Assembly: GCF_900182555.1 (NCBI RefSeq)
Contig: NZ_FXTH01000003.1
Location: 186,001 to 250,000, forward strand
Direction: 5' to 3'
Source: Fodinibius sediminis
GTDB lineage: Bacteria > Bacteroidota > Rhodothermia > Balneolales > Balneolaceae
DNA length: 64,000 nucleotides
Shown here: one piece after another, positions 1-64,000 of the stretch
Numbering within the stretch: position 1 is the first letter of the stretch
How the letters are laid out: the number at the start of each line of letters is the position of its first letter
Translations under genes and position numbers: made by a program
The notes under the pieces: generated by a model
The model's input: only the letters and a program-made list of their open reading frames with translations
Databases searched by the model: none
Told to the model about the DNA's origin: nothing

Positions 1-2102
1 TTGTCTGTTCCTTCAATATTGTTGAGCATATTGGAAATGCGTTGTCCAACGACATTGAGGGTATCCATGTTTTCACCGAATATTTTTATGGCAATATCCG
101 ACTTAACCCCGCTGGTCAACTCATCCACCCGCATGGCAATGGGCTGGGTGATATTGTATGAGAGCCCCGGCTCAGTTTCCAGGTAGGGGCGAATATCATT
201 GATGATATCTGCTTTGCTCATCCCGTCGCGCCACTTTTCAGGTGGATGCAATACGACCCAGACATCGGTCTGGTGCACACCCATCCAGTCGTTGGCCAGG
301 TCAGACCGTCCAGTTTTGGGGACCACTGTTTTTATTTCAGGGATATTCCGGCTGAGCTTGCCGGCCAGCCAGTCTGCATTCTCAACGGATTCTTCCAGGG
401 TCACCGAAGGCATCCGAACCTGCTCAATCAGGATGGATCCCTCATCCAGTTCCGGCAGGAATTCGGTGCCAAGCAAGGGAATGAGGGCTACCGAAAGGCC
501 GAAAATCGTAACGGAAGTCGCAACGATGATCCCTTTTTTGTTCAGGCTTCTTTCTAGAAACCGTTCGTACCGTGGGCGCAGCCAGTTGATAACGTAGTTC
601 TTGCGGATTTTAACGCCATTGCGAAATACGATGGCTGAGAGCGCGGGCACATAAACGAGCGCCAGAATCAGGGAACCCAGGACGGCCGTAGCCACCGTGA
701 TGGCCATGGGACGATAGAGGATGCCCTCCATTCCCGAGAAGGTCATGACAGGCACATAGACCATCAGGATAATGAGAACCCCAAAGAAGATGGGGCGCGC
801 AACTTCGTGGGCCGCTTCGCGAATAATGAGCAGGCGGGATTTTTGAGATCGGTCATTATGTAACTTTTCCACAATGTTCTCGACCATTACCACCGAGCCA
901 TCCACGACCATACCAAAATCTATGGCCCCCAGGCTCATCAGGTTGGCCGCCAATCCCACTTGCTCCATGCCGATAAAGGCAAAAAGCATGGAAAGAGGGA
1001 TGACGGAAGCTACAATGAGAGCCCCGGAAATTTCTCCCAGGAGGAGAAGAAGGACGGCGATGACAAAGAAGCCGCCTTCCACCAGGTTGGTGATGATGGT
1101 ATCGGTGGTGCGATCCACAAGATCCGACTGATCATAAAATTTTTCAATATAGACGCCTTCGGGCAAGCTTTGGTTTACCTCGTCAATCTTGGCATCCATG
1201 TCATTGATGACCTCACGCCCGTTACCTCCTCTTAGCATCATGGCAATACCGGTTACCACTTCGCCCTTTCCATCCTGGGTAACGGCCCCCTGCCGCAGCT
1301 GTCGGCCGATGGAGACTGTGGCAATGTCTTTGACATAGACCGGCCTTCCTTCCAGCTCTTTGACAATGATATCCTCAATATCATTGATATTGCCAATTTG
1401 CCCGAACCCCCGTACAATATATTGTTCGCGATTGTGTTCAAGGTAATTGCCCCCCGAGACGCTATTGTTGTTTTCAATAGCATCGGTCAAATCCTTGAGT
1501 CCAATCCCGAAGTTCATGAGTTGATCCGGGTCAACGGTCACTTCATACTGTTTGACAAAGCCTCCAAAAGAGTTGATTTCAGTGACGCCCTTGACTGTTT
1601 TGAGCTGGGGGGCAATCAGCCAGTCCTGGATGGTCCGCAGTTCAGTAAGGGTATAAGTGTCGCCCCGCACCACATATTGCACAATTTCCCCCAGTGCTGT
1701 GGAGATAGGTCCCAGTTGTGGCGAGGAAACACCCTGGGGAAGCTGCCCGGTGATACCTTGAATACGTTGACTGACCAGCTGCCGGGCAAAATAGATATCT
1801 GTGCCTTCTTCAAATTCAACGGTTACAGCTGACAGGCCAAACTGGGAGATCGAGCGCACTTCTTTAACGTCTGGAAGACCATTCATGGAAGTTTCAATCG
1901 GATAGCTTACCAGCCGTTCAACGTCATATGGCGAATATTGACCGGCCTTGGTGATGACAAGCACTTGAACGGGTGTGACGTCCGGCTGGGAGTTGATGGG
2001 AATATTCGACAGTGCGAAAATACCACCGACCGCCATCAGAAGGGTGAGAGAGAGGGCAACAAATTTCTGTTTGAGACTGAAATCAATTAATCGAGATAAC
2101 AT
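1..2102 (-). CDS. Heavy-metal efflux RND permease, CzcA/CusA type (3' part outside window)
   Basis: Inner-membrane proton-driven pump of a tripartite metal exporter. About 700 of the usual ~1030 residues are visible; the C-terminus runs off the left edge. It starts with ATG at 2102 and the first residues MLSRLIDFSLKQKF lead into TM1 (about residues 10-31), followed by the periplasmic porter domain with the family sequence NIPINSQPDVTPVQV. The metal-RND helix IV signature AIDFGMVVDGSVVMVEN is encoded near 870-923, with the proton-relay aspartates at about residues 395 and 401. The last visible stretch contains KIFGENMDTL, also typical of CzcA. The adaptor and outer-membrane genes lie immediately upstream on the same strand, and a sensor kinase/response regulator pair follows further upstream, so this is a czcCBA or cusCBA operon. 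The metal (Co/Zn/Cd versus Cu/Ag) cannot be decided from what is visible. Confidence 0.93.
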   Translation of the reverse strand, partial: MLSRLIDFSLKQKFVALSLTLLMAVGGIFALSNIPINSQPDVTPVQVLVITKAGQYSPYDVERLVSYPIETSMNGLPDVKEVRSISQFGLSAVTVEFEEGTDIYFARQLVSQRIQGITGQLPQGVSSPQLGPISTALGEIVQYVVRGDTYTLTELRTIQDWLIAPQLKTVKGVTEINSFGGFVKQYEVTVDPDQLMNFGIGLKDLTDAIENNNSVSGGNYLEHNREQYIVRGFGQIGNINDIEDIIVKELEGRPVYVKDIATVSIGRQLRQGAVTQDGKGEVVTGIAMMLRGGNGREVINDMDAKIDEVNQSLPEGVYIEKFYDQSDLVDRTTDTIITNLVEGGFFVIAVLLLLLGEISGALIVASVIPLSMLFAFIGMEQVGLAANLMSLGAIDFGMVVDGSVVMVENIVEKLHNDRSQKSRLLIIREAAHEVARPIFFGVLIILMVYVPVMTFSGMEGILYRPMAITVATAVLGSLILALVYVPALSAIVFRNGVKIRKNYVINWLRPRYERFLERSLNKKGIIVATSVTIFGLSVALIPLLGTEFLPELDEGSILIEQVRMPSVTLEESVENADWLAGKLSRNIPEIKTVVPKTGRSDLANDWMGVHQTDVWVVLHPPEKWRDGMSKADIINDIRPYLETEPGLSYNITQPIAMRVDELTSGVKSDIAIKIFGENMDTLNVVGQRISNMLNNIEGTD

Positions 2103-2120
2103 GTGACGATATTGTGATGG

Positions 2121-3347
2121 TTAATCGGCAAATTGTTCAAACCGTTCCAATGCTTTCAGGCTGAAAACCTGGGTGACAGCTATTTTATCGCCCGGTTGCA
2201 GTCCGGATTCAATGATGGCGTATTCAGCTGTTGCACGCTTGATCCCTACCGGCCGTTTTTCATATTCCAATGGCGATCGTTCTACGAAAACCGTGGCATC
2301 GGATTCATCGAACTGGATGGCTGTCATTGGGATGCTGATTGTTCCCTCCTCGGCGCGGGCCGTATAGGTCATGCGTACATTCTGGCCGATGATGGGCCAT
2401 CCATTTTGGGTTGCCACTATAGAATTCAGGACAATAGATTTATTTGTTTTATCCAGGGCCGGGTTTATTGAGGTGACCGTAGCTTCAATACGGGCGCCTG
2501 ATGATACATCATCCCCGGCTCGCTCTGTAATAATTACACTGTTGCCTCTTTGCAGAAAGGGGGCGTCTGAGGCAGAAACAAACCCGCGGACCAGCACCTC
2601 TTTATTGTCAATAATGCTAAGCATTTCTTCGTATGCATTGACCGATTGCCCCAGTTCAATCATATGTTCATTGATCGTGCCTGTTATCGGAGCATGAATG
2701 GTTAAACGGGATTGAGGCTCTGATGTCTGTGGATCCCACTGCTCAATGGCCCGGTCTGAAATGCCGATGGCATGCAGGCGTGCATGTGATGCATTCTGCT
2801 TGGTCAGGGCCATTTGCAGATCTGCCTGGGCTCTCTGAAGCGTGCGTTCGGGACTAATTCGTTCTTCTGTTAATACTTTCAGGCGTTCCACCTGCTGCTG
2901 TTGGTAGGTGACTTCTGCGGTCACTTCAAGATAGTCAGCTACAAGGTTGGCAAATTCCAGGCTTTCAAGTTCAACGAGGGGCGCCCCTTTAGTAATTTGT
3001 TCCCCTTCGTGGGCATAAATAGTAGCGACCCGCCCGTTGATTGGGGCACTTACCAGCGACATGTGCTGGGGCGCGGCAAATACCTGACCGGGCGACTGAA
3101 TGGTAAAGGAAACCTGCTGTGGTTCAATGGTCAGCGTCTGGATATTTAAGTCCCGGGCCTGCTGTTCTGAAAGGTGAACCGTCTTGGTGGCGGTTGAGGC
3201 GGTGACGGAAGGCGGGGTTCCGGGATCAACGGCAGCGTCGCCGTCCACGGAGTCTCCTCCGCAGCTCGAGAGTAAAAGGCCTGTCATCAGAAGAAGCAGG
3301 TTCCATCTTGCGGCAGGTCTCAAAATATAGGTTGAAAGAAGCGTCAT
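2121..3347 (-). CDS. RND efflux periplasmic adaptor lipoprotein (CzcB/CusB type)
   Basis: Membrane-fusion protein linking the RND pump to the outer-membrane channel. The frame is open to 3410, but the ATG at 3347 is preferred: it avoids a 44-base overlap with the outer-membrane gene, has AGGA a few bases upstream, and starts directly at a lipoprotein signal ending LLLSSCGG. From this start the protein has 408 residues. A Thr/Ala/Pro linker leads to a barrel-sandwich hybrid half (PINGRVATIYAHEGEQI), a coiled-coil hairpin rich in Gln/Arg/Ala (YQQQQVERLKVLTEERISPE), the second lipoyl half (IHAPITGTINEHMIELGQSV), then beta-barrel and membrane-proximal domains. It sits 18 bases upstream of the permease gene, so the two are co-transcribed. 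No His-rich metal-binding extension is seen. Confidence 0.9.
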   Translation of the reverse strand: MTLLSTYILRPAARWNLLLLMTGLLLSSCGGDSVDGDAAVDPGTPPSVTASTATKTVHLSEQQARDLNIQTLTIEPQQVSFTIQSPGQVFAAPQHMSLVSAPINGRVATIYAHEGEQITKGAPLVELESLEFANLVADYLEVTAEVTYQQQQVERLKVLTEERISPERTLQRAQADLQMALTKQNASHARLHAIGISDRAIEQWDPQTSEPQSRLTIHAPITGTINEHMIELGQSVNAYEEMLSIIDNKEVLVRGFVSASDAPFLQRGNSVIITERAGDDVSSGARIEATVTSINPALDKTNKSIVLNSIVATQNGWPIIGQNVRMTYTARAEEGTISIPMTAIQFDESDATVFVERSPLEYEKRPVGIKRATAEYAIIESGLQPGDKIAVTQVFSLKALERFEQFAD

Positions 3348-3366
3348 AATAGAATCCTGTAATTTG

Positions 3367-4605
3367 TTATTTGAAGATGATATCGGTTTGAAGGTATTGT
3401 TCCAGCTCAATGACCTTCAGATAATAGTCTCTGAGTGTTTGGTAATAGGCTTCCTGGGTTCTCAGGTAGGTGCGCTGGGCCTCCAACAGGGTTAAAAGAT
3501 CAAGTTCTCCATACCGGTAGCCTTTCTGGGTCAAGCGCACCAGTTCAATGGATCTTGACTGGATGGATTTACGAAAACGATCAATATTGGCCCGGGTTGT
3601 CTGATAGCCGTGCCAGGTTTGTTCAGCCCTTTTTTTAAGCGATAGCTGAAGCTGGTCGAATTTCCAGTCGGTCTCCCTTTTGCGGGCATGCGCCTGTTTG
3701 ACCCTGGGACTCTTGTTGGCTCCGAACCAAAGTGGAAGGCTGATGCCAAACTGAAACCCATAAAATTCATAATCACCACCGAAATCCTGCCGGTAATAGC
3801 TGACACTCAGGTCGGGCAAATAACTTGTTTTGGCTGCTTTTACCTGCAGGGACATTGCCAGCTGGGCCTGGCTGACTTGTCGCAGCTCGGGATGATGATT
3901 CAGCTGTTGGAGCACCTCATTCTGGTTAATATCGACCTCGATATAGTGCAGCGTATCAGGAAAGCTGATGTCATAGGTTTGATCTTCCGGATCCAGGCCA
4001 ATGGTTTCAAACAGATCGTATCGGGCATTCATGATCTGGTTTTGGGCTGTTTCAAGGTTGTTTTGGGCCTCAGATAGCTGCAGGTTGGCCTGCATGGCAT
4101 CAATTTCGGAGGCTTCGCCCAGGTCAGAGCGGGTTCGGGCGGCACTACTCAGTTGCTCAAACAGTGTCATCTGCTCTCTGGCCAGGTGACTGTTTTCAAT
4201 AGCATAGGCAAGCCTGGTGTAGGCTGATTTTACATCGGCCTTCAGCTGGAGTTTTCGTGCCTGCAGCTGATATTCAAGCCCGGCGGTCAGCTTCTTTTCA
4301 TTTTGATAGCGATAGTAACTGCTAAGCGGGAATTCAATTTTCTGGGAGATCGACCAGCGCTGCTCCCCGAATGTTCCTTTGCCGATACCCTCTTTCACGT
4401 ACGAAAGCTCGGGATCCTGAAGCCCAATGCTCAGTATTTGCTGCTGTTGCTGGGCTCTGATTCTATTTGTTAGCTGGTTGATTTCAGGATTATGTTCGTA
4501 GGCAATCTGGAGCGCCTTACGAACATCAATTGTGGTAAGATCCGTGGTGTCGGCAGGGATAATTTGTCCCCAGAAAACCAACGTCAGAATAAAGGAATAT
4601 AGCAT
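3367..4605 (-). CDS. Outer-membrane efflux channel, TolC/CzcC family
   Basis: Outer-membrane component of the metal exporter. The 412-residue protein begins with a short signal peptide (MLYSFILTLVFWGQIIPA) and then has the two tandem long-helix repeats of the OEP family: ALQIAYEHNPEINQLTNRI at the start of the first half and VLQQLNHHPELRQVSQAQLA at the start of the second. Each repeat ends in amphipathic helices rich in Gln, Ala and Leu; the C-terminal part RGYRYGELDLLTLLEAQRTY-like segment (GYRYGELDLLTLLEAQ) is diagnostic of the family. It is the first gene of the czcCBA-type operon; the next ORF upstream (the kinase) is 88 bases away on the same strand. The order C-B-A is usual for CzcCBA operons. 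Confidence 0.9.
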   Translation of the reverse strand: MLYSFILTLVFWGQIIPADTTDLTTIDVRKALQIAYEHNPEINQLTNRIRAQQQQQILSIGLQDPELSYVKEGIGKGTFGEQRWSISQKIEFPLSSYYRYQNEKKLTAGLEYQLQARKLQLKADVKSAYTRLAYAIENSHLAREQMTLFEQLSSAARTRSDLGEASEIDAMQANLQLSEAQNNLETAQNQIMNARYDLFETIGLDPEDQTYDISFPDTLHYIEVDINQNEVLQQLNHHPELRQVSQAQLAMSLQVKAAKTSYLPDLSVSYYRQDFGGDYEFYGFQFGISLPLWFGANKSPRVKQAHARKRETDWKFDQLQLSLKKRAEQTWHGYQTTRANIDRFRKSIQSRSIELVRLTQKGYRYGELDLLTLLEAQRTYLRTQEAYYQTLRDYYLKVIELEQYLQTDIIFK

Positions 4606-4693
4606 CTCTTAACCTTTTAGCTGTTAAACGCAACGATATGTCTTTTGCACTAACTGCTAAAAGCTACAAATCAAATCTGTAGAGAATATGGAT

Positions 4694-6013
4694 TTAGAAA
4701 TGGATGCTTACTTCTGCTCCCTTTTCAGGGTGGTTGCTGGCCCGGCAGTCAAAGTGGTGCATTTGGCAGATGCTTTGTACGATGGAGAGTCCAAGCCCGG
4801 GACTGTTGTTATTGAAGCCGGCAGCGTCGGGCGGTGGTTTTTTAAATCGATCGAACGCCGCGTCAATGAATTCCGGAGGAAAGCCCGGGCCTTCATCAAG
4901 CACCGAAAAGCAGGGTTTTTCAGTATCGCGGCGAGTGCTAATGGTGATGGTTGCGCCTTCGGGACTAAATTTTATGGCATTCTGTATGATGTTATAGACG
5001 GCCGCATGAAGAAGTTCGCTATTACCTTTCACGACGACGGGAGCGGCAAAAGAAGTAGTGATGTTAAGATTTTTCATCCGAATGAAATCATCGAGCTCTT
5101 CCAGGACCGCTTCAGTAACTTTTGGAATGTCGACCCTTTCTCCGAGCTCAAACTGTTTGTTTTCAATCCGGCTTATAAGCAACAGCGCGTTACTCAAGCG
5201 GCTCAAGCGCACCGCCGTATGCTGGATTTGACCGACTGATTCGATGGTTGATCGATCAAGCAGCTCCGGGATTGAGAGGATTTTTTCCGCCTTCTGGCGA
5301 ATAATGGAAAGAGGCGTGAGCAGTTCGTGAGAAGCATTCTGGATAAATTGTTTTTGGTCCTCAAAAGAAGACCGGATATGCTGCATCATGGTGTTGAGTG
5401 CCCGGTTGAGGACGTTGATTTCGTATGTTGTCGTCTCCGGGAATGATTCATCAAGATCCGAGGGGTCAGCTATTTTTTCAAGCGAAGCCACAGTGTTGTA
5501 GAAGGGCGTTAGAATGCGGTCTAATACAAGTTGGTTCAGTATATACAGCAGCAGGATCCAGATGGCCAATCCGGCCAGGATGCTTATTAAAATGGTTCTG
5601 CTGATATGGGTCCATGCTGCCACCTCCTCGTATATTTTTAGTGTATAGTAGCGGTCATTTACACTGATGGTTGTGGTGAGCTGGCGATAAGCGTTCGTCT
5701 CAAGCTCTTCTGCGGGATTTCGCAGCGTGTCAATGGTGGAAAATTCATTACTATTGAGTGGCGTCGACCCATCGTATTTCGTAATCTCGATCCATTCATA
5801 AGATCCAAGCGTTCCCAGTTGGTTCATCATTTCAAGAGAGGAGGTATCTTCCTGAACCTGGTCGATTAAATCCACTTTATGTTGCAGCAGGTGATTATCC
5901 AGTTCGTCATAGACCGTTGAATTCACCAGGTAGTAGATACCAATGCTGGTGAAGGAAAAAACCACCAGCGTCAGGATGACATTGCTTAGCAGTATCTTGT
6001 TATTCAGTTTCAT
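4694..6013 (-). CDS. Sensor histidine kinase, CusS/CzcS-like
   Basis: Membrane kinase that probably senses periplasmic metal and phosphorylates the adjacent response regulator. The 439 residues contain TM1 (about 8-31), a periplasmic domain of about 110 residues, TM2 (about 140-162), a HAMP linker, the dimerisation helix with the phospho-accepting histidine in ASHELLTPLSI, and a catalytic ATPase domain with an N-box (NIIQNAIKFSPEG), a G1 box (VLDEGPGFPP) and a G2 box (GLGLSIVQSI). The gene overlaps the 3' end of the response-regulator gene by 14 bases, showing translational coupling. The metal-efflux operon lies downstream on the same strand, which is why a metal ligand is inferred; the periplasmic domain itself has no obvious Cys/His metal motif. 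Confidence 0.9.
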   Translation of the reverse strand: MKLNNKILLSNVILTLVVFSFTSIGIYYLVNSTVYDELDNHLLQHKVDLIDQVQEDTSSLEMMNQLGTLGSYEWIEITKYDGSTPLNSNEFSTIDTLRNPAEELETNAYRQLTTTISVNDRYYTLKIYEEVAAWTHISRTILISILAGLAIWILLLYILNQLVLDRILTPFYNTVASLEKIADPSDLDESFPETTTYEINVLNRALNTMMQHIRSSFEDQKQFIQNASHELLTPLSIIRQKAEKILSIPELLDRSTIESVGQIQHTAVRLSRLSNALLLISRIENKQFELGERVDIPKVTEAVLEELDDFIRMKNLNITTSFAAPVVVKGNSELLHAAVYNIIQNAIKFSPEGATITISTRRDTEKPCFSVLDEGPGFPPEFIDAAFDRFKKPPPDAAGFNNNSPGLGLSIVQSICQMHHFDCRASNHPEKGAEVSIHF

Positions 6014-6686
6014 CGGGAACGAGTTTATAACCTACGCCATATACCGTTTCAATGAGGTTGTCGGCGCCCGCCTGTGAGAGTTTTTTCCGGATATTTTTCA
6101 TATGAGAAGTAATGAAATCGAGCGAAAACCGGTCATCAATACGATTGCCCCAAATATGTTCGGCCAGGGCGATACGCGTAATTGTTTTATTTTTGTTGAG
6201 CAGCAGGTAACGAAGCATCTTGTACTCGGTTTCAGTGACATCAATGGATTCATCCCTGATGGTAACCTCCATGTGATCCAGATTAACCGAGAGTGGTCCG
6301 CCTGAAACCTTGTTGTCATTTATTTTAAATTTTCGTCGCAGAACCGCATGAATCCGGGCACGCAGCTCGGCAATCGGAAAAGGCTTTGCCAGGTAATCGT
6401 CGCTTCCGAGCTCCAGGCCCCTGACTTTATCCTCGGTTTCTCCCCGGGCTGTTATTATGATAACAGCCGTATCCGGATGATGTTTTTTGACCAGCTTTAA
6501 CAGGTTGGTGCCGTCACCATCCGGAAGTCCCAGGTCAAGAAGGATAAGATCATATTCTTCGGCGGCAATGAGGTCAGTAGCCTTTTGCAACCGGCTGGCG
6601 CTGTCAACGTAGAACTGTTCCTCGAGCAGGCACTGTTCCAGGTCCTCAATCAGCAGGGGTTCGTCTTCAACGATAAGGGCACGCAT
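6000..6686 (-). CDS. Response regulator, OmpR/PhoB family (CusR-like)
   Basis: Cytoplasmic two-component DNA-binding regulator of 228 residues. The receiver domain (about 1-120) has the acidic pocket VEDEPLL, the phospho-acceptor aspartate in LILLDLGLPDGDG, the conserved Thr/Ser segment AVIIITARG and the Lys in DDYLAKPF. A winged-helix output domain follows (about 135-225), with the typical LTETEYKML-like element (VTETEYKMLRYLLLNK) and the C-terminal VYGVGYKL hairpin. It is the promoter-proximal gene of the pair with the kinase and presumably activates the efflux operon downstream. It ends only 11 bases from the thioesterase gene that precedes it on the same strand. Confidence 0.92.
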   Translation of the reverse strand: MRALIVEDEPLLIEDLEQCLLEEQFYVDSASRLQKATDLIAAEEYDLILLDLGLPDGDGTNLLKLVKKHHPDTAVIIITARGETEDKVRGLELGSDDYLAKPFPIAELRARIHAVLRRKFKINDNKVSGGPLSVNLDHMEVTIRDESIDVTETEYKMLRYLLLNKNKTITRIALAEHIWGNRIDDRFSLDFITSHMKNIRKKLSQAGADNLIETVYGVGYKLVPDETE

Positions 6687-6697
6687 AAGAGGGAGCG

Positions 6698-7735
6698 TTA
6701 TGGTTTTAGTTCAAGATGATCTTGCCGCCGGCGACGCGCCTTCAGGTATCGCTCATCCTCGGCATAAGTGGTTGGGTAAACCCTGGGCACGGGTTGGGGT
6801 TGCATTTCGTCGTCGACATTTACAAACGTAAAAACGCAGGTATTGGAGAGTGCCTTGGTGATTTTGTCGAGACTGGTCCGCTCAATGTTGATCTCAATGC
6901 TTACGGAGGTGTCGCCGGTGTACACAATGCGGCTGGTAAAATCCAGCTTGTCGCCAATTCGGATGGGTTGAAGAAAGTTAATGCGATTTACCCGCACAAA
7001 AACAGGCCGGTGGGATACGATTTCTTCAGCATGCATCAGTGCCAGCTCAAATGCCCGACGGATGACATAGCCCCCGAAAATTTTCTTGGGGACATTTTCC
7101 TGGTCCGGGTACATCCGCTCCATACTGTTACGGATCAGATCACCGGCCAGCAGGCCCTTGAAATTCTCCTGCTCCTGGGCCTTGTGCAGCTCGCGCAGAT
7201 GGTGGAATTCTTCCTTACTGGGCGGCTCCTCCAGCGCATCAATCTGCTCGCGGTAGGCTTTTCGTCGTTCGATAGCCGCCTGGTAGCGCTCTTTCTCGAT
7301 ATCGCTTTGATATTCAAGCGGTGGGATGGGCAGGCTCTGGGCGTCCTCCCCCTTGCCCAGCCGGGCCACCATGGTAAAATAACAGGCTGCCAGTGAGTGT
7401 TTGGCTTTCTTGTCTTGGTCTACCCGGATTCCCACTTCCATGGAGGTGCGCCCCACATAGTTGATACGGGCCCGAAGGTAGACATCCTTGTTGATGTCGC
7501 CTGGTACGTGCAGGGCGATGTCATCCACTGCGGCGGTTACGACCCGCCCCCGGGGTTCAAACTGGTGTACGTAATCCAGCGCGATATCCTCAGCAAGCTT
7601 GTCCAGTTCTTCCAGAAGCCGCCCCCATCGCATATTGCCGGGGATATCTTTGTCAATAATCATAAAGCGGCGGCGCAGGCTGGCGTCGGTACTGAAGGGA
7701 AGCGTGCGCTCAATGGAAGTGTCAAGAGGCCTCAT
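6698..7735 (-). CDS. Acyl-CoA thioesterase with two hot-dog domains
   Basis: Hydrolyses acyl-CoA to free acid and CoA. The 345-residue protein has two repeated hot-dog folds. The first covers about residues 40-150 (GNMRWGRLLEELDKLAEDIAL, then VYLRARINYVGRTSMEVGIRV). The second covers about 215-330 (KIFGGYVIRRAFELALMHAE, then FLQPIRIGDKLDFTSRIVYT and SVSIEINIERT), giving the BACH-like double architecture. The middle has a charged linker rich in Arg and Glu. The gene precedes the two-component regulator on the same strand with an 11-base gap, but no functional tie to metal efflux is apparent. A start at the internal Met at residue 25 is possible. Confidence 0.82.
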   Translation of the reverse strand: MRPLDTSIERTLPFSTDASLRRRFMIIDKDIPGNMRWGRLLEELDKLAEDIALDYVHQFEPRGRVVTAAVDDIALHVPGDINKDVYLRARINYVGRTSMEVGIRVDQDKKAKHSLAACYFTMVARLGKGEDAQSLPIPPLEYQSDIEKERYQAAIERRKAYREQIDALEEPPSKEEFHHLRELHKAQEQENFKGLLAGDLIRNSMERMYPDQENVPKKIFGGYVIRRAFELALMHAEEIVSHRPVFVRVNRINFLQPIRIGDKLDFTSRIVYTGDTSVSIEINIERTSLDKITKALSNTCVFTFVNVDDEMQPQPVPRVYPTTYAEDERYLKARRRRQDHLELKP

Positions 7736-7869
7736 GGCAGTGTGGTAGGTTGAATGTGTGTAGCTACAGTTATATTCTGAAAAATTAACATGGAAGTAAA
7801 GTGCGCCACCTGCACAGCTTAACGATAATTCGCCCCCGTATATTCTGAAAGATGAAAGTTTTTTGGCGA

Positions 7870-7921
7870 AGGGAAAAAATAATAAAAGAAAGGGATGGCC
7901 TGTCCGTCAGACCATCCCTTT
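7870..7921 (-). terminator. Rho-independent terminator after the first azurin-like gene
   Basis: A perfect 10-base inverted repeat, AAAGGGATGG at 7889-7898 and CCATCCCTTT at 7912-7921, with a 13-base loop. Read on the minus strand the stem is followed by a T-rich tract (CTTTCTTTTATTATTTTTT) down to 7870. It lies 35 bases after the stop codon of the azurin-like gene and closes the nirK1 transcription unit. Confidence 0.8.
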
Positions 7922-7956
7922 GGGTTTGCGCTCAGTAAAGAAGTATCGCAAACACC

Positions 7957-8439
7957 TTACTCAACATTCAGCACACCCTTCATGCCGGAGGCATAATGCC
8001 CGGGGAAGGAGCAGATGTATTCGTAGGTCCCCGGCTCTTCCGGGGCCGTGAAGGTAACTTCAACCGTTTCTCCACCGCCGGCGAGGTCAGTGGCGGCTAT
8101 GATTTGATCTTCAAAGCCGTCAGCAATATACTGGTTGTCGCGCGCTTTGGCAGAAGCACTGACAAATTTTTGAATATCCGTTTCATCATCCAGCACCACG
8201 ACGTTGTGTGCCATGGCCATTTTGGGAAGATTGCTTTCGGTAGTGAGAACAATGCGGATTTCTTCGCCCGGGGCCGCATCAATAGAGGTTACATCAAATT
8301 TCATGTGGTCTGAACCAACAATTTCTATGGTTCTGGGTTCCGAGCTGTTGTTGACTGGTCCAAAAGCCGCTCCGAAAAGCAGAAGGACCGCAATTACAGG
8401 TAATAAACCTTTATTGATCATGGTTGTAATAGGCATCAT
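7957..8439 (-). CDS. Azurin/plastocyanin-type blue copper protein (copy 1)
   Basis: Small periplasmic electron carrier, the probable donor to the nitrite reductase upstream. The frame is open to 8505, but an ATG at 8439 (or 8436 or 8421) starts a normal signal peptide (INKGLLPVIAVLLLFGAAFG). The mature part has the azurin fold with copper ligands: His in MAMAHNVVVL, and Cys, His and Met in YICSFPGHYASGMKG near the C-terminus. The His-to-Met spacing is four residues, one more than in classical azurin. The gene lies 228 bases downstream of the SCO gene on the same strand and ends in a strong terminator. Two paralogs occur in the window (28281-28751 and 36477-37049). Confidence 0.85.
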   Translation of the reverse strand: MMPITTMINKGLLPVIAVLLLFGAAFGPVNNSSEPRTIEIVGSDHMKFDVTSIDAAPGEEIRIVLTTESNLPKMAMAHNVVVLDDETDIQKFVSASAKARDNQYIADGFEDQIIAATDLAGGGETVEVTFTAPEEPGTYEYICSFPGHYASGMKGVLNVE

Positions 8440-8666
8440 AGCGTTTTTTGAAATTAGTATTATGAATATGATTATGTAGCTGAATGAGAAAAACCGTCCA
8501 TGCAAAATCAGTATGTTACTGTTTTATCTTGTCAGCAGCAGGGTGTTGCGGCCGATGGCATGAAGACAGTTAACAACGGAATCGGCCAATTTATTATATT
8601 TTTTCAGGAATACATAACCACGATTGGCTGATTGCGGGAGGAAGGAAAGGCAAAAAGTACAGGGTA

Positions 8667-9320
8667 TTAATTGGAAGTATGTTGCTCGATGGCTGCTATA
8701 ACAGCCGATTGCTGGTCTTCCAGTTTCTTGCGCTGGTGGATGATCTCCCCTTCTTTGTTTAACACCGAAATCATGTTGGAATGGGTAAAATCGGTATCGC
8801 TGATGCGCTTATAACGGACGCCGAGGAGGGCAGCCAGTTCCAGGATATCTCCCCGGGCTCCATTCAGCAGGGTCCACTGTGTTTCGGAAAGGTTGTTGTC
8901 GTCGGCAAAACGGCTGAGCCGCTTTGGAGTATCGCGCTGAGGGTCAATGGATACAAGCACGAAGTTTGTTTCACCGAGCGCTTTCCTGGATAGTCCATCC
9001 CGTATGCGCTTCATATCGGCCAGGATGCGGGGACAGGCATGTTCACAGTGGGTATAAACCATGGCTACGACCTGGATCTTCCCTCTCAGTTCCGCCAGGT
9101 TGAGTGTTTTCCCATCCCTGTTTTTCCAGGTGCTGGTTACATTGTAAATTGATTCATCGGTTGGCTTGGTCGCATCCATAGTCATTTTTTGATGGGAGCT
9201 GTGATCCTCCGTCATCTGTGTTTGGCTGGAAGGCTGCCGGCTTCCACGGTCGCCTCCACTGCAACCGATGAGGAAAAGAGCGTTTGTTAGAAGAAAGGCG
9301 ACAAGGCTATGGAATTTCAT
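8667..9320 (-). CDS. SCO1/SenC/PrrC-family copper chaperone lipoprotein
   Basis: Thioredoxin-fold protein that delivers copper to periplasmic copper centres. The 217 residues begin with a lipoprotein signal ending NALFLIGCSGG. The copper/redox motif CxxxC is in VYTHCEHACPRILADM and the conserved C-terminal histidine is in DTDFTHSNMISVL. The fold continues with LVSIDPQRDTPKRL, a SCO signature. It lies 12 bases after the SUMF1-fold gene and downstream of nirK, so its likely target is the copper nitrite reductase or the azurin rather than CuA of an oxidase; this assignment is an inference from context. Confidence 0.88.
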   Translation of the reverse strand: MKFHSLVAFLLTNALFLIGCSGGDRGSRQPSSQTQMTEDHSSHQKMTMDATKPTDESIYNVTSTWKNRDGKTLNLAELRGKIQVVAMVYTHCEHACPRILADMKRIRDGLSRKALGETNFVLVSIDPQRDTPKRLSRFADDNNLSETQWTLLNGARGDILELAALLGVRYKRISDTDFTHSNMISVLNKEGEIIHQRKKLEDQQSAVIAAIEQHTSN

Positions 9321-9332
9321 AACAGTAATGTT

Positions 9333-10169
9333 TTATTGTTTGTCCCTCGCACAGCGGAAACCGAGATTGCCAACCGAGAAATCAGCTTCCAGGCTTCCCC
9401 GGAAAGCGTAACGCAGGAAGGCAGCATAATTTTCCTTGTCGATATCGGAAGCGGCGGAACTGCCTGCAGCACAATAGAACTGCTTGAGCTCTCCCTGGTC
9501 GGCGCGTGACTCGCCGCTGATAAAAACCGTGTTGAAGTCCTGCACCCATTCCCATATTAATCCGTGAAGATCGTAAACGCCATAGTAGTTGGGGGTTTGC
9601 TGACCAACAGCCGGCAGAATGGTGGGGCTGGGACGGCTGTACCAGTCAAGGATTTGCTGGACGAATCCCTTGTTGCGCCCCGCCAATGGCTGATCCCTGC
9701 TGGCCGAAGCGGCATATTCCCATTCATGGAGGGTAGGAAGCCGTTTCCCTTTCCATTGGGCATAGGCCCGTGCTGCAAACCAGGACACATTGGTAACGGG
9801 ACTATCTTTTATTTGTTCAGCCCGGGGGCCCAGGTCCAGGTCGCCCGACCAGTGGTTCAGGTATCCCGGTTCCGCAAAAATTGATTTGACCTGCGAGCGC
9901 CGCCACTGGGGGTTGACCTTGACAAAGGCAAGGAATTCACCATTCGTAACCGGATGCTTGTCAAGGTAAAAGGATGCGACTGCAACGCTGTCGTCTGACG
10001 TATGGTAAAAGGGCATAAAATGTCCTCCTTCAATAAAGGCCATGGAATCGGTTTGAGCCGAAGCATTGGCACCGAACCCTGCTGTGAACAGGATATACAG
10101 GAGAAAAAAGCGATATTTTAAAACTGCACTAACTTTCAACACCCTCTTGCTGACGTATGCGTTCGACAT
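9333..10169 (-). CDS. Secreted SUMF1 (formylglycine-generating-enzyme fold) protein, catalytic cysteines absent
   Basis: A FGE-sulfatase-fold protein located between nirK and the SCO gene. The frame is open to 10229; ATG at 10169 is the most plausible start and overlaps the end of nirK by 41 bases. A hydrophobic signal segment (FFLLYILFTAGFGANASA) is followed by the SUMF1 hallmarks FYLDKHPVTNGEFLAFV, SPVTNVSWFAARAYAQWKG, RLPTLHEWEYAA and the C-terminal NLGFRCARD. True formylglycine-generating enzymes have a cysteine pair just before the (R)YRxAARS segment; here the equivalent stretch reads AAFLRYAFRGS without cysteine. So aldehyde formation on a sulfatase is unlikely, and a structural or assembly role for the neighbouring nitrite reductase is inferred. 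Confidence 0.8.
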   Translation of the reverse strand: MSNAYVSKRVLKVSAVLKYRFFLLYILFTAGFGANASAQTDSMAFIEGGHFMPFYHTSDDSVAVASFYLDKHPVTNGEFLAFVKVNPQWRRSQVKSIFAEPGYLNHWSGDLDLGPRAEQIKDSPVTNVSWFAARAYAQWKGKRLPTLHEWEYAASASRDQPLAGRNKGFVQQILDWYSRPSPTILPAVGQQTPNYYGVYDLHGLIWEWVQDFNTVFISGESRADQGELKQFYCAAGSSAASDIDKENYAAFLRYAFRGSLEADFSVGNLGFRCARDKQ

Positions 10170-11583
10170 CCTCGGGAGTAACTTCTCCGCCTTCGTTATC
10201 AAAGCTGTTGAGGATATAGGTAATGACATTGGCCACCTCTTCGTTCGTCAGGTTCTGCTGTGGCATGACCCCGTTGTATGTTTCACCGTTGACGGTAATT
10301 TCCCCGGACAGTCCGTGAACGATGGCGCTGATACCCCGATCCGGGTTCTCATTCAGGTAGTCAGAGTTTGCCACCGGGGGAAAGGCCCCTTCGATACCCG
10401 AACCGTCGGCCATGTGACAGGCCTGGCATACCGCCATATAGGTTTCACGTCCAAATTCGATCCGCTCTTCGATGGTGCTGGCGGTTGGGATGGTTCGTTT
10501 CTCTTGCGGAAGCTCCTGTATGGCCCCCCCCTCCGGCTGGTAAACGCGGTCTAACTGCTGTCCGGTAAAAACATTTTCATCTTCCTCGCCCGACACGGCA
10601 AGTGTAGCCAGGGCCCCTTTGTTAAAGGCGCGGAAAATGGCATGATCAACCAGGATGTAATTGCCCGGGACTTCCGTTTCAAATTCTACCATGGCAGCTC
10701 CCCCGGCCGGTATAGAGGTGGTTTGCACGTTGGTTTGAACGCGGTCGCCCCCCTCATAGTGCACCTTGTCCAGTATCTCCCCGATGACATGGAAGGAAGA
10801 GGTAAGGTTGGGTCCGCCATTACCAACGAAAAGGCGGACATTATCACCCTGTTCCGAGGTGATGGCTTTGTCGTTCATCATGGAACCGACGGCGCCGTTA
10901 AAGACTACGTATTCGGGGTTCTCTTCGATGGCTTGTTCCATGTCAAAGGGCTGCAGCCCCCTCTCGCCGTAGTCGCCCTCGGTGTAGAATTCGCTTTGCA
11001 TGACATAATACTCTTTGTCGACTTCCGAGAGGCCTTCAGCCGGTTCAATCAGAATCAGGCCGTACATGCCATTGGCTATATGCATGCCCACGGGGGCTGT
11101 GGCACAGTGGTACACGTACAGGCCCGGATTCAGGGCCCGGAATGTAAATACCGTTTCCCGGCCCGGGGCCGTGAAGGTTGATTCGGCACCGCCTCCTGGA
11201 CCGTTGACGGCATGAAGATCAATGTTGTGAGGCAGTTTGTTGTCGGGATGGTTCTGGAGATGAAACTCGATCATGTCTCCCTCCCGGGCCCGGATAAATT
11301 TACCGGGTACGGATCCCCCGAAGGTCCACATCGTATAGGTAACGCCGTCGGCCAGACGCATCTCCTTTTCCACTACTTCCATATTAACAATCAGCTTGGT
11401 AGCGTTGTCACGATCGATGGGCGGCGGTACGTCAGGCGGCAGGGTCAGCTCTGCCTGCTTTTCGCCCACAATCTCAGCGGTTTCCGGATCAAAGTCATTC
11501 TGGTTATCTGAACAACTGGCAACAAATATCAGCAGGGTGGCAACAGCCAATGAAATATTGTAAAAGCGATGAGCAGTATCCAT
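10129..11583 (-). CDS. nirK: Copper nitrite reductase NirK with C-terminal cytochrome c domain (copy 1)
   Basis: Reduces nitrite to nitric oxide in the periplasm. The 484-residue lipoprotein (lipobox VASC, Cys24) has two cupredoxin domains and a fused heme domain. Type 1 copper ligands are His119, Cys160, His168 and Met173; type 2 ligands are His124, His159 and His314. Catalytic Asp122 and His265 are also present (PHNIDLHAVNG, YHCATAPVGMHIANGM, SSFHVIG, LVDHAIF). From about residue 375 a class I cytochrome c follows with CQACH (386-390) and a probable axial Met440. The fusion makes the enzyme its own electron acceptor. It leads the operon nirK-SUMF1-SCO-azurin. No TTAAGA-type box was found in front of it. 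Confidence 0.95.
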   Translation of the reverse strand: MDTAHRFYNISLAVATLLIFVASCSDNQNDFDPETAEIVGEKQAELTLPPDVPPPIDRDNATKLIVNMEVVEKEMRLADGVTYTMWTFGGSVPGKFIRAREGDMIEFHLQNHPDNKLPHNIDLHAVNGPGGGAESTFTAPGRETVFTFRALNPGLYVYHCATAPVGMHIANGMYGLILIEPAEGLSEVDKEYYVMQSEFYTEGDYGERGLQPFDMEQAIEENPEYVVFNGAVGSMMNDKAITSEQGDNVRLFVGNGGPNLTSSFHVIGEILDKVHYEGGDRVQTNVQTTSIPAGGAAMVEFETEVPGNYILVDHAIFRAFNKGALATLAVSGEEDENVFTGQQLDRVYQPEGGAIQELPQEKRTIPTASTIEERIEFGRETYMAVCQACHMADGSGIEGAFPPVANSDYLNENPDRGISAIVHGLSGEITVNGETYNGVMPQQNLTNEEVANVITYILNSFDNEGGEVTPEDVERIRQQEGVES

Positions 11584-11997
11584 AATTATCCCCTATAATT
11601 TATATTAAAAGAAAGGAACAGCCTGTCTCCTATTTTTTATAGTTACATATGATAGCGAAGACCTCAAAATTATCCCTAATGCTGATATAATATAGGTACG
11701 CCTGATGGGGATACAAAATAATAGAAAGGATCAGCTCTCTATTGTACAATGAGTATGTCAAATTCTAGATTATAAACTTAAAATTAAGATAGAATTACAT
11801 ATGAAATTTGGAGAGTCCACTTTTTTTATTACATTGCTATCTGGTTGTCTATACAAGCATATGTTCATATAATATGTCGCAGAAATGGGATGGGATGATG
11901 CGAGCCATGAGACCTACCGATGATAGGCAAGCAGTTTTTGTACTTTGGGATTTATTAAAGGAATAAGAACGGGAAAAGTATAACAAGGGGAAACACT

Positions 11998-12030
11998 GTT
12001 CTTGCCCGGGCCGTGATCAGGGGCAAGAAC
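11998..12030. repeat. Perfect 10-base inverted repeat, possible operator
   Basis: GTTCTTGCCC (11998-12007) and GGGCAAGAAC (12021-12030) flank a 13-base spacer. There is no T-run on either side, so it does not look like a terminator; an operator or a leader hairpin is possible. Confidence 0.45.
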
Positions 12031-12132
12031 GGCGGGTAAGGGGATGCATCTGTTATCATCAGTATGTTTACTACTGTACCTCCCTATAAAAAAATATCAT
12101 AATATCTATTAAAAAATTATTAACAGAAACGT

Positions 12133-12194
12133 ATTTAACAGTTGCTATATCAATAATAAATAAATTTTAATTGATATAGGTACTTCTGTTAAAT
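12133..12194. promoter_or_regulatory. Nested inverted repeats in the susC leader
   Basis: An outer pair ATTTAACAG (12133-12141) / CTGTTAAAT (12186-12194) encloses an inner pair TATATCAAT (12146-12154) / ATTGATATA (12170-12178). All four 9-base arms are perfect. The structure ends 70-85 bases before the susC start and could be an operator pair or a long mRNA hairpin. A further TTAACAG copy lies at 12119-12125. Confidence 0.5.
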
Positions 12195-12279
12195 ATTTAC
12201 CATCGGGATGAAGAGGGTATACTCCCCTTTCTTTTATCTCTCAACTCTTAACTTCAATTATAGTATGGGGATACTAACA

Positions 12280-15189
12280 ATGAAAAATAAGCTACTACTT
12301 GTTTTTAGTTTGCTCGTCTTCTGTTCATCAGCCGCTCTTGCACAGGAGAAGAGAACGATAGAAGGTACGGTAACAGATGCAGAGGGCATTCCCCTTCCGG
12401 CGGTTAACGTACTGGTCAAAGGCTCCAATGTGGGGACCTCCACTGATGCCGAAGGGCATTATGAAATCAGCGTTAGCGGAGATGTTACGTTGATTTTCAG
12501 CATGATGGGGTTTGAGGACAAGGAGCTGAATACAGAAGGCAAAGATCGGATTGATGTGGTTTTATACGAGGAAACCATAGGGCTGGATGAAGTCACGGTT
12601 GTGGGATACAGCGAAGTGGAAACCCAGCACCTGGCCTCTTCGGTGGCGGATGTGGATATGGAAAATATACAGACGCGTTCCATTGCCAAGCTGGAAGAAG
12701 CCTTCAGCGGAACCCTGCCGGGGGTAACACTTATGCAGGGCAGCAACCTGCCGGGCAGTGTGCCGGGGACTATTTCAATACGGGGAATCAGCACGCTTCA
12801 AAATGCATCGCCCCTGGTTATTGTTGATGGGATGGAGCAGTCACTGACGGATATCGATCCCAATCAAATCAAGGATATCACGGTGTTGAAGGATGCGGCC
12901 TCTGCCGCCATGTACGGTTCGCGCGGGGCCAATGGCGTAATCATCATCGAAACAAAACGGGGAACGGCCGATCGGTTTATGGTTGATGTCCATAGTTGGG
13001 GAGCCATCGATGACCCAATCAATTTGCCGAGCTTTGTAAATTCGGCCAATTATATGCGCCTCAATAATGAAGCACGGTCCATGCAGGGACAGTCAGAACT
13101 TTTTACCCAGCAGGAGATTGCGCAGGCCGAGGGGGGAGAATATACCAATACCGACTGGTTGAACACGGTCATGGAGCGAAAGGCCTATTCCCACAATACC
13201 TCGGCCAGTATCTCCGGTGGTGGCGGTGTCGGTACGTTTAACCTGATGCTTGGATATCTGGAGGAAAACGGCTTGAATCTATACGAAGGCACTCAGAAGT
13301 TCAGCGCGCGTTTCAATACCAACATCAACATCGCCGACCAGTTCGAACTTATGGCGGACTTTTACGCCCACCGTTTACAAGTAGACCGCCTGCTTTCGAA
13401 TACCGACGGCCATGGATTGTATCGCATGGCCTGGGAGATGAAGCCGACGCAGCAGATCTTTTATGATTCTGAGCTGGATGATCACTACAAGCTCCATAAC
13501 AACCAGAATCCGCTTGCTTCCATTTATCACGGGGGGGCCTGGAATGCCCTTCACGACAGGAGTACTATTAACCTGAGACCCCGGTATTACATCAACGATA
13601 AGCTACACCTGGCGGGCAATGTCTCGTATATGGTGAACAAATCCGCCGATAAGTATACCCGAGATACCTTCAAATTCTTCGATGGAGACGGAGAGCCGGT
13701 TGATGTATGGCAGAATGCCGTAGGCTCCTCGCAGGGAGTGAGCAGGAGCCAGATAACCGCGCGGGCGCTGGTCAACTATGAGACCAACCTCAGGAAGGAA
13801 AAAGATAAAATCTACCTGATCGCGGGTTCCGAAATCATGAATAACACCTATACCGATTACCGTGAAATATCGAAATCATCATTCTTCGGCAAGGTGAATT
13901 ACTCATTTGACAATCGCTACCTCCTGGAGGGAACGGCTCGTGCCGACGGCAGCAGCAAATTTGCTCCGGGCAACCGTTGGGGCTTTTTCCCCTCGGGAGC
14001 TTTTGCCTGGAATATTCACAACGAAGATTTCATGTCGGGACTGACCGACAGCGGGTTGCTTAATCAGCTGAAAGTACGCCTTTCGTACGGAATTATCGGG
14101 AACGAAAATGTGGATCCCTATCTCTGGCAGGAGGTGGTTAATGCCTGGGGGTGGACCATGCGTGTCCCCAACCCGGATTTCACCTGGGAAAAACAGAAGC
14201 AGAAAAATATCGGGGTCGACCTCGCGACGCTCAACAACCGGCTCGATATTTCCTTTGAAGCGTACAACAAACATTCCTATGACCTGATCTACTCAAACTT
14301 TCCTGTTCCTCCGCTGACGGGCTCGTACTACCTCACTTCGTCAGTCAATATCGGGGAAGTGGAGAACAAGGGCTGGGAAGTATCCGCAAACTGGAGCGAT
14401 GAAATTGGCGATTTTTCCTATGATGTGGGCGGCATGCTCTTTAACAATGAAAACAAGGTGCTGAAGGCCGGCTATGCCAAATCGGACACCCTTATTTTTA
14501 CGGATGATCCCGATAAAATATGGTACCGGGGCATTTCCATTGATAATTATTATGGCTACGAAAGCGATGGCTACTTCCAGAATCAGCAGGAAGTGGAATC
14601 CACTGAGGCCAAGCTTCCCAACACCATGCCCGGGGATATACGGTATGTAGATCAGAACGGCGACGGTGTAATCAACGACAAGGACAAGGTCAATCTCGGG
14701 GATCCGTTTCCCCACTTTAACTATTCGGTTAATATTGACCTGAACTATAAACGGTGGGATTTCAGCGTCATCGGTCAGGGGGTGGGCAAGCGAACCGGCC
14801 GGCTGAACGGACTGGAGGGCTACCCCGTGAAGATGGACGGCTCCACCAACAGCCTGGGAGCGCCCAGACAATACTACATGAACAACAGGTGGACGCCGGA
14901 TAACCCGGATGCCCGATTCCCAAGGGTATGGACAGGTTCGACTCCGAATGCCGAGCTGAGCGACGTATGGCTGAGTGACGCCTCCTTCTTCCGGATCAAG
15001 AATATTGAAGTGGGCTATTCCATTCCGACCATTGGCAACAGCATCAGGGACGTGCGTATCTACCTGAATGCCCAGGACGCTTTCACCTTTACCAGCTGGG
15101 AAGGCCTTGAGCCGGAAAGAAACGGGGGCAACGGTAATTACCCGCGCATGTCGAGCTACAGCATAGGCATACAGGCCTCCATCTACTAA
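12280..15189 (+). CDS. SusC/RagA-type TonB-dependent outer-membrane receptor
   Basis: Outer-membrane importer that works with the following SusD lipoprotein. The frame opens at 12208, but ATG at 12280 starts a canonical signal peptide (KNKLLLVFSLLVFCSSAALA); the protein is then 969 residues, normal for the family. Domains in order: carboxypeptidase-D-like regulatory domain (about 25-110, with GTVTDAEGIPLPAVNVLVKG), TonB plug (about 115-230, including GTISIRGISTLQNASPLVIV and DAASAAMYGSRGANGVIII), and a 22-strand barrel ending in GIQASIY. The substrate cannot be told, as no polysaccharide-degrading enzyme is adjacent. Regulatory inverted repeats precede it. Confidence 0.93.
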   Translation: MKNKLLLVFSLLVFCSSAALAQEKRTIEGTVTDAEGIPLPAVNVLVKGSNVGTSTDAEGHYEISVSGDVTLIFSMMGFEDKELNTEGKDRIDVVLYEETIGLDEVTVVGYSEVETQHLASSVADVDMENIQTRSIAKLEEAFSGTLPGVTLMQGSNLPGSVPGTISIRGISTLQNASPLVIVDGMEQSLTDIDPNQIKDITVLKDAASAAMYGSRGANGVIIIETKRGTADRFMVDVHSWGAIDDPINLPSFVNSANYMRLNNEARSMQGQSELFTQQEIAQAEGGEYTNTDWLNTVMERKAYSHNTSASISGGGGVGTFNLMLGYLEENGLNLYEGTQKFSARFNTNINIADQFELMADFYAHRLQVDRLLSNTDGHGLYRMAWEMKPTQQIFYDSELDDHYKLHNNQNPLASIYHGGAWNALHDRSTINLRPRYYINDKLHLAGNVSYMVNKSADKYTRDTFKFFDGDGEPVDVWQNAVGSSQGVSRSQITARALVNYETNLRKEKDKIYLIAGSEIMNNTYTDYREISKSSFFGKVNYSFDNRYLLEGTARADGSSKFAPGNRWGFFPSGAFAWNIHNEDFMSGLTDSGLLNQLKVRLSYGIIGNENVDPYLWQEVVNAWGWTMRVPNPDFTWEKQKQKNIGVDLATLNNRLDISFEAYNKHSYDLIYSNFPVPPLTGSYYLTSSVNIGEVENKGWEVSANWSDEIGDFSYDVGGMLFNNENKVLKAGYAKSDTLIFTDDPDKIWYRGISIDNYYGYESDGYFQNQQEVESTEAKLPNTMPGDIRYVDQNGDGVINDKDKVNLGDPFPHFNYSVNIDLNYKRWDFSVIGQGVGKRTGRLNGLEGYPVKMDGSTNSLGAPRQYYMNNRWTPDNPDARFPRVWTGSTPNAELSDVWLSDASFFRIKNIEVGYSIPTIGNSIRDVRIYLNAQDAFTFTSWEGLEPERNGGNGNYPRMSSYSIGIQASIY

Positions 15190-15241
15190 AAGCAAAACCA
15201 GGCAGTAGCTTAAAATATTAATAGCAAAGCTTATTTCAGAT

Positions 15242-16843
15242 ATGAAACAGCTAATATACTTTTTTATGGTCATCTCAGTTGGCGTAATGGGATGCGAGGA
15301 TTTTTTGGATAAAACAGATCCGACGGCGACCTCTTTTGACGAGTTTTATAACGACGAGGGAGATTTACGGCGGGTTGTGTACAGCAGCTACTATGATGTA
15401 TTCACACATCACTATAACCGGGAAACCCTGTTTTACATGCAGGACGGCAAGTCCGATAATGCCTACAGCCGGCTCGAGGGGGATCACCACCAGCGGATAG
15501 CCAATGGTGATTTCAACAGCAACACGGCGGCTTTTTCCTACTATTACGAACTGCAGATGAAGCACCTGGGAAGGCTGAATACGTTCATTGCCAATTCGGA
15601 TGTGCCTTATGTAGAGGATGAGGTCACCAGGACCAAGTACGAAAACATCCTGAAAGCCCTGCGGATCTGGCATTATTTCAAGTTAACCTTCCGCTGGGGT
15701 GATGTCCCCTTTCATCTGGAGCCGGCTGATCTGTCAAATGCCACCCAGCCTACCACACCCAAGGAAGAAATACTGGATACCATCTTCCCGATGGCCCTCG
15801 ATATTGCTGAAAAGCTTCCGGAGGAAGAATACACAACAGACAAATACATGTTTAACCAGTATTCACTGAAGGCCCTCACGATGCGATATGCCCTCTATAA
15901 TGAGCGCTATGAGCTTGCTGCCTCGCTGGCCCGGGAAATCATGGACAGCGGGCATTACGAGCTGCATCCGAACTACGGGGACCTGTTCCAGTACGAGGCC
16001 GCTTCCAACAATAATGAGTTTATCATACACCAGAACCAGGAGAGCTTCAGTGGAAGCACCACCTATTCGTTCCGGGATTTGGGTCCCCACTACCGGACCG
16101 GCAACGGAGAGTCATACCTGGTACCTTTGAAATCTCTGGTGGATGCCTACTGGACCCTCGATGGCTACCGTATTGACGAATGCCCGCAGCATACGAAGGA
16201 AGAGCATGAGCTGGATCCCAATTTGCACCGGGACCCGCGCTATGAAGCCAGCATCATGGGACACGGGGATGTCTTCTATGAAGATACCATCGACATTTAT
16301 AATGAAAACAGTCCCATGTACTACGAAACGGAGAGGGGAAGCTCTTCGGGTTATTGGTTCAGGAAGTTTGTATCGGAAGCAGATGCCTTTAAATCGGGCG
16401 GAAACCTTGAATTCGGGCTTCTGCGTTACGCCGAGGTCTTGCTTTCCTATGCTGAGGCCAAAATCATGATGAACGAAATCGATGGATCGGTTAAAGATGC
16501 CATAAACCAGATCAGGGAACGGGCAGGGCTGGATATGTCCAGGGCGGATGTGACCCTGCCGCGCTACAGCGCTTATACCCAGGAAGAATGGATTGACCTC
16601 ATCAGGAATGAACGGCGAATTGAATTTGCCGGCGAAGGACTTCGCTATGCGGATATCATACGGTGGCGAATTGCCGAGGAGGTACTGAATCAGCCGGCAC
16701 TGGGACATACGAGAAAGGTAAACGGCGGGCTTCAGTCGCTGCATATAGAAGATCGATCTTTTGAACCGCATAACTATCTGTGGCCTTTCCATGAAAATAG
16801 TCTGAAAGTAGAACCGGGACTAACCCAGAATCCCGGATACTAG
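15242..16843 (+). CDS. SusD/RagB-family nutrient-binding lipoprotein
   Basis: Surface lipoprotein that caps the SusC barrel and binds its ligand. The 533 residues start with a lipoprotein signal (MVISVGVMGCEDFLDKTDP; lipid Cys about residue 18). The TPR-like helical core is visible as ENILKALRIWHYFKLTFRWG in the SusD_N part, and the RagB/SusD C-terminal domain shows LLRYAEVLLSYAEAKIMMNE, AINQIRERAG and IRNERRIEFAGEGLRYADI. The ending PHNYLWPFHENSLKVEPGLT-type (LWPFHENSL) is characteristic. It lies 52 bases after susC and is followed by a strong terminator. Confidence 0.93.
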   Translation: MKQLIYFFMVISVGVMGCEDFLDKTDPTATSFDEFYNDEGDLRRVVYSSYYDVFTHHYNRETLFYMQDGKSDNAYSRLEGDHHQRIANGDFNSNTAAFSYYYELQMKHLGRLNTFIANSDVPYVEDEVTRTKYENILKALRIWHYFKLTFRWGDVPFHLEPADLSNATQPTTPKEEILDTIFPMALDIAEKLPEEEYTTDKYMFNQYSLKALTMRYALYNERYELAASLAREIMDSGHYELHPNYGDLFQYEAASNNNEFIIHQNQESFSGSTTYSFRDLGPHYRTGNGESYLVPLKSLVDAYWTLDGYRIDECPQHTKEEHELDPNLHRDPRYEASIMGHGDVFYEDTIDIYNENSPMYYETERGSSSGYWFRKFVSEADAFKSGGNLEFGLLRYAEVLLSYAEAKIMMNEIDGSVKDAINQIRERAGLDMSRADVTLPRYSAYTQEEWIDLIRNERRIEFAGEGLRYADIIRWRIAEEVLNQPALGHTRKVNGGLQSLHIEDRSFEPHNYLWPFHENSLKVEPGLTQNPGY

Positions 16844-16872
16844 CAGCGATCTGTCGGACAAAAAATAAATTC

Positions 16873-16905
16873 AGCCCGGATGTGAGAGCATCCGGGCTTT
16901 TATTT
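16873..16905 (+). terminator. Rho-independent terminator after susD
   Basis: Perfect 10-base stem AGCCCGGATG (16873-16882) / CATCCGGGCT (16889-16898) with a 6-base loop, followed by TTTATTTT. The opposite strand also ends in a T-rich tract, so it may also stop transcription of the convergent MFS gene. Confidence 0.88.
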
Positions 16906-16970
16906 TCCATGCATAGCCGGTTTCATGAGTGAATGTGGCAGTGGTCGTCAGGTGGAACAGCCCGGACAGC

Positions 16971-18281
16971 CTAATGCGGGAAATCCTGTTTCATAGTTTT
17001 TATATTGCAGGCAGGTGATTTAACCGGATCTGGATCAGTAGCGGGTGTATCTTCTGTTTGCCTGTCGTCATCAATCTGGGTATGTACAAGCAGTAATCCC
17101 ATACCAGCCAACAGAGCACCCGTGGCAAAGGGAAGGAAATAGCCGAATTCTACCAGAAATCCACTGATAAACTGCCCGAAAGCAAGGCCCAGGCCGAATG
17201 ATACTGTTAAGATAGAAAGCTGGGCCCCTGACTGCCCCTCTTGTGCGAGATCACCGGCTAAGGCAAGGGCAGGCGCGAAAACCATGGCTGCTGTTACTCC
17301 CTGAAGCAGCCTCGCAATAATCATCTGCCAGGGGGCTGTGACTATGCCCTGCAATAGCGTGGCGGGAATCAGGCCGATCAGCCCCCATACAATAAAACGC
17401 TTGCGGCCATAGCTGTCCGACAGGCTTCCAAGCAACGGCTGAACCACTGCCTGGGTTCCGATAAAAGCAGCAAATTCGACGGCAAAGAGCATGGGTCCTT
17501 GTCCAAGACGCTCGTTTACTATCGGTTCTATAGGTGCCAGCAGGACGATACAGGCGGCCATCAACAGAGTTGCGATGGCCAGTGTGAAGATGGGATCAAA
17601 TATGTTACCGGTTTCTCCGGATCGGACTTTGAAATACATCTTGCTTTTGGAGGGCCGAATATGATCCGGGTCACTGACCAGGAGGTTGACCAGCAGGGCG
17701 CTAAGTAAAGCGGCAACGGCTGAGCCGTAGAAGGAGGCCTCGAAGCCGGTAATTTCCAGTCCCAGCAACAGGTAGGGCCCCCCGGTGACTACAGCACCGG
17801 CCGCCAGCGGTCCTGCCCCAAATCCAATGAGCCGAAAAGAGTTGTAGATTCCCATGTTCTGGCCTCGTCCCACTTTGGGGCTCAGTTCGCTGACCAGGGC
17901 TACGCTGCCAACAATGGTTAAGGCTACGGCTCCCGCCTGTATGATCCGGACAGCAAGAATGGACAGGTAGCTGGTAGTCCAGGCATAACTCAGGTTGAAT
18001 GCAGCCAGCAGTATTAAACCAAGGAGGATGAAGATTTTGCGTCGGCCAATTTTGTCCGACAGCTGGCCCGCCAGCGGCTGAATCACACTGTTTACGATGC
18101 CAAAGGTGCCCAGTATAATTCCGGTTATAGCGGCCTCGGTGAGTCCCAGGTTCCAGCCGGTAATGTTGCCACTGGCTATATAGAGCGGAAGTACAATGAT
18201 GAGAAAAGAATTGGCCACGGCATCCGCCATGCGGGCAAAACCGAGGGCGATGATACGGGAGTCTGTATCGCGAAAAAGCAT
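16971..18281 (-). CDS. MFS transporter (drug/multisolute exporter type)
   Basis: A 12-helix major facilitator of 436 residues. The loop between helices 2 and 3 has the MFS motif A sequence GQLSDKIGRRKIFI, and its pseudo-repeat LGSLSDSYGRKRFIV is found between helices 8 and 9. Helix 4 contains LAVRIIQAGAVALTIVG, similar to motif B, and helix 5 has the antiporter-like segment RLIGFGAGPLAAGAVV. This pattern points to drug/H+ antiport (DHA1-type). The C-terminal tail is cytoplasmic, charged and Asp/Pro-rich. The gene diverges from the Crp/Fnr regulator 260 bases away, which may control it; substrate unknown. Confidence 0.85.
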   Translation of the reverse strand: MLFRDTDSRIIALGFARMADAVANSFLIIVLPLYIASGNITGWNLGLTEAAITGIILGTFGIVNSVIQPLAGQLSDKIGRRKIFILLGLILLAAFNLSYAWTTSYLSILAVRIIQAGAVALTIVGSVALVSELSPKVGRGQNMGIYNSFRLIGFGAGPLAAGAVVTGGPYLLLGLEITGFEASFYGSAVAALLSALLVNLLVSDPDHIRPSKSKMYFKVRSGETGNIFDPIFTLAIATLLMAACIVLLAPIEPIVNERLGQGPMLFAVEFAAFIGTQAVVQPLLGSLSDSYGRKRFIVWGLIGLIPATLLQGIVTAPWQMIIARLLQGVTAAMVFAPALALAGDLAQEGQSGAQLSILTVSFGLGLAFGQFISGFLVEFGYFLPFATGALLAGMGLLLVHTQIDDDRQTEDTPATDPDPVKSPACNIKTMKQDFPH

Positions 18282-18471
18282 GTATACGGAATGTTAGAAA
18301 TAATCTAATATAAACCAACAAATTTAAAGGGATGCCGTTGTAATAGCAATCTGCAGCAGTACTCGTGAAGGGGTGGATGAGGAGTGCACATATTGCCAGA
18401 CTGGACCATGAGTTGAGGAAACGATCGTCTGGAGGCTGGCTGTACCAAAGCCTGCAATTTAGAATGATTAT

Positions 18472-18491
18472 TTAAGATAAGTAAATCTCTT
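18472..18491. promoter_or_regulatory. Degenerate TTAAGA-N8-TCTTAA-like box before the Crp/Fnr gene
   Basis: TTAAGA (18472-18477), eight bases, then TCTCTT (18486-18491). The left half is perfect and the right half matches four of six positions of the palindrome seen upstream of the Rrf2 gene and others. It lies 51-70 bases before the Crp/Fnr start. Weak on its own and could be chance in A+T-rich DNA. Confidence 0.3.
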
Positions 18492-18541
18492 TTTTGTTAA
18501 ATTATTCAACATAATTTTCAATCTATGATTGCTGTTCCTAT

Positions 18542-19162
18542 ATGAAGACCCCTAACTTGCAGTTGCTGGCCTCTGCCCTTGAAAAGGGCGAGCAGCTTGA
18601 TGATCTGGGGATTGTCAAGCAGTTCAAGGAAGGTCAGACAATCGTCAGTGAAGGCGCTAACGTACATTCAATTCCCATTATTACGAAAGGGAGCGTAAAG
18701 GTGATGCAATCGGATGATACGCACAAAGAAATGGTTTTGTATTACCTGCGTCCGGGGGAAACCTGTGTGATGTCGTTTTTGGCGGGGTTGTACCAGGGCA
18801 CCAGCAAGATAAAAGCGATAGCTGAAGAGCCCTGCGAGGTGCTTTTTATACCCGTCGCAAGGTTTCGGATACTCATCCGGGAGCATCCGGAATGGCTGAA
18901 TTATATTTTTGAGATCTACCACAAACGATTTGAGGAGCTCCTGGGAGTCGTGGATGCGGTAGCTTTCAAGAACATGGATGAGCGTCTTCTCCAGTTTTTG
19001 CAAAAGCGGGCTGAAGTCTCTGGCAGCCGAATTCTGAAAATAACGCACGAGCAGCTGGCTCAGGAGCTTGGAACAGCACGGGAAGTTGTTTCACGACTGC
19101 TTAAAAAGCTGGAAGAGGAAGAGCGGGTGGTATTGGGAAGAAACAAAATACGCCTTCTGTAA
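18542..19162 (+). CDS. Crp/Fnr-family transcriptional regulator
   Basis: A 206-residue regulator with an N-terminal cyclic-nucleotide-binding-type beta-roll (about 20-120: QTIVSEGANVHSIPIITKG, EMVLYYLRPGETCVMSFLAG), a dimerisation helix (about 120-145) and a C-terminal winged helix-turn-helix (about 155-206: ITHEQLAQELGTAREVVSRL). It has only two cysteines (in GETCVM and EEPCEV) and no N-terminal cysteine cluster, so it is not a classical [4Fe-4S] Fnr. The closely following genes for a membrane protein, thioredoxin, OsmC and DUF302 suggest redox or sulfur stress control. Its effector is unknown. Confidence 0.88.
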   Translation: MKTPNLQLLASALEKGEQLDDLGIVKQFKEGQTIVSEGANVHSIPIITKGSVKVMQSDDTHKEMVLYYLRPGETCVMSFLAGLYQGTSKIKAIAEEPCEVLFIPVARFRILIREHPEWLNYIFEIYHKRFEELLGVVDAVAFKNMDERLLQFLQKRAEVSGSRILKITHEQLAQELGTAREVVSRLLKKLEEEERVVLGRNKIRLL

Positions 19163-19266
19163 CTTATGTCACTGAGATTGTAGAAAAAAATACCTAAAAT
19201 GATAGAAAATGCCTGAAACACGGAATGGAGAATGATGCACATTCCAGGCATGTTAAAATAAGACAG

Positions 19267-19545
19267 ATGGATATGAAAAAATTTATAGAGCAGGAACTGT
19301 TGACAAACTGGCATTTCATGCGCTGGGTTGCCCTTGTGCTGGGATCTTTTTTTGTTTTCCAGGCGTTCCGCTACTGGGACGTCATACCGGCGGTGGCAGG
19401 GATGTTTTTTCTCTACCAGGCTATCACCAACAGTGGATGCCTGGTGGCACGGACGTGTGAGCCCGCCGTTTCAGCAGTGCCGGATGAGGAATCACAGACC
19501 GGCCGTGCACATAATGTAACCTATACCGAAATAAAAGAAAGTTAA
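19267..19545 (+). CDS. Small two-helix membrane protein (DUF2892/YgaP-like)
   Basis: About 93 residues from ATG at 19267 (or 91 from 19273; the frame opens at 19225). It has two adjacent hydrophobic segments, MRWVALVLGSFFVFQAF and VIPAVAGMFFLYQAITNSGC, as in YgaP-type inner-membrane domains linked to rhodanese or sulfur metabolism. A conserved-looking cysteine pair follows (SGCLVARTC). The gene lies between the Crp/Fnr regulator and thioredoxin and ends one base before the thioredoxin start, so these are co-transcribed. Confidence 0.65.
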   Translation: MDMKKFIEQELLTNWHFMRWVALVLGSFFVFQAFRYWDVIPAVAGMFFLYQAITNSGCLVARTCEPAVSAVPDEESQTGRAHNVTYTEIKES

Positions 19546-19546
19546 G

Positions 19547-19873
19547 ATGGCAGAAGCAAAAAAACAGACATCACCCTCGTTTTCAGACATCATCAACAGT
19601 GAGACCCCGGTACTGGTTGATTTTTATGCCGACTGGTGTGGCCCCTGCAAGATGATGAATCCCATTTTGAAAAAATTGAAAAAGGAAATGGGCGAGGAGT
19701 TGAATATCATCAAGATCGACGCTGAAAAAAATGCCGATGCGGCCATTAAATACCAGGTACGGGGCGTACCGACTCTTATCCTGTTCCACAAGGGACGTAT
19801 TTTGTGGCAACAGTCCGGCGTGGTGCAGCTGCATCAGCTAAAGAACATTATTAATCAAAAACTGAGTGCATAA
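19547..19873 (+). CDS. Thioredoxin
   Basis: A 108-residue thiol-disulfide oxidoreductase with the intact active site ADWCGPCKMMNP, the buried Asp in LVDFYADW, and the cis-proline in VRGVPTLILF. There is no signal peptide, so it is cytoplasmic. The stop codon overlaps the start of the next gene by one base (TAATG), showing coupling to the OsmC-family protein. The C-terminal part QQSGVVQLHQLKNII is a standard thioredoxin helix. Its place after a Crp/Fnr regulator suggests induction under redox stress. Confidence 0.93.
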   Translation: MAEAKKQTSPSFSDIINSETPVLVDFYADWCGPCKMMNPILKKLKKEMGEELNIIKIDAEKNADAAIKYQVRGVPTLILFHKGRILWQQSGVVQLHQLKNIINQKLSA

Positions 19874-20322
19874 TGAGCAATAAAGAGTATTTTTACGATG
19901 TAAATATCAGCTGGCAAGAGGGACGGCAGGGAACCATGTCATCTCCTGGACTGGAGGAAGTGATCGAAGTGGCAACGCCCCCGGAATTTGAGGGTGGCAT
20001 CCCGGGGAAATGGTCGCCGGAGCACCTGTTCGTGGCATCGGTCAGCAGTTGTCTTATGACGACTTTTACCGCTATCGCAGAATTTTCAAAGCTTGCTTAT
20101 GAAAGCCTGAATATAAAGGCCCTTGGTAAAATGGCTAAAAAAGAGGGCCGGTTTATGATGACAGAAATAACGCTGGAACCGGAGCTGATCATTACAAATG
20201 AGAAGCTGGCGGATAAAGCAAGGCGTATTTTGGAAAAAGCCGAAAAAAATTGCCTGATTACGCGATCCATAAGAACCGACATTATTTTCACTCCGCGGGT
20301 TGTGGTCGCAGCACTGGATTAA
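19873..20322 (+). CDS. OsmC-family peroxidase/thiol protein (copy 1)
   Basis: A 149-residue OsmC-like protein. The features seen are the domain start GIPGKWSPEHLFVASVSSCL (first Cys in SSCLMTTF) and a second Cys in EKAEKNCLITRSI, which together form the redox pair of the family. Members reduce organic peroxides or act on reactive sulfur species. It is translationally coupled to thioredoxin, a plausible electron donor. A different OsmC homolog sits at 35983-36402. Confidence 0.85.
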   Translation: MSNKEYFYDVNISWQEGRQGTMSSPGLEEVIEVATPPEFEGGIPGKWSPEHLFVASVSSCLMTTFTAIAEFSKLAYESLNIKALGKMAKKEGRFMMTEITLEPELIITNEKLADKARRILEKAEKNCLITRSIRTDIIFTPRVVVAALD

Positions 20323-20458
20323 TCAGCAAATGATTGCAGCAGAAGACCTGTTGTAAAAGGCCTGATGGTATGAGTACGTAGGTGATCGCTGTTAACCGCC
20401 GTCAGCTGATGGTTGTAAACCATGACGTATAATTTTTAACTCTTTAATTTCATCTATT

Positions 20459-20845
20459 ATGTCCTATCATTTTAGCAAAACACTGGATGTCTCTTTTGAC
20501 AAGGCCATCGATAATGTTACGGAAGCACTCAAGGAAAATGGATTTGGGGTGCTCACCGAGATAGATATAAAGGCCACCCTTAAAAAGAAGCTGGATGTAG
20601 ACTTTAAAAAATACCAGATTCTTGGCGCCTGCAGTCCCAAACACGCCTACAGGGCGCTATCTGCTGAAGATCATATCGGTCTGATGCTGCCCTGCAATGT
20701 TATTGTACAGGAACATGAGGACGGGACTGTGGAGGTATCAGCGGTCGATCCGGTCGCATCAATGCAGGCTATCGAAAATGAAGATTTGAAAGAAGTAGCC
20801 GAAGAAGTTCGTTCGCTGCTGAGTAAGACGATAGACAGGTTGTAA
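20459..20845 (+). CDS. DUF302-domain protein
   Basis: A 128-residue cytoplasmic protein matching the DUF302 fold. Diagnostic stretches are FDKAIDNVTEALKENGFGVL, TEIDIKATLKKKLDVDF, YQILGACSPKHAYRALSAE and IGLMLPCNVIVQE. The two cysteines in LGACSP and LPCNVI are typical of the family. DUF302 genes often accompany thiol/sulfur and thioredoxin genes; the biochemical role is not established. It follows the OsmC gene by 136 bases and may have its own promoter. Confidence 0.82.
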   Translation: MSYHFSKTLDVSFDKAIDNVTEALKENGFGVLTEIDIKATLKKKLDVDFKKYQILGACSPKHAYRALSAEDHIGLMLPCNVIVQEHEDGTVEVSAVDPVASMQAIENEDLKEVAEEVRSLLSKTIDRL

Positions 20846-20880
20846 TACGTTTCCAGCACCGGCGGAGTATCGCTGTATGG

Positions 20881-20918
20881 GGCTGCTTTCGTTATGCAAA
20901 GCAGCCTCATGCTTTTTA
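20881..20918 (+). terminator. Probable terminator after the DUF302 gene
   Basis: Perfect 9-base stem GGCTGCTTT (20881-20889) / AAAGCAGCC (20898-20906) with an 8-base loop, followed by TCATGCTTTTTA. The T-run starts a few bases late, so efficiency is uncertain. Confidence 0.6.
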
Positions 20919-20934
20919 TCATGTCAGTGGACGG

Positions 20935-21125
20935 CTGGGCTATGGTTCCGTTTAATCCATTCTCACATACACAGCCTATAAGGCAGGCATGCTTCAAGTC
21001 TTCCTTGTCACCGCCCCTGTTTTTAGCAGGGTGCCAACCTTTTCCGGCTTCATACCGCAGGGATAAGGGTGCGGCAGGTTTACCTCTGGTGGGTACCGCT
21101 GACACAGTTGCCTGAAGGCAGATCC
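20935..21125 (-). other. Structured intergenic segment, possible non-coding RNA
   Basis: Within the 448-base gap before the cytochrome gene there is a chain of short hairpins. Pairs seen are GCCT/AGGC (20974-20984), CCCTG/CAGGG (21015-21031), TACCGCA/TGCGGCA (21053-21076) and TGCC/GGCA (21109-21120). The third pair is consistent only on the minus strand, where it forms a G-U wobble. A long open frame on the minus strand (to 21165) has unnatural composition and no recognisable domain, so I do not call it a gene. Confidence 0.3.
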
Positions 21126-21259
21126 CGGAATTCGGTTGCTTTTTAGCCGTGACGGAACTGTTCAAATAGCATTATCTGACAGTCTACAGCACGTATTCCC
21201 GCCCGTATGGTACGATTTTATTTTGATGGGATTTGAGAATCTGTTACATTTATTTTAAT

Positions 21260-21279
21260 AAAAGATATAATACTCTTAA
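21260..21279. promoter_or_regulatory. Degenerate NO-regulon box before the cytochrome b/c operon
   Basis: AAAAGA (21260-21265), eight bases, then TCTTAA (21274-21279). Read on the minus strand it is TTAAGAGTATTATATCTTTT, which shares TTAAGAGTA with the box in front of the Rrf2 gene and TTAAGAGTATT with the box before the nos operon. It lies 14 bases before the start codon, a position suited to repression. Confidence 0.4.
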
Positions 21280-21293
21280 ATATGAAATAAGCA

Positions 21294-23384
21294 ATGAAGT
21301 TTAGGTCCCGCACGGATGCCTCCAAAAAATGGAGGCATCCGCTTCTTGTACTGGTAACGGGGTTTTTGCTGTTTGAGATGATCAGCGGGTTGATGATCTA
21401 TGTTCTCCCTTTTAGTGTCAGCAACCAGGTAACTATCCTGGTGCATACCATCATTGGAGTGGCGTTTTCTATACCCTATCTGGTCTATCAGCTGCGCCAC
21501 TGGCTGACATACCGGCATCGATCGCTGAATGAAATAAAACTGACGGGTTATATTTCCATGGTTGCTGCGGTTGGGGCCGTTGTGTCGGGTCTGGTAATAA
21601 CCTGGCAGGCTTTCTTCTCGACTGGAATCAGTGCCGTGTGGGACAAGATACACCTGCTGGCTACGTTTCTTCTGCTGACCTCGGTCTTTCCCCATGTTGG
21701 TCTCATTATTATCCGGGATTACCAGTCCCGATCCAATCCGAATTTAAGGGAGCGGGTGTCCTCTGAGAAAAATTTTGGCATCAACAGCCTGCTGGCGCTC
21801 ATAGCCCAGTTTGTGGTGGTGCTGCTCCTGCTTTATGCTTTTGAGCCTACCCCGGTTAACAATACACTGCCCGATGACTATCACAGGTTAACCAGCAGCG
21901 ACAATCGTCCATTTGCTCCAAGTCTGGCGACAACCACCAACGGGGATGGTATTGATGTACAGCTGCTGGGTGGTTCGGAATCCTGCACGACCTCGGGTTG
22001 TCACGGACAGATCGGGGAGGAGTGGGAGGCCAGTGCGCACCGCTATGCGGCCATGGACCCTGTCTTTCGTAAAATACAGAACAAGATGGGCACACAGAAA
22101 GGAACAATAGCCACGCGCTACTGCGGGGGCTGCCATGATCCCATTTCCCTGTTTTCGGGGACCAAGAACCTGTTCAGTGACAGCCTGACCAACAAGGTGG
22201 GATTGAACGAGGGTATTTCCTGTGCTTCTTGCCATGCAGTAAAGCAGGTGGATGTATCGGGCAACGCGGATTATGCCATTGCTCCGCCGGAGCGCTATAT
22301 TTTTGAACTGGAAGACGGGAAGATGGCCAAAAAAATCAGCGATTTCCTGATCCGTGCCTACCCGGAAAAGCATATGGAGACCTATCAGCGTCCCCTGTTG
22401 AAAACGCCGGAATTTTGCGGCAGCTGTCACAAGCAGTTCATAGATGAGGAAATCAACAGTGTGGGCTGGGTGCAGTTGCAGAATCAATATGATAACTGGC
22501 GAAAAAGCCGGTGGAATCATCCCGGAGATGCAGCGAAGACCACTGAATGCCGGGAATGCCACATGCCCCTGGTCGATTCTTTTGATCCGGCCAGCGGCGA
22601 TCCCCTGGACTATAATCGTTCGGAAGAGGATGGAAAGCATCGCAGCCATCGCTTTCTGGGGGGTAATCAAATGGTACCCGAGATGCTTGATCTGCCCGGA
22701 GCCCGCAAGCAGGTGGCGCTGACAGAGCAGTGGCTCCGGGGGGAGGTACAGATCCCCGAAATAGCCGGGAAATGGGAGCCGGGTGAAGCTGTTCCCATTA
22801 CCATATCCGCTCCCGAAGAAGTACGGGGCGATTCCACTCTTGACATTAATGTTATTGTGACCAACAACAAAGGGGGGCATAATTTCCCGACCGGCCCGCT
22901 GGATATGATTCAGGCCTGGCTGGAGATCACGGTTACAGATCAACGGGGAAATATACGTTACAGTTCGGGTACCCTTGATGAAGATCATTTCATACAGCCC
23001 GGTGCGTTTATTTTCAAAGCCGAGCCGGTGGATCAGTACAACAACGTGATTGATCAGCACAACCTGTGGGAAATGGTGGGTGTGCGTTACAGCAGGGCGA
23101 TTTATCCGGGACATTCTGATAATGCCCATTACCAAATCCAGCTTTCGGATACGGTCGGGTCGCAGCGGGACATTCCGATCAGTATCAAAGCCCCTTATTC
23201 TGACAATCAGGCAGTTGGCCACCTGGATGTATCGGTTCGCCTTCAATACCGGAAAATAAATCAATACCTCATGAATATACTCTTTGGTGAGGAGGATATT
23301 ACGGCCCCTGTCACGACCATTTCAGAGGCCCATAAAACAGTAAGAGTACTGTCGGCCAGCAGGTCTCAAAAAACAACAAGATAA
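21294..23384 (+). CDS. Membrane cytochrome b / pentaheme cytochrome c fusion protein
   Basis: A 696-residue membrane-anchored electron-transfer protein. The N-terminal third has five hydrophobic helices (about 17-40, 47-70, 84-108, 119-142, 163-181). Helix 2 carries His51 and His69, and helix 4 carries His120 and His134, the pattern expected for b-type heme ligation and quinol oxidation. Five c-heme sites follow: CTTSGCH (231-237, a CX4CH form), CGGCH (277-281), CASCH (310-314), CGSCH (375-379) and CRECH (419-423). The C-terminal third is beta-rich with the motif GGHNFPTGPLDMIQAW, known from multiheme cytochromes of the c554/hydroxylamine-oxidoreductase kind. It heads an operon with a CRTAC1-like and a TPR gene. 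The electron acceptor is unknown; nitrosative-stress expression is inferred from the upstream box. Confidence 0.75.
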   Translation: MKFRSRTDASKKWRHPLLVLVTGFLLFEMISGLMIYVLPFSVSNQVTILVHTIIGVAFSIPYLVYQLRHWLTYRHRSLNEIKLTGYISMVAAVGAVVSGLVITWQAFFSTGISAVWDKIHLLATFLLLTSVFPHVGLIIIRDYQSRSNPNLRERVSSEKNFGINSLLALIAQFVVVLLLLYAFEPTPVNNTLPDDYHRLTSSDNRPFAPSLATTTNGDGIDVQLLGGSESCTTSGCHGQIGEEWEASAHRYAAMDPVFRKIQNKMGTQKGTIATRYCGGCHDPISLFSGTKNLFSDSLTNKVGLNEGISCASCHAVKQVDVSGNADYAIAPPERYIFELEDGKMAKKISDFLIRAYPEKHMETYQRPLLKTPEFCGSCHKQFIDEEINSVGWVQLQNQYDNWRKSRWNHPGDAAKTTECRECHMPLVDSFDPASGDPLDYNRSEEDGKHRSHRFLGGNQMVPEMLDLPGARKQVALTEQWLRGEVQIPEIAGKWEPGEAVPITISAPEEVRGDSTLDINVIVTNNKGGHNFPTGPLDMIQAWLEITVTDQRGNIRYSSGTLDEDHFIQPGAFIFKAEPVDQYNNVIDQHNLWEMVGVRYSRAIYPGHSDNAHYQIQLSDTVGSQRDIPISIKAPYSDNQAVGHLDVSVRLQYRKINQYLMNILFGEEDITAPVTTISEAHKTVRVLSASRSQKTTR

Positions 23385-23387
23385 ACC

Positions 23388-25199
23388 ATGTCCCGACGGA
23401 AAAGAAAATTGCTGATTGTATCGCTGTTTATGGCAATCCCATTTGCAATTGCTGCCTGGTATAGTTGGCATGAAGAGGACCGTAGTGCCTATATACCCGG
23501 AGAGCAGGTGGAAGGACTGACGGCGCGGCTCGATCGCGAGGTCCCGAATACCTACAGGGGCGTACGATTCAAAGAGGCAACCGGTGAGGCTGGCATTGAT
23601 TTTTACCATTACCCTCATGATCGGACTTCCCAGCTGCCGGAAGATATGGGGTCGGGAGCGGCCTGGCTGGATTTCAATAATGACGGCTGGGATGACCTCT
23701 TTATTTTGAATTACGCCAGGCCGCTGAGCAATGAAGTCCAAACGGATTCAGCAACAATTGGCCATAGCAAACTGTATAAAAACAACAGGGATGGGACTTT
23801 TTCAGATATCAGCAGTCATGCAGGACTGGATCTTGCGGTCCGTGGCATGGGGGCAGCAGCAGGAGATTTCGATAATGACGGTGCAACAGACCTGTTTATT
23901 ACCACCTATGGGGAAAACCGGCTGTACAGAAATACCAGCGAGGGAACGTTCATCGAAGTAACTCAGCAGGCTGGGGTAGGTGGAAAAAAAGGGTTCTGGG
24001 CCGGGGCCTCCTGGTCCGACTATGACCGGGATGGGGACCTGGATCTCTATATTACAGGATATGTAACATACAGGTCGATCGACTTAACTGAGGAGGAATT
24101 GGCCGCCGAAGAGCCCCCCAGCATTAATCCCTCCACTTTTGATCCTGTCGGAAACCTGCTCTATAAAAATAACGGGGATGGCACGTTTACGGAAATAAGC
24201 AGGCAGGCAGGGGTGCAGAATAAAGCGGGCCGAAGTTTGTCTGCCACCTGGATTGATCTGAACAAGGATCAGTGGCCGGATCTGTACGTGGCGAATGATG
24301 TATCTGACAATGTGCTCTATCTGAATAATAAAAACGGCACCTTTGTGGATGTGAGTCATCTTGCCCATGTAGCCGACTACCGGGGTGCGATGGGCATTGC
24401 GGGCGGTGACTGGGATAATGACCAGGATGCTGATCTCTTTATCACTCACTGGATCGCGCAGGAAAATGCCCTGTACACCAATGGTTTTATTGATACCCTG
24501 CAGGCAGGAGCCTCATCAGTTCTTCAGTTTACTGATGATTCAGCCAATCACGGACTCGGCCAGTCATCGCTGGACTACATCGGCTGGGCCACCTCATTTG
24601 TGGACTTCGACCTGGACGGCCGGTTGGATCTGTTTGTTGTCAATGGAAGTACCAACCAATATCCTGATAATCCGGTACGGCTGCATCCCATGAATGATCA
24701 GATATTCTGGAATGCAGGCCGGGCACAGGGATTTTATGAAGTCTCAAAGCTCAGTGGCCCTTATTTCGCCAAACGTTTCGTGGGCCGGGGCGGGGCCCTT
24801 TCGGATTATGACCGGGACGGTGACCAGGATCTGTTTATTGTCAACCACAACGGTCCGGGCATACTCCTCAGGAATGACAATGAGCTTGGTAACAACTGGC
24901 TCGCCGTCAAACTCGCAGGGCAGGAAAGCAATCGCTCGGCATACGGGGCCCAAATACGGTTGGTATCTTCCGGCACCATACAGCTGCGGGAGGTGGGGTC
25001 ACAAAGTTCGTACCTATCCCAGAACAGCAGCACCCAGCATTTCGGTCTCGGGGATAAGACGGTCATTGATACGCTTTCCATAGCATGGCCCAGTGGAACA
25101 AAGGATGTCTATCTCAACGTCCAGCCCAATACTGTTGTTACGGTTACCGAGGGTGAAACAGGCTTTGAAACGCACAGAGTACCAAAGGTATCCCGATGA
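23388..25199 (+). CDS. Secreted CRTAC1/ASPIC-UnbV FG-GAP repeat protein
   Basis: A 603-residue exported beta-propeller protein. An N-terminal hydrophobic segment (KLLIVSLFMAIPFAIAAWY) anchors or exports it. Seven calcium-binding type repeats are visible, among them DFNNDGWDDLFILNY, DFDNDGATDLFITTYG, DYDRDGDLDLYITGY, DLNKDQWPDLYVAND, DWDNDQDADLFITHW, DFDLDGRLDLFVVNG and DYDRDGDQDLFIVNH. The last ~90 residues form a UnbV/ASPIC domain (NNWLAVKLAGQESNRSAYGA, VGSQSSYLSQNSSTQHFGLG, IAWPSG). It starts 3 bases after the cytochrome stop and overlaps the TPR gene by 4 bases. This domain set is common in Bacteroidota and Planctomycetota, but pairing with a cytochrome b/c fusion suggests a periplasmic complex. 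Confidence 0.85.
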   Translation: MSRRKRKLLIVSLFMAIPFAIAAWYSWHEEDRSAYIPGEQVEGLTARLDREVPNTYRGVRFKEATGEAGIDFYHYPHDRTSQLPEDMGSGAAWLDFNNDGWDDLFILNYARPLSNEVQTDSATIGHSKLYKNNRDGTFSDISSHAGLDLAVRGMGAAAGDFDNDGATDLFITTYGENRLYRNTSEGTFIEVTQQAGVGGKKGFWAGASWSDYDRDGDLDLYITGYVTYRSIDLTEEELAAEEPPSINPSTFDPVGNLLYKNNGDGTFTEISRQAGVQNKAGRSLSATWIDLNKDQWPDLYVANDVSDNVLYLNNKNGTFVDVSHLAHVADYRGAMGIAGGDWDNDQDADLFITHWIAQENALYTNGFIDTLQAGASSVLQFTDDSANHGLGQSSLDYIGWATSFVDFDLDGRLDLFVVNGSTNQYPDNPVRLHPMNDQIFWNAGRAQGFYEVSKLSGPYFAKRFVGRGGALSDYDRDGDQDLFIVNHNGPGILLRNDNELGNNWLAVKLAGQESNRSAYGAQIRLVSSGTIQLREVGSQSSYLSQNSSTQHFGLGDKTVIDTLSIAWPSGTKDVYLNVQPNTVVTVTEGETGFETHRVPKVSR

Positions 25200-26065
25200 A
25201 GAAAACATTTGCCATCATATATCTGCTGCTGGGGCTGGCTTTCCTGTATATTACGTACCAGAAATATACCCCCGGGTCGGGATCCGTGGCGGCCGAGGTC
25301 CATTCAAAGCCGGATCGGGAACAGCAAGAGCTGATGGCATTCTGGGATGATTATAACCAGGCCACCGAGCGGCGTATTGCCGGTGATTACGACAGCGCTG
25401 CCCGTTATTACCGGCAAGCCCTGGACATAAAACCCGCCCATCTGAATTCCCTTTACTACATGGGGAATATGCAGCTGGAGCTGGCTCATTTTGATAAGGC
25501 GGAATCGCACTGGGTCAAGCTGATCGAAAGAAATGATGCCAGTGCCCGGGGGTACATACAGCTGGGAAATCTATATGGCTGTCAATCAGCTGGTACCGAT
25601 TTTTACAACCTGGCAAGGGCACGCAGGCATTTTGATAAAGCATTGGTGTTGAATCCCGAGGTCAGTGGTCCCTTGCTGCAGATTGCTAAAATTGAGTTGA
25701 TACAGGGTCGAATGAAGGAGGCCGCCCGACATCTCAGGGAAGTGCTAAAAAGCAATTTCCGCAGCACAGAGGCTTTTTTCCTGCAGGGATTTATCGCCTG
25801 GAAACATGATGATCTGAGTAGTGCCCGGCATCTCCTGGAACAGAGTAAGATTATCTTGACCGATGGCGATGAGAAGTATGCCAATGTGGGGGAAGGGCAA
25901 AGCGGATCCGTGGAATCCGCGGTATCGAGCCCTGTCCCCCGATGCGACCTTCTCCGGGATGAGATCCACCAGTTAATACAACGGTATGCGGCAGGGCCAT
26001 CCTTTACGGCCTACGGGATATATGGGGATTTTGAAGAACGATTAGCCCGATTCCCTTCCCATTGA
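25196..26065 (+). CDS. Membrane-anchored TPR-repeat protein
   Basis: A 289-residue protein with one N-terminal membrane segment (TFAIIYLLLGLAFLYITYQ) and a periplasmic TPR array. Repeats can be read at about 60-93 (GDYDSAARYYRQALDIKPAH), 94-127 (YYMGNMQLELAHFDKAESHW), 130-165 (RARRHFDKALVLNPE) and 170-230 (IQGRMKEAARHLREVLKSN, then DDLSSARHLLEQSK). The start overlaps the CRTAC1-like gene by 4 bases. TPR proteins of this kind scaffold partner proteins; here the probable partners are the two upstream products. No catalytic motif is seen. Confidence 0.78.
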   Translation: MKKTFAIIYLLLGLAFLYITYQKYTPGSGSVAAEVHSKPDREQQELMAFWDDYNQATERRIAGDYDSAARYYRQALDIKPAHLNSLYYMGNMQLELAHFDKAESHWVKLIERNDASARGYIQLGNLYGCQSAGTDFYNLARARRHFDKALVLNPEVSGPLLQIAKIELIQGRMKEAARHLREVLKSNFRSTEAFFLQGFIAWKHDDLSSARHLLEQSKIILTDGDEKYANVGEGQSGSVESAVSSPVPRCDLLRDEIHQLIQRYAAGPSFTAYGIYGDFEERLARFPSH

Positions 26066-26098
26066 GGCTCGGGACGTACTCTGCTGCGACAGATGATC

Positions 26099-26845
26099 TC
26101 AGGAGGCCACCTTCGTAACCTTGACCTTCCACTCGCCCGGCAGCGTTTCCAGATACTCCCACTTAAAGGGATCCGTGCTCTCAGCTTCAAGCTGGTAGTA
26201 GAGCGGTTTGGGGTCATGATCGTTGATAAAGACAAACGCCTCGCCCATGGAGAGGGCATCGAAGGCATCAAAGACCATATCGTGGCGCCTGGCAGGCGGG
26301 TGGGGGCGAACATCAAATTTCTTGATTACGGCAACATCCACGGCCACCGGATCGGCTTCGTCCTGTTTGGTTATATGTATAATATATTCCCCGGCCTCTT
26401 TCTTCAGATAGCTCCACCGGTATTCATCCTGGAACTTATTTTCAAAGATAGTGTGGATTTCTTCAGGGTCCTCTGCAGCGATGATCTCCATGGTATCGCC
26501 TCTGAGCATCATGCCGTAACGGTGGAAGACCGCGTATTTCCAGTCCTTCTTTGCTGTTTTGCGAAGGTCCATGAGAGTGGAAGCCCCTTCGAGCGTTCGT
26601 CCCTTTGAGGGTTCTGTACGGCTAACACGCACTTTCCATTCTTCAGGGTCCCGCTGCAGGTATTCCCAGTCCACTACGTCACCGTAGATAGACCGGAATT
26701 CGTAATAGAGCGGTTTGGGGTCGTGGTCATTGATAAACACAAAACTGTCGCCTGCCGGCAGATCCTTAAAAAGCTGCAGCAGTTTTTGATGTCGCCGGAT
26801 AGGAATAAGGGTTCGTACATCCAGTGGTTTTTTTGGTTTCTGCAT
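26099..26845 (-). CDS. Triple DUF2249-repeat protein
   Basis: A 248-residue cytoplasmic protein made of three related DUF2249 units. Unit one (about 10-75) has the signature FVFINDHDPKPLYYEF and WEYLQRDPEEWKVRV; unit two (about 85-160) is divergent (LMDLRKTAKKDWKYAVFH, RWSYLKKEAGEYIIHI); unit three (about 175-247) repeats FVFINDHDPKPLYYQLE and WEYLETLPGEWKVKV. Single DUF2249 proteins are frequent in denitrification and hemerythrin/Ric contexts. A one-unit homolog is at 34025-34267. It converges on the TPR gene, 33 bases away. The HDPKPL motif may bind a metal or heme, but no function is proven. Confidence 0.78.
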   Translation of the reverse strand: MQKPKKPLDVRTLIPIRRHQKLLQLFKDLPAGDSFVFINDHDPKPLYYEFRSIYGDVVDWEYLQRDPEEWKVRVSRTEPSKGRTLEGASTLMDLRKTAKKDWKYAVFHRYGMMLRGDTMEIIAAEDPEEIHTIFENKFQDEYRWSYLKKEAGEYIIHITKQDEADPVAVDVAVIKKFDVRPHPPARRHDMVFDAFDALSMGEAFVFINDHDPKPLYYQLEAESTDPFKWEYLETLPGEWKVKVTKVAS

Positions 26846-26914
26846 TGGTTTATGATTTCGCTTGATGTTAGTGTTCCGTAGGGTTAAATGAATATTATAA
26901 TGGCATGTATGATT

Positions 26915-28186
26915 TCAATTTATAATCTGCGGGGAGAGCACCAGCATGGTCCATCCCCAGTGCTGCAGTCCGCCGGCGGGACGGTTCTGAAGTCGTTCCA
27001 GAGAATGGTTTTCAAACAGTGCAGAGTAACCCAATCGGAAGGTGATCTCATCAGAGAAGAAGTAGGAAAAAGAAAGGTCCAGTTCCGAAGCGAGGCCGCG
27101 TTTCAGCCTGCGTTCGCTGTCGGCCGGATCGCTGATATTGCCGGCCAGCGCGAAGTAGTGATACCCCAGGTCTGCGGCAATTTGATCTGACATAACATAT
27201 CCGATTTTTGCGTAGAGGTCCTGCAGCCCGCCCCCGCGCGTATCCCGTGGAATATCATTAAAATAATCCATCGAGCCGTAGAATTTATGGTTGGTGGCAT
27301 AGAGCGTATGGAAAGCATGCCTTTGAGGATTTTCATCGTCTGCATTTCCGCCGGAGAGGTAGTCGAAACCTGCAGATAATACTATCGGGTTTAGCTTGTA
27401 AGTACCCTTGATAGTCGTCATGTAAGCCGAAATGTTGCTGCGGATGGCATCATCGCCCCGCTGCACGTAAAAAGAGCCCTGCAGGCTCAGGGCATCCACA
27501 GGGTAATTGAGCTGCAGCCCATAGGTATAGCGATAGTTGACAGACCCGGATGGTATTTCAAATCCATCGGTTAGCCCCAGCGCTGAGGCTTCCAGGGAGC
27601 CGATCCTTTTTTCTGCCCAGACGTATGCCAGGACCTTGTAATTTGACAAGGTGTAGGTGTTACCCAGCAGCTGCTGGCTTTCCTGGTTGTATGCGCCCCC
27701 CAGGTCTATCGTCCATGCAGCGGGCAAGTTGCGATACTTCATCAGCAGGGCGTCGTGGCTGCGGGCCTGCTGTGCCCAGTTGACGCTGCCCAGCAGCCGT
27801 TGATCATCATAGATCAGCTCCTGGCGTCCCAGTTTAAGGGCCGTTGTCTCCGAGAGGCCAATCTCGGCCCAAAGTTCATGCATGTTGACATTGGGAGTAT
27901 CGCCCAGCTGTTCCGACTCACCCCAGGTACGGATGTCTTGTCCGGATAATTTGAAAATGTATTGGGACCCCTGGTATCTGAGATTGAGCCGGGATCGCTG
28001 AGAGGTGAAAAATGCTGGATCATCGGATGAGCTGCTCAGTATTTTATAGCCGCTGCGGTATTCGGTGCGTGGACGGAATTCTCCAGTTACATTAAGCTGG
28101 GCATGACTCTCAACGGCAATGAAAAGAATGACCGCTGGCAGTAGTAACAGTGATTTTGACAGGTGATGTATGTTATTCATGATCAA
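26915..28186 (-). CDS. Alginate-export-family outer-membrane beta-barrel
   Basis: A 423-residue barrel with a signal peptide (SLLLLPAVILFIAVESHAQ). The N-terminal mature sequence NVTGEFRPRTEYRSGYK and SQRSRLNLRYQGSQYIFKL match the alginate-export (AlgE-like) domain found in Bacteroidota porins. Alternating amphipathic strands continue to the C-terminus (GGLQHWGWTMLVLSPQIIN). In denitrifying Bacteroidota such porins often sit beside nir genes and may let nitrite or other anions cross the outer membrane; that role is inferred. It lies downstream of the second azurin gene, behind a terminator, with a 17-base palindrome in its leader. Confidence 0.8.
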   Translation of the reverse strand: MIMNNIHHLSKSLLLLPAVILFIAVESHAQLNVTGEFRPRTEYRSGYKILSSSSDDPAFFTSQRSRLNLRYQGSQYIFKLSGQDIRTWGESEQLGDTPNVNMHELWAEIGLSETTALKLGRQELIYDDQRLLGSVNWAQQARSHDALLMKYRNLPAAWTIDLGGAYNQESQQLLGNTYTLSNYKVLAYVWAEKRIGSLEASALGLTDGFEIPSGSVNYRYTYGLQLNYPVDALSLQGSFYVQRGDDAIRSNISAYMTTIKGTYKLNPIVLSAGFDYLSGGNADDENPQRHAFHTLYATNHKFYGSMDYFNDIPRDTRGGGLQDLYAKIGYVMSDQIAADLGYHYFALAGNISDPADSERRLKRGLASELDLSFSYFFSDEITFRLGYSALFENHSLERLQNRPAGGLQHWGWTMLVLSPQIIN

Positions 28187-28192
28187 TTCCTT

Positions 28193-28209
28193 CTGTTAAA
28201 GATTAACAG
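28193..28209. promoter_or_regulatory. Palindrome CTGTTAA-N3-TTAACAG before the barrel gene
   Basis: Two perfect 7-base arms (28193-28199 and 28203-28209) with a 3-base centre, located 7-23 bases before the start codon at 28186. The half-site TGTTAA recurs in the susC leader. The symmetry suggests a dimeric repressor or a Crp/Fnr-type site. Confidence 0.45.
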
Positions 28210-28212
28210 TAT

Positions 28213-28258
28213 AAAAAAGGCCCGGGGGAACATGCGTGGGCATGTGTCCCGCCAGGCC
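28213..28258 (-). terminator. Rho-independent terminator after the second azurin gene
   Basis: On the minus strand GGCCTGGCGGGA-CACATG pairs with CATGTTCCCCCGGGCC and is followed by TTTTTTAT. The stem is long with small bulges. It separates the nirK2-azurin unit from the barrel gene. Confidence 0.8.
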
Positions 28259-28280
28259 TTCACCGGTAATGGCTGGAAAA

Positions 28281-28751
28281 CTATTCAACCGTGAGTATTC
28301 CTTTCATTCCGGCCATAAAATGCCCGGGAAAGGAGCACAGGTAAACGTACTCTCCAGGAGTTTCGGGAGCTGTAAAAGTTACTTCCACTGTTTCCCCGCC
28401 GCCTGCCATGGCCGTGTAGGCAATGATCTGATCCTCCATGTCGGGAGCGATATACTCATTGTCGGCATGCCTGGCGGAGGCCTGGGCTACTTCCGTGGCG
28501 TCAGCCGTGGACTCAAGAAGTACGAAATTATGAGCCATGGCTGTAGCGGGAAGCCGGCTTACGGTGGTGAGTTTTACGGTAATCGTTTGCCCTGGGGCTG
28601 CTGTGATCTCCGTTTGAGTGAATTTGAGCTGGTCGTTTCCTTCCATTTCTACCACTTTCACATCCTGTGCAAAGCTTGTTGACGGAATGCAAAGAGCGAT
28701 AGCAGTTAAAATAACTACGGAGAAGGCGATTAGTTTTTTAAGAATAGACAT
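28281..28751 (-). CDS. Azurin/plastocyanin-type blue copper protein (copy 2)
   Basis: Periplasmic electron carrier of 156 residues, 49 bases after nirK2 and therefore its probable donor. The open frame extends to 28853 into nirK2, but ATG at 28751 starts a good signal peptide (LKKLIAFSVVILTAIALCIP, cleavage after SFA). Copper ligands: His in TAMAHNFVLL, and Cys, His and Met in YLCSFPGHFMAGMKG. As in the other two copies, Met follows His by five positions (H-x4-M). The mature protein starts with a strand (VKVVEMEGNDQLKFTQTEI) that aligns with the first copy. Confidence 0.86.
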   Translation of the reverse strand: MSILKKLIAFSVVILTAIALCIPSTSFAQDVKVVEMEGNDQLKFTQTEITAAPGQTITVKLTTVSRLPATAMAHNFVLLESTADATEVAQASARHADNEYIAPDMEDQIIAYTAMAGGGETVEVTFTAPETPGEYVYLCSFPGHFMAGMKGILTVE

Positions 28752-28800
28752 AACAGTAATATTTGATTGTTGAATGTAGGTTGTTGCTTCAGCCATGGGA

Positions 28801-29919
28801 TCAGGCACTGTAATTGGGGTCAAAAATTTCAGGATCTTCCGGTCCTTCGACAATGATATCTCCCATCATGCCTTTGTTGGCTACCCGGCTGAGCGCATGG
28901 TCCACAAGGTGTACGGTAGAGGCTACGGGAAAATCCATTTCAAAAATTCCGCAGCTTCCCGGAGGAACCAGGGCTGTTTGTACAAAACGCTCGGGATTGC
29001 TGGCAATAGCACCTTCGCGCCAGGTTTTCGTCCAGACGTTCCCGATCGGGTGGAAGCTGGAAGACAGGTTGGGACCTCCATTTACAAAGAAGATCCGGGC
29101 CTTTTCTCCTTTTTTAACTTTGAGGGCACCACGCCGATTGGCCGTGATGGCCTGCTTTTCTCCATTCAACAATACGTATTGGGGCGTTTCCTTCCGCATG
29201 TCTTCGAAGTTGAATTCATGCATCCCCTTTTCGCCGGCCAGCTGCTGGGAGTATATTTCATTTTGGCCAAAGTAGAATTCGTGGTCGACTTCGGGTAGTC
29301 CTTCTTCGGGTTCAACCAGCATCATTCCATACATGCCGCTGCTGATGTGATAGTCCATGCGCGGTACGGCACAGTGATAGATATAAGCACCGGGATACAT
29401 TGCTTTAAACTTGATTGTCTGGGATTGTCCAGGGGTGACGAAGGTTGCTTCTGCCCCTCCCCCCGTACCGTAGACTGAGTGGAAATCTACATTGTGCAAC
29501 AGTACGTTTTCTGGTGCTGACTTATGGGTCAGGATCACCGTATCGCCCTGGCGTACCCGGATAAAGGGTCCCGGTACCTGGCCTCCGAACGTCAGGTAGT
29601 GAAACTGCACTCCGTCTTCGATCTCACTGATTACTTCACGGCTGACCAGCTCAATTTCATGGGTTTTAGGAGTATTTCTTCGGATGGGCCCGGGAATAGC
29701 AGTTGGATCCGCTGCAATACGGTCAACTTCAACAGCGGAAGAGGCCGTTGTATCTGTTTTTGGCGATGCTGCAGCTGCAGCCCTGGCATTCAGTGAAAAG
29801 CCAGTGCCCGCCATGATGCTTCCCGTGAGCATGGCCCCGCCGATGTTTTTCATAAATTGTTTGCGGGATACACCGGTGGAGCTATTTGATTGCCGACTAT
29901 AGTTTTTTCGTGATTTCAT
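28801..29919 (-). CDS. nirK: Copper nitrite reductase NirK, two-domain type (copy 2)
   Basis: A second periplasmic nitrite-to-NO reductase, 372 residues, without a heme domain. The N-terminus has a Tat-like signal (SRKQFMKNIGGAML followed by a hydrophobic core and ARA), unlike the Sec lipoprotein signal of the first copy; the twin is RK rather than RR. Type 1 copper ligands: His142, Cys183, His191, Met196. Type 2 ligands: His147, His182, His341. Catalytic Asp145 and His290 are kept (LHNVDFHSVYG, YHCAVPRMDYHISSGM, SSFHPIG, LVDHALS). It is followed by an azurin gene and preceded by a small secreted protein gene whose promoter holds two Rrf2-type boxes. Confidence 0.94.
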   Translation of the reverse strand: MKSRKNYSRQSNSSTGVSRKQFMKNIGGAMLTGSIMAGTGFSLNARAAAAASPKTDTTASSAVEVDRIAADPTAIPGPIRRNTPKTHEIELVSREVISEIEDGVQFHYLTFGGQVPGPFIRVRQGDTVILTHKSAPENVLLHNVDFHSVYGTGGGAEATFVTPGQSQTIKFKAMYPGAYIYHCAVPRMDYHISSGMYGMMLVEPEEGLPEVDHEFYFGQNEIYSQQLAGEKGMHEFNFEDMRKETPQYVLLNGEKQAITANRRGALKVKKGEKARIFFVNGGPNLSSSFHPIGNVWTKTWREGAIASNPERFVQTALVPPGSCGIFEMDFPVASTVHLVDHALSRVANKGMMGDIIVEGPEDPEIFDPNYSA

Positions 29920-30033
29920 AGTAATATATCTTTGTTTAGAGCTAATTTCTTGATCAAATTGATGGCAGTCCTGCTCTTTGTGATTGGCCGTCAGGGCCGG
30001 GGCAGATCTGCTGTGTAAATGGCAGTGAAGAAA

Positions 30034-30405
30034 TTAGCTCCAGCGGGGCGGTGGGGGATTGGGCAGGTAAGTCGGGTTCGTGACGTCCTTTCCCTTCGCG
30101 GGGAACAGCGACCAGGTGTGGGGAAAGACCATTGGGGAGGGAATTTCTGAAATCTGCAGAGCAAGGGGATAATAGTCCACATCCAATAAGTCCTGCTGGT
30201 CATTTTCCTTATCCCCGGTCGTACACCTTTGCCCGATCGTACAGCAGATCTTTGTCCCGGAATGCCCGTCCTCACAAAAATCTTCGGTAATCAGCTCAAT
30301 GAGGCTGCCCTCGTAAAGCTGATATTCGATCATTGGCAGGACCGGCTGCAGGGCGCCGATCAGAAAAGACCAAAGTAGTATGACTGAGTATATTTTTTTC
30401 ATCAA
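30034..30405 (-). CDS. Small secreted cysteine-containing protein of unknown function
   Basis: Not recognised. The 123 residues begin with a signal peptide (KKIYSVILLWSFLIGALQPV). The mature part has a compact cysteine group, EDFCEDGHSGTKICC and IGQRCTTG (four Cys within ~22 residues), and a Pro-rich C-terminus ending NPPPPRWS. The pattern resembles small Bacteroidota proteins found near copper genes, but I cannot name a family. It lies 114 bases upstream of nirK2 on the same strand and just downstream of two palindromic boxes, so it is probably the first gene of the nirK2 unit. A copper-binding or export-assisting role is a guess. Confidence 0.6.
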   Translation of the reverse strand: MMKKIYSVILLWSFLIGALQPVLPMIEYQLYEGSLIELITEDFCEDGHSGTKICCTIGQRCTTGDKENDQQDLLDVDYYPLALQISEIPSPMVFPHTWSLFPAKGKDVTNPTYLPNPPPPRWS

Positions 30406-30423
30406 AAACCAACAGTAATAAGA

Positions 30424-30445
30424 TTTAAGACTACTTTATCTTAAA
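30424..30445. promoter_or_regulatory. NO-regulon box, proximal copy (nirK2 unit)
   Basis: TTTAAGA (30424-30430), eight bases CTACTTTA, TCTTAAA (30439-30445). The 7-base arms are perfect. It lies 19-40 bases before the start at 30405. Same motif as in front of the Rrf2 gene and ric. Confidence 0.7.
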
Positions 30446-30498
30446 TAAAGGGGATACACAACCTCCTTCTGAAAGCATAATAAAAGCTGATTGTGAAT

Positions 30499-30518
30499 AT
30501 AAGATGAAGATGTCTTAA
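30499..30518. promoter_or_regulatory. NO-regulon box, distal copy (nirK2 unit)
   Basis: ATAAGA (30499-30504), eight bases TGAAGATG, TCTTAA (30513-30518). One mismatch in the left arm. Centre-to-centre distance to the proximal box is about 74 bases, about seven helical turns. Confidence 0.55.
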
Positions 30519-30599
30519 ATAGGCGGTTTTATCCCTTCTGGCTAGTTGCAGCTCTTTTCGCTTGCGATAAGAGCGCGGTGCACAGGCCCAGCATGTCGG

Positions 30600-31961
30600 T
30601 TAAACGACCCCCTGGTCGAGCATGGCGTCCGCCACTTTAATAAAGCCTGCGATATTTGCTCCCTGAACATAATTGACATAACTGTTGCCGGTATCCCCGT
30701 AGGTGACGCAGGTATCATGGATTTCATTCATAATATCCTGGAGCTTTTCATCAACCTCCGATCGCAGCCATTGGATACGCATCTCATTTTGTGTCATCTC
30801 CAGCCCGGATACGGCAACGCCGCCGGCATTGGCTGCTTTACCCGGTGCAAACAGGATTTCGCTGTCCATGAAGATTTTTGCAGCTTCTCGCTGGGCCGGT
30901 TTATTGGCCCCTTCAGCTACGCATTTGCATCCATTCTCAATAAGGGCTGCAGCATCATCGGCATCAATTTCGTTTTGAGTGGCGCAGGGTAGGGCAATAT
31001 CACATTCGATATGCCAGGGTCTGCCGTTTTCGATATATTCAACATCATATTTCTCCGCATACTCCCGGATCCGTCCCCGTTTGACGTTCTTCAGCTGTTT
31101 TACGAACTGCAGCTTCTCTTCATCAATGCCGTCGGGGTCATATACCACCCCGTTGGAGTCTGACAAGGTCACCACGCGAGCGCCCAGCTGAATGGCTTTT
31201 TCAGTGGCAAACTGGGCTACATTGCCGGATCCGGAGACGGTAATGGTTTTGCCTTCCAGGGACTCATTGAGGCTCTCAAACATCCGGCGGACAAAGTACA
31301 CAAGTCCGTAACCCGTGGCCTCCGTACGCAGTTTGCTTCCTCCCCATTCCACAGCTTTCCCTGTTAAAACGCCCGTATATTCGTTCTGGAGACGTTTATA
31401 CTGTCCAAAGAGATAGCCGATTTCCCTTTTGCCGACTCCAATGTCCCCGGCGGGTACATCGGTATTGTGGCCGATGTGACGATATAATTCCGTCATAAAT
31501 GATTGACAAAATCGCATGATTTCCATGTCCGATTTCCCCTTGACATCAAAATTAGCACCGCCCTTGGCTCCTCCCATGGGCATGGTGGTCAGGCTGTTCT
31601 TGAAGATCTGTTCAAAGGCTAAAAATTTAAGTATGTCCAGATTCACGGACGGGTGAAATCGCAGTCCGCCCTTATACGGACCGATGGCTGAATTGAATTC
31701 TACCCGATATCCTCTATTGACATGGACTTTGCCTTCATCGTCCATCCACGGAACCCGAAACATGATAACGCGTTCGGGTTCTGTTATCCTGTCAAGAATA
31801 TTCGCCTGGTAGTAACGGGGCCGTTCCTCGAGCATGTCCCATACCGATTCGAGTACTTCCTGTACGGCTTCCTGGAACTCAGATTGACCTGGATTGCGGG
31901 CCTTCAGACCATTCAGAAAAGAGTTGATGGAATGGTTGGCATCATTATTATGATTCTCCAT
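30600..31961 (-). CDS. gdhA: NADP-type glutamate dehydrogenase
   Basis: Converts 2-oxoglutarate and ammonium to glutamate. The 453 residues match the hexameric bacterial enzyme in length. Conserved elements are RVPWMDDEGKVHVNRGYRV, the glutamate-binding KGGLRFHPSVN, the catalytic lysine in MPMGGAKGGANFDVKG, DVPAGDIGVGKREIGYLFGQ, and the Rossmann motif VSGSGNVAQFATEKAIQLGA. The nucleotide-binding region after SGSGNVA has Ser-Asp-Ser (LSDSNG), as in NADP-preferring enzymes. It lies downstream of the SufR-like regulator on the same strand, with a 51-base gap. Confidence 0.95.
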   Translation of the reverse strand: MENHNNDANHSINSFLNGLKARNPGQSEFQEAVQEVLESVWDMLEERPRYYQANILDRITEPERVIMFRVPWMDDEGKVHVNRGYRVEFNSAIGPYKGGLRFHPSVNLDILKFLAFEQIFKNSLTTMPMGGAKGGANFDVKGKSDMEIMRFCQSFMTELYRHIGHNTDVPAGDIGVGKREIGYLFGQYKRLQNEYTGVLTGKAVEWGGSKLRTEATGYGLVYFVRRMFESLNESLEGKTITVSGSGNVAQFATEKAIQLGARVVTLSDSNGVVYDPDGIDEEKLQFVKQLKNVKRGRIREYAEKYDVEYIENGRPWHIECDIALPCATQNEIDADDAAALIENGCKCVAEGANKPAQREAAKIFMDSEILFAPGKAANAGGVAVSGLEMTQNEMRIQWLRSEVDEKLQDIMNEIHDTCVTYGDTGNSYVNYVQGANIAGFIKVADAMLDQGVV

Positions 31962-32012
31962 AGGGTGAATGATGATCAGTTTGGTTATTGACAGTTTTTA
32001 GGGTGAGAAGAG

Positions 32013-32624
32013 TTAGCTGTTATCCAGCGGAATCTCGTAGGTGCAGGAATGATCTCCCTCGGCAATATAGGTTTTTCTATCTACCCTGTTATTAAATAGT
32101 TGCTGATAAAATAACGTCTCAAGCTTACAAGGCAAACGTGTTTCTTTCACTACCTCGCGGAAAGGACAGTTACATTCTTTAACGGTGAGTATGTTGTTTT
32201 CTTGATCCAGGTCCAGCTCGGGCATAAATCCCTCTTCCTGCAGCATTTCTTCCAATGCCTGCAGGCGACCCTGCAGATCCCCGGTGGGAGCCTGGTCCAT
32301 GGCCCCGCGTGCTTTTTCCAGGCGTGCCTCCCAAAAGGAAGAAAAAAAGGACTCAATCATCTCCTCCTGCTCCCTGGTTTTGAGGTAATCAATCAGTTCC
32401 CTGATCAGGCTGGACTCGAAGGAGGGAAAGAGTTGATTGCCTTTGGGAGTAAGCTGATACTGCAGGCTGGGTCGGCCGGGCCCCGAGCGCACGTAGTCGC
32501 GCTTCACATAGCCGTCCCGTTCAAGCTGAAGAAAATGCTCGCGGAGGGTTGTTTTGGCCAGGTCGATGTGGGCTGTGGCTTCATCAATTGAGAGGGTCCC
32601 CCTGCGTTTAATAAGGTCAAGCAA
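32013..32624 (-). CDS. SufR-like Fe-S-binding winged-helix regulator (unusual TTG start)
   Basis: A 203-residue regulator with an N-terminal winged helix (about 1-65: IKRRGTLSIDEATAHIDLAK, then FLQLERDGYVKRDYVRSGPG) and a C-terminal domain with the cysteine pattern ECNCPFREVV, RLPCKLE and DHSCTYEI. This is the spacing of SufR-type iron-sulfur repressors. No ATG is available: the frame is closed by TAA at 32634-32636, and an in-frame ATG lies just beyond that stop at 32648. Translation therefore probably starts at TTG (32624), or the gene carries a small lesion at the A-run. Downstream is gdhA; the neighbouring Ric-like, ferredoxin and MIP18-like genes fit Fe-S stress control. Confidence 0.75.
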   Translation of the reverse strand: MLDLIKRRGTLSIDEATAHIDLAKTTLREHFLQLERDGYVKRDYVRSGPGRPSLQYQLTPKGNQLFPSFESSLIRELIDYLKTREQEEMIESFFSSFWEARLEKARGAMDQAPTGDLQGRLQALEEMLQEEGFMPELDLDQENNILTVKECNCPFREVVKETRLPCKLETLFYQQLFNNRVDRKTYIAEGDHSCTYEIPLDNS

Positions 32625-32684
32625 TTCTTTTTTTTAGCCGGTAAACATGACAAGAGGATTATGAATTAAAATTTGGGCTAAGAA

Positions 32685-33431
32685 TCAGAGGGTACGCAGG
32701 GATCTATGAATAAGGGGAATTATGTGCTCTTTTTCTACTTTAAATTGTTTATTCAGCTGACTCTTGAGGGTCAATAACGTCTTATAGAGGATGCTGTGGG
32801 CTGAGCTGGTATCAGGCGGGGTATGGAAGTGGTGCCCCTGTTCCGCTACGGTATCCAGCAGCCTGGACAGCCGCTTCTGGTCGCTGGAAATAATTTGCAC
32901 CCCGCGCTGAAGTTGACGGATGGTACCGTCCAGGATATGGGCGTCCGACTGTGAGACCCTTCTCGCCAGGGGGAAAAGTTTCAGCTGTTCAAATTTCATG
33001 TAAAGCTGCAGATCTTCGCTGAAATTTGTAAAATATCGCTGCATTTCTTCAAGCCGTGGATACTGGTTGACACCGCCAGTACTGAATTTGGGAAAACGGC
33101 CTGATATCTCCTGCAGCAGCGAGGTGGTGGGGACGTGCAGCGTATCACTCACATAATTACACCATTTCAACAGGTCATTTCCATAATGAGGCTCTTGCTG
33201 TTCAGCGAATTCATTGCAGTTCTCACCGGAATGGCTTTTCTTTTTGATCCACTGAAGTACTTCCACCTCATTCCATTGCCGCTGCCTGCATATCGACCGC
33301 AGTGTCTCATTGCTGTGATTAGACGGCCTCAATCCGATAGATCGGAGCAGTTCCGCTGCACAATGGTTGGCAGACATGATCTGTGAAAGTTTGGCATCCG
33401 GGGACAGTTTGGTCAGGGGAGATGAGTTCAT
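32685..33431 (-). CDS. Degenerate Ric/ScdA-like protein
   Basis: A 248-residue protein that resembles iron-sulfur repair protein Ric in layout. The N-terminal ~60 residues are like the ScdA_N domain (LSQIMSANHCAAELLRSIGL, then LRSICRQRQWNEVEVLQWI), but the CC pair of true Ric (FCCGG) is a single Cys here. The helical C-terminal part keeps spaced His and Glu residues (GHHFHTPPD, EKEHIIPLIHRSL) but not the full set of hemerythrin diiron ligands. A regulatory or partial metal-binding role is possible. It is divergent from fdxA (166 bases apart). A complete Ric is at 45111-45830. Confidence 0.55.
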   Translation of the reverse strand: MNSSPLTKLSPDAKLSQIMSANHCAAELLRSIGLRPSNHSNETLRSICRQRQWNEVEVLQWIKKKSHSGENCNEFAEQQEPHYGNDLLKWCNYVSDTLHVPTTSLLQEISGRFPKFSTGGVNQYPRLEEMQRYFTNFSEDLQLYMKFEQLKLFPLARRVSQSDAHILDGTIRQLQRGVQIISSDQKRLSRLLDTVAEQGHHFHTPPDTSSAHSILYKTLLTLKSQLNKQFKVEKEHIIPLIHRSLRTL

Positions 33432-33597
33432 AGTGAGGGTCTGGTTGGTTCTGGGGCTTGTTGCAACACCTACAAGATAGGCAGTCGGGATTAATAAATC
33501 AATAAAATTGGTAAAAACCGTTTTTATAGTTGAAATTGATTTTCCGGAACTCTAACTTGGGGGCGAACCACAGGCCAATGATCAATAGTCCCGTTTT

Positions 33598-33954
33598 ATG
33601 GCATATGTAGTAGCGGATCCCTGTATCCAGTGTAAACATACGAATTGTGCGGCTGTTTGCCCGGTTGATGCTTTCCGGGAAGGCCCTAATTTTCTGGTCA
33701 TTGACCCTCTGGAGTGTATCGATTGTGATGCCTGCGTAGCAGAATGTCCGGAGGAGGCCATTTTCCCTGATGATGAAGTGCCCCTGGAATGGGAGGACTA
33801 CATCACCCTGAATGAGCGGCTTTCCGCCGAATGGGAGGAGCACCTGATTGCCGAAGTTAAAGAGCCGCTGCCCGAAGTGGATAGATGGAGCGGAAGAGAA
33901 CACAAGCGGGAATACCTGGTGGAAAGCTGGGACGATCTAAAAGCAGTAAAATAG
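33598..33954 (+). CDS. fdxA: Seven-iron ferredoxin FdxA
   Basis: A 118-residue cytoplasmic electron carrier. The N-terminal part [20 protein letters not shown] supplies the [3Fe-4S]-type cysteines and the second motif [16 protein letters not shown] the [4Fe-4S] cysteines; the long C-terminal tail ([16 protein letters not shown]) is typical of the 7Fe Azotobacter-type FdxA. It is the first gene of a plus-strand series with DUF2249, a MIP18-like factor and an NnrS-like protein, suggesting a role in Fe-S or NO stress. No TTAAGA box was found before it. Confidence 0.92.
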
Positions 33955-34024
33955 TTATTTGTTAATGGTTATTCATAGGGGACAAATCCTGATAACTATT
34001 AATCAATAACTAAAGTTAAAAACG

Positions 34025-34267
34025 ATGCCTGCAACTATAGAAGAAATCGACGTTCGTAATATATCTCCCCACGAAAAACATGCAACTGTATTTGATGAAT
34101 ACGACAAACTCAGGGTTGGGGAAACCTTTATTATCATTAATGATCACGATCCCAAACCTCTTGGATACCAGTTGGCAGTCATGCATGGAGAAGATAACCT
34201 TAGCTGGAAATATCTGGAGAAAGGCCCCAAAGTTTGGAAAGTGCTTATCGGGAAGACAGCCAAGTAG
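34025..34267 (+). CDS. Single-domain DUF2249 protein
   Basis: An 80-residue protein that is one DUF2249 unit: FDEYDKLRVGETFIIINDHD followed by PKPLGYQLAV and WKYLEKGPKVWKVLIGKT. It aligns with units one and three of the protein encoded at 26099-26845. The gene ends 6 bases before the MIP18-like gene, so the two are co-transcribed. DUF2249 proteins occur with Ric and denitrification genes; the function is unknown. Confidence 0.85.
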   Translation: MPATIEEIDVRNISPHEKHATVFDEYDKLRVGETFIIINDHDPKPLGYQLAVMHGEDNLSWKYLEKGPKVWKVLIGKTAK

Positions 34268-34273
34268 TCAACC

Positions 34274-34597
34274 ATGGATTCTACTCCCATAGAGCGGCGC
34301 GAGATAGTCCGGCGACTCCGTGATGTCATCGATCCTGAACTGGGCGTGAACATCGTGGACCTGGGACTGGTGTATAACATCTTGTTTGGCGATGGCAAGG
34401 TGCTTGTAGAATATACCGTTACCACGCCGGGCTGTCCCATGCGCCGTTATCTTCAGCAGCAGATAGAAGCCGCCGTGGATTCCATCGATGGAACCGCGGA
34501 AGTCAGCACAAAAGTGGTGTGGGAGCCCGAGTGGTCCGTGGACATGATCAAAGAGGAGGTCACCTTCTTTGCTCATCCACCCCCGATGCAGGATTAA
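34274..34597 (+). CDS. MIP18/DUF59 metal-sulfur cluster assembly factor
   Basis: A 107-residue member of the MIP18 (SufT/PaaD) family, which helps to assemble Fe-S proteins. Diagnostic sequence: RRLRDVIDPELGVNIVDLGL followed by VYNILFGDGKVLVEYTVTTP and the conserved Cys in TTPGCPMRRYL. The C-terminal part VVWEPEWSVDMIKEE is also typical. Its position directly after DUF2249 and near ferredoxin suggests repair of nitrosylated clusters (inference). Confidence 0.88.
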   Translation: MDSTPIERREIVRRLRDVIDPELGVNIVDLGLVYNILFGDGKVLVEYTVTTPGCPMRRYLQQQIEAAVDSIDGTAEVSTKVVWEPEWSVDMIKEEVTFFAHPPPMQD

Positions 34598-34676
34598 CGT
34601 AACGATCAAGCCCGCATCAGCTGCATGTTCTGGAACTCTGTATTACAATGGTAATGGTCAACATTAACATGAAACC

Positions 34677-35810
34677 ATGATGAAGTTTACAAAGTACACG
34701 ACAGCCATTCTGGTAGGTCTGTTGTTGCTGGCTGCCGGTGGACTTGTCAGTGGACTTTATGCAGGACTGCTGCGTCTTGGATTTTCGGCTCCGGTGACCG
34801 CTTATCCTGTTTCTCCTGTTGCCCACGGTCCTCTCATGATCAATGGTTTCCTGGGAACGCTGATTGGAGTCGAGCGTGCGGCCGCCCTGGATAAAAAATG
34901 GGCCTATGCTGCACCGGTGTTTATCGCTCTTTCAACCCTGTTGATGCTGACCGGATATCAGCAGCCGGGGCGCTGGCTGATGATGCTCGGTTCGATTGGA
35001 TTAACAGGCGTCATGATCTATTTGTATTACCTGCAACCCAAAATATATCATCTGATCATGGCAGCCGGGGCGGCCTCACTTGCTGTCGGCAACACAGCTT
35101 TTTTGTTTCATTATCCCGTTTATGTTTTCGTGGCTTGGTGGGCTGCCTTTCCCATGCTTACCATTTTCGGAGAACGGCTGGAGCTGAATCGTATTATGCG
35201 TCCCCCCGAAAAAGCCCGTAAATTGTTTGGGCTGTTGATATTCTTGTGGATATTGGCGCTTGTTACAACGCACGTTGACCGTGACGCCGGGTGGAGGCTG
35301 GCCTCGCTTTTATTGATGGTCATTGCCGCCTGGCTTATCAGATATGACGTGGCCCGGCGTACAATTAAGGCAGCGGGATGGACGCGTTACAGCGCCATTA
35401 GTCTGCTCACGGGCTACGGCTGGCTTATTGCTGGTGGTTTGTTTGGGATCTGGCGGGGATTTCCGACAGCGGGTCCGATCTATGATGCCTTGTTGCACAT
35501 GATTTTTGTGGGATTCGTATTCAGCATGATTTTTGCGCATGCTTCGGTGATTATTCCCTCACTTTCTGGGAAACTGGTGGCTTATCACAACTATTTTTAT
35601 CTGCCGCTGATACTGCTTCATCTATTTTTAGTGTTTCGGGTGATGGGTGATTTAGCATGGTGGCCGGCCGTGCGAAAAGCAGGAAGCTACGGTAACATCG
35701 TTGCTATCCTGCTATTCCTGGGCGGTATTGCTGTACGGCTGATCACGACTACAGCTGCATCCCGCCGGGAAACGGCAGCACGGGTATTAGAAACAGTGAA
35801 TAATCCATGA
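34677..35810 (+). CDS. NnrS-like polytopic membrane protein
   Basis: A 377-residue inner-membrane protein with about 11-12 helices. Histidines occur in membrane positions: VAHGPLMINGFLGTLIGVER in helix 2, IYHLIMAAGAASLA, and LLHMIFVGFVFSMIFAHASV near the C-terminus. The last segment resembles NnrS, a heme- and copper-containing membrane protein of NO-stress regulons, although overall identity is too low for a firm name. It ends a plus-strand series beginning with fdxA (79 bases after the MIP18-like gene). Confidence 0.6.
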   Translation: MMKFTKYTTAILVGLLLLAAGGLVSGLYAGLLRLGFSAPVTAYPVSPVAHGPLMINGFLGTLIGVERAAALDKKWAYAAPVFIALSTLLMLTGYQQPGRWLMMLGSIGLTGVMIYLYYLQPKIYHLIMAAGAASLAVGNTAFLFHYPVYVFVAWWAAFPMLTIFGERLELNRIMRPPEKARKLFGLLIFLWILALVTTHVDRDAGWRLASLLLMVIAAWLIRYDVARRTIKAAGWTRYSAISLLTGYGWLIAGGLFGIWRGFPTAGPIYDALLHMIFVGFVFSMIFAHASVIIPSLSGKLVAYHNYFYLPLILLHLFLVFRVMGDLAWWPAVRKAGSYGNIVAILLFLGGIAVRLITTTAASRRETAARVLETVNNP

Positions 35811-35982
35811 GAAAAATGGAAGGTGATTTTTATATTGTTGCGACTGTACGATTTGCCAACCTGTTATGCAGGAATGATATCAACAGCCGATACCAAGGAA
35901 CAAATGTAGACTAGAGGAAATTAAATGAGTACAAAAATCATTTAGTAACATCACACAATTATCAACTAAAACATTATTTATT

Positions 35983-36402
35983 ATGCCTACCAAACATGCA
36001 AAAGCACAGTGGAATGGTGATCTCAAAAATGGAAGCGGAACGATGGAATTGGGCAGCGGTTTTTTTGAAGGGGACTATACCTTTGCTTCCCGGTTCGAAG
36101 ATGGAACGGGAACCAACCCGGAAGAGCTGATAGGTGCTGCTCACGCAGGATGCTTTTCTATGGCTCTTTCAAATGAATTAGCAGAAGCAGGCTATGATCC
36201 AAAATCAGTAAAAACAAAGGCCGAAGTAACACTTGACGGCTCGAAGGGAGAAATAACAAGCATCAAGCTAATTACAAAAGCAGACGTCCCTGATATTGAT
36301 AAGGATGTCTTCCTGGAAATTGCGGAGGGAGCCAAGGAGGGGTGCCCTGTTTCAAAGGCATTGGCAGGCCCTGCGATAACGCTCGAAGCGACGTTAAATT
36401 AA
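35983..36402 (+). CDS. OsmC-family peroxiredoxin (copy 2)
   Basis: A 139-residue OsmC/Ohr-like organic hydroperoxide reductase. The N-terminal KHAKAQWNGDLKNGSGTMEL leads to GTNPEELIGAAHAGCFSMAL with the first reactive cysteine; the second is in GAKEGCPVSKAL. This arrangement is close to E. coli OsmC. It follows the NnrS-like gene after a 172-base gap that holds an imperfect inverted repeat (TAAATGA/TCATTTA, 35922-35944). It may have its own promoter. Confidence 0.9.
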   Translation: MPTKHAKAQWNGDLKNGSGTMELGSGFFEGDYTFASRFEDGTGTNPEELIGAAHAGCFSMALSNELAEAGYDPKSVKTKAEVTLDGSKGEITSIKLITKADVPDIDKDVFLEIAEGAKEGCPVSKALAGPAITLEATLN

Positions 36403-36422
36403 TTGTATTTTATATTGTGTTT

Positions 36423-36440
36423 AACCTTATATTTAAGGTT
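36423..36440. repeat. Short perfect inverted repeat between osmC and azurin genes
   Basis: AACCTT (36423-36428), six bases, AAGGTT (36435-36440). It is flanked by A+T-rich sequence and may be a weak terminator or an operator. Confidence 0.35.
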
Positions 36441-36476
36441 GAAATAAAGTTAAATAAAAATTACATCTAATCTATT

Positions 36477-37049
36477 ATGAGATATCTAATCTATTTACTG
36501 CCCCTTATGTTTTTTATTACTGCATGTGGTGGCGGATCAAGTGAGCAAGAGCAGCAAGCTGAAAGTACAGCCACGGAAGCACAAAGCAGTGCGGATCAGT
36601 CCAGTGATGTTCGCACTATTGAGATTACAGGTGTTGACCAGATGAAATTCGTAGTGGAAGGAGAAGCCGAAGGCATCACGATCGGAGATCCGGTTGCTGG
36701 TGGTATGCCTCTGCTCGAAACAATTACGGCATCACCCGGAGAAGAAATTCGGATCGTACTTACAACCGAAAGCGACCTGCCGGCTTCGGCCATGGCCCAC
36801 AATTTTGTACTGATGACCATGGAAGCTGATGTACAGGCTTTTGTCAACGCGGCTTCCAAAGCCAGGGACAATGAGTATATCCCTTCTGATATGAGTGATC
36901 AGATTATAGCTCATACCGACTTGGCAGCAGGAGGTGAGACGGTAGAAGTGACCTTTACGGCCCCCGAGGAGACAGGCGAATATGAGTTCATCTGCTCGTT
37001 TCCGGGACACTATGCCGCCGGCATGAAGGGCATCCTGAAGGTTGAATAA
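36477..37049 (+). CDS. Azurin/plastocyanin-type blue copper lipoprotein (copy 3)
   Basis: A 190-residue membrane-tethered copper protein. The lipoprotein signal ends LMFFITACGGG, and a Gln/Ser/Ala linker of about 35 residues follows. The cupredoxin domain has ligands in ASAMAHNFVLM (His) and FICSFPGHYAAGMKG (Cys, His, Met; H-x4-M). Compared with copies 1 and 2 it has an insertion of about 20 residues after the first strand (EGEAEGITIGDPVAGGMPLL). It is the only lipid-anchored copy, so it might serve a membrane partner such as NosZ or the cytochrome b/c fusion. A terminator follows. Confidence 0.86.
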   Translation: MRYLIYLLPLMFFITACGGGSSEQEQQAESTATEAQSSADQSSDVRTIEITGVDQMKFVVEGEAEGITIGDPVAGGMPLLETITASPGEEIRIVLTTESDLPASAMAHNFVLMTMEADVQAFVNAASKARDNEYIPSDMSDQIIAHTDLAAGGETVEVTFTAPEETGEYEFICSFPGHYAAGMKGILKVE

Positions 37050-37074
37050 GATTTACACATTTATTTGTTAAACG

Positions 37075-37106
37075 AAAAGGCGACTGAATATACAGTCGCC
37101 TTTTTT
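37075..37106 (+). terminator. Rho-independent terminator after the third azurin gene
   Basis: AAAAGGCGACTG (37075-37086), 6-base loop, CAGTCGCC (37093-37100), then six T. A textbook stem and T-run. Confidence 0.92.
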
Positions 37107-37147
37107 ATGTACTGCCAATATTCAGAGCTATACCTTGACTCGCTTAT

Positions 37148-37639
37148 ATGTATTACCTTTCTGTATTTATTCATCTGCTGTCTGCGTTTTTTTGGATTGG
37201 GGGAATGCTCTTCACGGCGGGTGTGCTGGTACCGGCCACGCGCGATAAATTATTGAGAAACAAAAAGGGAGCCTTTTTTGCCCTTGTGGGAGAAAAGTTC
37301 AGCCGTATCTCCTGGGTGTTGTTTATTGTTCTCATAATCACGGGGGTCACGAATCTGATCACAAGAGGATATGCTGCTGATCAGCTTCTCAGAGGGTCTT
37401 TCTGGACCGAAGTATTCGGGGGCAACCTCTTTATAAAACTACATCTTTTTGCCCTGGTCTTAATCGTAAGCGGGGTCCATGACTTTTATGCAGGTCCCAA
37501 AGCCGTGACCCTGCTGGATACAGAGCCCGACAGTCCAAGGACGGATAAAATGCGGAAAATGTCGAGTTGGCTGGGACGCCTGAACTTGCTGCTGGGTTTG
37601 GGGATTCTCTACTATGCCATGCGACTGCTGAGAGGATGA
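37148..37639 (+). CDS. CopD-like four-helix membrane protein
   Basis: A 163-residue inner-membrane protein with four helices. The first (YYLSVFIHLLSAFFWIGGML) and the third (LFIKLHLFALVLIVSGVHDF) contain His residues at positions seen in the CopD/copper-export domain and in cytochrome b561-like proteins, so heme or copper binding is likely. It converges on the minus-strand seven-gene operon (18 bases between stops). Similar proteins occur in Bacteroidota denitrifiers, but their function is not established. Confidence 0.65.
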   Translation: MYYLSVFIHLLSAFFWIGGMLFTAGVLVPATRDKLLRNKKGAFFALVGEKFSRISWVLFIVLIITGVTNLITRGYAADQLLRGSFWTEVFGGNLFIKLHLFALVLIVSGVHDFYAGPKAVTLLDTEPDSPRTDKMRKMSSWLGRLNLLLGLGILYYAMRLLRG

Positions 37640-37657
37640 GAAACTGCAAGCTGAGCG

Positions 37658-38065
37658 TTATTTATTATAGCTGACAGCCCGCTGCCAATGCAGGGCTATA
37701 AACAGGATGACGGCCAGCACTTCAAGCAAGCGGCCCAGGACAATGGCTGTTGAAGGCAAAATGTTCATAAAGGAGAATACATTTACTAAGATGCCCGCAT
37801 TGAATATGATCACCATGATCCTGGCCGTCGTGGGATTTCCCCTGGCTGTCCCCTTGAGGTAGCGGGGCAGAATCCAGTAGGCGGTGCCCATGGTCAGCTG
37901 GATGATCCAGCCGAAAATACTCATTTCGATATGAATGGGCAGCAGCGACCATACCGAGGAGTAGGACGGATAGGCCTTGCTGATAAGTATGGCGGCCCCG
38001 ATTATGAAACCGGCAAGCAGGTAGACGAGCGAGGCTCGGATCATCCATCGGCTGACTGTGGGCAT
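37658..38065 (-). CDS. Four-helix heme-copper-oxidase-like membrane protein A
   Basis: A 135-residue protein with four predicted helices, last gene of the seven-gene operon. The second helix reads PIHIEMSIFGWIIQLTMG followed by AYWILPRYLKG. This GWIxQxxxGxxxWxxP pattern is shared with the next gene upstream and resembles a fragment of CcoN/NorB-type subunit I. The His in PIHIEM could be a heme or metal ligand. It starts 34 bases after the end of the paralog. Too short for an oxidase; an electron-transfer or NO-binding subunit is possible. Confidence 0.6.
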   Translation of the reverse strand: MPTVSRWMIRASLVYLLAGFIIGAAILISKAYPSYSSVWSLLPIHIEMSIFGWIIQLTMGTAYWILPRYLKGTARGNPTTARIMVIIFNAGILVNVFSFMNILPSTAIVLGRLLEVLAVILFIALHWQRAVSYNK

Positions 38066-38099
38066 GCGATTGGAAAGTTTTCAGTTCAAAATAGTTGTT

Positions 38100-38585
38100 T
38101 CAATTTGTACGTTCCCGGTTTGGTTTCTGCCTGTCGGCTTTCCTGCGTTTTCGCTTCTTTTTACGCTGTTCCCGCCGCTGCTGCTTCGATTGTATGCGGG
38201 GCCAGAGTTCTACGGTGTAGGTAACAGCAGCTGCAGCCTGGCTGCATGCCGAAAGAATGATGAGCAGATTCCAGACGGGGCTCTCCGAGAGGTAGTTCAG
38301 GGGTTCTGCCACGACGCGGAGCAGTAATCCGGTATTTAACAGGATGTAGGTAAACCAGCCCCATTTTTGGACCCAGAACCCCTCGCTGCGGTTTCGGCCC
38401 GGAAACATCCACATGGACACGCCGAAGATGATCTGTGTTATCCACCCTACCATCAGAAGATGCCAGAAGAGGGGCTCCATACCGGGCAGGGGCAGCCATT
38501 GAAAAGCCATAAAGAGCCCCAGAAGCAGGGACAACATAAAACAGACAAGACCGGTTTTGACAAATGCCCGTGCTAATCTTGGCAT
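38100..38585 (-). CDS. Four-helix heme-copper-oxidase-like membrane protein B
   Basis: A 161-residue paralog of the preceding protein. The second helix reads LFWHLLMVGWITQIIFG followed by SMWMFPGRNRSEG, again with GWIxQxxxGxxxWxxP and a His just before it. Four helices are followed by a very basic tail (about residues 135-161, rich in Lys, Arg and Gln). Its start overlaps the DUF3565 gene by 13 bases. The pair A/B may form a heterodimer with heme, an inference from paired His and shared topology. Confidence 0.6.
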   Translation of the reverse strand: MPRLARAFVKTGLVCFMLSLLLGLFMAFQWLPLPGMEPLFWHLLMVGWITQIIFGVSMWMFPGRNRSEGFWVQKWGWFTYILLNTGLLLRVVAEPLNYLSESPVWNLLIILSACSQAAAAVTYTVELWPRIQSKQQRREQRKKKRKRRKADRQKPNRERTN

Positions 38586-38794
38586 GGTAATATGAAATCT
38601 TTGGGTTCGTCGCGGTCACATTTTTTACAGTTCAGCTTTTGGCCCAGCCTGCTTTCGCGTCCTCCAGCCGTGGTGACCCAGGGACGGAGTGTCCAAGGCG
38701 GGTTATGGCGTACATGCTGTTGATGGCCGCACCGCAGTTCTGCAACCCAGCAATCTTCCTCATCTTTGTGATAACCAATAATCGGTTGTTTCAT
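38573..38794 (-). CDS. DUF3565 small Cys/His protein
   Basis: About 73 residues from ATG at 38794 (the frame opens at 38854). It matches DUF3565: IIGYHKDEEDCWVAELRCGH followed by QHVRHNPPW and a C-terminal LNCKKCDRDEP. The four cysteines and several histidines suggest a zinc- or heme-binding domain. It overlaps the cytochrome c prime gene by 4 bases and the membrane protein B gene by 13 bases. DUF3565 proteins are often found with hemoglobins and NO-response genes; the biochemistry is undetermined. Confidence 0.8.
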   Translation of the reverse strand: MKQPIIGYHKDEEDCWVAELRCGHQQHVRHNPPWTLRPWVTTAGGRESRLGQKLNCKKCDRDEPKDFILPCQD

Positions 38795-39258
38795 TTGGAT
38801 TGTTTGCTGTCTTGCCGGGCTGAGGAGATGGGGGTCCGGAAGGCCGTATGACAATCAACGCATCCACGCTGCACAATGGCATAATGCTGCAGGACCTTCT
38901 GCATGTTTTCTTGGATGGCGGCGATTCTCATGGAGTCGGCGTGGTGGTGGACAATCATGTCATACTCAACAAATTGTTTCATCTCGTCTCCCAGGGTTGA
39001 CTTTACCAGCTGTTTGTCTTCCGGTGTCATGGTCGGATGATTGGAAATATTTCCACCAGCCTCTTTAATCATGTCGTAATTTTCAGTGTAGAGGCCCCGG
39101 TCAGCCTGCTGCATATCGGTCAACAGCTGCTGCATCATGGGCACCAGGGGCATGGTTTCTGGTTGGGAGTTCGCTTTTTGGGTTGAATGACTCCATCCGA
39201 GGAGAAAGAGTGCCGATGCACCGAGCATCGTGGCAAGAACAAGTAAATGTCGCATCAT
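38791..39258 (-). CDS. Cytochrome c prime-like secreted protein
   Basis: A 155-residue exported helical protein. A signal peptide (LVLATMLGASALFLLGW) is followed by a four-helix-type sequence rich in Met and Gln, and a single heme site near the C-terminus, QRGCVDCHTAFR. A C-terminal CxxCH after long helices is the layout of class II cytochromes (cytochrome c prime), which bind NO. The His-rich segment DMIVHHHADSM is unusual. It overlaps its neighbours by 4 bases on each side, in an operon with a truncated hemoglobin. Confidence 0.7.
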   Translation of the reverse strand: MMRHLLVLATMLGASALFLLGWSHSTQKANSQPETMPLVPMMQQLLTDMQQADRGLYTENYDMIKEAGGNISNHPTMTPEDKQLVKSTLGDEMKQFVEYDMIVHHHADSMRIAAIQENMQKVLQHYAIVQRGCVDCHTAFRTPISSARQDSKQSK

Positions 39259-39452
39259 GATGGGTTTTCTTTTAATGTTTTCTCCAGATCGATCTGTTGG
39301 ATGGCACTGATGGCAGCTTCCATAGCCCCTTCGCTGCAGAGACCGCTCATTGAGGCATTGTTGAAACCTTCGCGGGCGGCTTTGATGCAGGCCGAGCGAA
39401 TTTTCCGGGCTGTTTCCAGATCTGACGGTTTAACAGGGTTCTCGTTATTCAT
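39255..39452 (-). CDS. 65-residue protein of unknown function
   Basis: Not recognised. A small helical, soluble protein (central stretch ARKIRSACIKAAREGFNNAS, then MSGLCSEGAMEAAISAIQQI) with two cysteines and no signal peptide. It overlaps the cytochrome c prime gene by 4 bases and the hemoglobin gene by 4 bases, so it is a translated member of the operon. The conserved-looking SGLCSEGA motif could bind a thiol partner or a cofactor. Confidence 0.6.
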   Translation of the reverse strand: MNNENPVKPSDLETARKIRSACIKAAREGFNNASMSGLCSEGAMEAAISAIQQIDLEKTLKENPS

Positions 39453-39844
39453 GGCTGTTTTTCATTAGTATGGTTGAATTTGCCTTCCATCTCCATGCGA
39501 ATGGAAAATGAAGAGGCTATCTTGCGGGCCATTTCCTTGGCATAATCGGCCCGCTCTCCGCTGAAATGCTGGTCGACGGTGTCTTCAAACAGTTCAAGCC
39601 AGCGTCCAAAATCCTCTTGTTCAAGGGGCAGGGGGAGGTGCTGACGAAAAGGCCGCCCCTTGTAACGCCGGGTTTGAAACAGGAGATTGGACCAGAAATC
39701 TACCATCCTGGGAAGGTGATGATCCCAGTCTACCCCGGCTACGTCGTTGAAGATATAACCCAGGCGTTCATCCTGTTCAACGTTATTGTAGAAATTGTGT
39801 ACCAGCGTCTTTACATCGTTGTCATCTCGAATGTCATGCATCAT
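39449..39844 (-). CDS. Truncated hemoglobin, group III
   Basis: A 131-residue globin that binds O2 or NO. The group III pattern is seen: B-helix Tyr19 in FYNNVEQDERLGYIF, the segment LPRMVDFWSNLLFQTRRYKG, the proximal histidine in RQHLPLP (His69), and FGRWLELFEDTVDQHF. The gene overlaps the upstream membrane-protein gene by 11 bases and the downstream 65-residue gene by 4 bases. Group III globins of other bacteria protect from or modulate nitrosative stress, and the operon promoter carries an Rrf2-type box. Confidence 0.88.
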   Translation of the reverse strand: MMHDIRDDNDVKTLVHNFYNNVEQDERLGYIFNDVAGVDWDHHLPRMVDFWSNLLFQTRRYKGRPFRQHLPLPLEQEDFGRWLELFEDTVDQHFSGERADYAKEMARKIASSFSIRMEMEGKFNHTNEKQP

Positions 39845-41099
39845 AATGAGGGTTAGGGTTCTTTTCGATTTGGATAATTTTAATCCACTGTGCCGTTACA
39901 GCCAGGGCAGGCAGAAGCGCTGTCGCCGCAGCAGCATAGAAAACCCAGGGGCCGCTCCATCTGACAGGCCAAAATGAAGTGAGCGGCAGCAGGCTGAGCA
40001 GCATGAGCAGAACAGTGACCGCGATACCAGAGAAATACCTGCCCGGAATACTGGCTTTAACGGAAAGCCAGCCCGTCATGGTCAATGTGAATGCCCCCAG
40101 CAGTAAAACATGCAGGTAAAAAATCCGGAGTGCGTGATCGGAAAACAGGAATGAGGATGGAATAAAGGATGCACCCATCTGCATGAGGGCTTTGAGTGCC
40201 AGCAGTGCAACCGGCCAGACCCAGGGACTTTTTTTCCACGGGCTACTGGATATAATAACATACAGCGCCTGGAATAGTCCGAAGGCTGCTAATAAACCAC
40301 CCAGGCGTGCTGTCCAAAGCAGGGTTGGCGACAACAGGGATTCTGATATGCCATAGGGAAAAGTGAGCGGAGCCCCGATGGCTATGCATCCCAGCGAAAC
40401 ATGGTGTGATATTGGCCAGTTCTTCTGGCCGATTGAAAATTTTGCCACCAGGATAGCGAGCAGCGCCAGCACGATCCAGCCCTCCGTGAATGCCGCCAGG
40501 AAGAAATGGGTCATTCCCTTCATGAGCAGGTGATTATTTGGTGCCAGGGCCTGAACTACAGCAACACTCCACGCGCCGAGGGAACTGATCAGCAACAGGA
40601 TTTGCGCACTGTCAAACCAGGATTGACAGGGTTCCCCATCAAGCAAGGAGCGCCTTTTCAAGTAGCCTCCCATGAAAATATACCAGCAGATCATCACCAT
40701 TCCGGACAATATGACCGATAAAGGCAGGGAAAGCGTTCCGATGGCTACCGGGCGATAGCCGAAAATTAGAAAAAAAGGATAGGAGGCCATACCAAAAAAC
40801 AGCGTTCCGAACAGGGCATATTTCATCCATGGCGTGCCCCTTTCCTGCCGGCCTGAAACACTCATAATCTGGCTGCGCATGATATAAAGAGGGAGGGGAA
40901 CGGCCCACCCAAAGAACATCAGGTGGGAGTGGGCATGGCGGATATTTCCGAGCGAAAGCCCCCATTCGGGCAGCCAGCCGATGAGTCCCAGCCGGTAAAC
41001 AAGGCCGGTGAGCGCTGCGAGGATAAAAGAAACCACCGACACCTGCCATAACCAGCGCTCCTCCTTCAACCCGTTGTATTTTACTTGCATCCGGTACAA
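39834..41099 (-). CDS. Heme-copper/NnrS-like polytopic membrane protein
   Basis: A 421-residue inner-membrane protein with about 12 helices, first gene of the seven-gene operon. Helix 2 has a striking histidine cluster, NIRHAHSHLMFFGWAVPLPL; further His occur in MKGMTHFFLAAFTEGWIVL, PISHHVSLG and FYLHVLLLGAFTLTMTGWL. The layout recalls subunit I of cbb3 oxidases/NO reductase and also NnrS, but the usual binuclear-centre residues cannot be placed confidently. The start lies 52 bases after the palindromic box at 41152-41171. NO or O2 chemistry is likely, but catalysis is unproven. Confidence 0.6.
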   Translation of the reverse strand: MYRMQVKYNGLKEERWLWQVSVVSFILAALTGLVYRLGLIGWLPEWGLSLGNIRHAHSHLMFFGWAVPLPLYIMRSQIMSVSGRQERGTPWMKYALFGTLFFGMASYPFFLIFGYRPVAIGTLSLPLSVILSGMVMICWYIFMGGYLKRRSLLDGEPCQSWFDSAQILLLISSLGAWSVAVVQALAPNNHLLMKGMTHFFLAAFTEGWIVLALLAILVAKFSIGQKNWPISHHVSLGCIAIGAPLTFPYGISESLLSPTLLWTARLGGLLAAFGLFQALYVIISSSPWKKSPWVWPVALLALKALMQMGASFIPSSFLFSDHALRIFYLHVLLLGAFTLTMTGWLSVKASIPGRYFSGIAVTVLLMLLSLLPLTSFWPVRWSGPWVFYAAAATALLPALAVTAQWIKIIQIEKNPNPHYDA

Positions 41100-41151
41100 C
41101 CTCAGTCCTCGAAACTTTTAAAAAATGGAATCCGGTATATTCTCAACCTAT

Positions 41152-41171
41152 TTAAGAGTGCTATGTCTTAA
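41152..41171. promoter_or_regulatory. NO-regulon box before the seven-gene hemoglobin operon
   Basis: TTAAGA (41152-41157), eight bases GTGCTATG, TCTTAA (41166-41171): perfect arms. It is 53-72 bases before the operon start at 41099 and about 130 bases before the divergent BP74-domain gene. Confidence 0.7.
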
Positions 41172-41301
41172 TATAATGATAATTTATGCCCCGCCAAAGG
41201 TATGGGTTAAAATTAGGTGAACCGAAGGCCTTGACGGGTCATTTCCGGCAGAATATGACCAACAGACAAGCGTTGACAAGCATTCAGTGGAATAGTAGTC
41301 A

Positions 41302-41745
41302 ATGGATATTGTCGTGATGAAACGAACTCTTCAGCTATTAATGTCTCTTTTGATACTGTTTTTTGCGGCCTGTGATACGAATTCAGGCAATGGTGAGATA
41401 GAGCCACACTACTTTGAATTTGCCCACGAGGACGGGAAAACCAGTTACCGTTTTGTTGCTAAAACGTCGGATCCCGGGGTGATTGACAAGGTCGAGAAGC
41501 AGCTGCAGCTCCCTTTCGAACAGCGCAACCTGCATATCAATGGTGATATTGAAAGAGGGAACGGCGGCTATAATGAAGGCTGGAGCTGGAAGTTTACGCC
41601 GGGCCACTGGGATATGGTTGAGATGTCTGTGGAAGTGTGCGACGGCCGTCCGCAGATGGTGGAGGATGACCTCGACTACTGGGTCGACCAGGTCGGTTAT
41701 TTTTGTCCCTGGTCTGCCCGGGTGCTCCGGGAAGTGAATCGCTGA
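41302..41745 (+). CDS. BP74-domain lipoprotein
   Basis: A 147-residue secreted protein (142 if ATG at 41317 is used). The lipoprotein signal ends ILFFAACDTN. The rest matches the BP74 N-terminal domain: YRFVAKTSDPGVIDKVEKQL, then GNGGYNEGWSWKFTPGHW and VEVCDGRPQMVEDDLDYWVD. Two cysteines (EVCDGR and YFCPWSA) may form a disulfide. BP74 proteins were named in Dictyostelium; their bacterial role is not known. It diverges from the hemoglobin operon and could share its box. Confidence 0.75.
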   Translation: MDIVVMKRTLQLLMSLLILFFAACDTNSGNGEIEPHYFEFAHEDGKTSYRFVAKTSDPGVIDKVEKQLQLPFEQRNLHINGDIERGNGGYNEGWSWKFTPGHWDMVEMSVEVCDGRPQMVEDDLDYWVDQVGYFCPWSARVLREVNR

Positions 41746-41767
41746 TGACGGATAAGCGGCAATTGGG

Positions 41768-43177
<1,410 letters not shown>

Positions 43178-43184
43178 TTATTTC

Positions 43185-43206
43185 ATGTTACAGTATGTGG
43201 TAACAT
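43185..43206. promoter_or_regulatory. Palindrome upstream of the tyrosine phenol-lyase gene
   Basis: ATGTTAC (43185-43191), eight bases, GTAACAT (43200-43206): perfect 7-base arms, 14-35 bases before the start at 43171. There is no T-run on either strand, so an operator is more likely than a terminator. Confidence 0.5.
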
Positions 43207-43226
43207 TGTCAACCGTTTGGTTAGAA

Positions 43227-45047
43227 TCAAGAGGATGTTACCAGGCATTGGGTTTCAAGCTGTTCAAGCAAGCGATTAAGACGCTTCTGCTGCTCCCGTA
43301 CGGTGGGAGGAATGGAAGCAAGATTTTCATCCCGGTAAGGATCTGTCTGGGCAATATCAAGGCAGTAAGCCATCCCCTTTTCCAGGTTGTTCTTGAATTT
43401 TTTCAGTTTCCTGAGGGTACCCTTGCTGCCGTCACTTTGTGCTACAAGATCTTCAAAGTAATCAACATAGAGTACGATTTCCTTGGCAAACATATGGGGG
43501 CGTTCGGCAGGCACAAGCGAAGGACATCGTCCGTAAATATGGTCCACCATCTCCCGAAGCGAGTATTCGCCATCGAAAAAGGCAATATTGGGCCCCGGAC
43601 AGATGGCCTGGGGGGCACGATGTTCGGCCAGGATACCCAGGTCGATGAGGGCCCCGTTGCCCAGGTGGTCGCACAGGCAGGCTTTCCCAAGAACTTTTTC
43701 GCGTTCCTTCTCTTTCTGTTCTTCTGCCATTTCGCTCTGGGCGATTTGGTCCAGCTTCAGCAGCTGGTATTGATTGGAAGCCGTACAGATGGGCTGCTCC
43801 GTAAATTCGGTATTCGCTTCCAGGAATCCCTTCGGACAGGGCGACCCGGGCTTGTCTTTTGCAATTCGTTTCTTGTGCCACTGTTCTGATCCGGTATTTC
43901 GTACATTGTTGAACGGTACGCCCAGAGGTGACACACCACTAAGGTATAGGTCCTTTTCCCTGGCATTTTCAAGGAGTCTTCTCGTCGGCTGGTCTACCGT
44001 TGTAGCCTCGGGGACCAGCAGAAATGGGCTGCCCCAGCCTGTGGCATCCATGTCAAAATCCTGGAGCAGGCGGTGGGCTTCACCGCTTACACCAATACCC
44101 CCCTGCACCGTAAGCCGTGGTTCTTGAATATCCCAGTCGGCAGAAAACCCATTGCGCTCCTTGTCGTAGTATTTGTCAATCAGCGGCTGGACCGCGGTAG
44201 ATAACTGATCCCTATTTTCGCGAAATTCCTTTAAGAGGCTCGGTAACAGGAATCCATCGGAGGCGAAGGCATGCCCTCCGCAATTCAATCCCGATTCGAT
44301 ACGGTATTCAAAAACTTCCAATCCTTTTTTTGCCAGGTACTTGCCCTGGATCAGCGCCGATCGGAAGTCACTTACTTTCAGGATGATTTTCTTCTTAATG
44401 TCCCCCCTGGTATCCCGGTAAAAATCCTTGAATTCAGTCAGATAATTGTAGAGCCGGGGGTTAAAGCCGGCAGAAAGAATCAGACTGGAGGAAAGGGAGC
44501 TTTTTGCATAGCCTCGCAGCGCCGCACTGGCATCACTGAATTCCTGGCTCATCGGCATGCCGCCTTTGGTATAGTTGATCTTATCCACCTTGGCCATGAT
44601 ATTTATATCAATGGAGCCGGGCTGCATCAGCCGCGACAGCTCCGACGACAGGCGATCGCGAAGGCTGCCCTTGTCAGTATGCATCAGCTGATTGTATTTC
44701 TTCTTGAGCTCATGACTATCGGGCAGGAGTTCGAAATATTTGGTCTTGTCATTTTTCTCAAAGAACGGCTGGTTTCTGATGCGTTCAAACTTGTTCTGGA
44801 CAATCTTTTGAACTGTATCCAGGTAGGCGGTGATACGCCGGGCCCGCCCGTCCTCGGCATTGCGCGCAATATTCTTGTAGGGGAAATCAAATTTCCGGCA
44901 GTAGTGCTTGCGGATCCGTTCTACCAGGAGATCGTCGACCACGGAAATGACCGAATTAATGCCATAGGGCCCCACCCGGATCGGTGAGTCGATAGAATGG
45001 CCGGTCCCCATGACGGGAATGGAAAAATCGTGGAGAAAGTTTAGCAT
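43227..45047 (-). CDS. Conserved 606-residue protein of unknown function
   Basis: Not assigned. A large soluble protein without signal peptide or membrane helix. Stretches such as GLNCGGHAFASDGFLLPSLL and TVQGGIGVSGEAHRLLQDFD recall the flavin-binding TIM barrels of nitronate monooxygenase and glutamate synthase, so a FMN-dependent TIM barrel over about residues 150-350 is possible. Cysteine motifs occur later (GSPCPKGFLEANTEF, KACLCDHLGNGALIDLGI, AICPGPNIAFFDG) and could bind an Fe-S cluster. The C-terminal ~100 residues are helical and charged. It lies 63 bases after ric and 55 bases before the phenol-lyase on the same strand. Confidence 0.7.
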   Translation of the reverse strand: MLNFLHDFSIPVMGTGHSIDSPIRVGPYGINSVISVVDDLLVERIRKHYCRKFDFPYKNIARNAEDGRARRITAYLDTVQKIVQNKFERIRNQPFFEKNDKTKYFELLPDSHELKKKYNQLMHTDKGSLRDRLSSELSRLMQPGSIDINIMAKVDKINYTKGGMPMSQEFSDASAALRGYAKSSLSSSLILSAGFNPRLYNYLTEFKDFYRDTRGDIKKKIILKVSDFRSALIQGKYLAKKGLEVFEYRIESGLNCGGHAFASDGFLLPSLLKEFRENRDQLSTAVQPLIDKYYDKERNGFSADWDIQEPRLTVQGGIGVSGEAHRLLQDFDMDATGWGSPFLLVPEATTVDQPTRRLLENAREKDLYLSGVSPLGVPFNNVRNTGSEQWHKKRIAKDKPGSPCPKGFLEANTEFTEQPICTASNQYQLLKLDQIAQSEMAEEQKEKEREKVLGKACLCDHLGNGALIDLGILAEHRAPQAICPGPNIAFFDGEYSLREMVDHIYGRCPSLVPAERPHMFAKEIVLYVDYFEDLVAQSDGSKGTLRKLKKFKNNLEKGMAYCLDIAQTDPYRDENLASIPPTVREQQKRLNRLLEQLETQCLVTSS

Positions 45048-45110
45048 AAGGCATGAAGTTAGTTGAAATATAATACAGCGGCCGGGAATGAATTCCCGGC
45101 GCTGAATGAA

Positions 45111-45830
45111 TTAGTGCAGTGTTCGTTCCAGTTCCAAAGCTTTTGGAAAGAGGATGTTATTTTCGAGATGCACATGCTTGTGCAGGTCTTTTTCAAAACC
45201 GGCAAGGTTTTCGAACAGGACCCGGTAGGTGGCACAGGCATCCTCGGGGGGCGTGAAGTTATTGCTGAGGCGACGGATTTTCGCCATGGAAGCTCCGGCT
45301 TCGTCATGTTCTTCCTCCATCATCGAGATGGGATCAGCCGCCATTCCGAAGTTGTCTATATCGGCTTTTGTGCCTTTTTCCTTGGCTTCCAACAGCTTGT
45401 TAATGTAGGGAAAAAGAATACGCTCCTCTTTCTCAAGGTGATTCAGAATTTCGGAATGCATGATTGAAAATTCCTGGTTGATCTGCAGCAGCTCAGGGTG
45501 ACGCTGTCCATGTACCTTGGCCACTTTATGGGCATAAGCCGCTATCTCGGGTAGTTTGTTCCTCGTAAATTTATGGTGGTTATTGACAATATAATCGATC
45601 AGAAAATCCAGGGACCATTGATTGTAATTGTGCTGTTCGACACCATTTTTCTTCAGTCCCTGCAGTGCTTTTTTTACGTCCAGCGGGTCAATGTTTTTGT
45701 CGACGGCGGCTTCTTCAATGGTTTTATTTCCCCCGCAGCAGAAATCGAGGCCAAAGTTTCGGAAGACCTGAGCCGCGCGGTAGTCATTGGCTACAATTTG
45801 TCCAACAGTTTGTGTTTGCAAAGTTTCCAT
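45111..45830 (-). CDS. ric: Iron-sulfur cluster repair protein Ric (YtfE/ScdA)
   Basis: Diiron hemerythrin-like protein of 239 residues that repairs NO-damaged Fe-S clusters. The ScdA_N domain (about 1-60) has VGQIVANDYRAAQVFRNFGL and the CC motif DFCCGGN. The hemerythrin domain supplies iron ligands in VNNHHKFTRNKLPE, IMHSEILNHLEKEERILFPY, MEEEHDEAG and KHVHLENNILFPKA. A perfect TTAAGA-N8-TCTTAA box is 47 bases upstream, as for NsrR-regulated ytfE genes elsewhere. The unknown 606-residue gene follows. Confidence 0.94.
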   Translation of the reverse strand: METLQTQTVGQIVANDYRAAQVFRNFGLDFCCGGNKTIEEAAVDKNIDPLDVKKALQGLKKNGVEQHNYNQWSLDFLIDYIVNNHHKFTRNKLPEIAAYAHKVAKVHGQRHPELLQINQEFSIMHSEILNHLEKEERILFPYINKLLEAKEKGTKADIDNFGMAADPISMMEEEHDEAGASMAKIRRLSNNFTPPEDACATYRVLFENLAGFEKDLHKHVHLENNILFPKALELERTLH

Positions 45831-45876
45831 AGTGTAGATTGTGTGGTTTTCGGTTATTGAAAATGGTTATTTATTA

Positions 45877-45898
45877 ATTAAGACTATTTTGTCTTAAT
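45877..45898. promoter_or_regulatory. NO-regulon box before ric
   Basis: ATTAAGAC (45877-45884), TATTTT, GTCTTAAT (45891-45898): perfect 8-base arms, the best example of the motif in the window. It starts 47 bases before the ric start and overlaps the last codons of the heme A synthase gene. Confidence 0.78.
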
Positions 45899-46964
45899 AT
45901 ACGGTCAATTTTGCTGAGTGTATAGTCTTTTTTTGGAGATGGTGATAGTAAAAAAGCCAGCCGATCCAAAAGAGTACGGCTCCTGCCTGGTGCATGACCC
46001 CCAGGACCAGCGGTACATGCCAGAGAACGGTCGCAATGCCCAGCAGGTATTGAAGGACCAGCAAAATGAGCAGCAGGTCGGCCTTGCGCTTGAGGGATGG
46101 GATCAGGGATTCAAAGGATCGCGTTCGCCACCAAAGTACAATAACCAGCAGGCTCAGGAGGGTTCCCAGCAGGCGGTGTGTAAATTGCACCATTCCCGGA
46201 TTTTCCAGGAAATTGATGACCGCCGGTTGCAATGCCCAGGCATTCAGGGGCAGCCACTGGCCATTCATAAGTGGAAAAGTGTTGTAAATATAGCCTGCGT
46301 CAAGCCCGGCTGTGAAGCCGCCCCAGACGATCTGGAGGAAAAAGGCCACTCCAACAAGAAGAGCCCAGTTTTTCAGCACTCCTGCGGTTTCTGGTCTTTG
46401 CTGTAAGGCCCCTTCCCTGTTCAGGTCGAGGGCATACCAGGCACAAAGGGATATGAGGACGATGGCCAGTAACAGGTGCACAGCCAATCGGTAATGACTA
46501 ACATAGGGAACATCGACAAGTCCGCTTTTGACCATAATCCAGCCCATGATTCCCTGCAGGGCTCCCATGCCGAACAGAACAGCGGCGCGGCGGAGCATGC
46601 GCCGGCTAAAATAGCCTTTCAGCCAGAAGAAAAGAAAAGGGAGCAGAAATACGAGGCCAATTACTCGTCCCAGAAGGCGGTGAAGATACTCCCAGAAAAA
46701 AATCGCTTTGAATTCTGTGAGCGACATCCCGGCATTAAGCTGCTGGTACTGTGGAAATTGCCGGTATTGTTCAAAGGTAGCCAGCCATTCAGACTCATTC
46801 ATCGGGGGGAAGGCTCCCATGACAAGGCTCCAGTCAGACATCGAAAGCCCCGAGTCTGTAAGCCTGGTGATCCCCCCTATGATGAGTATCATAAAAATAA
46901 GCGCAACTCCTGTCCACAGCCAAACGGCAACGTATCGGTCTGTTTGATTGTTCGGTGGTTGCAT
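45894..46964 (-). CDS. ctaA: Heme A synthase family protein (CtaA/COX15)
   Basis: A 356-residue membrane protein with about eight helices. It has the family histidines: FFWEYLHRLLGRVIGLVFLL, VSHYRLAVHLLLAIVLI, MVQFTHRLLGTLLSLLVIV and GVMHQAGAVLFWIGWLFYY. The start GVALIFMILIIGGITRLTDSG includes the signature TRLTxSGLSM. It oxidises heme O to heme A for aa3-type oxidases. No oxidase genes are in the window. It lies between PPDK and ric; its 3' end overlaps the ric box. Confidence 0.9.
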   Translation of the reverse strand: MQPPNNQTDRYVAVWLWTGVALIFMILIIGGITRLTDSGLSMSDWSLVMGAFPPMNESEWLATFEQYRQFPQYQQLNAGMSLTEFKAIFFWEYLHRLLGRVIGLVFLLPFLFFWLKGYFSRRMLRRAAVLFGMGALQGIMGWIMVKSGLVDVPYVSHYRLAVHLLLAIVLISLCAWYALDLNREGALQQRPETAGVLKNWALLVGVAFFLQIVWGGFTAGLDAGYIYNTFPLMNGQWLPLNAWALQPAVINFLENPGMVQFTHRLLGTLLSLLVIVLWWRTRSFESLIPSLKRKADLLLILLVLQYLLGIATVLWHVPLVLGVMHQAGAVLFWIGWLFYYHHLQKKTIHSAKLTVY

Positions 46965-46999
46965 TAATAATTATTAAAATTATAGTTGATCAATGATTG

Positions 47000-49648
47000 T
47001 TAGTGACGTCCGACCGCACTAAGACGCGCCTGCGCCGCGGCGAGCCGTGCTACCGGCACGCGGTAAGGGGAACAGGAAACGTAGTTAAGGCCCAGGTTAT
47101 AGCAGAAGCGGACACTGACGGGATCCCCCCCGTGTTCTCCGCAAATGCCCACCTTCAGGTTTCTTTTGACGCTGTGTGCTTTTTCTGTGGCCATTCTGAC
47201 CAGTGATCCGACCCCCTCCTCATCAAGCACCTGGAAAGGGTCATTCTCGAGTATACCTTCCTGGAGATAAGATTCCAGGAACTTGCCGGCATCATCGCGG
47301 CTGTATCCGAAAGTCATCTGGGTCAGGTCGTTGGTGCCAAAAGAGAAAAACTCTGCCTCCTCGGCAATTTTATCAGCGACAAGAGCGGCCCTGGGCACTT
47401 CAATCATGGTTCCCACTTTATAGTCCACGGTCTCCTGCTCCTCCTCGAAAACCTGAAGGGCAACGTGATCGATGACCTCATGTTGATGAATGAACTCCTC
47501 GGAGGTTCCTACCAGGGGGATCATGAGTTCCGGTTCCACATGCCTTCCTTCCTTTTTAAGCTTGATGGCCGCCTGCAGTATGGCCCGGGTTTGCATTTCG
47601 GTAATTTCGGGATAGGTGATACCGAGTCGGCAGCCACGGTGGCCGAGCATGGGGTTAAATTCCCTGAGCATTCTGATTTTTTGTCTGAGCTCCTGGACAG
47701 CTATGTCCAGCTCGCGGGCGAGGGCTTTGATTTCCGGCTCTTCATCCGGCAGGAATTCGTGCAGGGGCGGGTCAAGCAGCCGCACGGTTACGGGCAGTCC
47801 TTCCATGGCGCCGAATATTTCGATAAAATCCTCCCGCTGGTATGGCAGCAGGCCCTGGAGCGCTTTTTTGCGTTCCTCGCTGCTTTCCGAGAGGATCATG
47901 CGGCGCATTTCCTTGATCCGTTCCTCGCCAAAAAACATGTGTTCGGTCCGGGCCAGCCCGATGCCCTCCGCACCGAATTCCCGCGCCTTGGTTGCATCCT
48001 CGGGGGTATCGGCATTTGTCCGCACCTCCATGTCTCGGATGTCGTCCACCCAGCTCATAAACGTATGATAATTGTCACTGAAGGAGGGCTCTTCAACCGG
48101 TTTTCTCCCCTTGATGACGATGCCCCTGGCGCCGTCAATGGAAATCCAGTCGCCTTCCCTGATTACAGTACTGCCATTTTTGAAAAGCTGTTTCTGGTAG
48201 TTGATCACAATATCATCGCAGCCGGCTACACAGGGCTTGCCCCAGCCCCGGGCCACTACGGCTGCATGGCTGGTCATGCCGCCCCGAGAGGTTAAAATCC
48301 CCTCTGCGGCCGACATGCCGCCTACATCTTCGGGACTGGTTTCAATGCGAACCAAAATAACCGGCTCTCCTTTTTTGTGTTCCTGCTCCGCCTTCTCGGA
48401 GCTGAAGACAACCTTGCCCACGGCGGCCCCGGGGGAGGCGGGCAGGCCGTGTCCGATGATGGAATCGTTATCAATGTCGGACTGGCTCAGCTGGGGATGA
48501 AGGAGCTGATCGAGGTGCCGGGGTTCCACCAGATTCAACACCGCTCCCTTCCTGGATATCAGTCCCTCTTCGACCATGTCGGTTGCTATTTTAAGCGCAG
48601 CAGTTCCCGTTCGCTTGCCGTTGCGGGTTTGAAGGATATAGAGGGTGCCCTGCTGGATGGTAAACTCAATATCCTGCATATCCTGGTAATGCTGCTCCAG
48701 CTTTTCAGTCACCTCCAGCAGTTCTTCATAGCTTTGCGACATATCCGCCTGGAGTTCGTTGATGTTGCGGGGCGTGCGTATGCCGGCCACAACGTCTTCG
48801 CCCTGGGCATTGACCAGGAACTCGCCGTAGAGTTCTTTGGTACCGTCGGCGGGATTTCGTGTGAAACAGACTCCGGTGGCGCAATCTTGTCCCATATTGC
48901 CGTAGACCATTGCCTGTACGTTTACGGCCGTTCCAAGGAGCCCGGTAATGCGGTTGATCTTGCGATAGGTCTGTGCCCTTTTGCTGCTCCAGGATCCAAA
49001 AACAGCATCAATCGCCAGGTGAAGCTGTTTATTGGGATCCTGCGGGAAATGATCGCCGGTATTTTCGCGGTACACGGTCTGATAACGATCTACCAGCTCT
49101 TTCAGCTCCTCAACACCCAGTTCCGTATCGAGATCGGCCCCGTGTTCGTCCTTGAGTTTTTGCAGGACCTCTTCAAATTCTTCGTGGTTGATTCCCATAA
49201 CCACATTGCCAAACATATCGATGAAGCGGCGGTAGCAGTCGTAGGCAAAACGTTCGTTATTCGTTTTTTGGGCTAATCCCTGAACCGACTGATCATTAAG
49301 TCCGAGGTTAAGTACCGTATCCATCATGCCGGGCATGGAAATAGCCGCCCCCGATCGTACCGAGACCAGCAGGGGATCAGAGGCATCGCCGAAGGAAAGG
49401 TCCATCAAACCTTCCACATGACGCACGCTTTCCTGGACTTGTTCCTCCAATCCGACGGGCCATTCGCCGTTGTAGGTATTGTAATAATCGCAGATCTCAG
49501 CTGAAAGGGTAAATCCCGGGGGGATGGGCAAATCAATGGCGCTCATTTCAGCCAGGTTGGCCCCTTTGCCGCCCAGTAAATTTTTCATGGATTTGTCTCC
49601 TTCCGCTTTGCCGCCGCCAAAGGTGTAAACGTATTTTTTTGGTTTCAT
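47000..49648 (-). CDS. ppdK: Pyruvate, phosphate dikinase
   Basis: Interconverts pyruvate, ATP and Pi with PEP, AMP and PPi. The frame opens at 49720, but ATG at 49648 (KPKKYVYTFGGGKAEGDKSM) has GGGAG upstream and lies 11 bases after hemN; the protein is then 882 residues, as usual. Domains: ATP-grasp (about 1-340, LLGGKGANLAEMSAIDLPIP), the phosphohistidine domain with GGMTSHAAVVARGWGKPC, and the C-terminal PEP/pyruvate barrel with GIGLARTEHMFF, MLGHRGCRLGITYPEI and the catalytic Cys in GICGEHGGDP. Its pairing with hemN is probably a simple operon. Confidence 0.95.
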   Translation of the reverse strand: MKPKKYVYTFGGGKAEGDKSMKNLLGGKGANLAEMSAIDLPIPPGFTLSAEICDYYNTYNGEWPVGLEEQVQESVRHVEGLMDLSFGDASDPLLVSVRSGAAISMPGMMDTVLNLGLNDQSVQGLAQKTNNERFAYDCYRRFIDMFGNVVMGINHEEFEEVLQKLKDEHGADLDTELGVEELKELVDRYQTVYRENTGDHFPQDPNKQLHLAIDAVFGSWSSKRAQTYRKINRITGLLGTAVNVQAMVYGNMGQDCATGVCFTRNPADGTKELYGEFLVNAQGEDVVAGIRTPRNINELQADMSQSYEELLEVTEKLEQHYQDMQDIEFTIQQGTLYILQTRNGKRTGTAALKIATDMVEEGLISRKGAVLNLVEPRHLDQLLHPQLSQSDIDNDSIIGHGLPASPGAAVGKVVFSSEKAEQEHKKGEPVILVRIETSPEDVGGMSAAEGILTSRGGMTSHAAVVARGWGKPCVAGCDDIVINYQKQLFKNGSTVIREGDWISIDGARGIVIKGRKPVEEPSFSDNYHTFMSWVDDIRDMEVRTNADTPEDATKAREFGAEGIGLARTEHMFFGEERIKEMRRMILSESSEERKKALQGLLPYQREDFIEIFGAMEGLPVTVRLLDPPLHEFLPDEEPEIKALARELDIAVQELRQKIRMLREFNPMLGHRGCRLGITYPEITEMQTRAILQAAIKLKKEGRHVEPELMIPLVGTSEEFIHQHEVIDHVALQVFEEEQETVDYKVGTMIEVPRAALVADKIAEEAEFFSFGTNDLTQMTFGYSRDDAGKFLESYLQEGILENDPFQVLDEEGVGSLVRMATEKAHSVKRNLKVGICGEHGGDPVSVRFCYNLGLNYVSCSPYRVPVARLAAAQARLSAVGRH

Positions 49649-49659
49649 AAGAGGCTCCC

Positions 49660-51036
49660 TCACACAGTTTTTGAGAATTGTTGTTTGGTACTGGAAGTAT
49701 TCAGGTATTGATCGAAGCACATGGCAATATTCCGCAGGAAAAGCCGCCCCTTTTCGGTGATTTGAAGTCGGTCAGCTGATTCCATGATTAAACCATCCTC
49801 TTCGAAGGTTAACAGTTGTGCCCGTTCAGAGGCGAAGTAATCCTGAAAATCTATAGTCCACTTTTTGGACATCCGGTTATAATCAATACCCATCCGGCAC
49901 ATGATATTCATTATAACATCTTTGCGAATAAGATCCTCCCTTTTCAGGGCCAATGTTTTAAAAATGGGGGAATCACCCGCATCAAGGTACCGGTAGTAGT
50001 CGCCGAGCTCTTTGGTATTCTGCCAGTAGTAGCGGCCTACATTTGAAATGCCGGACATGCCGAAGGCATAAAGATCGGCTCCGGAATGGGTACTGTATCC
50101 CTGGAAGTTTCGCTGAAGCGTGTTTTCATCCATCGCCCGGCTGAGTTCTTCGTCTTCTCTTGAAAAGTGGTCCATGCCGATGAAACGGTAGCCCCTTTCG
50201 GTCAGGTAAGAAATGGACTGTTGCAGCATGCCCAGCTTTTGGTCGGTAGAAGGCATTTCTTCTTCCTTCAGCAGCTTCTGGGCCGGCATGACACTGGGAA
50301 TATGGGCGTAACTGTACACGGCCAGCCTGTCAGGTTGAAGCTGAAGTACGTCGTCCATGGTTTGCTTGAATGTGTGAAGTGTTTGCCGGGGCAAGCCGTA
50401 AATGAGATCAAAGTTGACAGAGTTGATGCCGGCTTCGTCCAGCCAGTGGGCTACCTGACGCGTCTGTTCAAACGGCTGGATCCGGTGAATGGCCTCCTGC
50501 ACCTCGGGATTGGTATCCTGGACGCCCAGGGAAGCCCGGTTGCATCCAATTTCACTGAGTGCGGTGATATGGTCCCGGGTACAGCGGCGCGGGTCGATCT
50601 CCACCCCGAATTCTGTTGAGGGGGTGAGTCGAAACCGGCTGGCAATGGCTGCACCCAGCCGGCGAAGCTGCCGGGGTTTCAGAAAGGTGGGGGTACCGCC
50701 GCCGAAATGAATTTGGGTTACCGGTGAATCCGGGTACAGCATATCAGCAATGAGATCCATTTCCTTTTCCAGATAATCGAGGTATGCATCGCCCCGGTCC
50801 TGGTCTTTGGTTATTATTTTGGTACAGCCGCAGTACCAACACAGTGAAAAACAGAACGGGATATGAAAATAAAGGGATACCGGACGGGGCCGTTGATTGC
50901 GATCCCGCAGGTACCGGTGCAGGGCTTCGACCTCTCCGTCATCCGCTTCGCCAAATTGCACCGCCGTTGGATAGGAGGTATAGCGCGGGCCCTGGATGTT
51001 GTATTTTTTTATGAGGTTTAAGTCAATATTATCCAT
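49660..51036 (-). CDS. hemN: Oxygen-independent coproporphyrinogen III oxidase HemN
   Basis: Radical-SAM enzyme that makes protoporphyrinogen IX without oxygen. The 458 residues contain the cluster motif FHIPFCFSLCWYCGC (CX3CX2C plus a fourth Cys), the SAM-binding GGGTPTFLKP, the EIDPRRCTRDHITAL element and the C-terminal HemN domain (EDLIRKDVIMNIMCRMGIDY). The start NIDLNLIKKYNIQGPRYTSY is the HemN trip-wire region, so this is a true HemN and not HemW. Heme supply without oxygen matches the many hemoproteins of this region. It lies 100 bases downstream of nosY. Confidence 0.95.
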   Translation of the reverse strand: MDNIDLNLIKKYNIQGPRYTSYPTAVQFGEADDGEVEALHRYLRDRNQRPRPVSLYFHIPFCFSLCWYCGCTKIITKDQDRGDAYLDYLEKEMDLIADMLYPDSPVTQIHFGGGTPTFLKPRQLRRLGAAIASRFRLTPSTEFGVEIDPRRCTRDHITALSEIGCNRASLGVQDTNPEVQEAIHRIQPFEQTRQVAHWLDEAGINSVNFDLIYGLPRQTLHTFKQTMDDVLQLQPDRLAVYSYAHIPSVMPAQKLLKEEEMPSTDQKLGMLQQSISYLTERGYRFIGMDHFSREDEELSRAMDENTLQRNFQGYSTHSGADLYAFGMSGISNVGRYYWQNTKELGDYYRYLDAGDSPIFKTLALKREDLIRKDVIMNIMCRMGIDYNRMSKKWTIDFQDYFASERAQLLTFEEDGLIMESADRLQITEKGRLFLRNIAMCFDQYLNTSSTKQQFSKTV

Positions 51037-51136
51037 AACACAAAGAAGTTAGATGGGTCGCATAACAAAAGTGCGATCCCGTCATTATAAACGCTGCATC
51101 ATGCCGGGTTGGCTTCACCGATTGATGATGCATTTC

Positions 51137-51928
51137 TTAGAAATCCTTTTTCTTGAAAAGCTGAACGCTTCGCCACAGGGGCAGCCCCAGCCATATCATC
51201 AGGCAGCCTGCCGCTACGCTCATGCCGAGCATGCTTCCGAAGAAGCGGCTAAATACGGCTCCGGTATATCCCATGAGGGCCGAAACATCAAAATTGAGCA
51301 ATACCGTTATACGGGCCAGATCGATTGGGTTGATCAAGGCGAGAGCAAGCATGGGTTTTTCAATAGGGTAATCGCCAAAGGTGACGATGGTCAGCAGGAC
51401 AAGCCCGTCGTAGAGTATAGCCAGGAAAAGCCAGCTGACAAGGGCAAATCCAAGGCCTTTGATACGGTCATTGAAGAATGCAAGTGCGAGCCAGAAACCA
51501 AGCCCGGTAAACAGCAGGGTTAAAACATTGCCGAGTACCAGTACCAGGAGAACGGACACTATCGGAGAAGTGGCTATGATGCCGCTGTAGAGCATGGGAA
51601 GTCCAACACCCAGGCTGAATGCCAGGGCCAGGGGCATGGCTACGCCGCCGAACAGTCCCCAGAACAGGGTCCTGCGGTTGAGGGGCTGCGCCAGCAGCAG
51701 TTCCGTAAATTCGCGCGATTGATACAGATACAAAGCCCCGTAAATCATGCCAACCAGCGGGATCAAAAGCAACATCACATTAGCAATACTGAGCATTGCT
51801 TTGGGGCCCGTGCCTCCAAAGCGGATCATGGCATCAGCAACTAACAGGTAGATGAGCCCGTAACCAATAATCCACTTTCCACGAAAGAGGTCCTTCCATT
51901 GGTATTTTAAAATGGTCAGTGTTTTCAT
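51137..51928 (-). CDS. nosY: NosY, ABC-2 type permease of the nitrous oxide reductase maturation system
   Basis: Membrane component of the NosFY transporter required for copper-centre assembly of NosZ. The 263 residues form six helices (for example IGYGLIYLLVADAMIRFGG, MLLLIPLVGMIYGALYLY, PIVSVLLVLVLGNVLTLLF). The sequence QSREFTELLLAQPLNRRTLF between helices 2 and 3 is typical of NosY. It overlaps nosF by 4 bases. It is the last nos gene; hemN follows 100 bases on. Confidence 0.92.
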   Translation of the reverse strand: MKTLTILKYQWKDLFRGKWIIGYGLIYLLVADAMIRFGGTGPKAMLSIANVMLLLIPLVGMIYGALYLYQSREFTELLLAQPLNRRTLFWGLFGGVAMPLALAFSLGVGLPMLYSGIIATSPIVSVLLVLVLGNVLTLLFTGLGFWLALAFFNDRIKGLGFALVSWLFLAILYDGLVLLTIVTFGDYPIEKPMLALALINPIDLARITVLLNFDVSALMGYTGAVFSRFFGSMLGMSVAAGCLMIWLGLPLWRSVQLFKKKDF

Positions 51929-52635
51929 GCCGTTACCTCTTCCATCATTTTAGCTACAGCTTCTTCGAGTCGTTGCTCTTTCTGTTTTTCGATAAGTTCT
52001 TTCATGGGGCCGTGATATCTGATCCTGCCTTCCACGATAAAGATCAGGTAATCAGCCAACTCCTCAATTTCGCTCATGATATGCGAAGTGAGAAGAATCG
52101 TTTTTCCTGCTTCCTTTTCTCTATGGACCAGTTTTTTGAATTGAACGCTCGCCCTGGGGTCCAGGCCTGCCGTTGGCTCATCGAAAATCAAAATCCGGGG
52201 ATCAAACATCATAGCCAGCACAGCTCCCACTTTCTGACGGGTCCCACCAGAGAGTGTACGCATTCTTTTGTCCAGCTCGGGTTCCAGGTCGAAATATTCG
52301 ATGAGTTTTGCTTTGTTGTCAGTCGGATTTCCGCGGACCTCACTGATAAATTCAAAGAGCTCATTGACAGACATGTTTTCTGGATATCGGGCAGTTTGTG
52401 GCATATAGCCAATATTTTGCCTGTACTGCCACTGTCCCTGTACCGATTCACCGTCAATATAAATAGCCCCTTCCGTTGGCTTAACCAGTCCGAGCAGCGC
52501 TTTGATGGTGGTGGTTTTTCCAGATCCGTTGGGCCCCACAATGCCGGTGGCCCGGCCGGAAGGGAGTTCAAGATGTATATTATCAAGTACGGTACGGGGA
52601 CCAAAATCTTTCCTCAATCCTTTTATGGTAATCAT
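51925..52635 (-). CDS. nosF: NosF, ABC ATPase of the nitrous oxide reductase maturation system
   Basis: A 236-residue ATPase that powers NosY. Walker A GPNGSGKTTTIKALLG, Q-loop YMPQTARYPENM, signature LSGGTRQKVGAVLAM, Walker B ILIFDEPTAGLDP and the switch His in TSHIMSEIEE are all present. The C-terminal tail with KELIEKQKEQRLEEAVAKMM is coiled-coil-like. It overlaps nosD by 4 bases and nosY by 4 bases. Confidence 0.95.
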   Translation of the reverse strand: MITIKGLRKDFGPRTVLDNIHLELPSGRATGIVGPNGSGKTTTIKALLGLVKPTEGAIYIDGESVQGQWQYRQNIGYMPQTARYPENMSVNELFEFISEVRGNPTDNKAKLIEYFDLEPELDKRMRTLSGGTRQKVGAVLAMMFDPRILIFDEPTAGLDPRASVQFKKLVHREKEAGKTILLTSHIMSEIEELADYLIFIVEGRIRYHGPMKELIEKQKEQRLEEAVAKMMEEVTA

Positions 52636-53876
52636 AGTATTTTGGTCATTTTGGGTTGGGAGTCAATAAGGGTTTCCGGGGTAAGCACCGGCATAAATTT
52701 TTCCGCCGCATCCAGTATGTCGATAAGCAAACTTCGCAGCAGAAGCAGTGACGGCGGATGTTTTTCCACGATAATGGAGAAAAGCCGGACAGGCCGGTGA
52801 GGCACATCGCCTATGCCGTCTTTGTCGAGGTCATATCCTTCATACTGACTCCAGTAGTTGTTATCAAAGGCGTTGTAATTTTGACGACTGTTGGTCGATA
52901 TCTCAAAGGAGTTCGCAATGAAATTGTTTTCAGTGAAGCGGTTATCGGTGGAGTTGGCCATCAGTTTTATAGCCCATCCATTTTGTCGAAAGCTGTTCTT
53001 TTTGATGCTGTTTCGGCTTGTTGCCTCGATATACAGGCCGACGGAGTTATTGACAAATTCATTTCCCTCGATTTGGCTGCGGTTTATTTCTTTCAGTAGC
53101 ATGCCGTAGGCCGAGGATCCCCAGTTGTCTTCAAATCGATTGTTGATGATTTCAACGTTCTGGGTATACATTACGGCGACGCCTCCTCCATTGTCACGGA
53201 AGGTGTTGCCCTCGTAGCGACAGTTGTCGGAATACATAAAGTGGATGCCATACCGGATATTGTGTTCACTGACGTTGCCGGAAATGGTAGCGCCTTCCAC
53301 AAATTCAAAGTAGAGACCGTCGCGGTGCCCCTCCACATAGTTGCCTTGAATATCTATGTCTTTGGAGTACCAGAGATGAATGCCATTGCCGGAGGAAGTT
53401 TCGCGTCCTCCGGAGGCGGTTATATGGTTGTCTTTGATCAATGCATTGGATGATTTTGCCAGGTATATTCCAAAGAAATTATCTGTCAGTGTGACGTTCT
53501 CTATGACGGTGTTATTGGTGTTTTCAACCAGGATACCGGCATAATCTTCCATAAAGCTGGTGCTGGCATGTCGTACTTCTATATTTTTTACGGTCACATC
53601 ATCAGCAGTGATGACAAGCACAAATCCTTTACGGTTTCCGTCAATTACGACCTGCCCCTCACCGATGATCGTCAGGGGCTTGTCTACCGTGATATCATAT
53701 TCATCGTAGTGCCCTTCCTTGAGGACCAGCGTGTCGCCGGAACTGGCCAGGGCAATTCCTTCTTTGACCGAAGAAACCGGACCATTGGGTGCGACCGTTA
53801 GCTGCCGGGCCGAAACAAGCTGGACCTGTGACACCATCCATAGTATTAATGCTGCTATATTTAAAAACGCTCTCAT
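52632..53876 (-). CDS. nosD: NosD, periplasmic beta-helix copper-assembly protein
   Basis: A 414-residue secreted parallel beta-helix that works with NosFY in NosZ copper-site maturation. Signal peptide FLNIAALILWMVSQVQLVSA; the helix starts with LTVAPNGPVSSVKEGIALAS. Many right-handed turns follow with the N-x-I/F ladder, for example AGILVENTNNTVIENVTLTD, FGIYLAKSSNALIKDNHITA and GIHFMYSDNCRYEGNTFRDN. The end has DFDNNYWSQYEGYDLDKDG-like sequence (YWSQYEGYDLDKDGIGDVP), conserved in NosD. It overlaps nosF by 4 bases. Confidence 0.94.
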   Translation of the reverse strand: MRAFLNIAALILWMVSQVQLVSARQLTVAPNGPVSSVKEGIALASSGDTLVLKEGHYDEYDITVDKPLTIIGEGQVVIDGNRKGFVLVITADDVTVKNIEVRHASTSFMEDYAGILVENTNNTVIENVTLTDNFFGIYLAKSSNALIKDNHITASGGRETSSGNGIHLWYSKDIDIQGNYVEGHRDGLYFEFVEGATISGNVSEHNIRYGIHFMYSDNCRYEGNTFRDNGGGVAVMYTQNVEIINNRFEDNWGSSAYGMLLKEINRSQIEGNEFVNNSVGLYIEATSRNSIKKNSFRQNGWAIKLMANSTDNRFTENNFIANSFEISTNSRQNYNAFDNNYWSQYEGYDLDKDGIGDVPHRPVRLFSIIVEKHPPSLLLLRSLLIDILDAAEKFMPVLTPETLIDSQPKMTKIL

Positions 53877-53907
53877 ATCCTCAATTCCTTTTTAGATGCC
53901 GACTCTG

Positions 53908-54354
53908 TTACAGTTGGATCCGGGATACCTCCTGCCAGGTCAGGAGGTTACCGGGCTTTTCTGACACATGATTTTCTGCTTCAGCTTTGGAGGGAAAGGC
54001 CAGCAGAGATTCTCCCATGGGACTTCTGACAACCTCGCTTTTTACAAATTGGGCCTCCCTGGCATTCAGCCATTGACCGGGTTGGTCGTAATTACTGACA
54101 TAGAATAGGGCACCGGAAAGTTCTTCCTGGTTTTGCTGCCGGTAGGCCACCATGCATTCAATAGCGTCGAACTTGTAGGCTTTTCCCTTTTCAGTGACCA
54201 GCTGGGAAGCAAACTGATTATCCGTGATCATCATTTTGCAGTGAACACATTCATCACTGCCGTAATGAATTTCTGCCGGCTCCTGGCTACAAGCCACGAA
54301 TAGCACGCTGGTGATGGTCAGCAGCAGGATGCGCATGGTTGATATTTTTTCCAT
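53908..54354 (-). CDS. nosL: NosL copper chaperone lipoprotein
   Basis: Outer-leaflet Cu(I) chaperone for NosZ. The frame opens at 54393, but ATG at 54354 gives a clean lipoprotein signal (MRILLLTITSVLFVACSQEP); about 148 residues. The metal-binding motif CVHCKMMITDNQFASQL matches the NosL CxxCxM signature, and the C-terminal part SPMGESLLAFPSKAEAENHV is also conserved. It follows the membrane-protein gene by 56 bases and precedes nosD by 31 bases. Confidence 0.92.
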   Translation of the reverse strand: MEKISTMRILLLTITSVLFVACSQEPAEIHYGSDECVHCKMMITDNQFASQLVTEKGKAYKFDAIECMVAYRQQNQEELSGALFYVSNYDQPGQWLNAREAQFVKSEVVRSPMGESLLAFPSKAEAENHVSEKPGNLLTWQEVSRIQL

Positions 54355-54410
54355 AATGATTACCTCAATCCTTTTTTTGGGCATCCAATCCAATGATGCC
54401 TTTTGTTACT

Positions 54411-54980
54411 TTACTTCTTGGAACTGGTCCACCAGACCGTTGTGGCAATGGACATCGACACTAGTGCAATATAAAATCCTATGTGTGGCAGTGAAGTGGC
54501 ATTAATGTTCAACAGCTGTTTACTGCCGATCAGTGGGGGCTGATAGGTCATACCAGGGACTTTAATAGGGGCATTGGGGTCCAGATTATGACCGTAGTCG
54601 TACCCCCAGAGATAGAAGTCGACCAGTCCCCCGATGGCGAAAAGTACAAACAGTCCCAGCCAGATCAATACCCAGGTGCGGTTGCCCCAAAGGGCAATTC
54701 CCAGGCCCGAAACGATCAGGAAGCCGAAAATATAGGGCATGATCTTTAGCTCCGGGATCGACTCTGGGGTGATCTCCTTCATGCCGATATAATGGTTCAG
54801 TCCGTTGATGTTTTGAAGGTGCTGGGGTTCCTTGCCTTCAATGTTATTGACAGAAATATTCATGCCCATGCCCTCGGGGTACTGCGGGGCCTCCATGCTG
54901 ATACTCCATATGGGGAAGAAATACACCAGGATGAGTATCAGGGACGCAACGGCCATTGCTATTCGGTGGTTTGATTTCAT
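54411..54980 (-). CDS. nos-operon integral membrane protein
   Basis: A 189-residue protein with four helices: IAMAVASLILILVYFFPIW, IMPYIFGFLIVSGLGIALWG, WVLIWLGLFVLFAIGGLVDF and LPHIGFYIALVSMSIATTVWW. A periplasmic loop after helix 1 has MEAPQYPEGMGMNISVNN and HLQNINGLNHYIGMK, with His and Met that may bind copper or heme. Proteins of this type sit between nosZ and nosL or nosD in clade II nos operons of Bacteroidota, but the role is not established. It lies 83 bases after nosZ. Confidence 0.75.
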   Translation of the reverse strand: MKSNHRIAMAVASLILILVYFFPIWSISMEAPQYPEGMGMNISVNNIEGKEPQHLQNINGLNHYIGMKEITPESIPELKIMPYIFGFLIVSGLGIALWGNRTWVLIWLGLFVLFAIGGLVDFYLWGYDYGHNLDPNAPIKVPGMTYQPPLIGSKQLLNINATSLPHIGFYIALVSMSIATTVWWTSSKK

Positions 54981-55018
54981 GATTTCCTCTGTTGCAATTA
55001 GTTATTAACGTCAAAGAA

Positions 55019-55042
55019 GAAGGGAGATTTCACCCTCCCTTC
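55019..55042 (-). terminator. Hairpin after nosZ, partial terminator or mRNA stabiliser
   Basis: Perfect 8-base arms GAAGGGAG (55019-55026) and CTCCCTTC (55035-55042), 22 bases after the nosZ stop. On the minus strand it is followed by TTCTTTG, a weak T-tract, so it may lower expression of the downstream nos genes relative to nosZ. Confidence 0.5.
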
Positions 55043-55063
55043 CACGAGGATTGAGGTCGTGTG

Positions 55064-57040
55064 TCATTGACCTGTTCCGTAGGTGATTTCTGTACTTGAA
55101 TTTGCGGGAGAAACGCGTATGTAGCCGGACATCTCCTGGTGGAGTGCCGAGCAGAAGTCGGTGCAGTAGAACGGAAAGACCCCTACTTTTTTGGGCTCCC
55201 ATTTGAGGGTCAGCGTTTCGCCGGGCATGATCAGCAGTTCGGCATTGTTGGCTCCCTTGATGGCAAAGCCGTGTGGTACGTCCCAGTCCTGTTCCAGATT
55301 GGTAACATGGAAATAGACTTCGTCGCCTACCTTGATGCCTTCAATATTATCCGGGGTGAAGTGGCTTCGGATGGTCGTCATGTATACATGTACTTCATTG
55401 CCGTCGCGTTCCACCCGGGTCTGCTTTTCGCTGGTGGTAGCCCGCGGGTGACCGTTTTCGCTGAGATCGTAGTAGCGTTTCTGTTCCTTGATGACCTTGT
55501 CGGCGGTTATTCCCTGGGCATAGTGTGGTTCGCCCTCCGTGGGGAAGTCCAGCAGCAGCTTCATCTTGTCCCCGGAAATGTCAATCAGCTGTGCAGAGTG
55601 GAACATTTCGGGTCCGGTCGGCAGGTAGCGGTCTTTGGTAATCTTATTGAGCGCTACCAGGTATTTGCCGTCCGGGTTCTGGCTATCGCCGCCGGGAATC
55701 ATCAGGTGACCGGGTGAGTAGTAGACATCGATGCGGTCGACTACTTCGGTTTTTTCAATGTCCCATTTTACGATTTCAGAGGAGATGAACGCCGTGGTAT
55801 AGGCATATCCGTTTCCGTCAAACTCGGTGTGCAGCGGTCCCAGGCCCGGGTTTTGGACCTCGCCGTGCAGGATGGAGTCGTAATTGAGGACCGGAATGCC
55901 CATTACTTCGCCTTCAAAATTTTCGTTAGCTATGGCTTCCTCCATTTTGGCAAATGAGTGTACCGGAATGACCGTAGAGAGCTTGCCGCCGGCCACAATG
56001 TACTGCCCGGTGGGGTCTACATCGACTCCGTGGGGCGATTTGGGGGTAGGCAGAAAATAGACAAGGCCTTCCAGTTCACGAGGATCGAGTACGCGAACCT
56101 CCTCAATAAGCTCGCTTTTGGCGATGCCGCCCTCTTCATGGTCGATATAATTCCGATAGTGCTTGCCGGGAATTACCTTTCCTTCGCCTTCCCGCGCATA
56201 TTCAGCGGCTTTCTCCCAGTTAATGGCAGCGATAAAGTCTTTGTCATTCTTGGAAGCGTTGATTTCCAGGAGTGTATTGGCCTGTTCGCTGTTGTAGCTG
56301 GTAAAGAATGACCAGCCGTCGGAGGGGCCTTTGCCGGCATGTGACAGGTCATAATTGAAACCCGGCATCATGATTTGGAAGTCGATGTTCATTTTTCCTT
56401 CCTCATTCACTTTGATAAAGGAGATGGTTCCCTTGAAGTTCTCCTTGTAGGTATCAATAGAGACATCCATGTTGCTCAGGTCCTCTTCATCCATGGGGAT
56501 GCTGAAACGCGTCGCCGCCGACACATATTCGGTGTTGGGGGTTACAAAGGAGGATGCATGGTTACCGGCCGAGTTTGGAATTTCGATAATTTCCTGTGTT
56601 TTGAAATCGTCGAGGCCAATACGTGCAATACGTGGGGTATTGTTTTCATTGATAAACACCCACCGCCCATCGGTTTCTCCGTTTGTCTGTGATAGTTCCG
56701 GATGGTGGGCATCGCCCCAGGGTACAAAGCCATCGGTGGTCTGGAACATGGCTTTTGTTTCTTCACTGTAGCCATATCCGTTCACGGCCGCCTGGGAAAA
56801 AACCGGGATGGTAAACAGGTGTCGCCCTGATGGAAGCCCGTAAACGCCGAGCTGACCATTGTATCCGCCGGAAAAGAATCCGTAGAATTCATCGTGTTCG
56901 CCCGGTGCCACGTATACCTGTTGAGCCGCTTCTGCACTGGATCCGAGTTCGCCGTTTGACGAACATCCATACGACAGCAAGCCAAGCAAGGCAACGACAG
57001 GCAGTGACCAAAGCCAATGTTTTGTTGTTGTAGTCTTCAT
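55064..57040 (-). CDS. nosZ: Nitrous oxide reductase NosZ, Sec-dependent (clade II type)
   Basis: Reduces N2O to N2 in the periplasm. The frame opens at 57082, but ATG at 57040 starts the signal region KHWLWSLPVVALLGLLSYGC; there is no twin-arginine motif, the mark of clade II enzymes, and the LSYGC suggests lipid anchoring. About 658 residues. The seven-bladed propeller carries the CuZ histidines (for example DAHHPELSQTNG, GNHASSF, SHAGKG, SPHGVDVDPTG, GPLHTEFDGNG). The C-terminal cupredoxin domain has the CuA motif FYCTDFCSALHQEMSGYI and the upstream His in VPHGFAI. It follows a cytochrome c gene, its likely donor. Confidence 0.96.
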   Translation of the reverse strand: MKTTTTKHWLWSLPVVALLGLLSYGCSSNGELGSSAEAAQQVYVAPGEHDEFYGFFSGGYNGQLGVYGLPSGRHLFTIPVFSQAAVNGYGYSEETKAMFQTTDGFVPWGDAHHPELSQTNGETDGRWVFINENNTPRIARIGLDDFKTQEIIEIPNSAGNHASSFVTPNTEYVSAATRFSIPMDEEDLSNMDVSIDTYKENFKGTISFIKVNEEGKMNIDFQIMMPGFNYDLSHAGKGPSDGWSFFTSYNSEQANTLLEINASKNDKDFIAAINWEKAAEYAREGEGKVIPGKHYRNYIDHEEGGIAKSELIEEVRVLDPRELEGLVYFLPTPKSPHGVDVDPTGQYIVAGGKLSTVIPVHSFAKMEEAIANENFEGEVMGIPVLNYDSILHGEVQNPGLGPLHTEFDGNGYAYTTAFISSEIVKWDIEKTEVVDRIDVYYSPGHLMIPGGDSQNPDGKYLVALNKITKDRYLPTGPEMFHSAQLIDISGDKMKLLLDFPTEGEPHYAQGITADKVIKEQKRYYDLSENGHPRATTSEKQTRVERDGNEVHVYMTTIRSHFTPDNIEGIKVGDEVYFHVTNLEQDWDVPHGFAIKGANNAELLIMPGETLTLKWEPKKVGVFPFYCTDFCSALHQEMSGYIRVSPANSSTEITYGTGQ

Positions 57041-57084
57041 GGTATTCCTCTTTATGTATTTTTGATGTGATTTATTAGTCATTG

Positions 57085-57570
57085 TTATTCCGCCATGTCC
57101 GATGCGAGATAGGCCACGATGGCCCGCGCTTCTTCCCGGCTCAAATTTTGATTCGCCATGGGCGTCATATATTCCTGCAAAAGGGCCTGCCCGATTGGAT
57201 GCTTATCAACCATCTCTTCCGGATTCAATATCATGTTCATGATGAATGCGGGGGTGCGCGTATCCGTTATTCCCCCCAGAGGAGGACCTACATAGCGGCT
57301 GTCCATTTTGTGGCAGGCCGAACATTTGGTTTCAAATAATTGGGCACCTTTTTCTGCCAGGGCGGGATCAATATCTTCGAGCTTAATGGGTTCTGTTACC
57401 GGTCCGATACCGTGTTCGAGTTGGAAGTCTGTCAGCTCAGTGCCGTTGGCGGAGTCTTCGGTTTCCGAGTTACTGCCAGATTCTTGTCCACCACAACCAA
57501 CCATGGTTGCTAAACTTATAATAATGATGACGGGGAGCAGTTTGCTGATTTGGTTTTTCATTGATTTCAA
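57085..57570 (-). CDS. Nos-operon monoheme cytochrome c lipoprotein
   Basis: A 161-residue exported class I cytochrome c. The lipoprotein signal is LPVIIIISLATMVGCGG, then a Ser/Glu-rich linker, heme site TKCSACHKMDSRYVGPPLGG and probable axial Met in EYMTPMANQNLS. It is the first gene of the nos operon, 44 bases before the nosZ start, matching clade II operons in which a cytochrome c donates electrons to NosZ. A degenerate regulon box lies 118 bases upstream. Confidence 0.92.
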   Translation of the reverse strand: MKSMKNQISKLLPVIIIISLATMVGCGGQESGSNSETEDSANGTELTDFQLEHGIGPVTEPIKLEDIDPALAEKGAQLFETKCSACHKMDSRYVGPPLGGITDTRTPAFIMNMILNPEEMVDKHPIGQALLQEYMTPMANQNLSREEARAIVAYLASDMAE

Positions 57571-57904
57571 TCCTCAGTCTATTTGTTATCTGATAAGAGT
57601 GTTGTAATTCCTAGTATTGCGGTCAGTGATGACACCAGCGGCATGAGTGGTTGGGTTGTATTCTGTGCTGATCGCATAAATTCATAATTAAGAGTATTTT
57701 GTATGATTTATATTTATAAGTGAACAATTTACGTGCCAATTTTACAGTATTTGATTTAATATCGCGATTGCAGCCGATGAGCGGCGATAAAATGTTGATT
57801 CAAGTGATTTGTAAGTATCGCTCTTGATAAATCGTCAATGGGTATTGCAGTTCTGCAAGACATCGGTTCATCCGTTTTTGAACTTCTGCAAGGGTCTTGC
57901 AGAA
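57571..57904. other. nos promoter region
   Basis: A 334-base gap between the cytochrome gene and the Rrf2 gene, both on the minus strand. It holds the nos promoter and the degenerate box at 57688-57707. No gene or strong terminator was seen, though the Rrf2 gene reads towards it. Confidence 0.6.
57688..57707. promoter_or_regulatory. NO-regulon box before the nos operon, right half degenerate
   Basis: TTAAGA (57688-57693), GTATTTTG, TATGAT (57702-57707). The left half and the spacer match the ric and Rrf2 boxes (TTAAGA-S-TA-n-TTTG), but the right half is TATGAT in place of TCTTAA. It lies 118 bases before the cytochrome start. Confidence 0.45.
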
Positions 57905-58357
57905 TTATTCCCAGGTAAATTTGCCATCGGCTGTAATCCTCAGGTTCATTTTCTTTCCTTTATTGGCCATCTGTGTCAGGCTTGTAGACTCGAGCATTTC
58001 CCGAATTTCATCCCGCGTGCTGGCCCACATATCATGGAGCGGGCAGGGCTTTTCAATTCCACAGCCCGGCAGGCCCAGCGCACATTCTGTTAATAGGTCC
58101 TCCCCGTCAATGGCAATGACAATATCCAGCAGTGTTATTTCCTCACCGGATTTGGAAAGACGTACGCCCCCCTTGGGGCCCTTCAGGGATTCCATCAGAT
58201 CCACAGCCGTTAGTTGCTGAAGGATTTTAGTGAGAAAGTGAAAAGAGATATCCAGCTTTTCGCTCAGTTCCTTGATAGAGGTGTAGTTTCCATTCTGATT
58301 AGAAGCGAGCAGCAGAGTGGCCCGCAATCCATAAACACACGACTTTGATAATAACAT
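57905..58357 (-). CDS. Rrf2-family NO-sensing repressor, NsrR-like
   Basis: A 150-residue regulator with an N-terminal winged helix (about 1-80: CVYGLRATLLLASNQNGNYT, ELSEKLDISFHFLTKILQQL, KGPKGGVRLSK) and three cysteines in ECALGLPGCGIEKPCPLH (C-x6-C-x5-C), the cluster ligands of NsrR/IscR-type proteins. In NsrR, NO attacks the cluster and releases DNA. A perfect palindrome 12 bases before the start suggests autoregulation, and the same palindrome precedes ric, the nirK2 unit and the hemoglobin operon. Position next to the nos operon fits a denitrification/NO regulator. IscR is the main alternative, but no isc genes are near. Confidence 0.88.
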   Translation of the reverse strand: MLLSKSCVYGLRATLLLASNQNGNYTSIKELSEKLDISFHFLTKILQQLTAVDLMESLKGPKGGVRLSKSGEEITLLDIVIAIDGEDLLTECALGLPGCGIEKPCPLHDMWASTRDEIREMLESTSLTQMANKGKKMNLRITADGKFTWE

Positions 58358-58369
58358 GCGACAATCTAT

Positions 58370-58389
58370 TTAAGAGTAATTTGTCTTAA
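58370..58389. promoter_or_regulatory. NO-regulon box before the Rrf2 gene
   Basis: TTAAGA (58370-58375), GTAATTTG, TCTTAA (58384-58389), extendable by one more T/A pair: perfect arms. It ends 12 bases before the start codon, a repressor position, so the gene probably controls itself. Confidence 0.72.
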
Positions 58390-58485
58390 ATATATTCTAA
58401 TTTTTGATTGCCGTCAAATAATTTTTGCCAGAATAGTGTGAAAAGATCTGCAGGGCGCTCATGAGCAAGTATGGTGTTTGGGCAT

Positions 58486-59445
58486 TCAGTCGGAAAGCAA
58501 CAGTTCCACTGTTTGGTTGTCGGTAATCAAAACGTCAATGAGTCCCCCATTTAAAGCCCCCCGTATAACATTGGCCTTTTGGGTTCCGCCTGCAATGCCT
58601 ACGACGGTGTCGACCTGCTTCATTTCCTCCAGGGAAATGCCGATAACCAGGTCTTTGAGACTCGAATCGATTTCTTTGCCGTCCGTATCGAAAAAGCGAA
58701 GGGCAATATCTCCTACTGCCTTCGAGTTTATGATCTCCTCATACAGCTCGGGCGGTAGTTCTTCATTCGTATGATCCAGAACGGGATTTGTTTCAAGGGC
58801 TCCTATGCCAACGCACAGGGTGTTGATTTCCGAAAACATATCCAGAGCACCGTTCACCTGCCGGTCTGATAGCAACACTTTCTTGGCCTCGGTGCTGCTC
58901 ACAATACCCGGTGCAGGGAGCAGGGTCAGCCGGCTGTGGAGAAGCTGGGAAAGTCTCCTGGAGATGTCGGTGGCATGTGCTTTCGCCTCGGGGGGACCAA
59001 CCCCGCCCAAAGCCTGCACGACATGTACATCATCCACTTTTTTGGCCGGCATGGCATCGATCATGGCCTGCAGCGTAGTTCCCCATGATACCCCGATAAC
59101 ATCCCCTTTTGCGATGGTGCGGTGCAGGTAGTTTGCGGCTGCGGAACCGACTTCCCGTTTGAGAGAAGGTTCGGAAATCTGAGCATCTGCATCAACAATC
59201 AACGCCTCTCTGAGTCCAAATTTCTTTTCCAAGGCTTTCTCCAGTTCCATGAAGCTGTCACTGGGAGAAATAACCGATATGCGCACGATGCCTTCTTCCC
59301 TCGCCTGCTTCAGGAGCCGTGAAACCTTGGGACGTGAAAGGTGAAGCCGGTTTGCTATTTCCTGCTGATTCAGGTTTTGATCGTAGTACATAGAGCTGAC
59401 TTTGCTCAGCAACCGGTTTTTAATAGACTTGTCGCCTCTTACCAT
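58486..59445 (-). CDS. SorC/DeoR-type sugar-binding transcriptional regulator
   Basis: A 319-residue regulator. The N-terminal helix-turn-helix is LNQQEIANRLHLSRPKVSRL (about 25-45), followed by a sugar-phosphate-binding domain (about 60-319) with VGSAAANYLHRTIAKGDVIG, VSWGTTLQAM, ALGGVG and IAGGTQKANVIRGALNGGLI near the end, the SorC family ending. The effector is probably a phosphorylated sugar. A TGAACA-type palindrome upstream (59719-59732) may be its site. It is divergent from the ECF sigma and sugar-metabolism genes. Confidence 0.9.
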   Translation of the reverse strand: MVRGDKSIKNRLLSKVSSMYYDQNLNQQEIANRLHLSRPKVSRLLKQAREEGIVRISVISPSDSFMELEKALEKKFGLREALIVDADAQISEPSLKREVGSAAANYLHRTIAKGDVIGVSWGTTLQAMIDAMPAKKVDDVHVVQALGGVGPPEAKAHATDISRRLSQLLHSRLTLLPAPGIVSSTEAKKVLLSDRQVNGALDMFSEINTLCVGIGALETNPVLDHTNEELPPELYEEIINSKAVGDIALRFFDTDGKEIDSSLKDLVIGISLEEMKQVDTVVGIAGGTQKANVIRGALNGGLIDVLITDNQTVELLLSD

Positions 59446-59568
59446 ATAAATAAAAATCTAAATACAGCTATAACGGACCAACGGGATTTATATAGCGGTT
59501 ATTGTTCCTGCCAAAGATAAACAAACCATCGTAAAACAGAAATTTCCTGTGAAGGGAAGCACGCTACG

Positions 59569-59589
59569 CCTGCCGCCGACGCCGGCAGG
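59569..59589. repeat. G+C-rich REP-like hairpin
   Basis: CCTGCCG (59569-59575), 7-base loop, CGGCAGG (59583-59589), followed by a partial second unit (CAGGTCGGCAGCGGG). It stands out in A+T-rich surroundings. Such short GC hairpins often occur as dispersed intergenic repeats; only one copy is visible here. Confidence 0.45.
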
Positions 59590-59700
59590 GCAGGTCGGCA
59601 GCGGGCCAAGAAGAGCGACCGCCAATAAATTTGCAGTAAATAAAAAAATAGATAAAAAATTTTTAGTTGACATTGAAAATATTTCTTTTAATTTGAGAGA

Positions 59701-59732
59701 AGAACATTTATTCACTACTGAACAAATGTTCA
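59701..59732. promoter_or_regulatory. TGAACA-type double palindrome, possible SorC operator
   Basis: TGAACAAATGTTCA (59719-59732) is a palindrome with a 4-base centre, preceded by AGAACATTTATTCA (59701-59714); GAACATTT (59702) also pairs with AAATGTTC (59724). SorC/DeoR regulators often use TGAACA-like half-sites. It lies about 130 bases before the sigma-factor gene and 256 bases from the SorC gene. Confidence 0.4.
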
Positions 59733-59860
59733 TTTTGTCGGACTGACCTTCCCTTCGTAGGTGTGTTGATTATAAAAGTACCGGGCTCAGCGGATCATGC
59801 GCTGCCCGGCAGGGGATGGGTTTTGGATAATGGGAAATTTATAAATAATGAGGATGGTGT

Positions 59861-60451
59861 ATGTTTGTACATATTGATAAACCGGAGTATGACAGAGGCA
59901 GTGGGACGACAGACATTGATGAGTTATGGTCGCATCTGAGAAGGGGGGATGAAAGGGCACTGTCAGAATTGTATTGTGTTTCCTATGCGTGGCTATTCAG
60001 CTATGGGTACCGGATTGTGCCGCAGGAGGCCTTTGTAAAGGATGCAATGCAGGATCTTTTCCTGATTTTGTGGGAAAAAAGAAACCGCATCAACAAGGCA
60101 CGTTCTGTCCGATCCTATCTTCGATCCGCGCTGCGGCGACTTATCTTCCGGCGGATGCGAAAGCAGAATAATCGTACCCGGCGCAATCACGACTATGGGC
60201 AGGAGCATGATGTTGAGTTGAGAAACATGGAGGAGCTCATTATCGGTTTTGAGCTCGACGAGGAACGAAAAAAACGACTGGCTCTTGCCATCCGGACCCT
60301 GAGCAAGCGACAAAAGGAAGCCATTCACCTTAAGTATTATGATGGCTTTTCCAATACAGAGATTGCAAAGATTATGGATATAAACAAGCAAAGCGTATAC
60401 AATCACGTATCAAAGGCCATCAGTAAAATGCAGAATTTTGTACAGGAGTAG
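59861..60451 (+). CDS. ECF sigma factor (Bacteroidota type)
   Basis: A 196-residue alternative sigma factor. Region 2 is seen in RRGDERALSELYCVSYAWLF and FVKDAMQDLFLILWEKRNRI, and region 4 in IRTLSKRQKEAIHLKYYDGF followed by NTEIAKIMDINKQSVYNHVS. No anti-sigma (FecR-like) gene is adjacent, although such partners are usual in Bacteroidota. The nearest genes are sugar-metabolism genes downstream, and the SorC gene diverges. Targets are unknown. Confidence 0.9.
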   Translation: MFVHIDKPEYDRGSGTTDIDELWSHLRRGDERALSELYCVSYAWLFSYGYRIVPQEAFVKDAMQDLFLILWEKRNRINKARSVRSYLRSALRRLIFRRMRKQNNRTRRNHDYGQEHDVELRNMEELIIGFELDEERKKRLALAIRTLSKRQKEAIHLKYYDGFSNTEIAKIMDINKQSVYNHVSKAISKMQNFVQE

Positions 60452-60860
60452 CTAGCAACTCAGCCCGAAGGTCTTGAAATTTGCTCAGTTATGCTCACGC
60501 TGCATGTCAGAAGTAGCATATCTAAAGTAACTTTGGTTTGTTATCGCTGACAACAAGGGTGATAATGCTTGCAGAACTCAACATTGAGTAAAATAAGAGT
60601 ATAATTTTAATGTGGTTGTCTCTTTGTAATAAAAGTTTTTGCAAATTATTTTTTAAATGAGATAATTAGATAGCCGGGGGGAACCCAGGATAAGGGAAAA
60701 TACAGCTGATATCACAGGAGATTATCCATTCCATAAATAGCCCGGCTTTAAATTCCGGCGGGTATGGAAGCAAGTCATGTGGCATCAGCGGCTATCCACT
60801 TCCGCCTGCTTGACATTTAGCGTCATATTCATCATCAATTTCTAATTAAAATATAAAGCT
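60452..60860. other. Long leader region before the sugar-isomerase operon
   Basis: A 409-base gap with no credible gene. It is A+T-rich apart from the nested inverted repeat at 60672-60747 (listed separately). It probably carries the promoter and leader of the TIM-barrel gene at 60861. Confidence 0.55.
60672..60747 (+). promoter_or_regulatory. Nested inverted repeat, possible leader RNA or terminator
   Basis: Outer arms AGCCGGG (60672-60678) / CCCGGCT (60741-60747) enclose inner arms GGATAA (60688-60693) / TTATCC (60722-60727). All are perfect. The outer stem is followed by TTTAAATT. It could fold as a 76-base structured RNA 113 bases before the next gene, or be a late terminator for the sigma-factor gene. 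Confidence 0.4.
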
Positions 60861-61907
60861 ATGCAGGAAAACAATTATCCAAAACTACATAATGCAGCGT
60901 GGCCGGGAGTTGTGGGAAAAGGACCGGACTCTGAACCTACCATTGATCTCGATTCGATGCTTGAGATGACTGCTGCAGCCGAGGTCGACGGCACGGGCTT
61001 CGACGGTATTGACCTCTTTTTATACGATCCACACATCGACATTGACAGTTCGGAAGATGACATTAAAGCACTGGCTGAAAAACTGAAAGGCCACGATCTC
61101 AAGGCAGGCAGCCTGGTAGCACCGGTCTGGCCCGACATCGGCGGCGGTTCAGCCATGGGCAGCCAAGAGGATCGAAAAAATTTCGTTAAACAGGTCCGAA
61201 AGTCCTGTGAAATCGGGAAAGTGCTGCGCGAAGAAGGGGTGCGTCCCTACGGCGTTATACGAATTGATTCGTCCGTGGATCCGGCAAGCTGGGCTGAAAA
61301 TCCAGCGGAAAATACCAAGCTTATCGCCCAAACCTGGCGCGAGGCCTGTGATGTGGCCGCCGACTATGATGAGGATCTTGCGGCAGAGGGAGAGATCTGC
61401 TGGGGCGGCATGCACAGCTGGAAAACCATGGTTGATACACTGGAAGCCGTGGATCGTCCCAATATTGGATTCCAGGCTGATATGGCCCATACGTTGCTGT
61501 ATTTGCTGGGCTATAACGCTCCCGAAGACCGCATCCTGCCCGAGGACTTTGAGTGGGGAGACCGGGAAGCGCTCACCCGGGGACTCGAAGAGATGACGGC
61601 TGCGTTGCGACCATGGACTATCGATTTTCATGTTGCACAAAATGATGGCTCGGTCTTTGGTTCGGGTACGCACGATAAAACGGGGCGCCACTGCCTGCCG
61701 AATGATCCCAAGGGAAAGCTTGATATAGCTCAGGATGCCGGCCACTGGCTGCGCGATGAAAATGGAGAGCTGACCAAGGCATTCAAGCACATATGCTGGG
61801 ATGGCTGCATGTTTCCGAATGAGGTCATGACCAAACAGCAAACCTGGAACGACATTCTTGCTGCGATGATAGAGGTACGCAATCAGCATGGCTGGTCGGA
61901 ATCGTAG
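60861..61907 (+). CDS. Xylose-isomerase-like TIM-barrel sugar epimerase/isomerase
   Basis: A 348-residue member of the AP-endonuclease-2 superfamily. Metal-site residues are expected in [16 protein letters not shown] (Glu), [15 protein letters not shown] (Asp, His) and [17 protein letters not shown] (His). The repeated beta/alpha order is visible from [15 protein letters not shown] onward. No signal peptide, so it is cytoplasmic. It is followed 43 bases later by a Gfo/Idh/MocA dehydrogenase and then a DUF4432 protein, a common trio for catabolism of modified sugars or inositols. The exact substrate cannot be inferred. Confidence 0.85.
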
Positions 61908-61950
61908 TTGTTAAAATAATCTATTTAAACATATAAATTATCATAGGATT

Positions 61951-63105
61951 ATGGCAGATAAGAAGGAATTGAGAATTGGATTGATCGGCTGTGGCTTTAT
62001 GGGCCGAACTCATACAAATGGCTATAAGCGGGTCAATGATTTTTTCCCGGAAGTCGGTTATCGACCGGTGTTGAAGACAGTATGTTCCCGAACGGAAGAA
62101 AAAGTGCAGGCCTTCGCCGACCAATGGGGCTATGAGTCTATAGAGACGGACTGGCGGGATGTAATTGCCCGTGACGACATTGACGCAGTTGACATCTGCA
62201 CACCGAACAGTACGCATGAGGAAATTGCAGTGGCCGCGGCCGAAGCAGGTAAAATGGTACTTTGTGAAAAGCCGCTGGCGCGCAATGTGGAAGAGGGACA
62301 GCGGATGGTTGATGCCATTGAGAAGGCAGGTGTTCCAAACACAGTCTGGTATAACTACCGGCGGGTACCGGCCGTCTCTTTAATCAAGCATATCATTGAT
62401 TCGGGTAAGCTCGGCCGCATTTTTCACTACCGGGCAAACTTCCTCCAGGATTTTACCATTAATCCGGATGTTCCCCAGGGCGGAGAAGCACTGTGGAGGC
62501 TGGACAAGGAGGTGGCTGGGTCGGGTGTCACCGGCGATCTGCTTGCCCACTGCATCGATACGGCTATGTGGCTGAATGGTGGCATCAAGGATGTTTCTGC
62601 CGTCGCTGAAACATTTGTAAAGGAACGGGTGCATCAGGAAACGGGAGAAGAGGAAAAAGTAGAGATCGATGACGCCTGTATTTTCCATTGTCATTTTGAC
62701 AATGGTTCTCTGGGCCTTTTTGAAGCAACCCGCTACGCCCGGGGGCACAAGGCGTTGTATACGCTCGAAATTAATGGCGAAAATGCCTCGCTCCGCTGGG
62801 ACCTGCATGACATGAATCGTCTTGAGTTTTTTGATTATGCTGATGAGCCCGAAGTGCGGGGCTGGAGTTCCATCCATGTCACTGAAGGGGAACACCCTTT
62901 TATGGATAAGTGGTGGGTGCCCGGACTTTCTATTGGCTATGAGCATACGTTTGTCCACCAGGTGGCCGATTTCCTCAAGAGTCTGGATAACGATGAGCCC
63001 TGTTCTCCAACGTTCAAGGAGGCCCAGGAAACGCAAAAAGTGTGCGAGGCCATTCTGGATTCTGCTTCTTCTGGCAGCTGGAAAGAAACAGGCGTGGAAT
63101 GGTGA
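61951..63105 (+). CDS. Gfo/Idh/MocA-family NAD(P)-dependent oxidoreductase
   Basis: A 384-residue sugar or inositol dehydrogenase. The N-terminal Rossmann motif is [18 protein letters not shown], followed by [20 protein letters not shown] and the signature [20 protein letters not shown] (catalytic Lys in CEKP). The C-terminal alpha/beta domain begins near [20 protein letters not shown] and contains [14 protein letters not shown] (catalytic Asp/His). It is the second gene of the sugar operon. Confidence 0.93.
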
Positions 63106-63152
63106 GCGCTGTGCAAAGCGGAACGGGAATAGACATTAAATGATAACGTTTG

Positions 63153-64000
63153 ATGGCAGACTCAATAACAAAAAGAAGCTCGCACCTGCTTCCCGGAAGC
63201 TGGAAGGGTAAAGTATCAAATTATCAGCAGTTGGGAGGCATTGAAACGGCCGTGCTCGATAATGGTGCCGGCAACGGCACTAGAGTAGCGTGGATAGATA
63301 CCGGCAGCGGGCTGCGTTTTAAGGTGGTCATTGACCGGGGGATGGATATTGCCGGGGCCTGTTACGACCAGTATAACCTGGCCTGGATAAGCCACGGCGG
63401 TATATCCCCTCCCAATCCAGCAGCGGTGGAGGGGGCAACCTGGCTCGATTCTTTTGGAGGGGGGCTGTTGACTACCTGCGGCCTGACCCATGTGGGCGGG
63501 CCCGAAGAGGATAAATTCGGGGCCCGGGGGCTGCACGACAGAATCAGTCATATTCCCGCACAGGTGGAATCCATTCAGCAGCCGGATCTCCGGTCGGATG
63601 ATAAGCAGATGAGCCTGACCGGCAGGATGATACAGAGTTCTGTTTTTGGTCCCCATCTGGAGTTAAAAAGAACCATTGCTGCAACTCTCGGTGAACCGGT
63701 TATCCGCATTCATGATGAAGTCACAAATATCGGCAACAGGCCCGCCCCCCACATGCTGCTGTATCACTTGAATTTCGGCTGGCCCCTGGTAGATGAGGAA
63801 GCGGAAATTTTCTGGGATGGAGACTGGAAGGCCCCGAACGGGCAAAGCAGTCGAATATTTAATTCCCAGAATGATTTTAAAAAATGCAGCCCGCCGATCG
63901 ACGATCACCGGGGGGGCGGCGAAGCCGTAGCATTTATTGATATCACACCGGATTCCGCCGGACGGTGCCGCTGCGGGGTGGTCAATTCTGCCATTGATCT
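63153..64000 (+). CDS. DUF4432 / aldose-1-epimerase-fold protein (3' end outside window)
   Basis: The first 282 residues are visible. ATG at 63153 is chosen because upstream the frame is not coding-like and the protein begins directly at a folded domain. Typical sequences are DTGSGLRFKVVIDRGMDIAG, GGLLTTCGLTHVGGPEED, GLHDRISHIPAQV and HMLLYHLNFGWPLVDE. The superfamily is galactose-mutarotase-like, with conserved His residues in LHDRISH and YHLNFG. It ends the visible sugar operon and probably acts on the product of the dehydrogenase (inference). Confidence 0.85.
   Translation, partial: MADSITKRSSHLLPGSWKGKVSNYQQLGGIETAVLDNGAGNGTRVAWIDTGSGLRFKVVIDRGMDIAGACYDQYNLAWISHGGISPPNPAAVEGATWLDSFGGGLLTTCGLTHVGGPEEDKFGARGLHDRISHIPAQVESIQQPDLRSDDKQMSLTGRMIQSSVFGPHLELKRTIAATLGEPVIRIHDEVTNIGNRPAPHMLLYHLNFGWPLVDEEAEIFWDGDWKAPNGQSSRIFNSQNDFKKCSPPIDDHRGGGEAVAFIDITPDSAGRCRCGVVNSAID

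What the first reader, a model, noticed from the sequence alone, without database searches (positions are those of the whole stretch)
37658..41099. Seven-gene overlapping operon of NO/heme proteins, possibly a new NO-handling system
From 41099 down to 37658 the genes are a 12-helix His-rich heme-copper/NnrS-like protein, a group III truncated hemoglobin, a 65-residue unknown, a cytochrome c prime-like protein, DUF3565, and two paralogous four-helix proteins. Five of six junctions overlap (4 to 13 bases). Two NO-binding hemoprotein types in one transcript plus the box at 41152 point to one function: scavenging, sensing or reducing NO. The membrane components lack the length of a normal NO reductase and none is seen in the window.
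Basis: partly seen in the sequence, partly recalled or inferred. Interest (0 to 1): 0.8.

Follow-up and report, generated by a model that had tools for sequence, protein, structure and literature searches.

The report
Nitric-oxide operon with stripped-down oxidase relatives
A salt-loving bacterium carries a conserved seven-gene operon, apparently controlled together with its nitrite-reduction genes, that pairs two nitric-oxide-binding types of protein with three membrane proteins which look like respiratory oxidases stripped of their catalytic site, two of them being matching one-third pieces that probably share a single heme.

Summary
The operon is real: seven genes, five of six junctions overlap (11, 4, 4, 4, 13 bases). 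It is conserved in the genus (Fodinibius, Balneolota): 7 of 11 other genomes have all seven genes in order, 3 more have six.

The box at 41152 is TTAAGA-N8-TCTTAA. It occurs exactly five times in the 4.43 Mb genome, four of them in this window: before this operon, RIC/ScdA, the nirK operon, and an NsrR-like Rrf2 regulator. In relatives it recurs mostly before rrf2 and RIC. This makes an NO role likely.

The "12-helix" protein has no Pfam match, but its AlphaFold model is a heme-copper oxidase subunit I fold (best hit cbb3). It keeps the two low-spin-heme histidines and lacks the TM7 His-His pair and the high-spin-heme histidine, so it is not a conventional NO reductase.

The four-helix pair are paralogous one-third units of that fold, adjacent in 32 of 32 loci from several phyla. 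One always has the TM2-type histidine (37/37), the other the TM10-type (37/37). I infer one shared bis-His b heme.

Most likely role: an NO-induced protection and electron-supply module. Heme binding, NO role and electron flow are untested. A candidate NO reductase lies elsewhere in the genome; six of twelve congeners have none I could recognise.

The parts
39834..41099 (-). TM12: 12-helix heme-copper-oxidase-fold protein without a CuB/high-spin-heme site (His57, His198, His330, Tyr328 invariant)
39449..39844 (-). group III truncated haemoglobin
   Evidence: PF01152 E 3.9e-7; 2ig3 E 3.2e-16; Tyr19, His69 and Trp82 invariant
39255..39452 (-). S65: 65-aa protein, unknown, conserved core SGLCxEGAxEAAxS
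   Evidence: no family; conserved in the genus
38791..39258 (-). cytochrome c'-like mono-heme protein with an N-terminal hydrophobic segment (CVDCH)
   Evidence: PF01322 E 0.0039, sub-threshold; motif kept in orthologues
38573..38794 (-). DUF3565 protein
   Evidence: PF12088 E 2.9e-31
38100..38585 (-). H4A: four-helix one-third oxidase unit, His42 at the TM10-type low-spin-heme register (G-5)
37658..38065 (-). H4B: four-helix one-third oxidase unit, His45 at the TM2-type low-spin-heme register (G-7)
41152..41171 (.). palindromic operator-like box TTAAGA-N8-TCTTAA, 53 bases upstream of the operon
45878..45897 (.). same box, upstream of RIC/ScdA
30425..30444 (.). same box, upstream of the gene at 30034-30405 and nirK
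58370..58389 (.). same box, upstream of the Rrf2 regulator itself
57905..58357 (-). Rrf2 regulator, NsrR-like (C-x6-C-x5-C), probable box-binding repressor
   Evidence: PF02082 E 6.2e-31; Cys spacing read from the sequence
45111..45830 (-). RIC/ScdA di-iron Fe-S repair protein, same predicted regulon
   Evidence: ScdA_N and Hemerythrin
28801..29919 (-). NirK-type copper nitrite reductase, predicted NO source, same predicted regulon
   Evidence: Cu-oxidase domains; catalytic ligands not checked

Best explanation
The operon is an NO-induced protection and electron-supply module of a NirK/NosZ denitrifier. Inferred sequence of events: NO made by NirK damages the Fe-S cluster of the NsrR-like Rrf2 protein; the repressor leaves the TTAAGA-N8-TCTTAA boxes; this operon, RIC, nirK and rrf2 are switched on. 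The periplasmic cytochrome c' and the cytosolic truncated haemoglobin bind or turn over NO on the two sides of the membrane, while RIC repairs Fe-S damage. H4A and H4B form an obligate heterodimer, two of the three pseudo-repeats of a heme-copper oxidase, holding one bis-His b heme between His45 of H4B (TM2 position) and His42 of H4A (TM10 position). TM12 is a full-length version of the same fold that keeps one bis-His b heme and has lost the catalytic centre. These membrane b hemes most likely pass quinol electrons to the heme proteins of the pathway or re-reduce them. Shown here: operon, conservation, shared boxes, predicted fold, histidine registers. Inferred: Rrf2 as the binder, heme content, heterodimer, electron flow, NO turnover. 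My own odds: NO-related role about 0.8, shared b heme in the pair about 0.65, electron-transfer role about 0.35.
For: Order conserved in the genus. One genome (F. halophilus) has TM12 and globin in a single 542-aa frame. Four of the genome's five exact boxes are here, before this operon, RIC, nirK and rrf2 (binomial 2e-7); of 46 near-exact boxes in relatives and window, 18 precede rrf2 and 10 RIC. The TM12 model is an oxidase subunit I fold (cbb3 E 2.3e-6, cNOR E 3.1e-5), and TM12 is enriched in NosZ genomes (17 of 21 against 55 of 148 overall; Fisher 1.3e-5), and sits beside nosZ and RIC-Rrf2 in Bacteroidota. H4A and H4B profiles match the first third of C-family oxidases (E 2.8e-7 and 1.2e-6); the His register is invariant (37/37 each); the pair is adjacent in 32/32 loci.
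Against: No experiment shows NO or heme binding. TM12's link to oxidases rests on predicted structure; profile comparison is not significant (E 0.0085, probability 5%). For H4B alone the fold hits have E 0.05 or worse, although dominated by oxidases. Some Calditrichota loci carry the H4 pair with no denitrification genes nearby, so its function may be broader than NO. Box binding by Rrf2 is inferred from position only, and the motif differs from the published NsrR consensus. Phylogenetic relatedness inflates the NosZ association.
Confidence: 0.55

Rival explanations
1. TM12 with H4A/H4B is an unconventional NO reductase that fills the missing step between NirK and NosZ.
For: Six of twelve Fodinibius genomes (G002, G004-G008) have NirK-like proteins and NosZ but no cNOR, qNOR, eNOR-like (Gln) or Tyr-less C-family enzyme, and no flavodiiron-type hit of the expected size. 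TM12 keeps an invariant TM6 His198 and a Tyr328 at the high-spin-heme position.
Against: TM12 has no TM7 His-His pair, so two of three CuB/FeB ligands are missing, and no high-spin-heme histidine. The operon also occurs in genomes that do have a candidate NO reductase. Nitrite and N2O reducers without NOR are known, and ba3/cbb3 oxidases can reduce NO as a side reaction (general knowledge).
Confidence: 0.12
2. The H4 pair and TM12 are electron-entry or assembly factors for nitrous oxide reductase or another terminal reductase, and the globin and cytochrome c' merely share the promoter.
For: TM12 is enriched in NosZ genomes and lies 1.4-6.5 kb from nosZ in 8 distant genomes of the group; the H4 pair follows nosDFY and a CopD-like gene in L069, L074 and L078.
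Against: NosB, NosL, NosD, NosF and NosY are already present; TM12's frequent neighbours are RIC and Rrf2, which are NO-stress genes; the H4 pair occurs without nos genes nearby in several Calditrichota loci.
Confidence: 0.23
3. The module senses or buffers NO or redox state and has no electron-transfer role.
For: Two soluble heme proteins of NO-binding types, membrane proteins lacking a catalytic site, co-regulation with RIC.
Against: No signalling output domain is encoded; sensing is already provided by Rrf2.
Confidence: 0.1

Closest known systems
NnrS (PF05940), heme- and copper-containing membrane protein of NO regulons
   Same: multi-helix membrane protein found in NO-responsive regulons (PMC1274295); H4A hits its C-terminal third (E 3.4e-5, below cut-off)
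   Different: TM12 has no match to the NnrS family; H4A and H4B are separate 4-helix proteins
Heme-copper oxidase superfamily subunit I (cbb3 CcoN, cNOR NorB)
   Same: fold, low-spin heme His in TM2 and TM10 registers
   Different: no CuB/FeB site (TM7 HH absent), no high-spin heme His; H4A/H4B are one-third-size, encoded as a pair
NsrR regulon
   Same: Rrf2 regulator with Cys triad, box before its own gene, RIC (dnrN), nirK and heme-protein genes
   Different: box TTAAGA-N8-TCTTAA instead of gATGyAT-N5-ATrCATc
Group III truncated haemoglobin (PDB 2ig3)
   Same: sequence over 107 residues, heme-pocket Tyr and proximal His
   Different: encoded inside an overlapping operon and in one genome fused to TM12
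NosB of clade II nos clusters
   Same: polytopic membrane protein near nosZ
   Different: NosB in this window is a different gene (54411-54980, with LNHYIGM and YGHN motifs, PMC9697520); TM12 lacks these motifs

Membership tests
Catalytic heme-copper oxidase / NO reductase (TM12) | 12-helix subunit I fold | tested here: met
   AlphaFold pTM 0.90; Foldseek 3mk7 E 2.3e-6, 3o0r E 3.1e-5
Catalytic heme-copper oxidase / NO reductase (TM12) | three His ligands of CuB/FeB (TM6 His, TM7 His-His) | tested here: not met
   TM7 has no His; only TM6 His198 is present
Catalytic heme-copper oxidase / NO reductase (TM12) | high-spin-heme proximal His in TM10 | tested here: not met
   invariant Tyr328 occupies that register
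Catalytic heme-copper oxidase / NO reductase (TM12) | bis-His low-spin heme ligands in TM2 and TM10 | tested here: met
   His57 and His330 in register with the C-family motifs; heme binding itself not testable
Heme-copper oxidase superfamily (H4A/H4B) | profile homology to subunit I | tested here: met
   hhalign to C-family E 2.8e-7 and 1.2e-6, probability 93% and 91%; Pfam COX1 hits of the window copies lie below the cut-off
NnrS | match to PF05940 above cut-off | tested here: not met
   TM12 no hit; H4A 23.8 bits against 28
NnrS | bound heme and copper | not testable with these tools
   needs purified protein
NsrR | Rrf2 fold with three cluster cysteines | tested here: met
   PF02082 E 6.2e-31; C-x6-C-x5-C read from the sequence
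NsrR | published NsrR consensus at the target genes | tested here: not met
   the box found is TTAAGA-N8-TCTTAA
NsrR | NO-sensitive DNA binding | not testable with these tools
   needs gel shift with NO
Group III truncated haemoglobin | homology and heme-pocket residues | tested here: met
   2ig3 E 3.2e-16; Tyr19, His69, Trp82 invariant
Cytochrome c' | PF01322 match above cut-off | tested here: not met
   18.6 bits against 26.5, though CxxCH lies at the expected C-terminal place

The most novel reading that the evidence does not exclude
H4A/H4B are a split, minimal member of the heme-copper oxidase superfamily: two one-third units that assemble into a stand-alone bis-His b-type cytochrome, either a degenerate or an ancestral-like repeat unit. 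With TM12 they carry out or support a non-canonical NO-reduction step in denitrifiers that lack a recognisable NO reductase.
Probability: 0.12. Interest if true: 0.88.

Novelty: new variant of a known kind. Interest (0 to 1): 0.62.

Why it matters
Heme-copper oxidases have internal pseudo-threefold symmetry (general knowledge). A co-encoded pair of single units with complementary heme histidines would be a simple natural test of how that fold assembles around its low-spin heme. The shared box gives a testable NO regulon for Balneolota.

Tried and rejected
TM12 as NosB: rejected, NosB is the separate gene at 54411-54980 (motifs in PMC9697520). TM12 or the H4 proteins as a normal NO reductase: rejected on ligands. 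Profile-level proof that TM12 is an oxidase: hhalign against A, B and C families was not significant, so the claim rests on predicted structure plus motif register. A first H4A-H4B profile comparison shared 16 sequences between the two sides and was discarded; the cleaned one is. Ten added TM12 rows came from the longest ORF of each locus; most were wrong ORFs and were ignored, L161 and L165 being usable. Sequence searches of solved structures with TM12, H4A and H4B profiles gave nothing, nor did one with the cytochrome c'-like protein. The 65-aa protein had no relatives in plasmids; the one annotated DUF3565 plasmid context was unrelated. Literature for DUF3565 plus NO: none held.
Full report
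Setting. The window is part of a 4.43 Mb genome (G000, contig C3:186001-250000). The window is a denitrification island: NirK 28801-29919, two azurin-like proteins, DUF2249 proteins, a 377-aa NnrS-like protein 34677-35810, OsmC, a CopD-like protein 37148-37639, the operon in question, RIC/ScdA 45111-45830, heme A synthase-like and HemN genes, nosY-F-D-L-B-Z 51137-57082 and an Rrf2 regulator 57905-58357 (the nos and heme gene names come partly from my own reading of the sequences).

Observation. Overlaps are 11, 4, 4, 4 and 13 bases, with a 34-base gap before the last gene. The same order is found in relatives: complete in seven of eleven other Fodinibius genomes (L035, L037, L045, L046, L050, L051, L052), six of seven genes in three (L036 and L049 without a detected 65-aa gene, L047 without the globin), and TM12 alone in one (L048). 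In other Balneolaceae a shorter form, Rrf2 - RIC - TM12 - H4A - H4B, is common (L062, L064-L067, L071). In one genome (L036, also seen as L060, the same F. halophilus record) TM12 and the globin form one 542-aa frame, a suggestive fusion that rests on a single assembly.

Regulon. The box before the operon is TTAAGA-N8-TCTTAA at 41152-41171. Exact copies stand at 30425 (before the 123-aa gene and nirK), 45878 (RIC) and 58370 (rrf2). The whole genome has only five exact copies, four of them in this window, which is 1.4% of the genome (binomial 2e-7). With one mismatch allowed the genome-wide count is not above its reversed control (13 against 19), so the case rests on exact copies and on position. 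A one-mismatch copy precedes the second rrf2 gene on contig C18. Among the window and the loci of relatives that I scanned, 46 near-exact copies were found, of which 18 precede rrf2 and 10 RIC, others nirK, TM12 and a tryptophanase-like gene. The Rrf2 protein has a C-x6-C-x5-C triad. This resembles the NsrR regulons of proteobacteria, which hold dnrN (RIC), nnrS, nirK and heme proteins (PMC1274295), with a different operator sequence. That Rrf2 binds the box is an inference.

TM12. No Pfam or NCBIfam match. AlphaFold from 18 homologues gives pLDDT 88 and pTM 0.90 with about twelve long helices. The best solved structures are cbb3 CcoN (3mk7, E 2.3e-6, TM 0.70), then cNOR (3o0r, E 3.1e-5) and aa3/bo3 oxidases, 42 hits at E 0.001 or better. 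Invariant histidines are 55, 57, 59 in helix 2, 198 in helix 6 and 330 in helix 10. In C-family oxidases the low-spin heme His of TM2 sits seven residues before a Gly/Ala, and the two TM10 His sit at -7 (high-spin heme) and -5 (low-spin heme) before the corresponding position (ligand roles from general knowledge of cbb3). TM12 has His57 at -7 in TM2, His330 at -5 and Tyr328 at -7 in TM10, and no His in TM7. So the low-spin site is kept and the catalytic site is lost. Profile comparison alone does not show this homology (E 0.0085), though its one weak alignment does pair His57 with the oxidase TM2 His.

H4A and H4B. They are paralogues (E 5.7e-29) and both match the first third of C-family oxidases (E 2.8e-7 and 1.2e-6). 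The H4B model (pLDDT 90) resembles oxidase subunit I (probability near 1, TM 0.6-0.78, but E not below 0.05). In all 32 loci found for H4A by one pattern-based scan, H4B follows directly; these come from Balneolota, Calditrichota, Chloroflexota and Myxococcota. The helix-2 histidine is at -7 in 37 of 37 H4B and at -5 in 37 of 37 H4A sequences. These are exactly the two registers of the low-spin heme ligands in TM2 and TM10. The simplest reading is one b heme held between the two proteins.

NO reductase. The own genome has A- and B-family oxidases with the usual tyrosine, and on C18 a CcoN-like protein with HHFVF in place of HHLLY, followed by a FixO-like cytochrome c subunit and, some genes on, a second copy of OsmC, azurin, RIC, globin, S65, DUF3565, H4A and H4B, without TM12 and cytochrome c'. 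I take it as a candidate NO reductase because the cross-linked tyrosine is missing; this is not proven. It is present in five of twelve Fodinibius genomes (G000, G001, G003, G009, G011). G010 has an oxidase-like enzyme with Gln at the tyrosine position (L141), the mark given for eNOR (PMC8756737), and G003 has a similar-scoring hit that I did not read. The other six genomes have none of these, while all six have NosZ and NirK-like proteins. Flavodiiron candidates were short and mostly below the cut-off. NirK ligands were not checked.

Distribution. In 148 genomes drawn from the phylum group, TM12 is in 21 and NosZ in 55, both in 17 (Fisher 1.3e-5); H4A is in 20, 15 with NosZ (2.6e-4). These are not corrected for relatedness. 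Eight distant TM12 relatives outside the class lie 1.4-6.5 kb from nosZ, in one examined case directly beside RIC and Rrf2 (L166).

Verdict. The new point is that the membrane proteins are oxidase-fold proteins without a catalytic site, two of them one-third units with complementary heme histidines. The mechanism remains an inference.

Noticed in passing
window 43227-45047 (-): 606-aa protein with no Pfam match, 71-82% identical in relatives, often between RIC and TM12; function unknown
   Followed up: partly
window 41768-43171 (-); L037, L047, L050-L052: Tryptophanase-like beta-eliminating lyase beside the operon; in several relatives a paralogue has the same palindromic box upstream
   Followed up: partly
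L034 (G000 contig C18:53001-72000): Second, partial copy of the NO island with a CcoN-like oxidase lacking the TM7 tyrosine (HHFVF), a candidate C-family NO reductase
   Followed up: partly
L033:3875-5278 (contig C18): 467-aa oxidase-like protein with TM2, TM6 and TM10 histidines but no TM7 His-His, another possibly non-catalytic heme-copper relative
   Followed up: no
L141 (G010 C2:267474): Oxidase-like protein with Gln in place of the active-site tyrosine (GHMSQQ), eNOR-like, in a Fodinibius genome
   Followed up: partly
L024/L027 (G000 contig C21:27960-29302): Second A-family oxidase subunit I in two frames with an internal TAG: frameshifted gene or assembly error
   Followed up: no
window 34677-35810 (+): 377-aa NnrS-like protein without a significant Pfam match; helix-2 and later histidines appear in the same registers as oxidase low-spin heme ligands
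   Followed up: partly
window 30499-30518: Second, one-mismatch copy of the box 55 bases from the exact one upstream of the nirK operon
   Followed up: no
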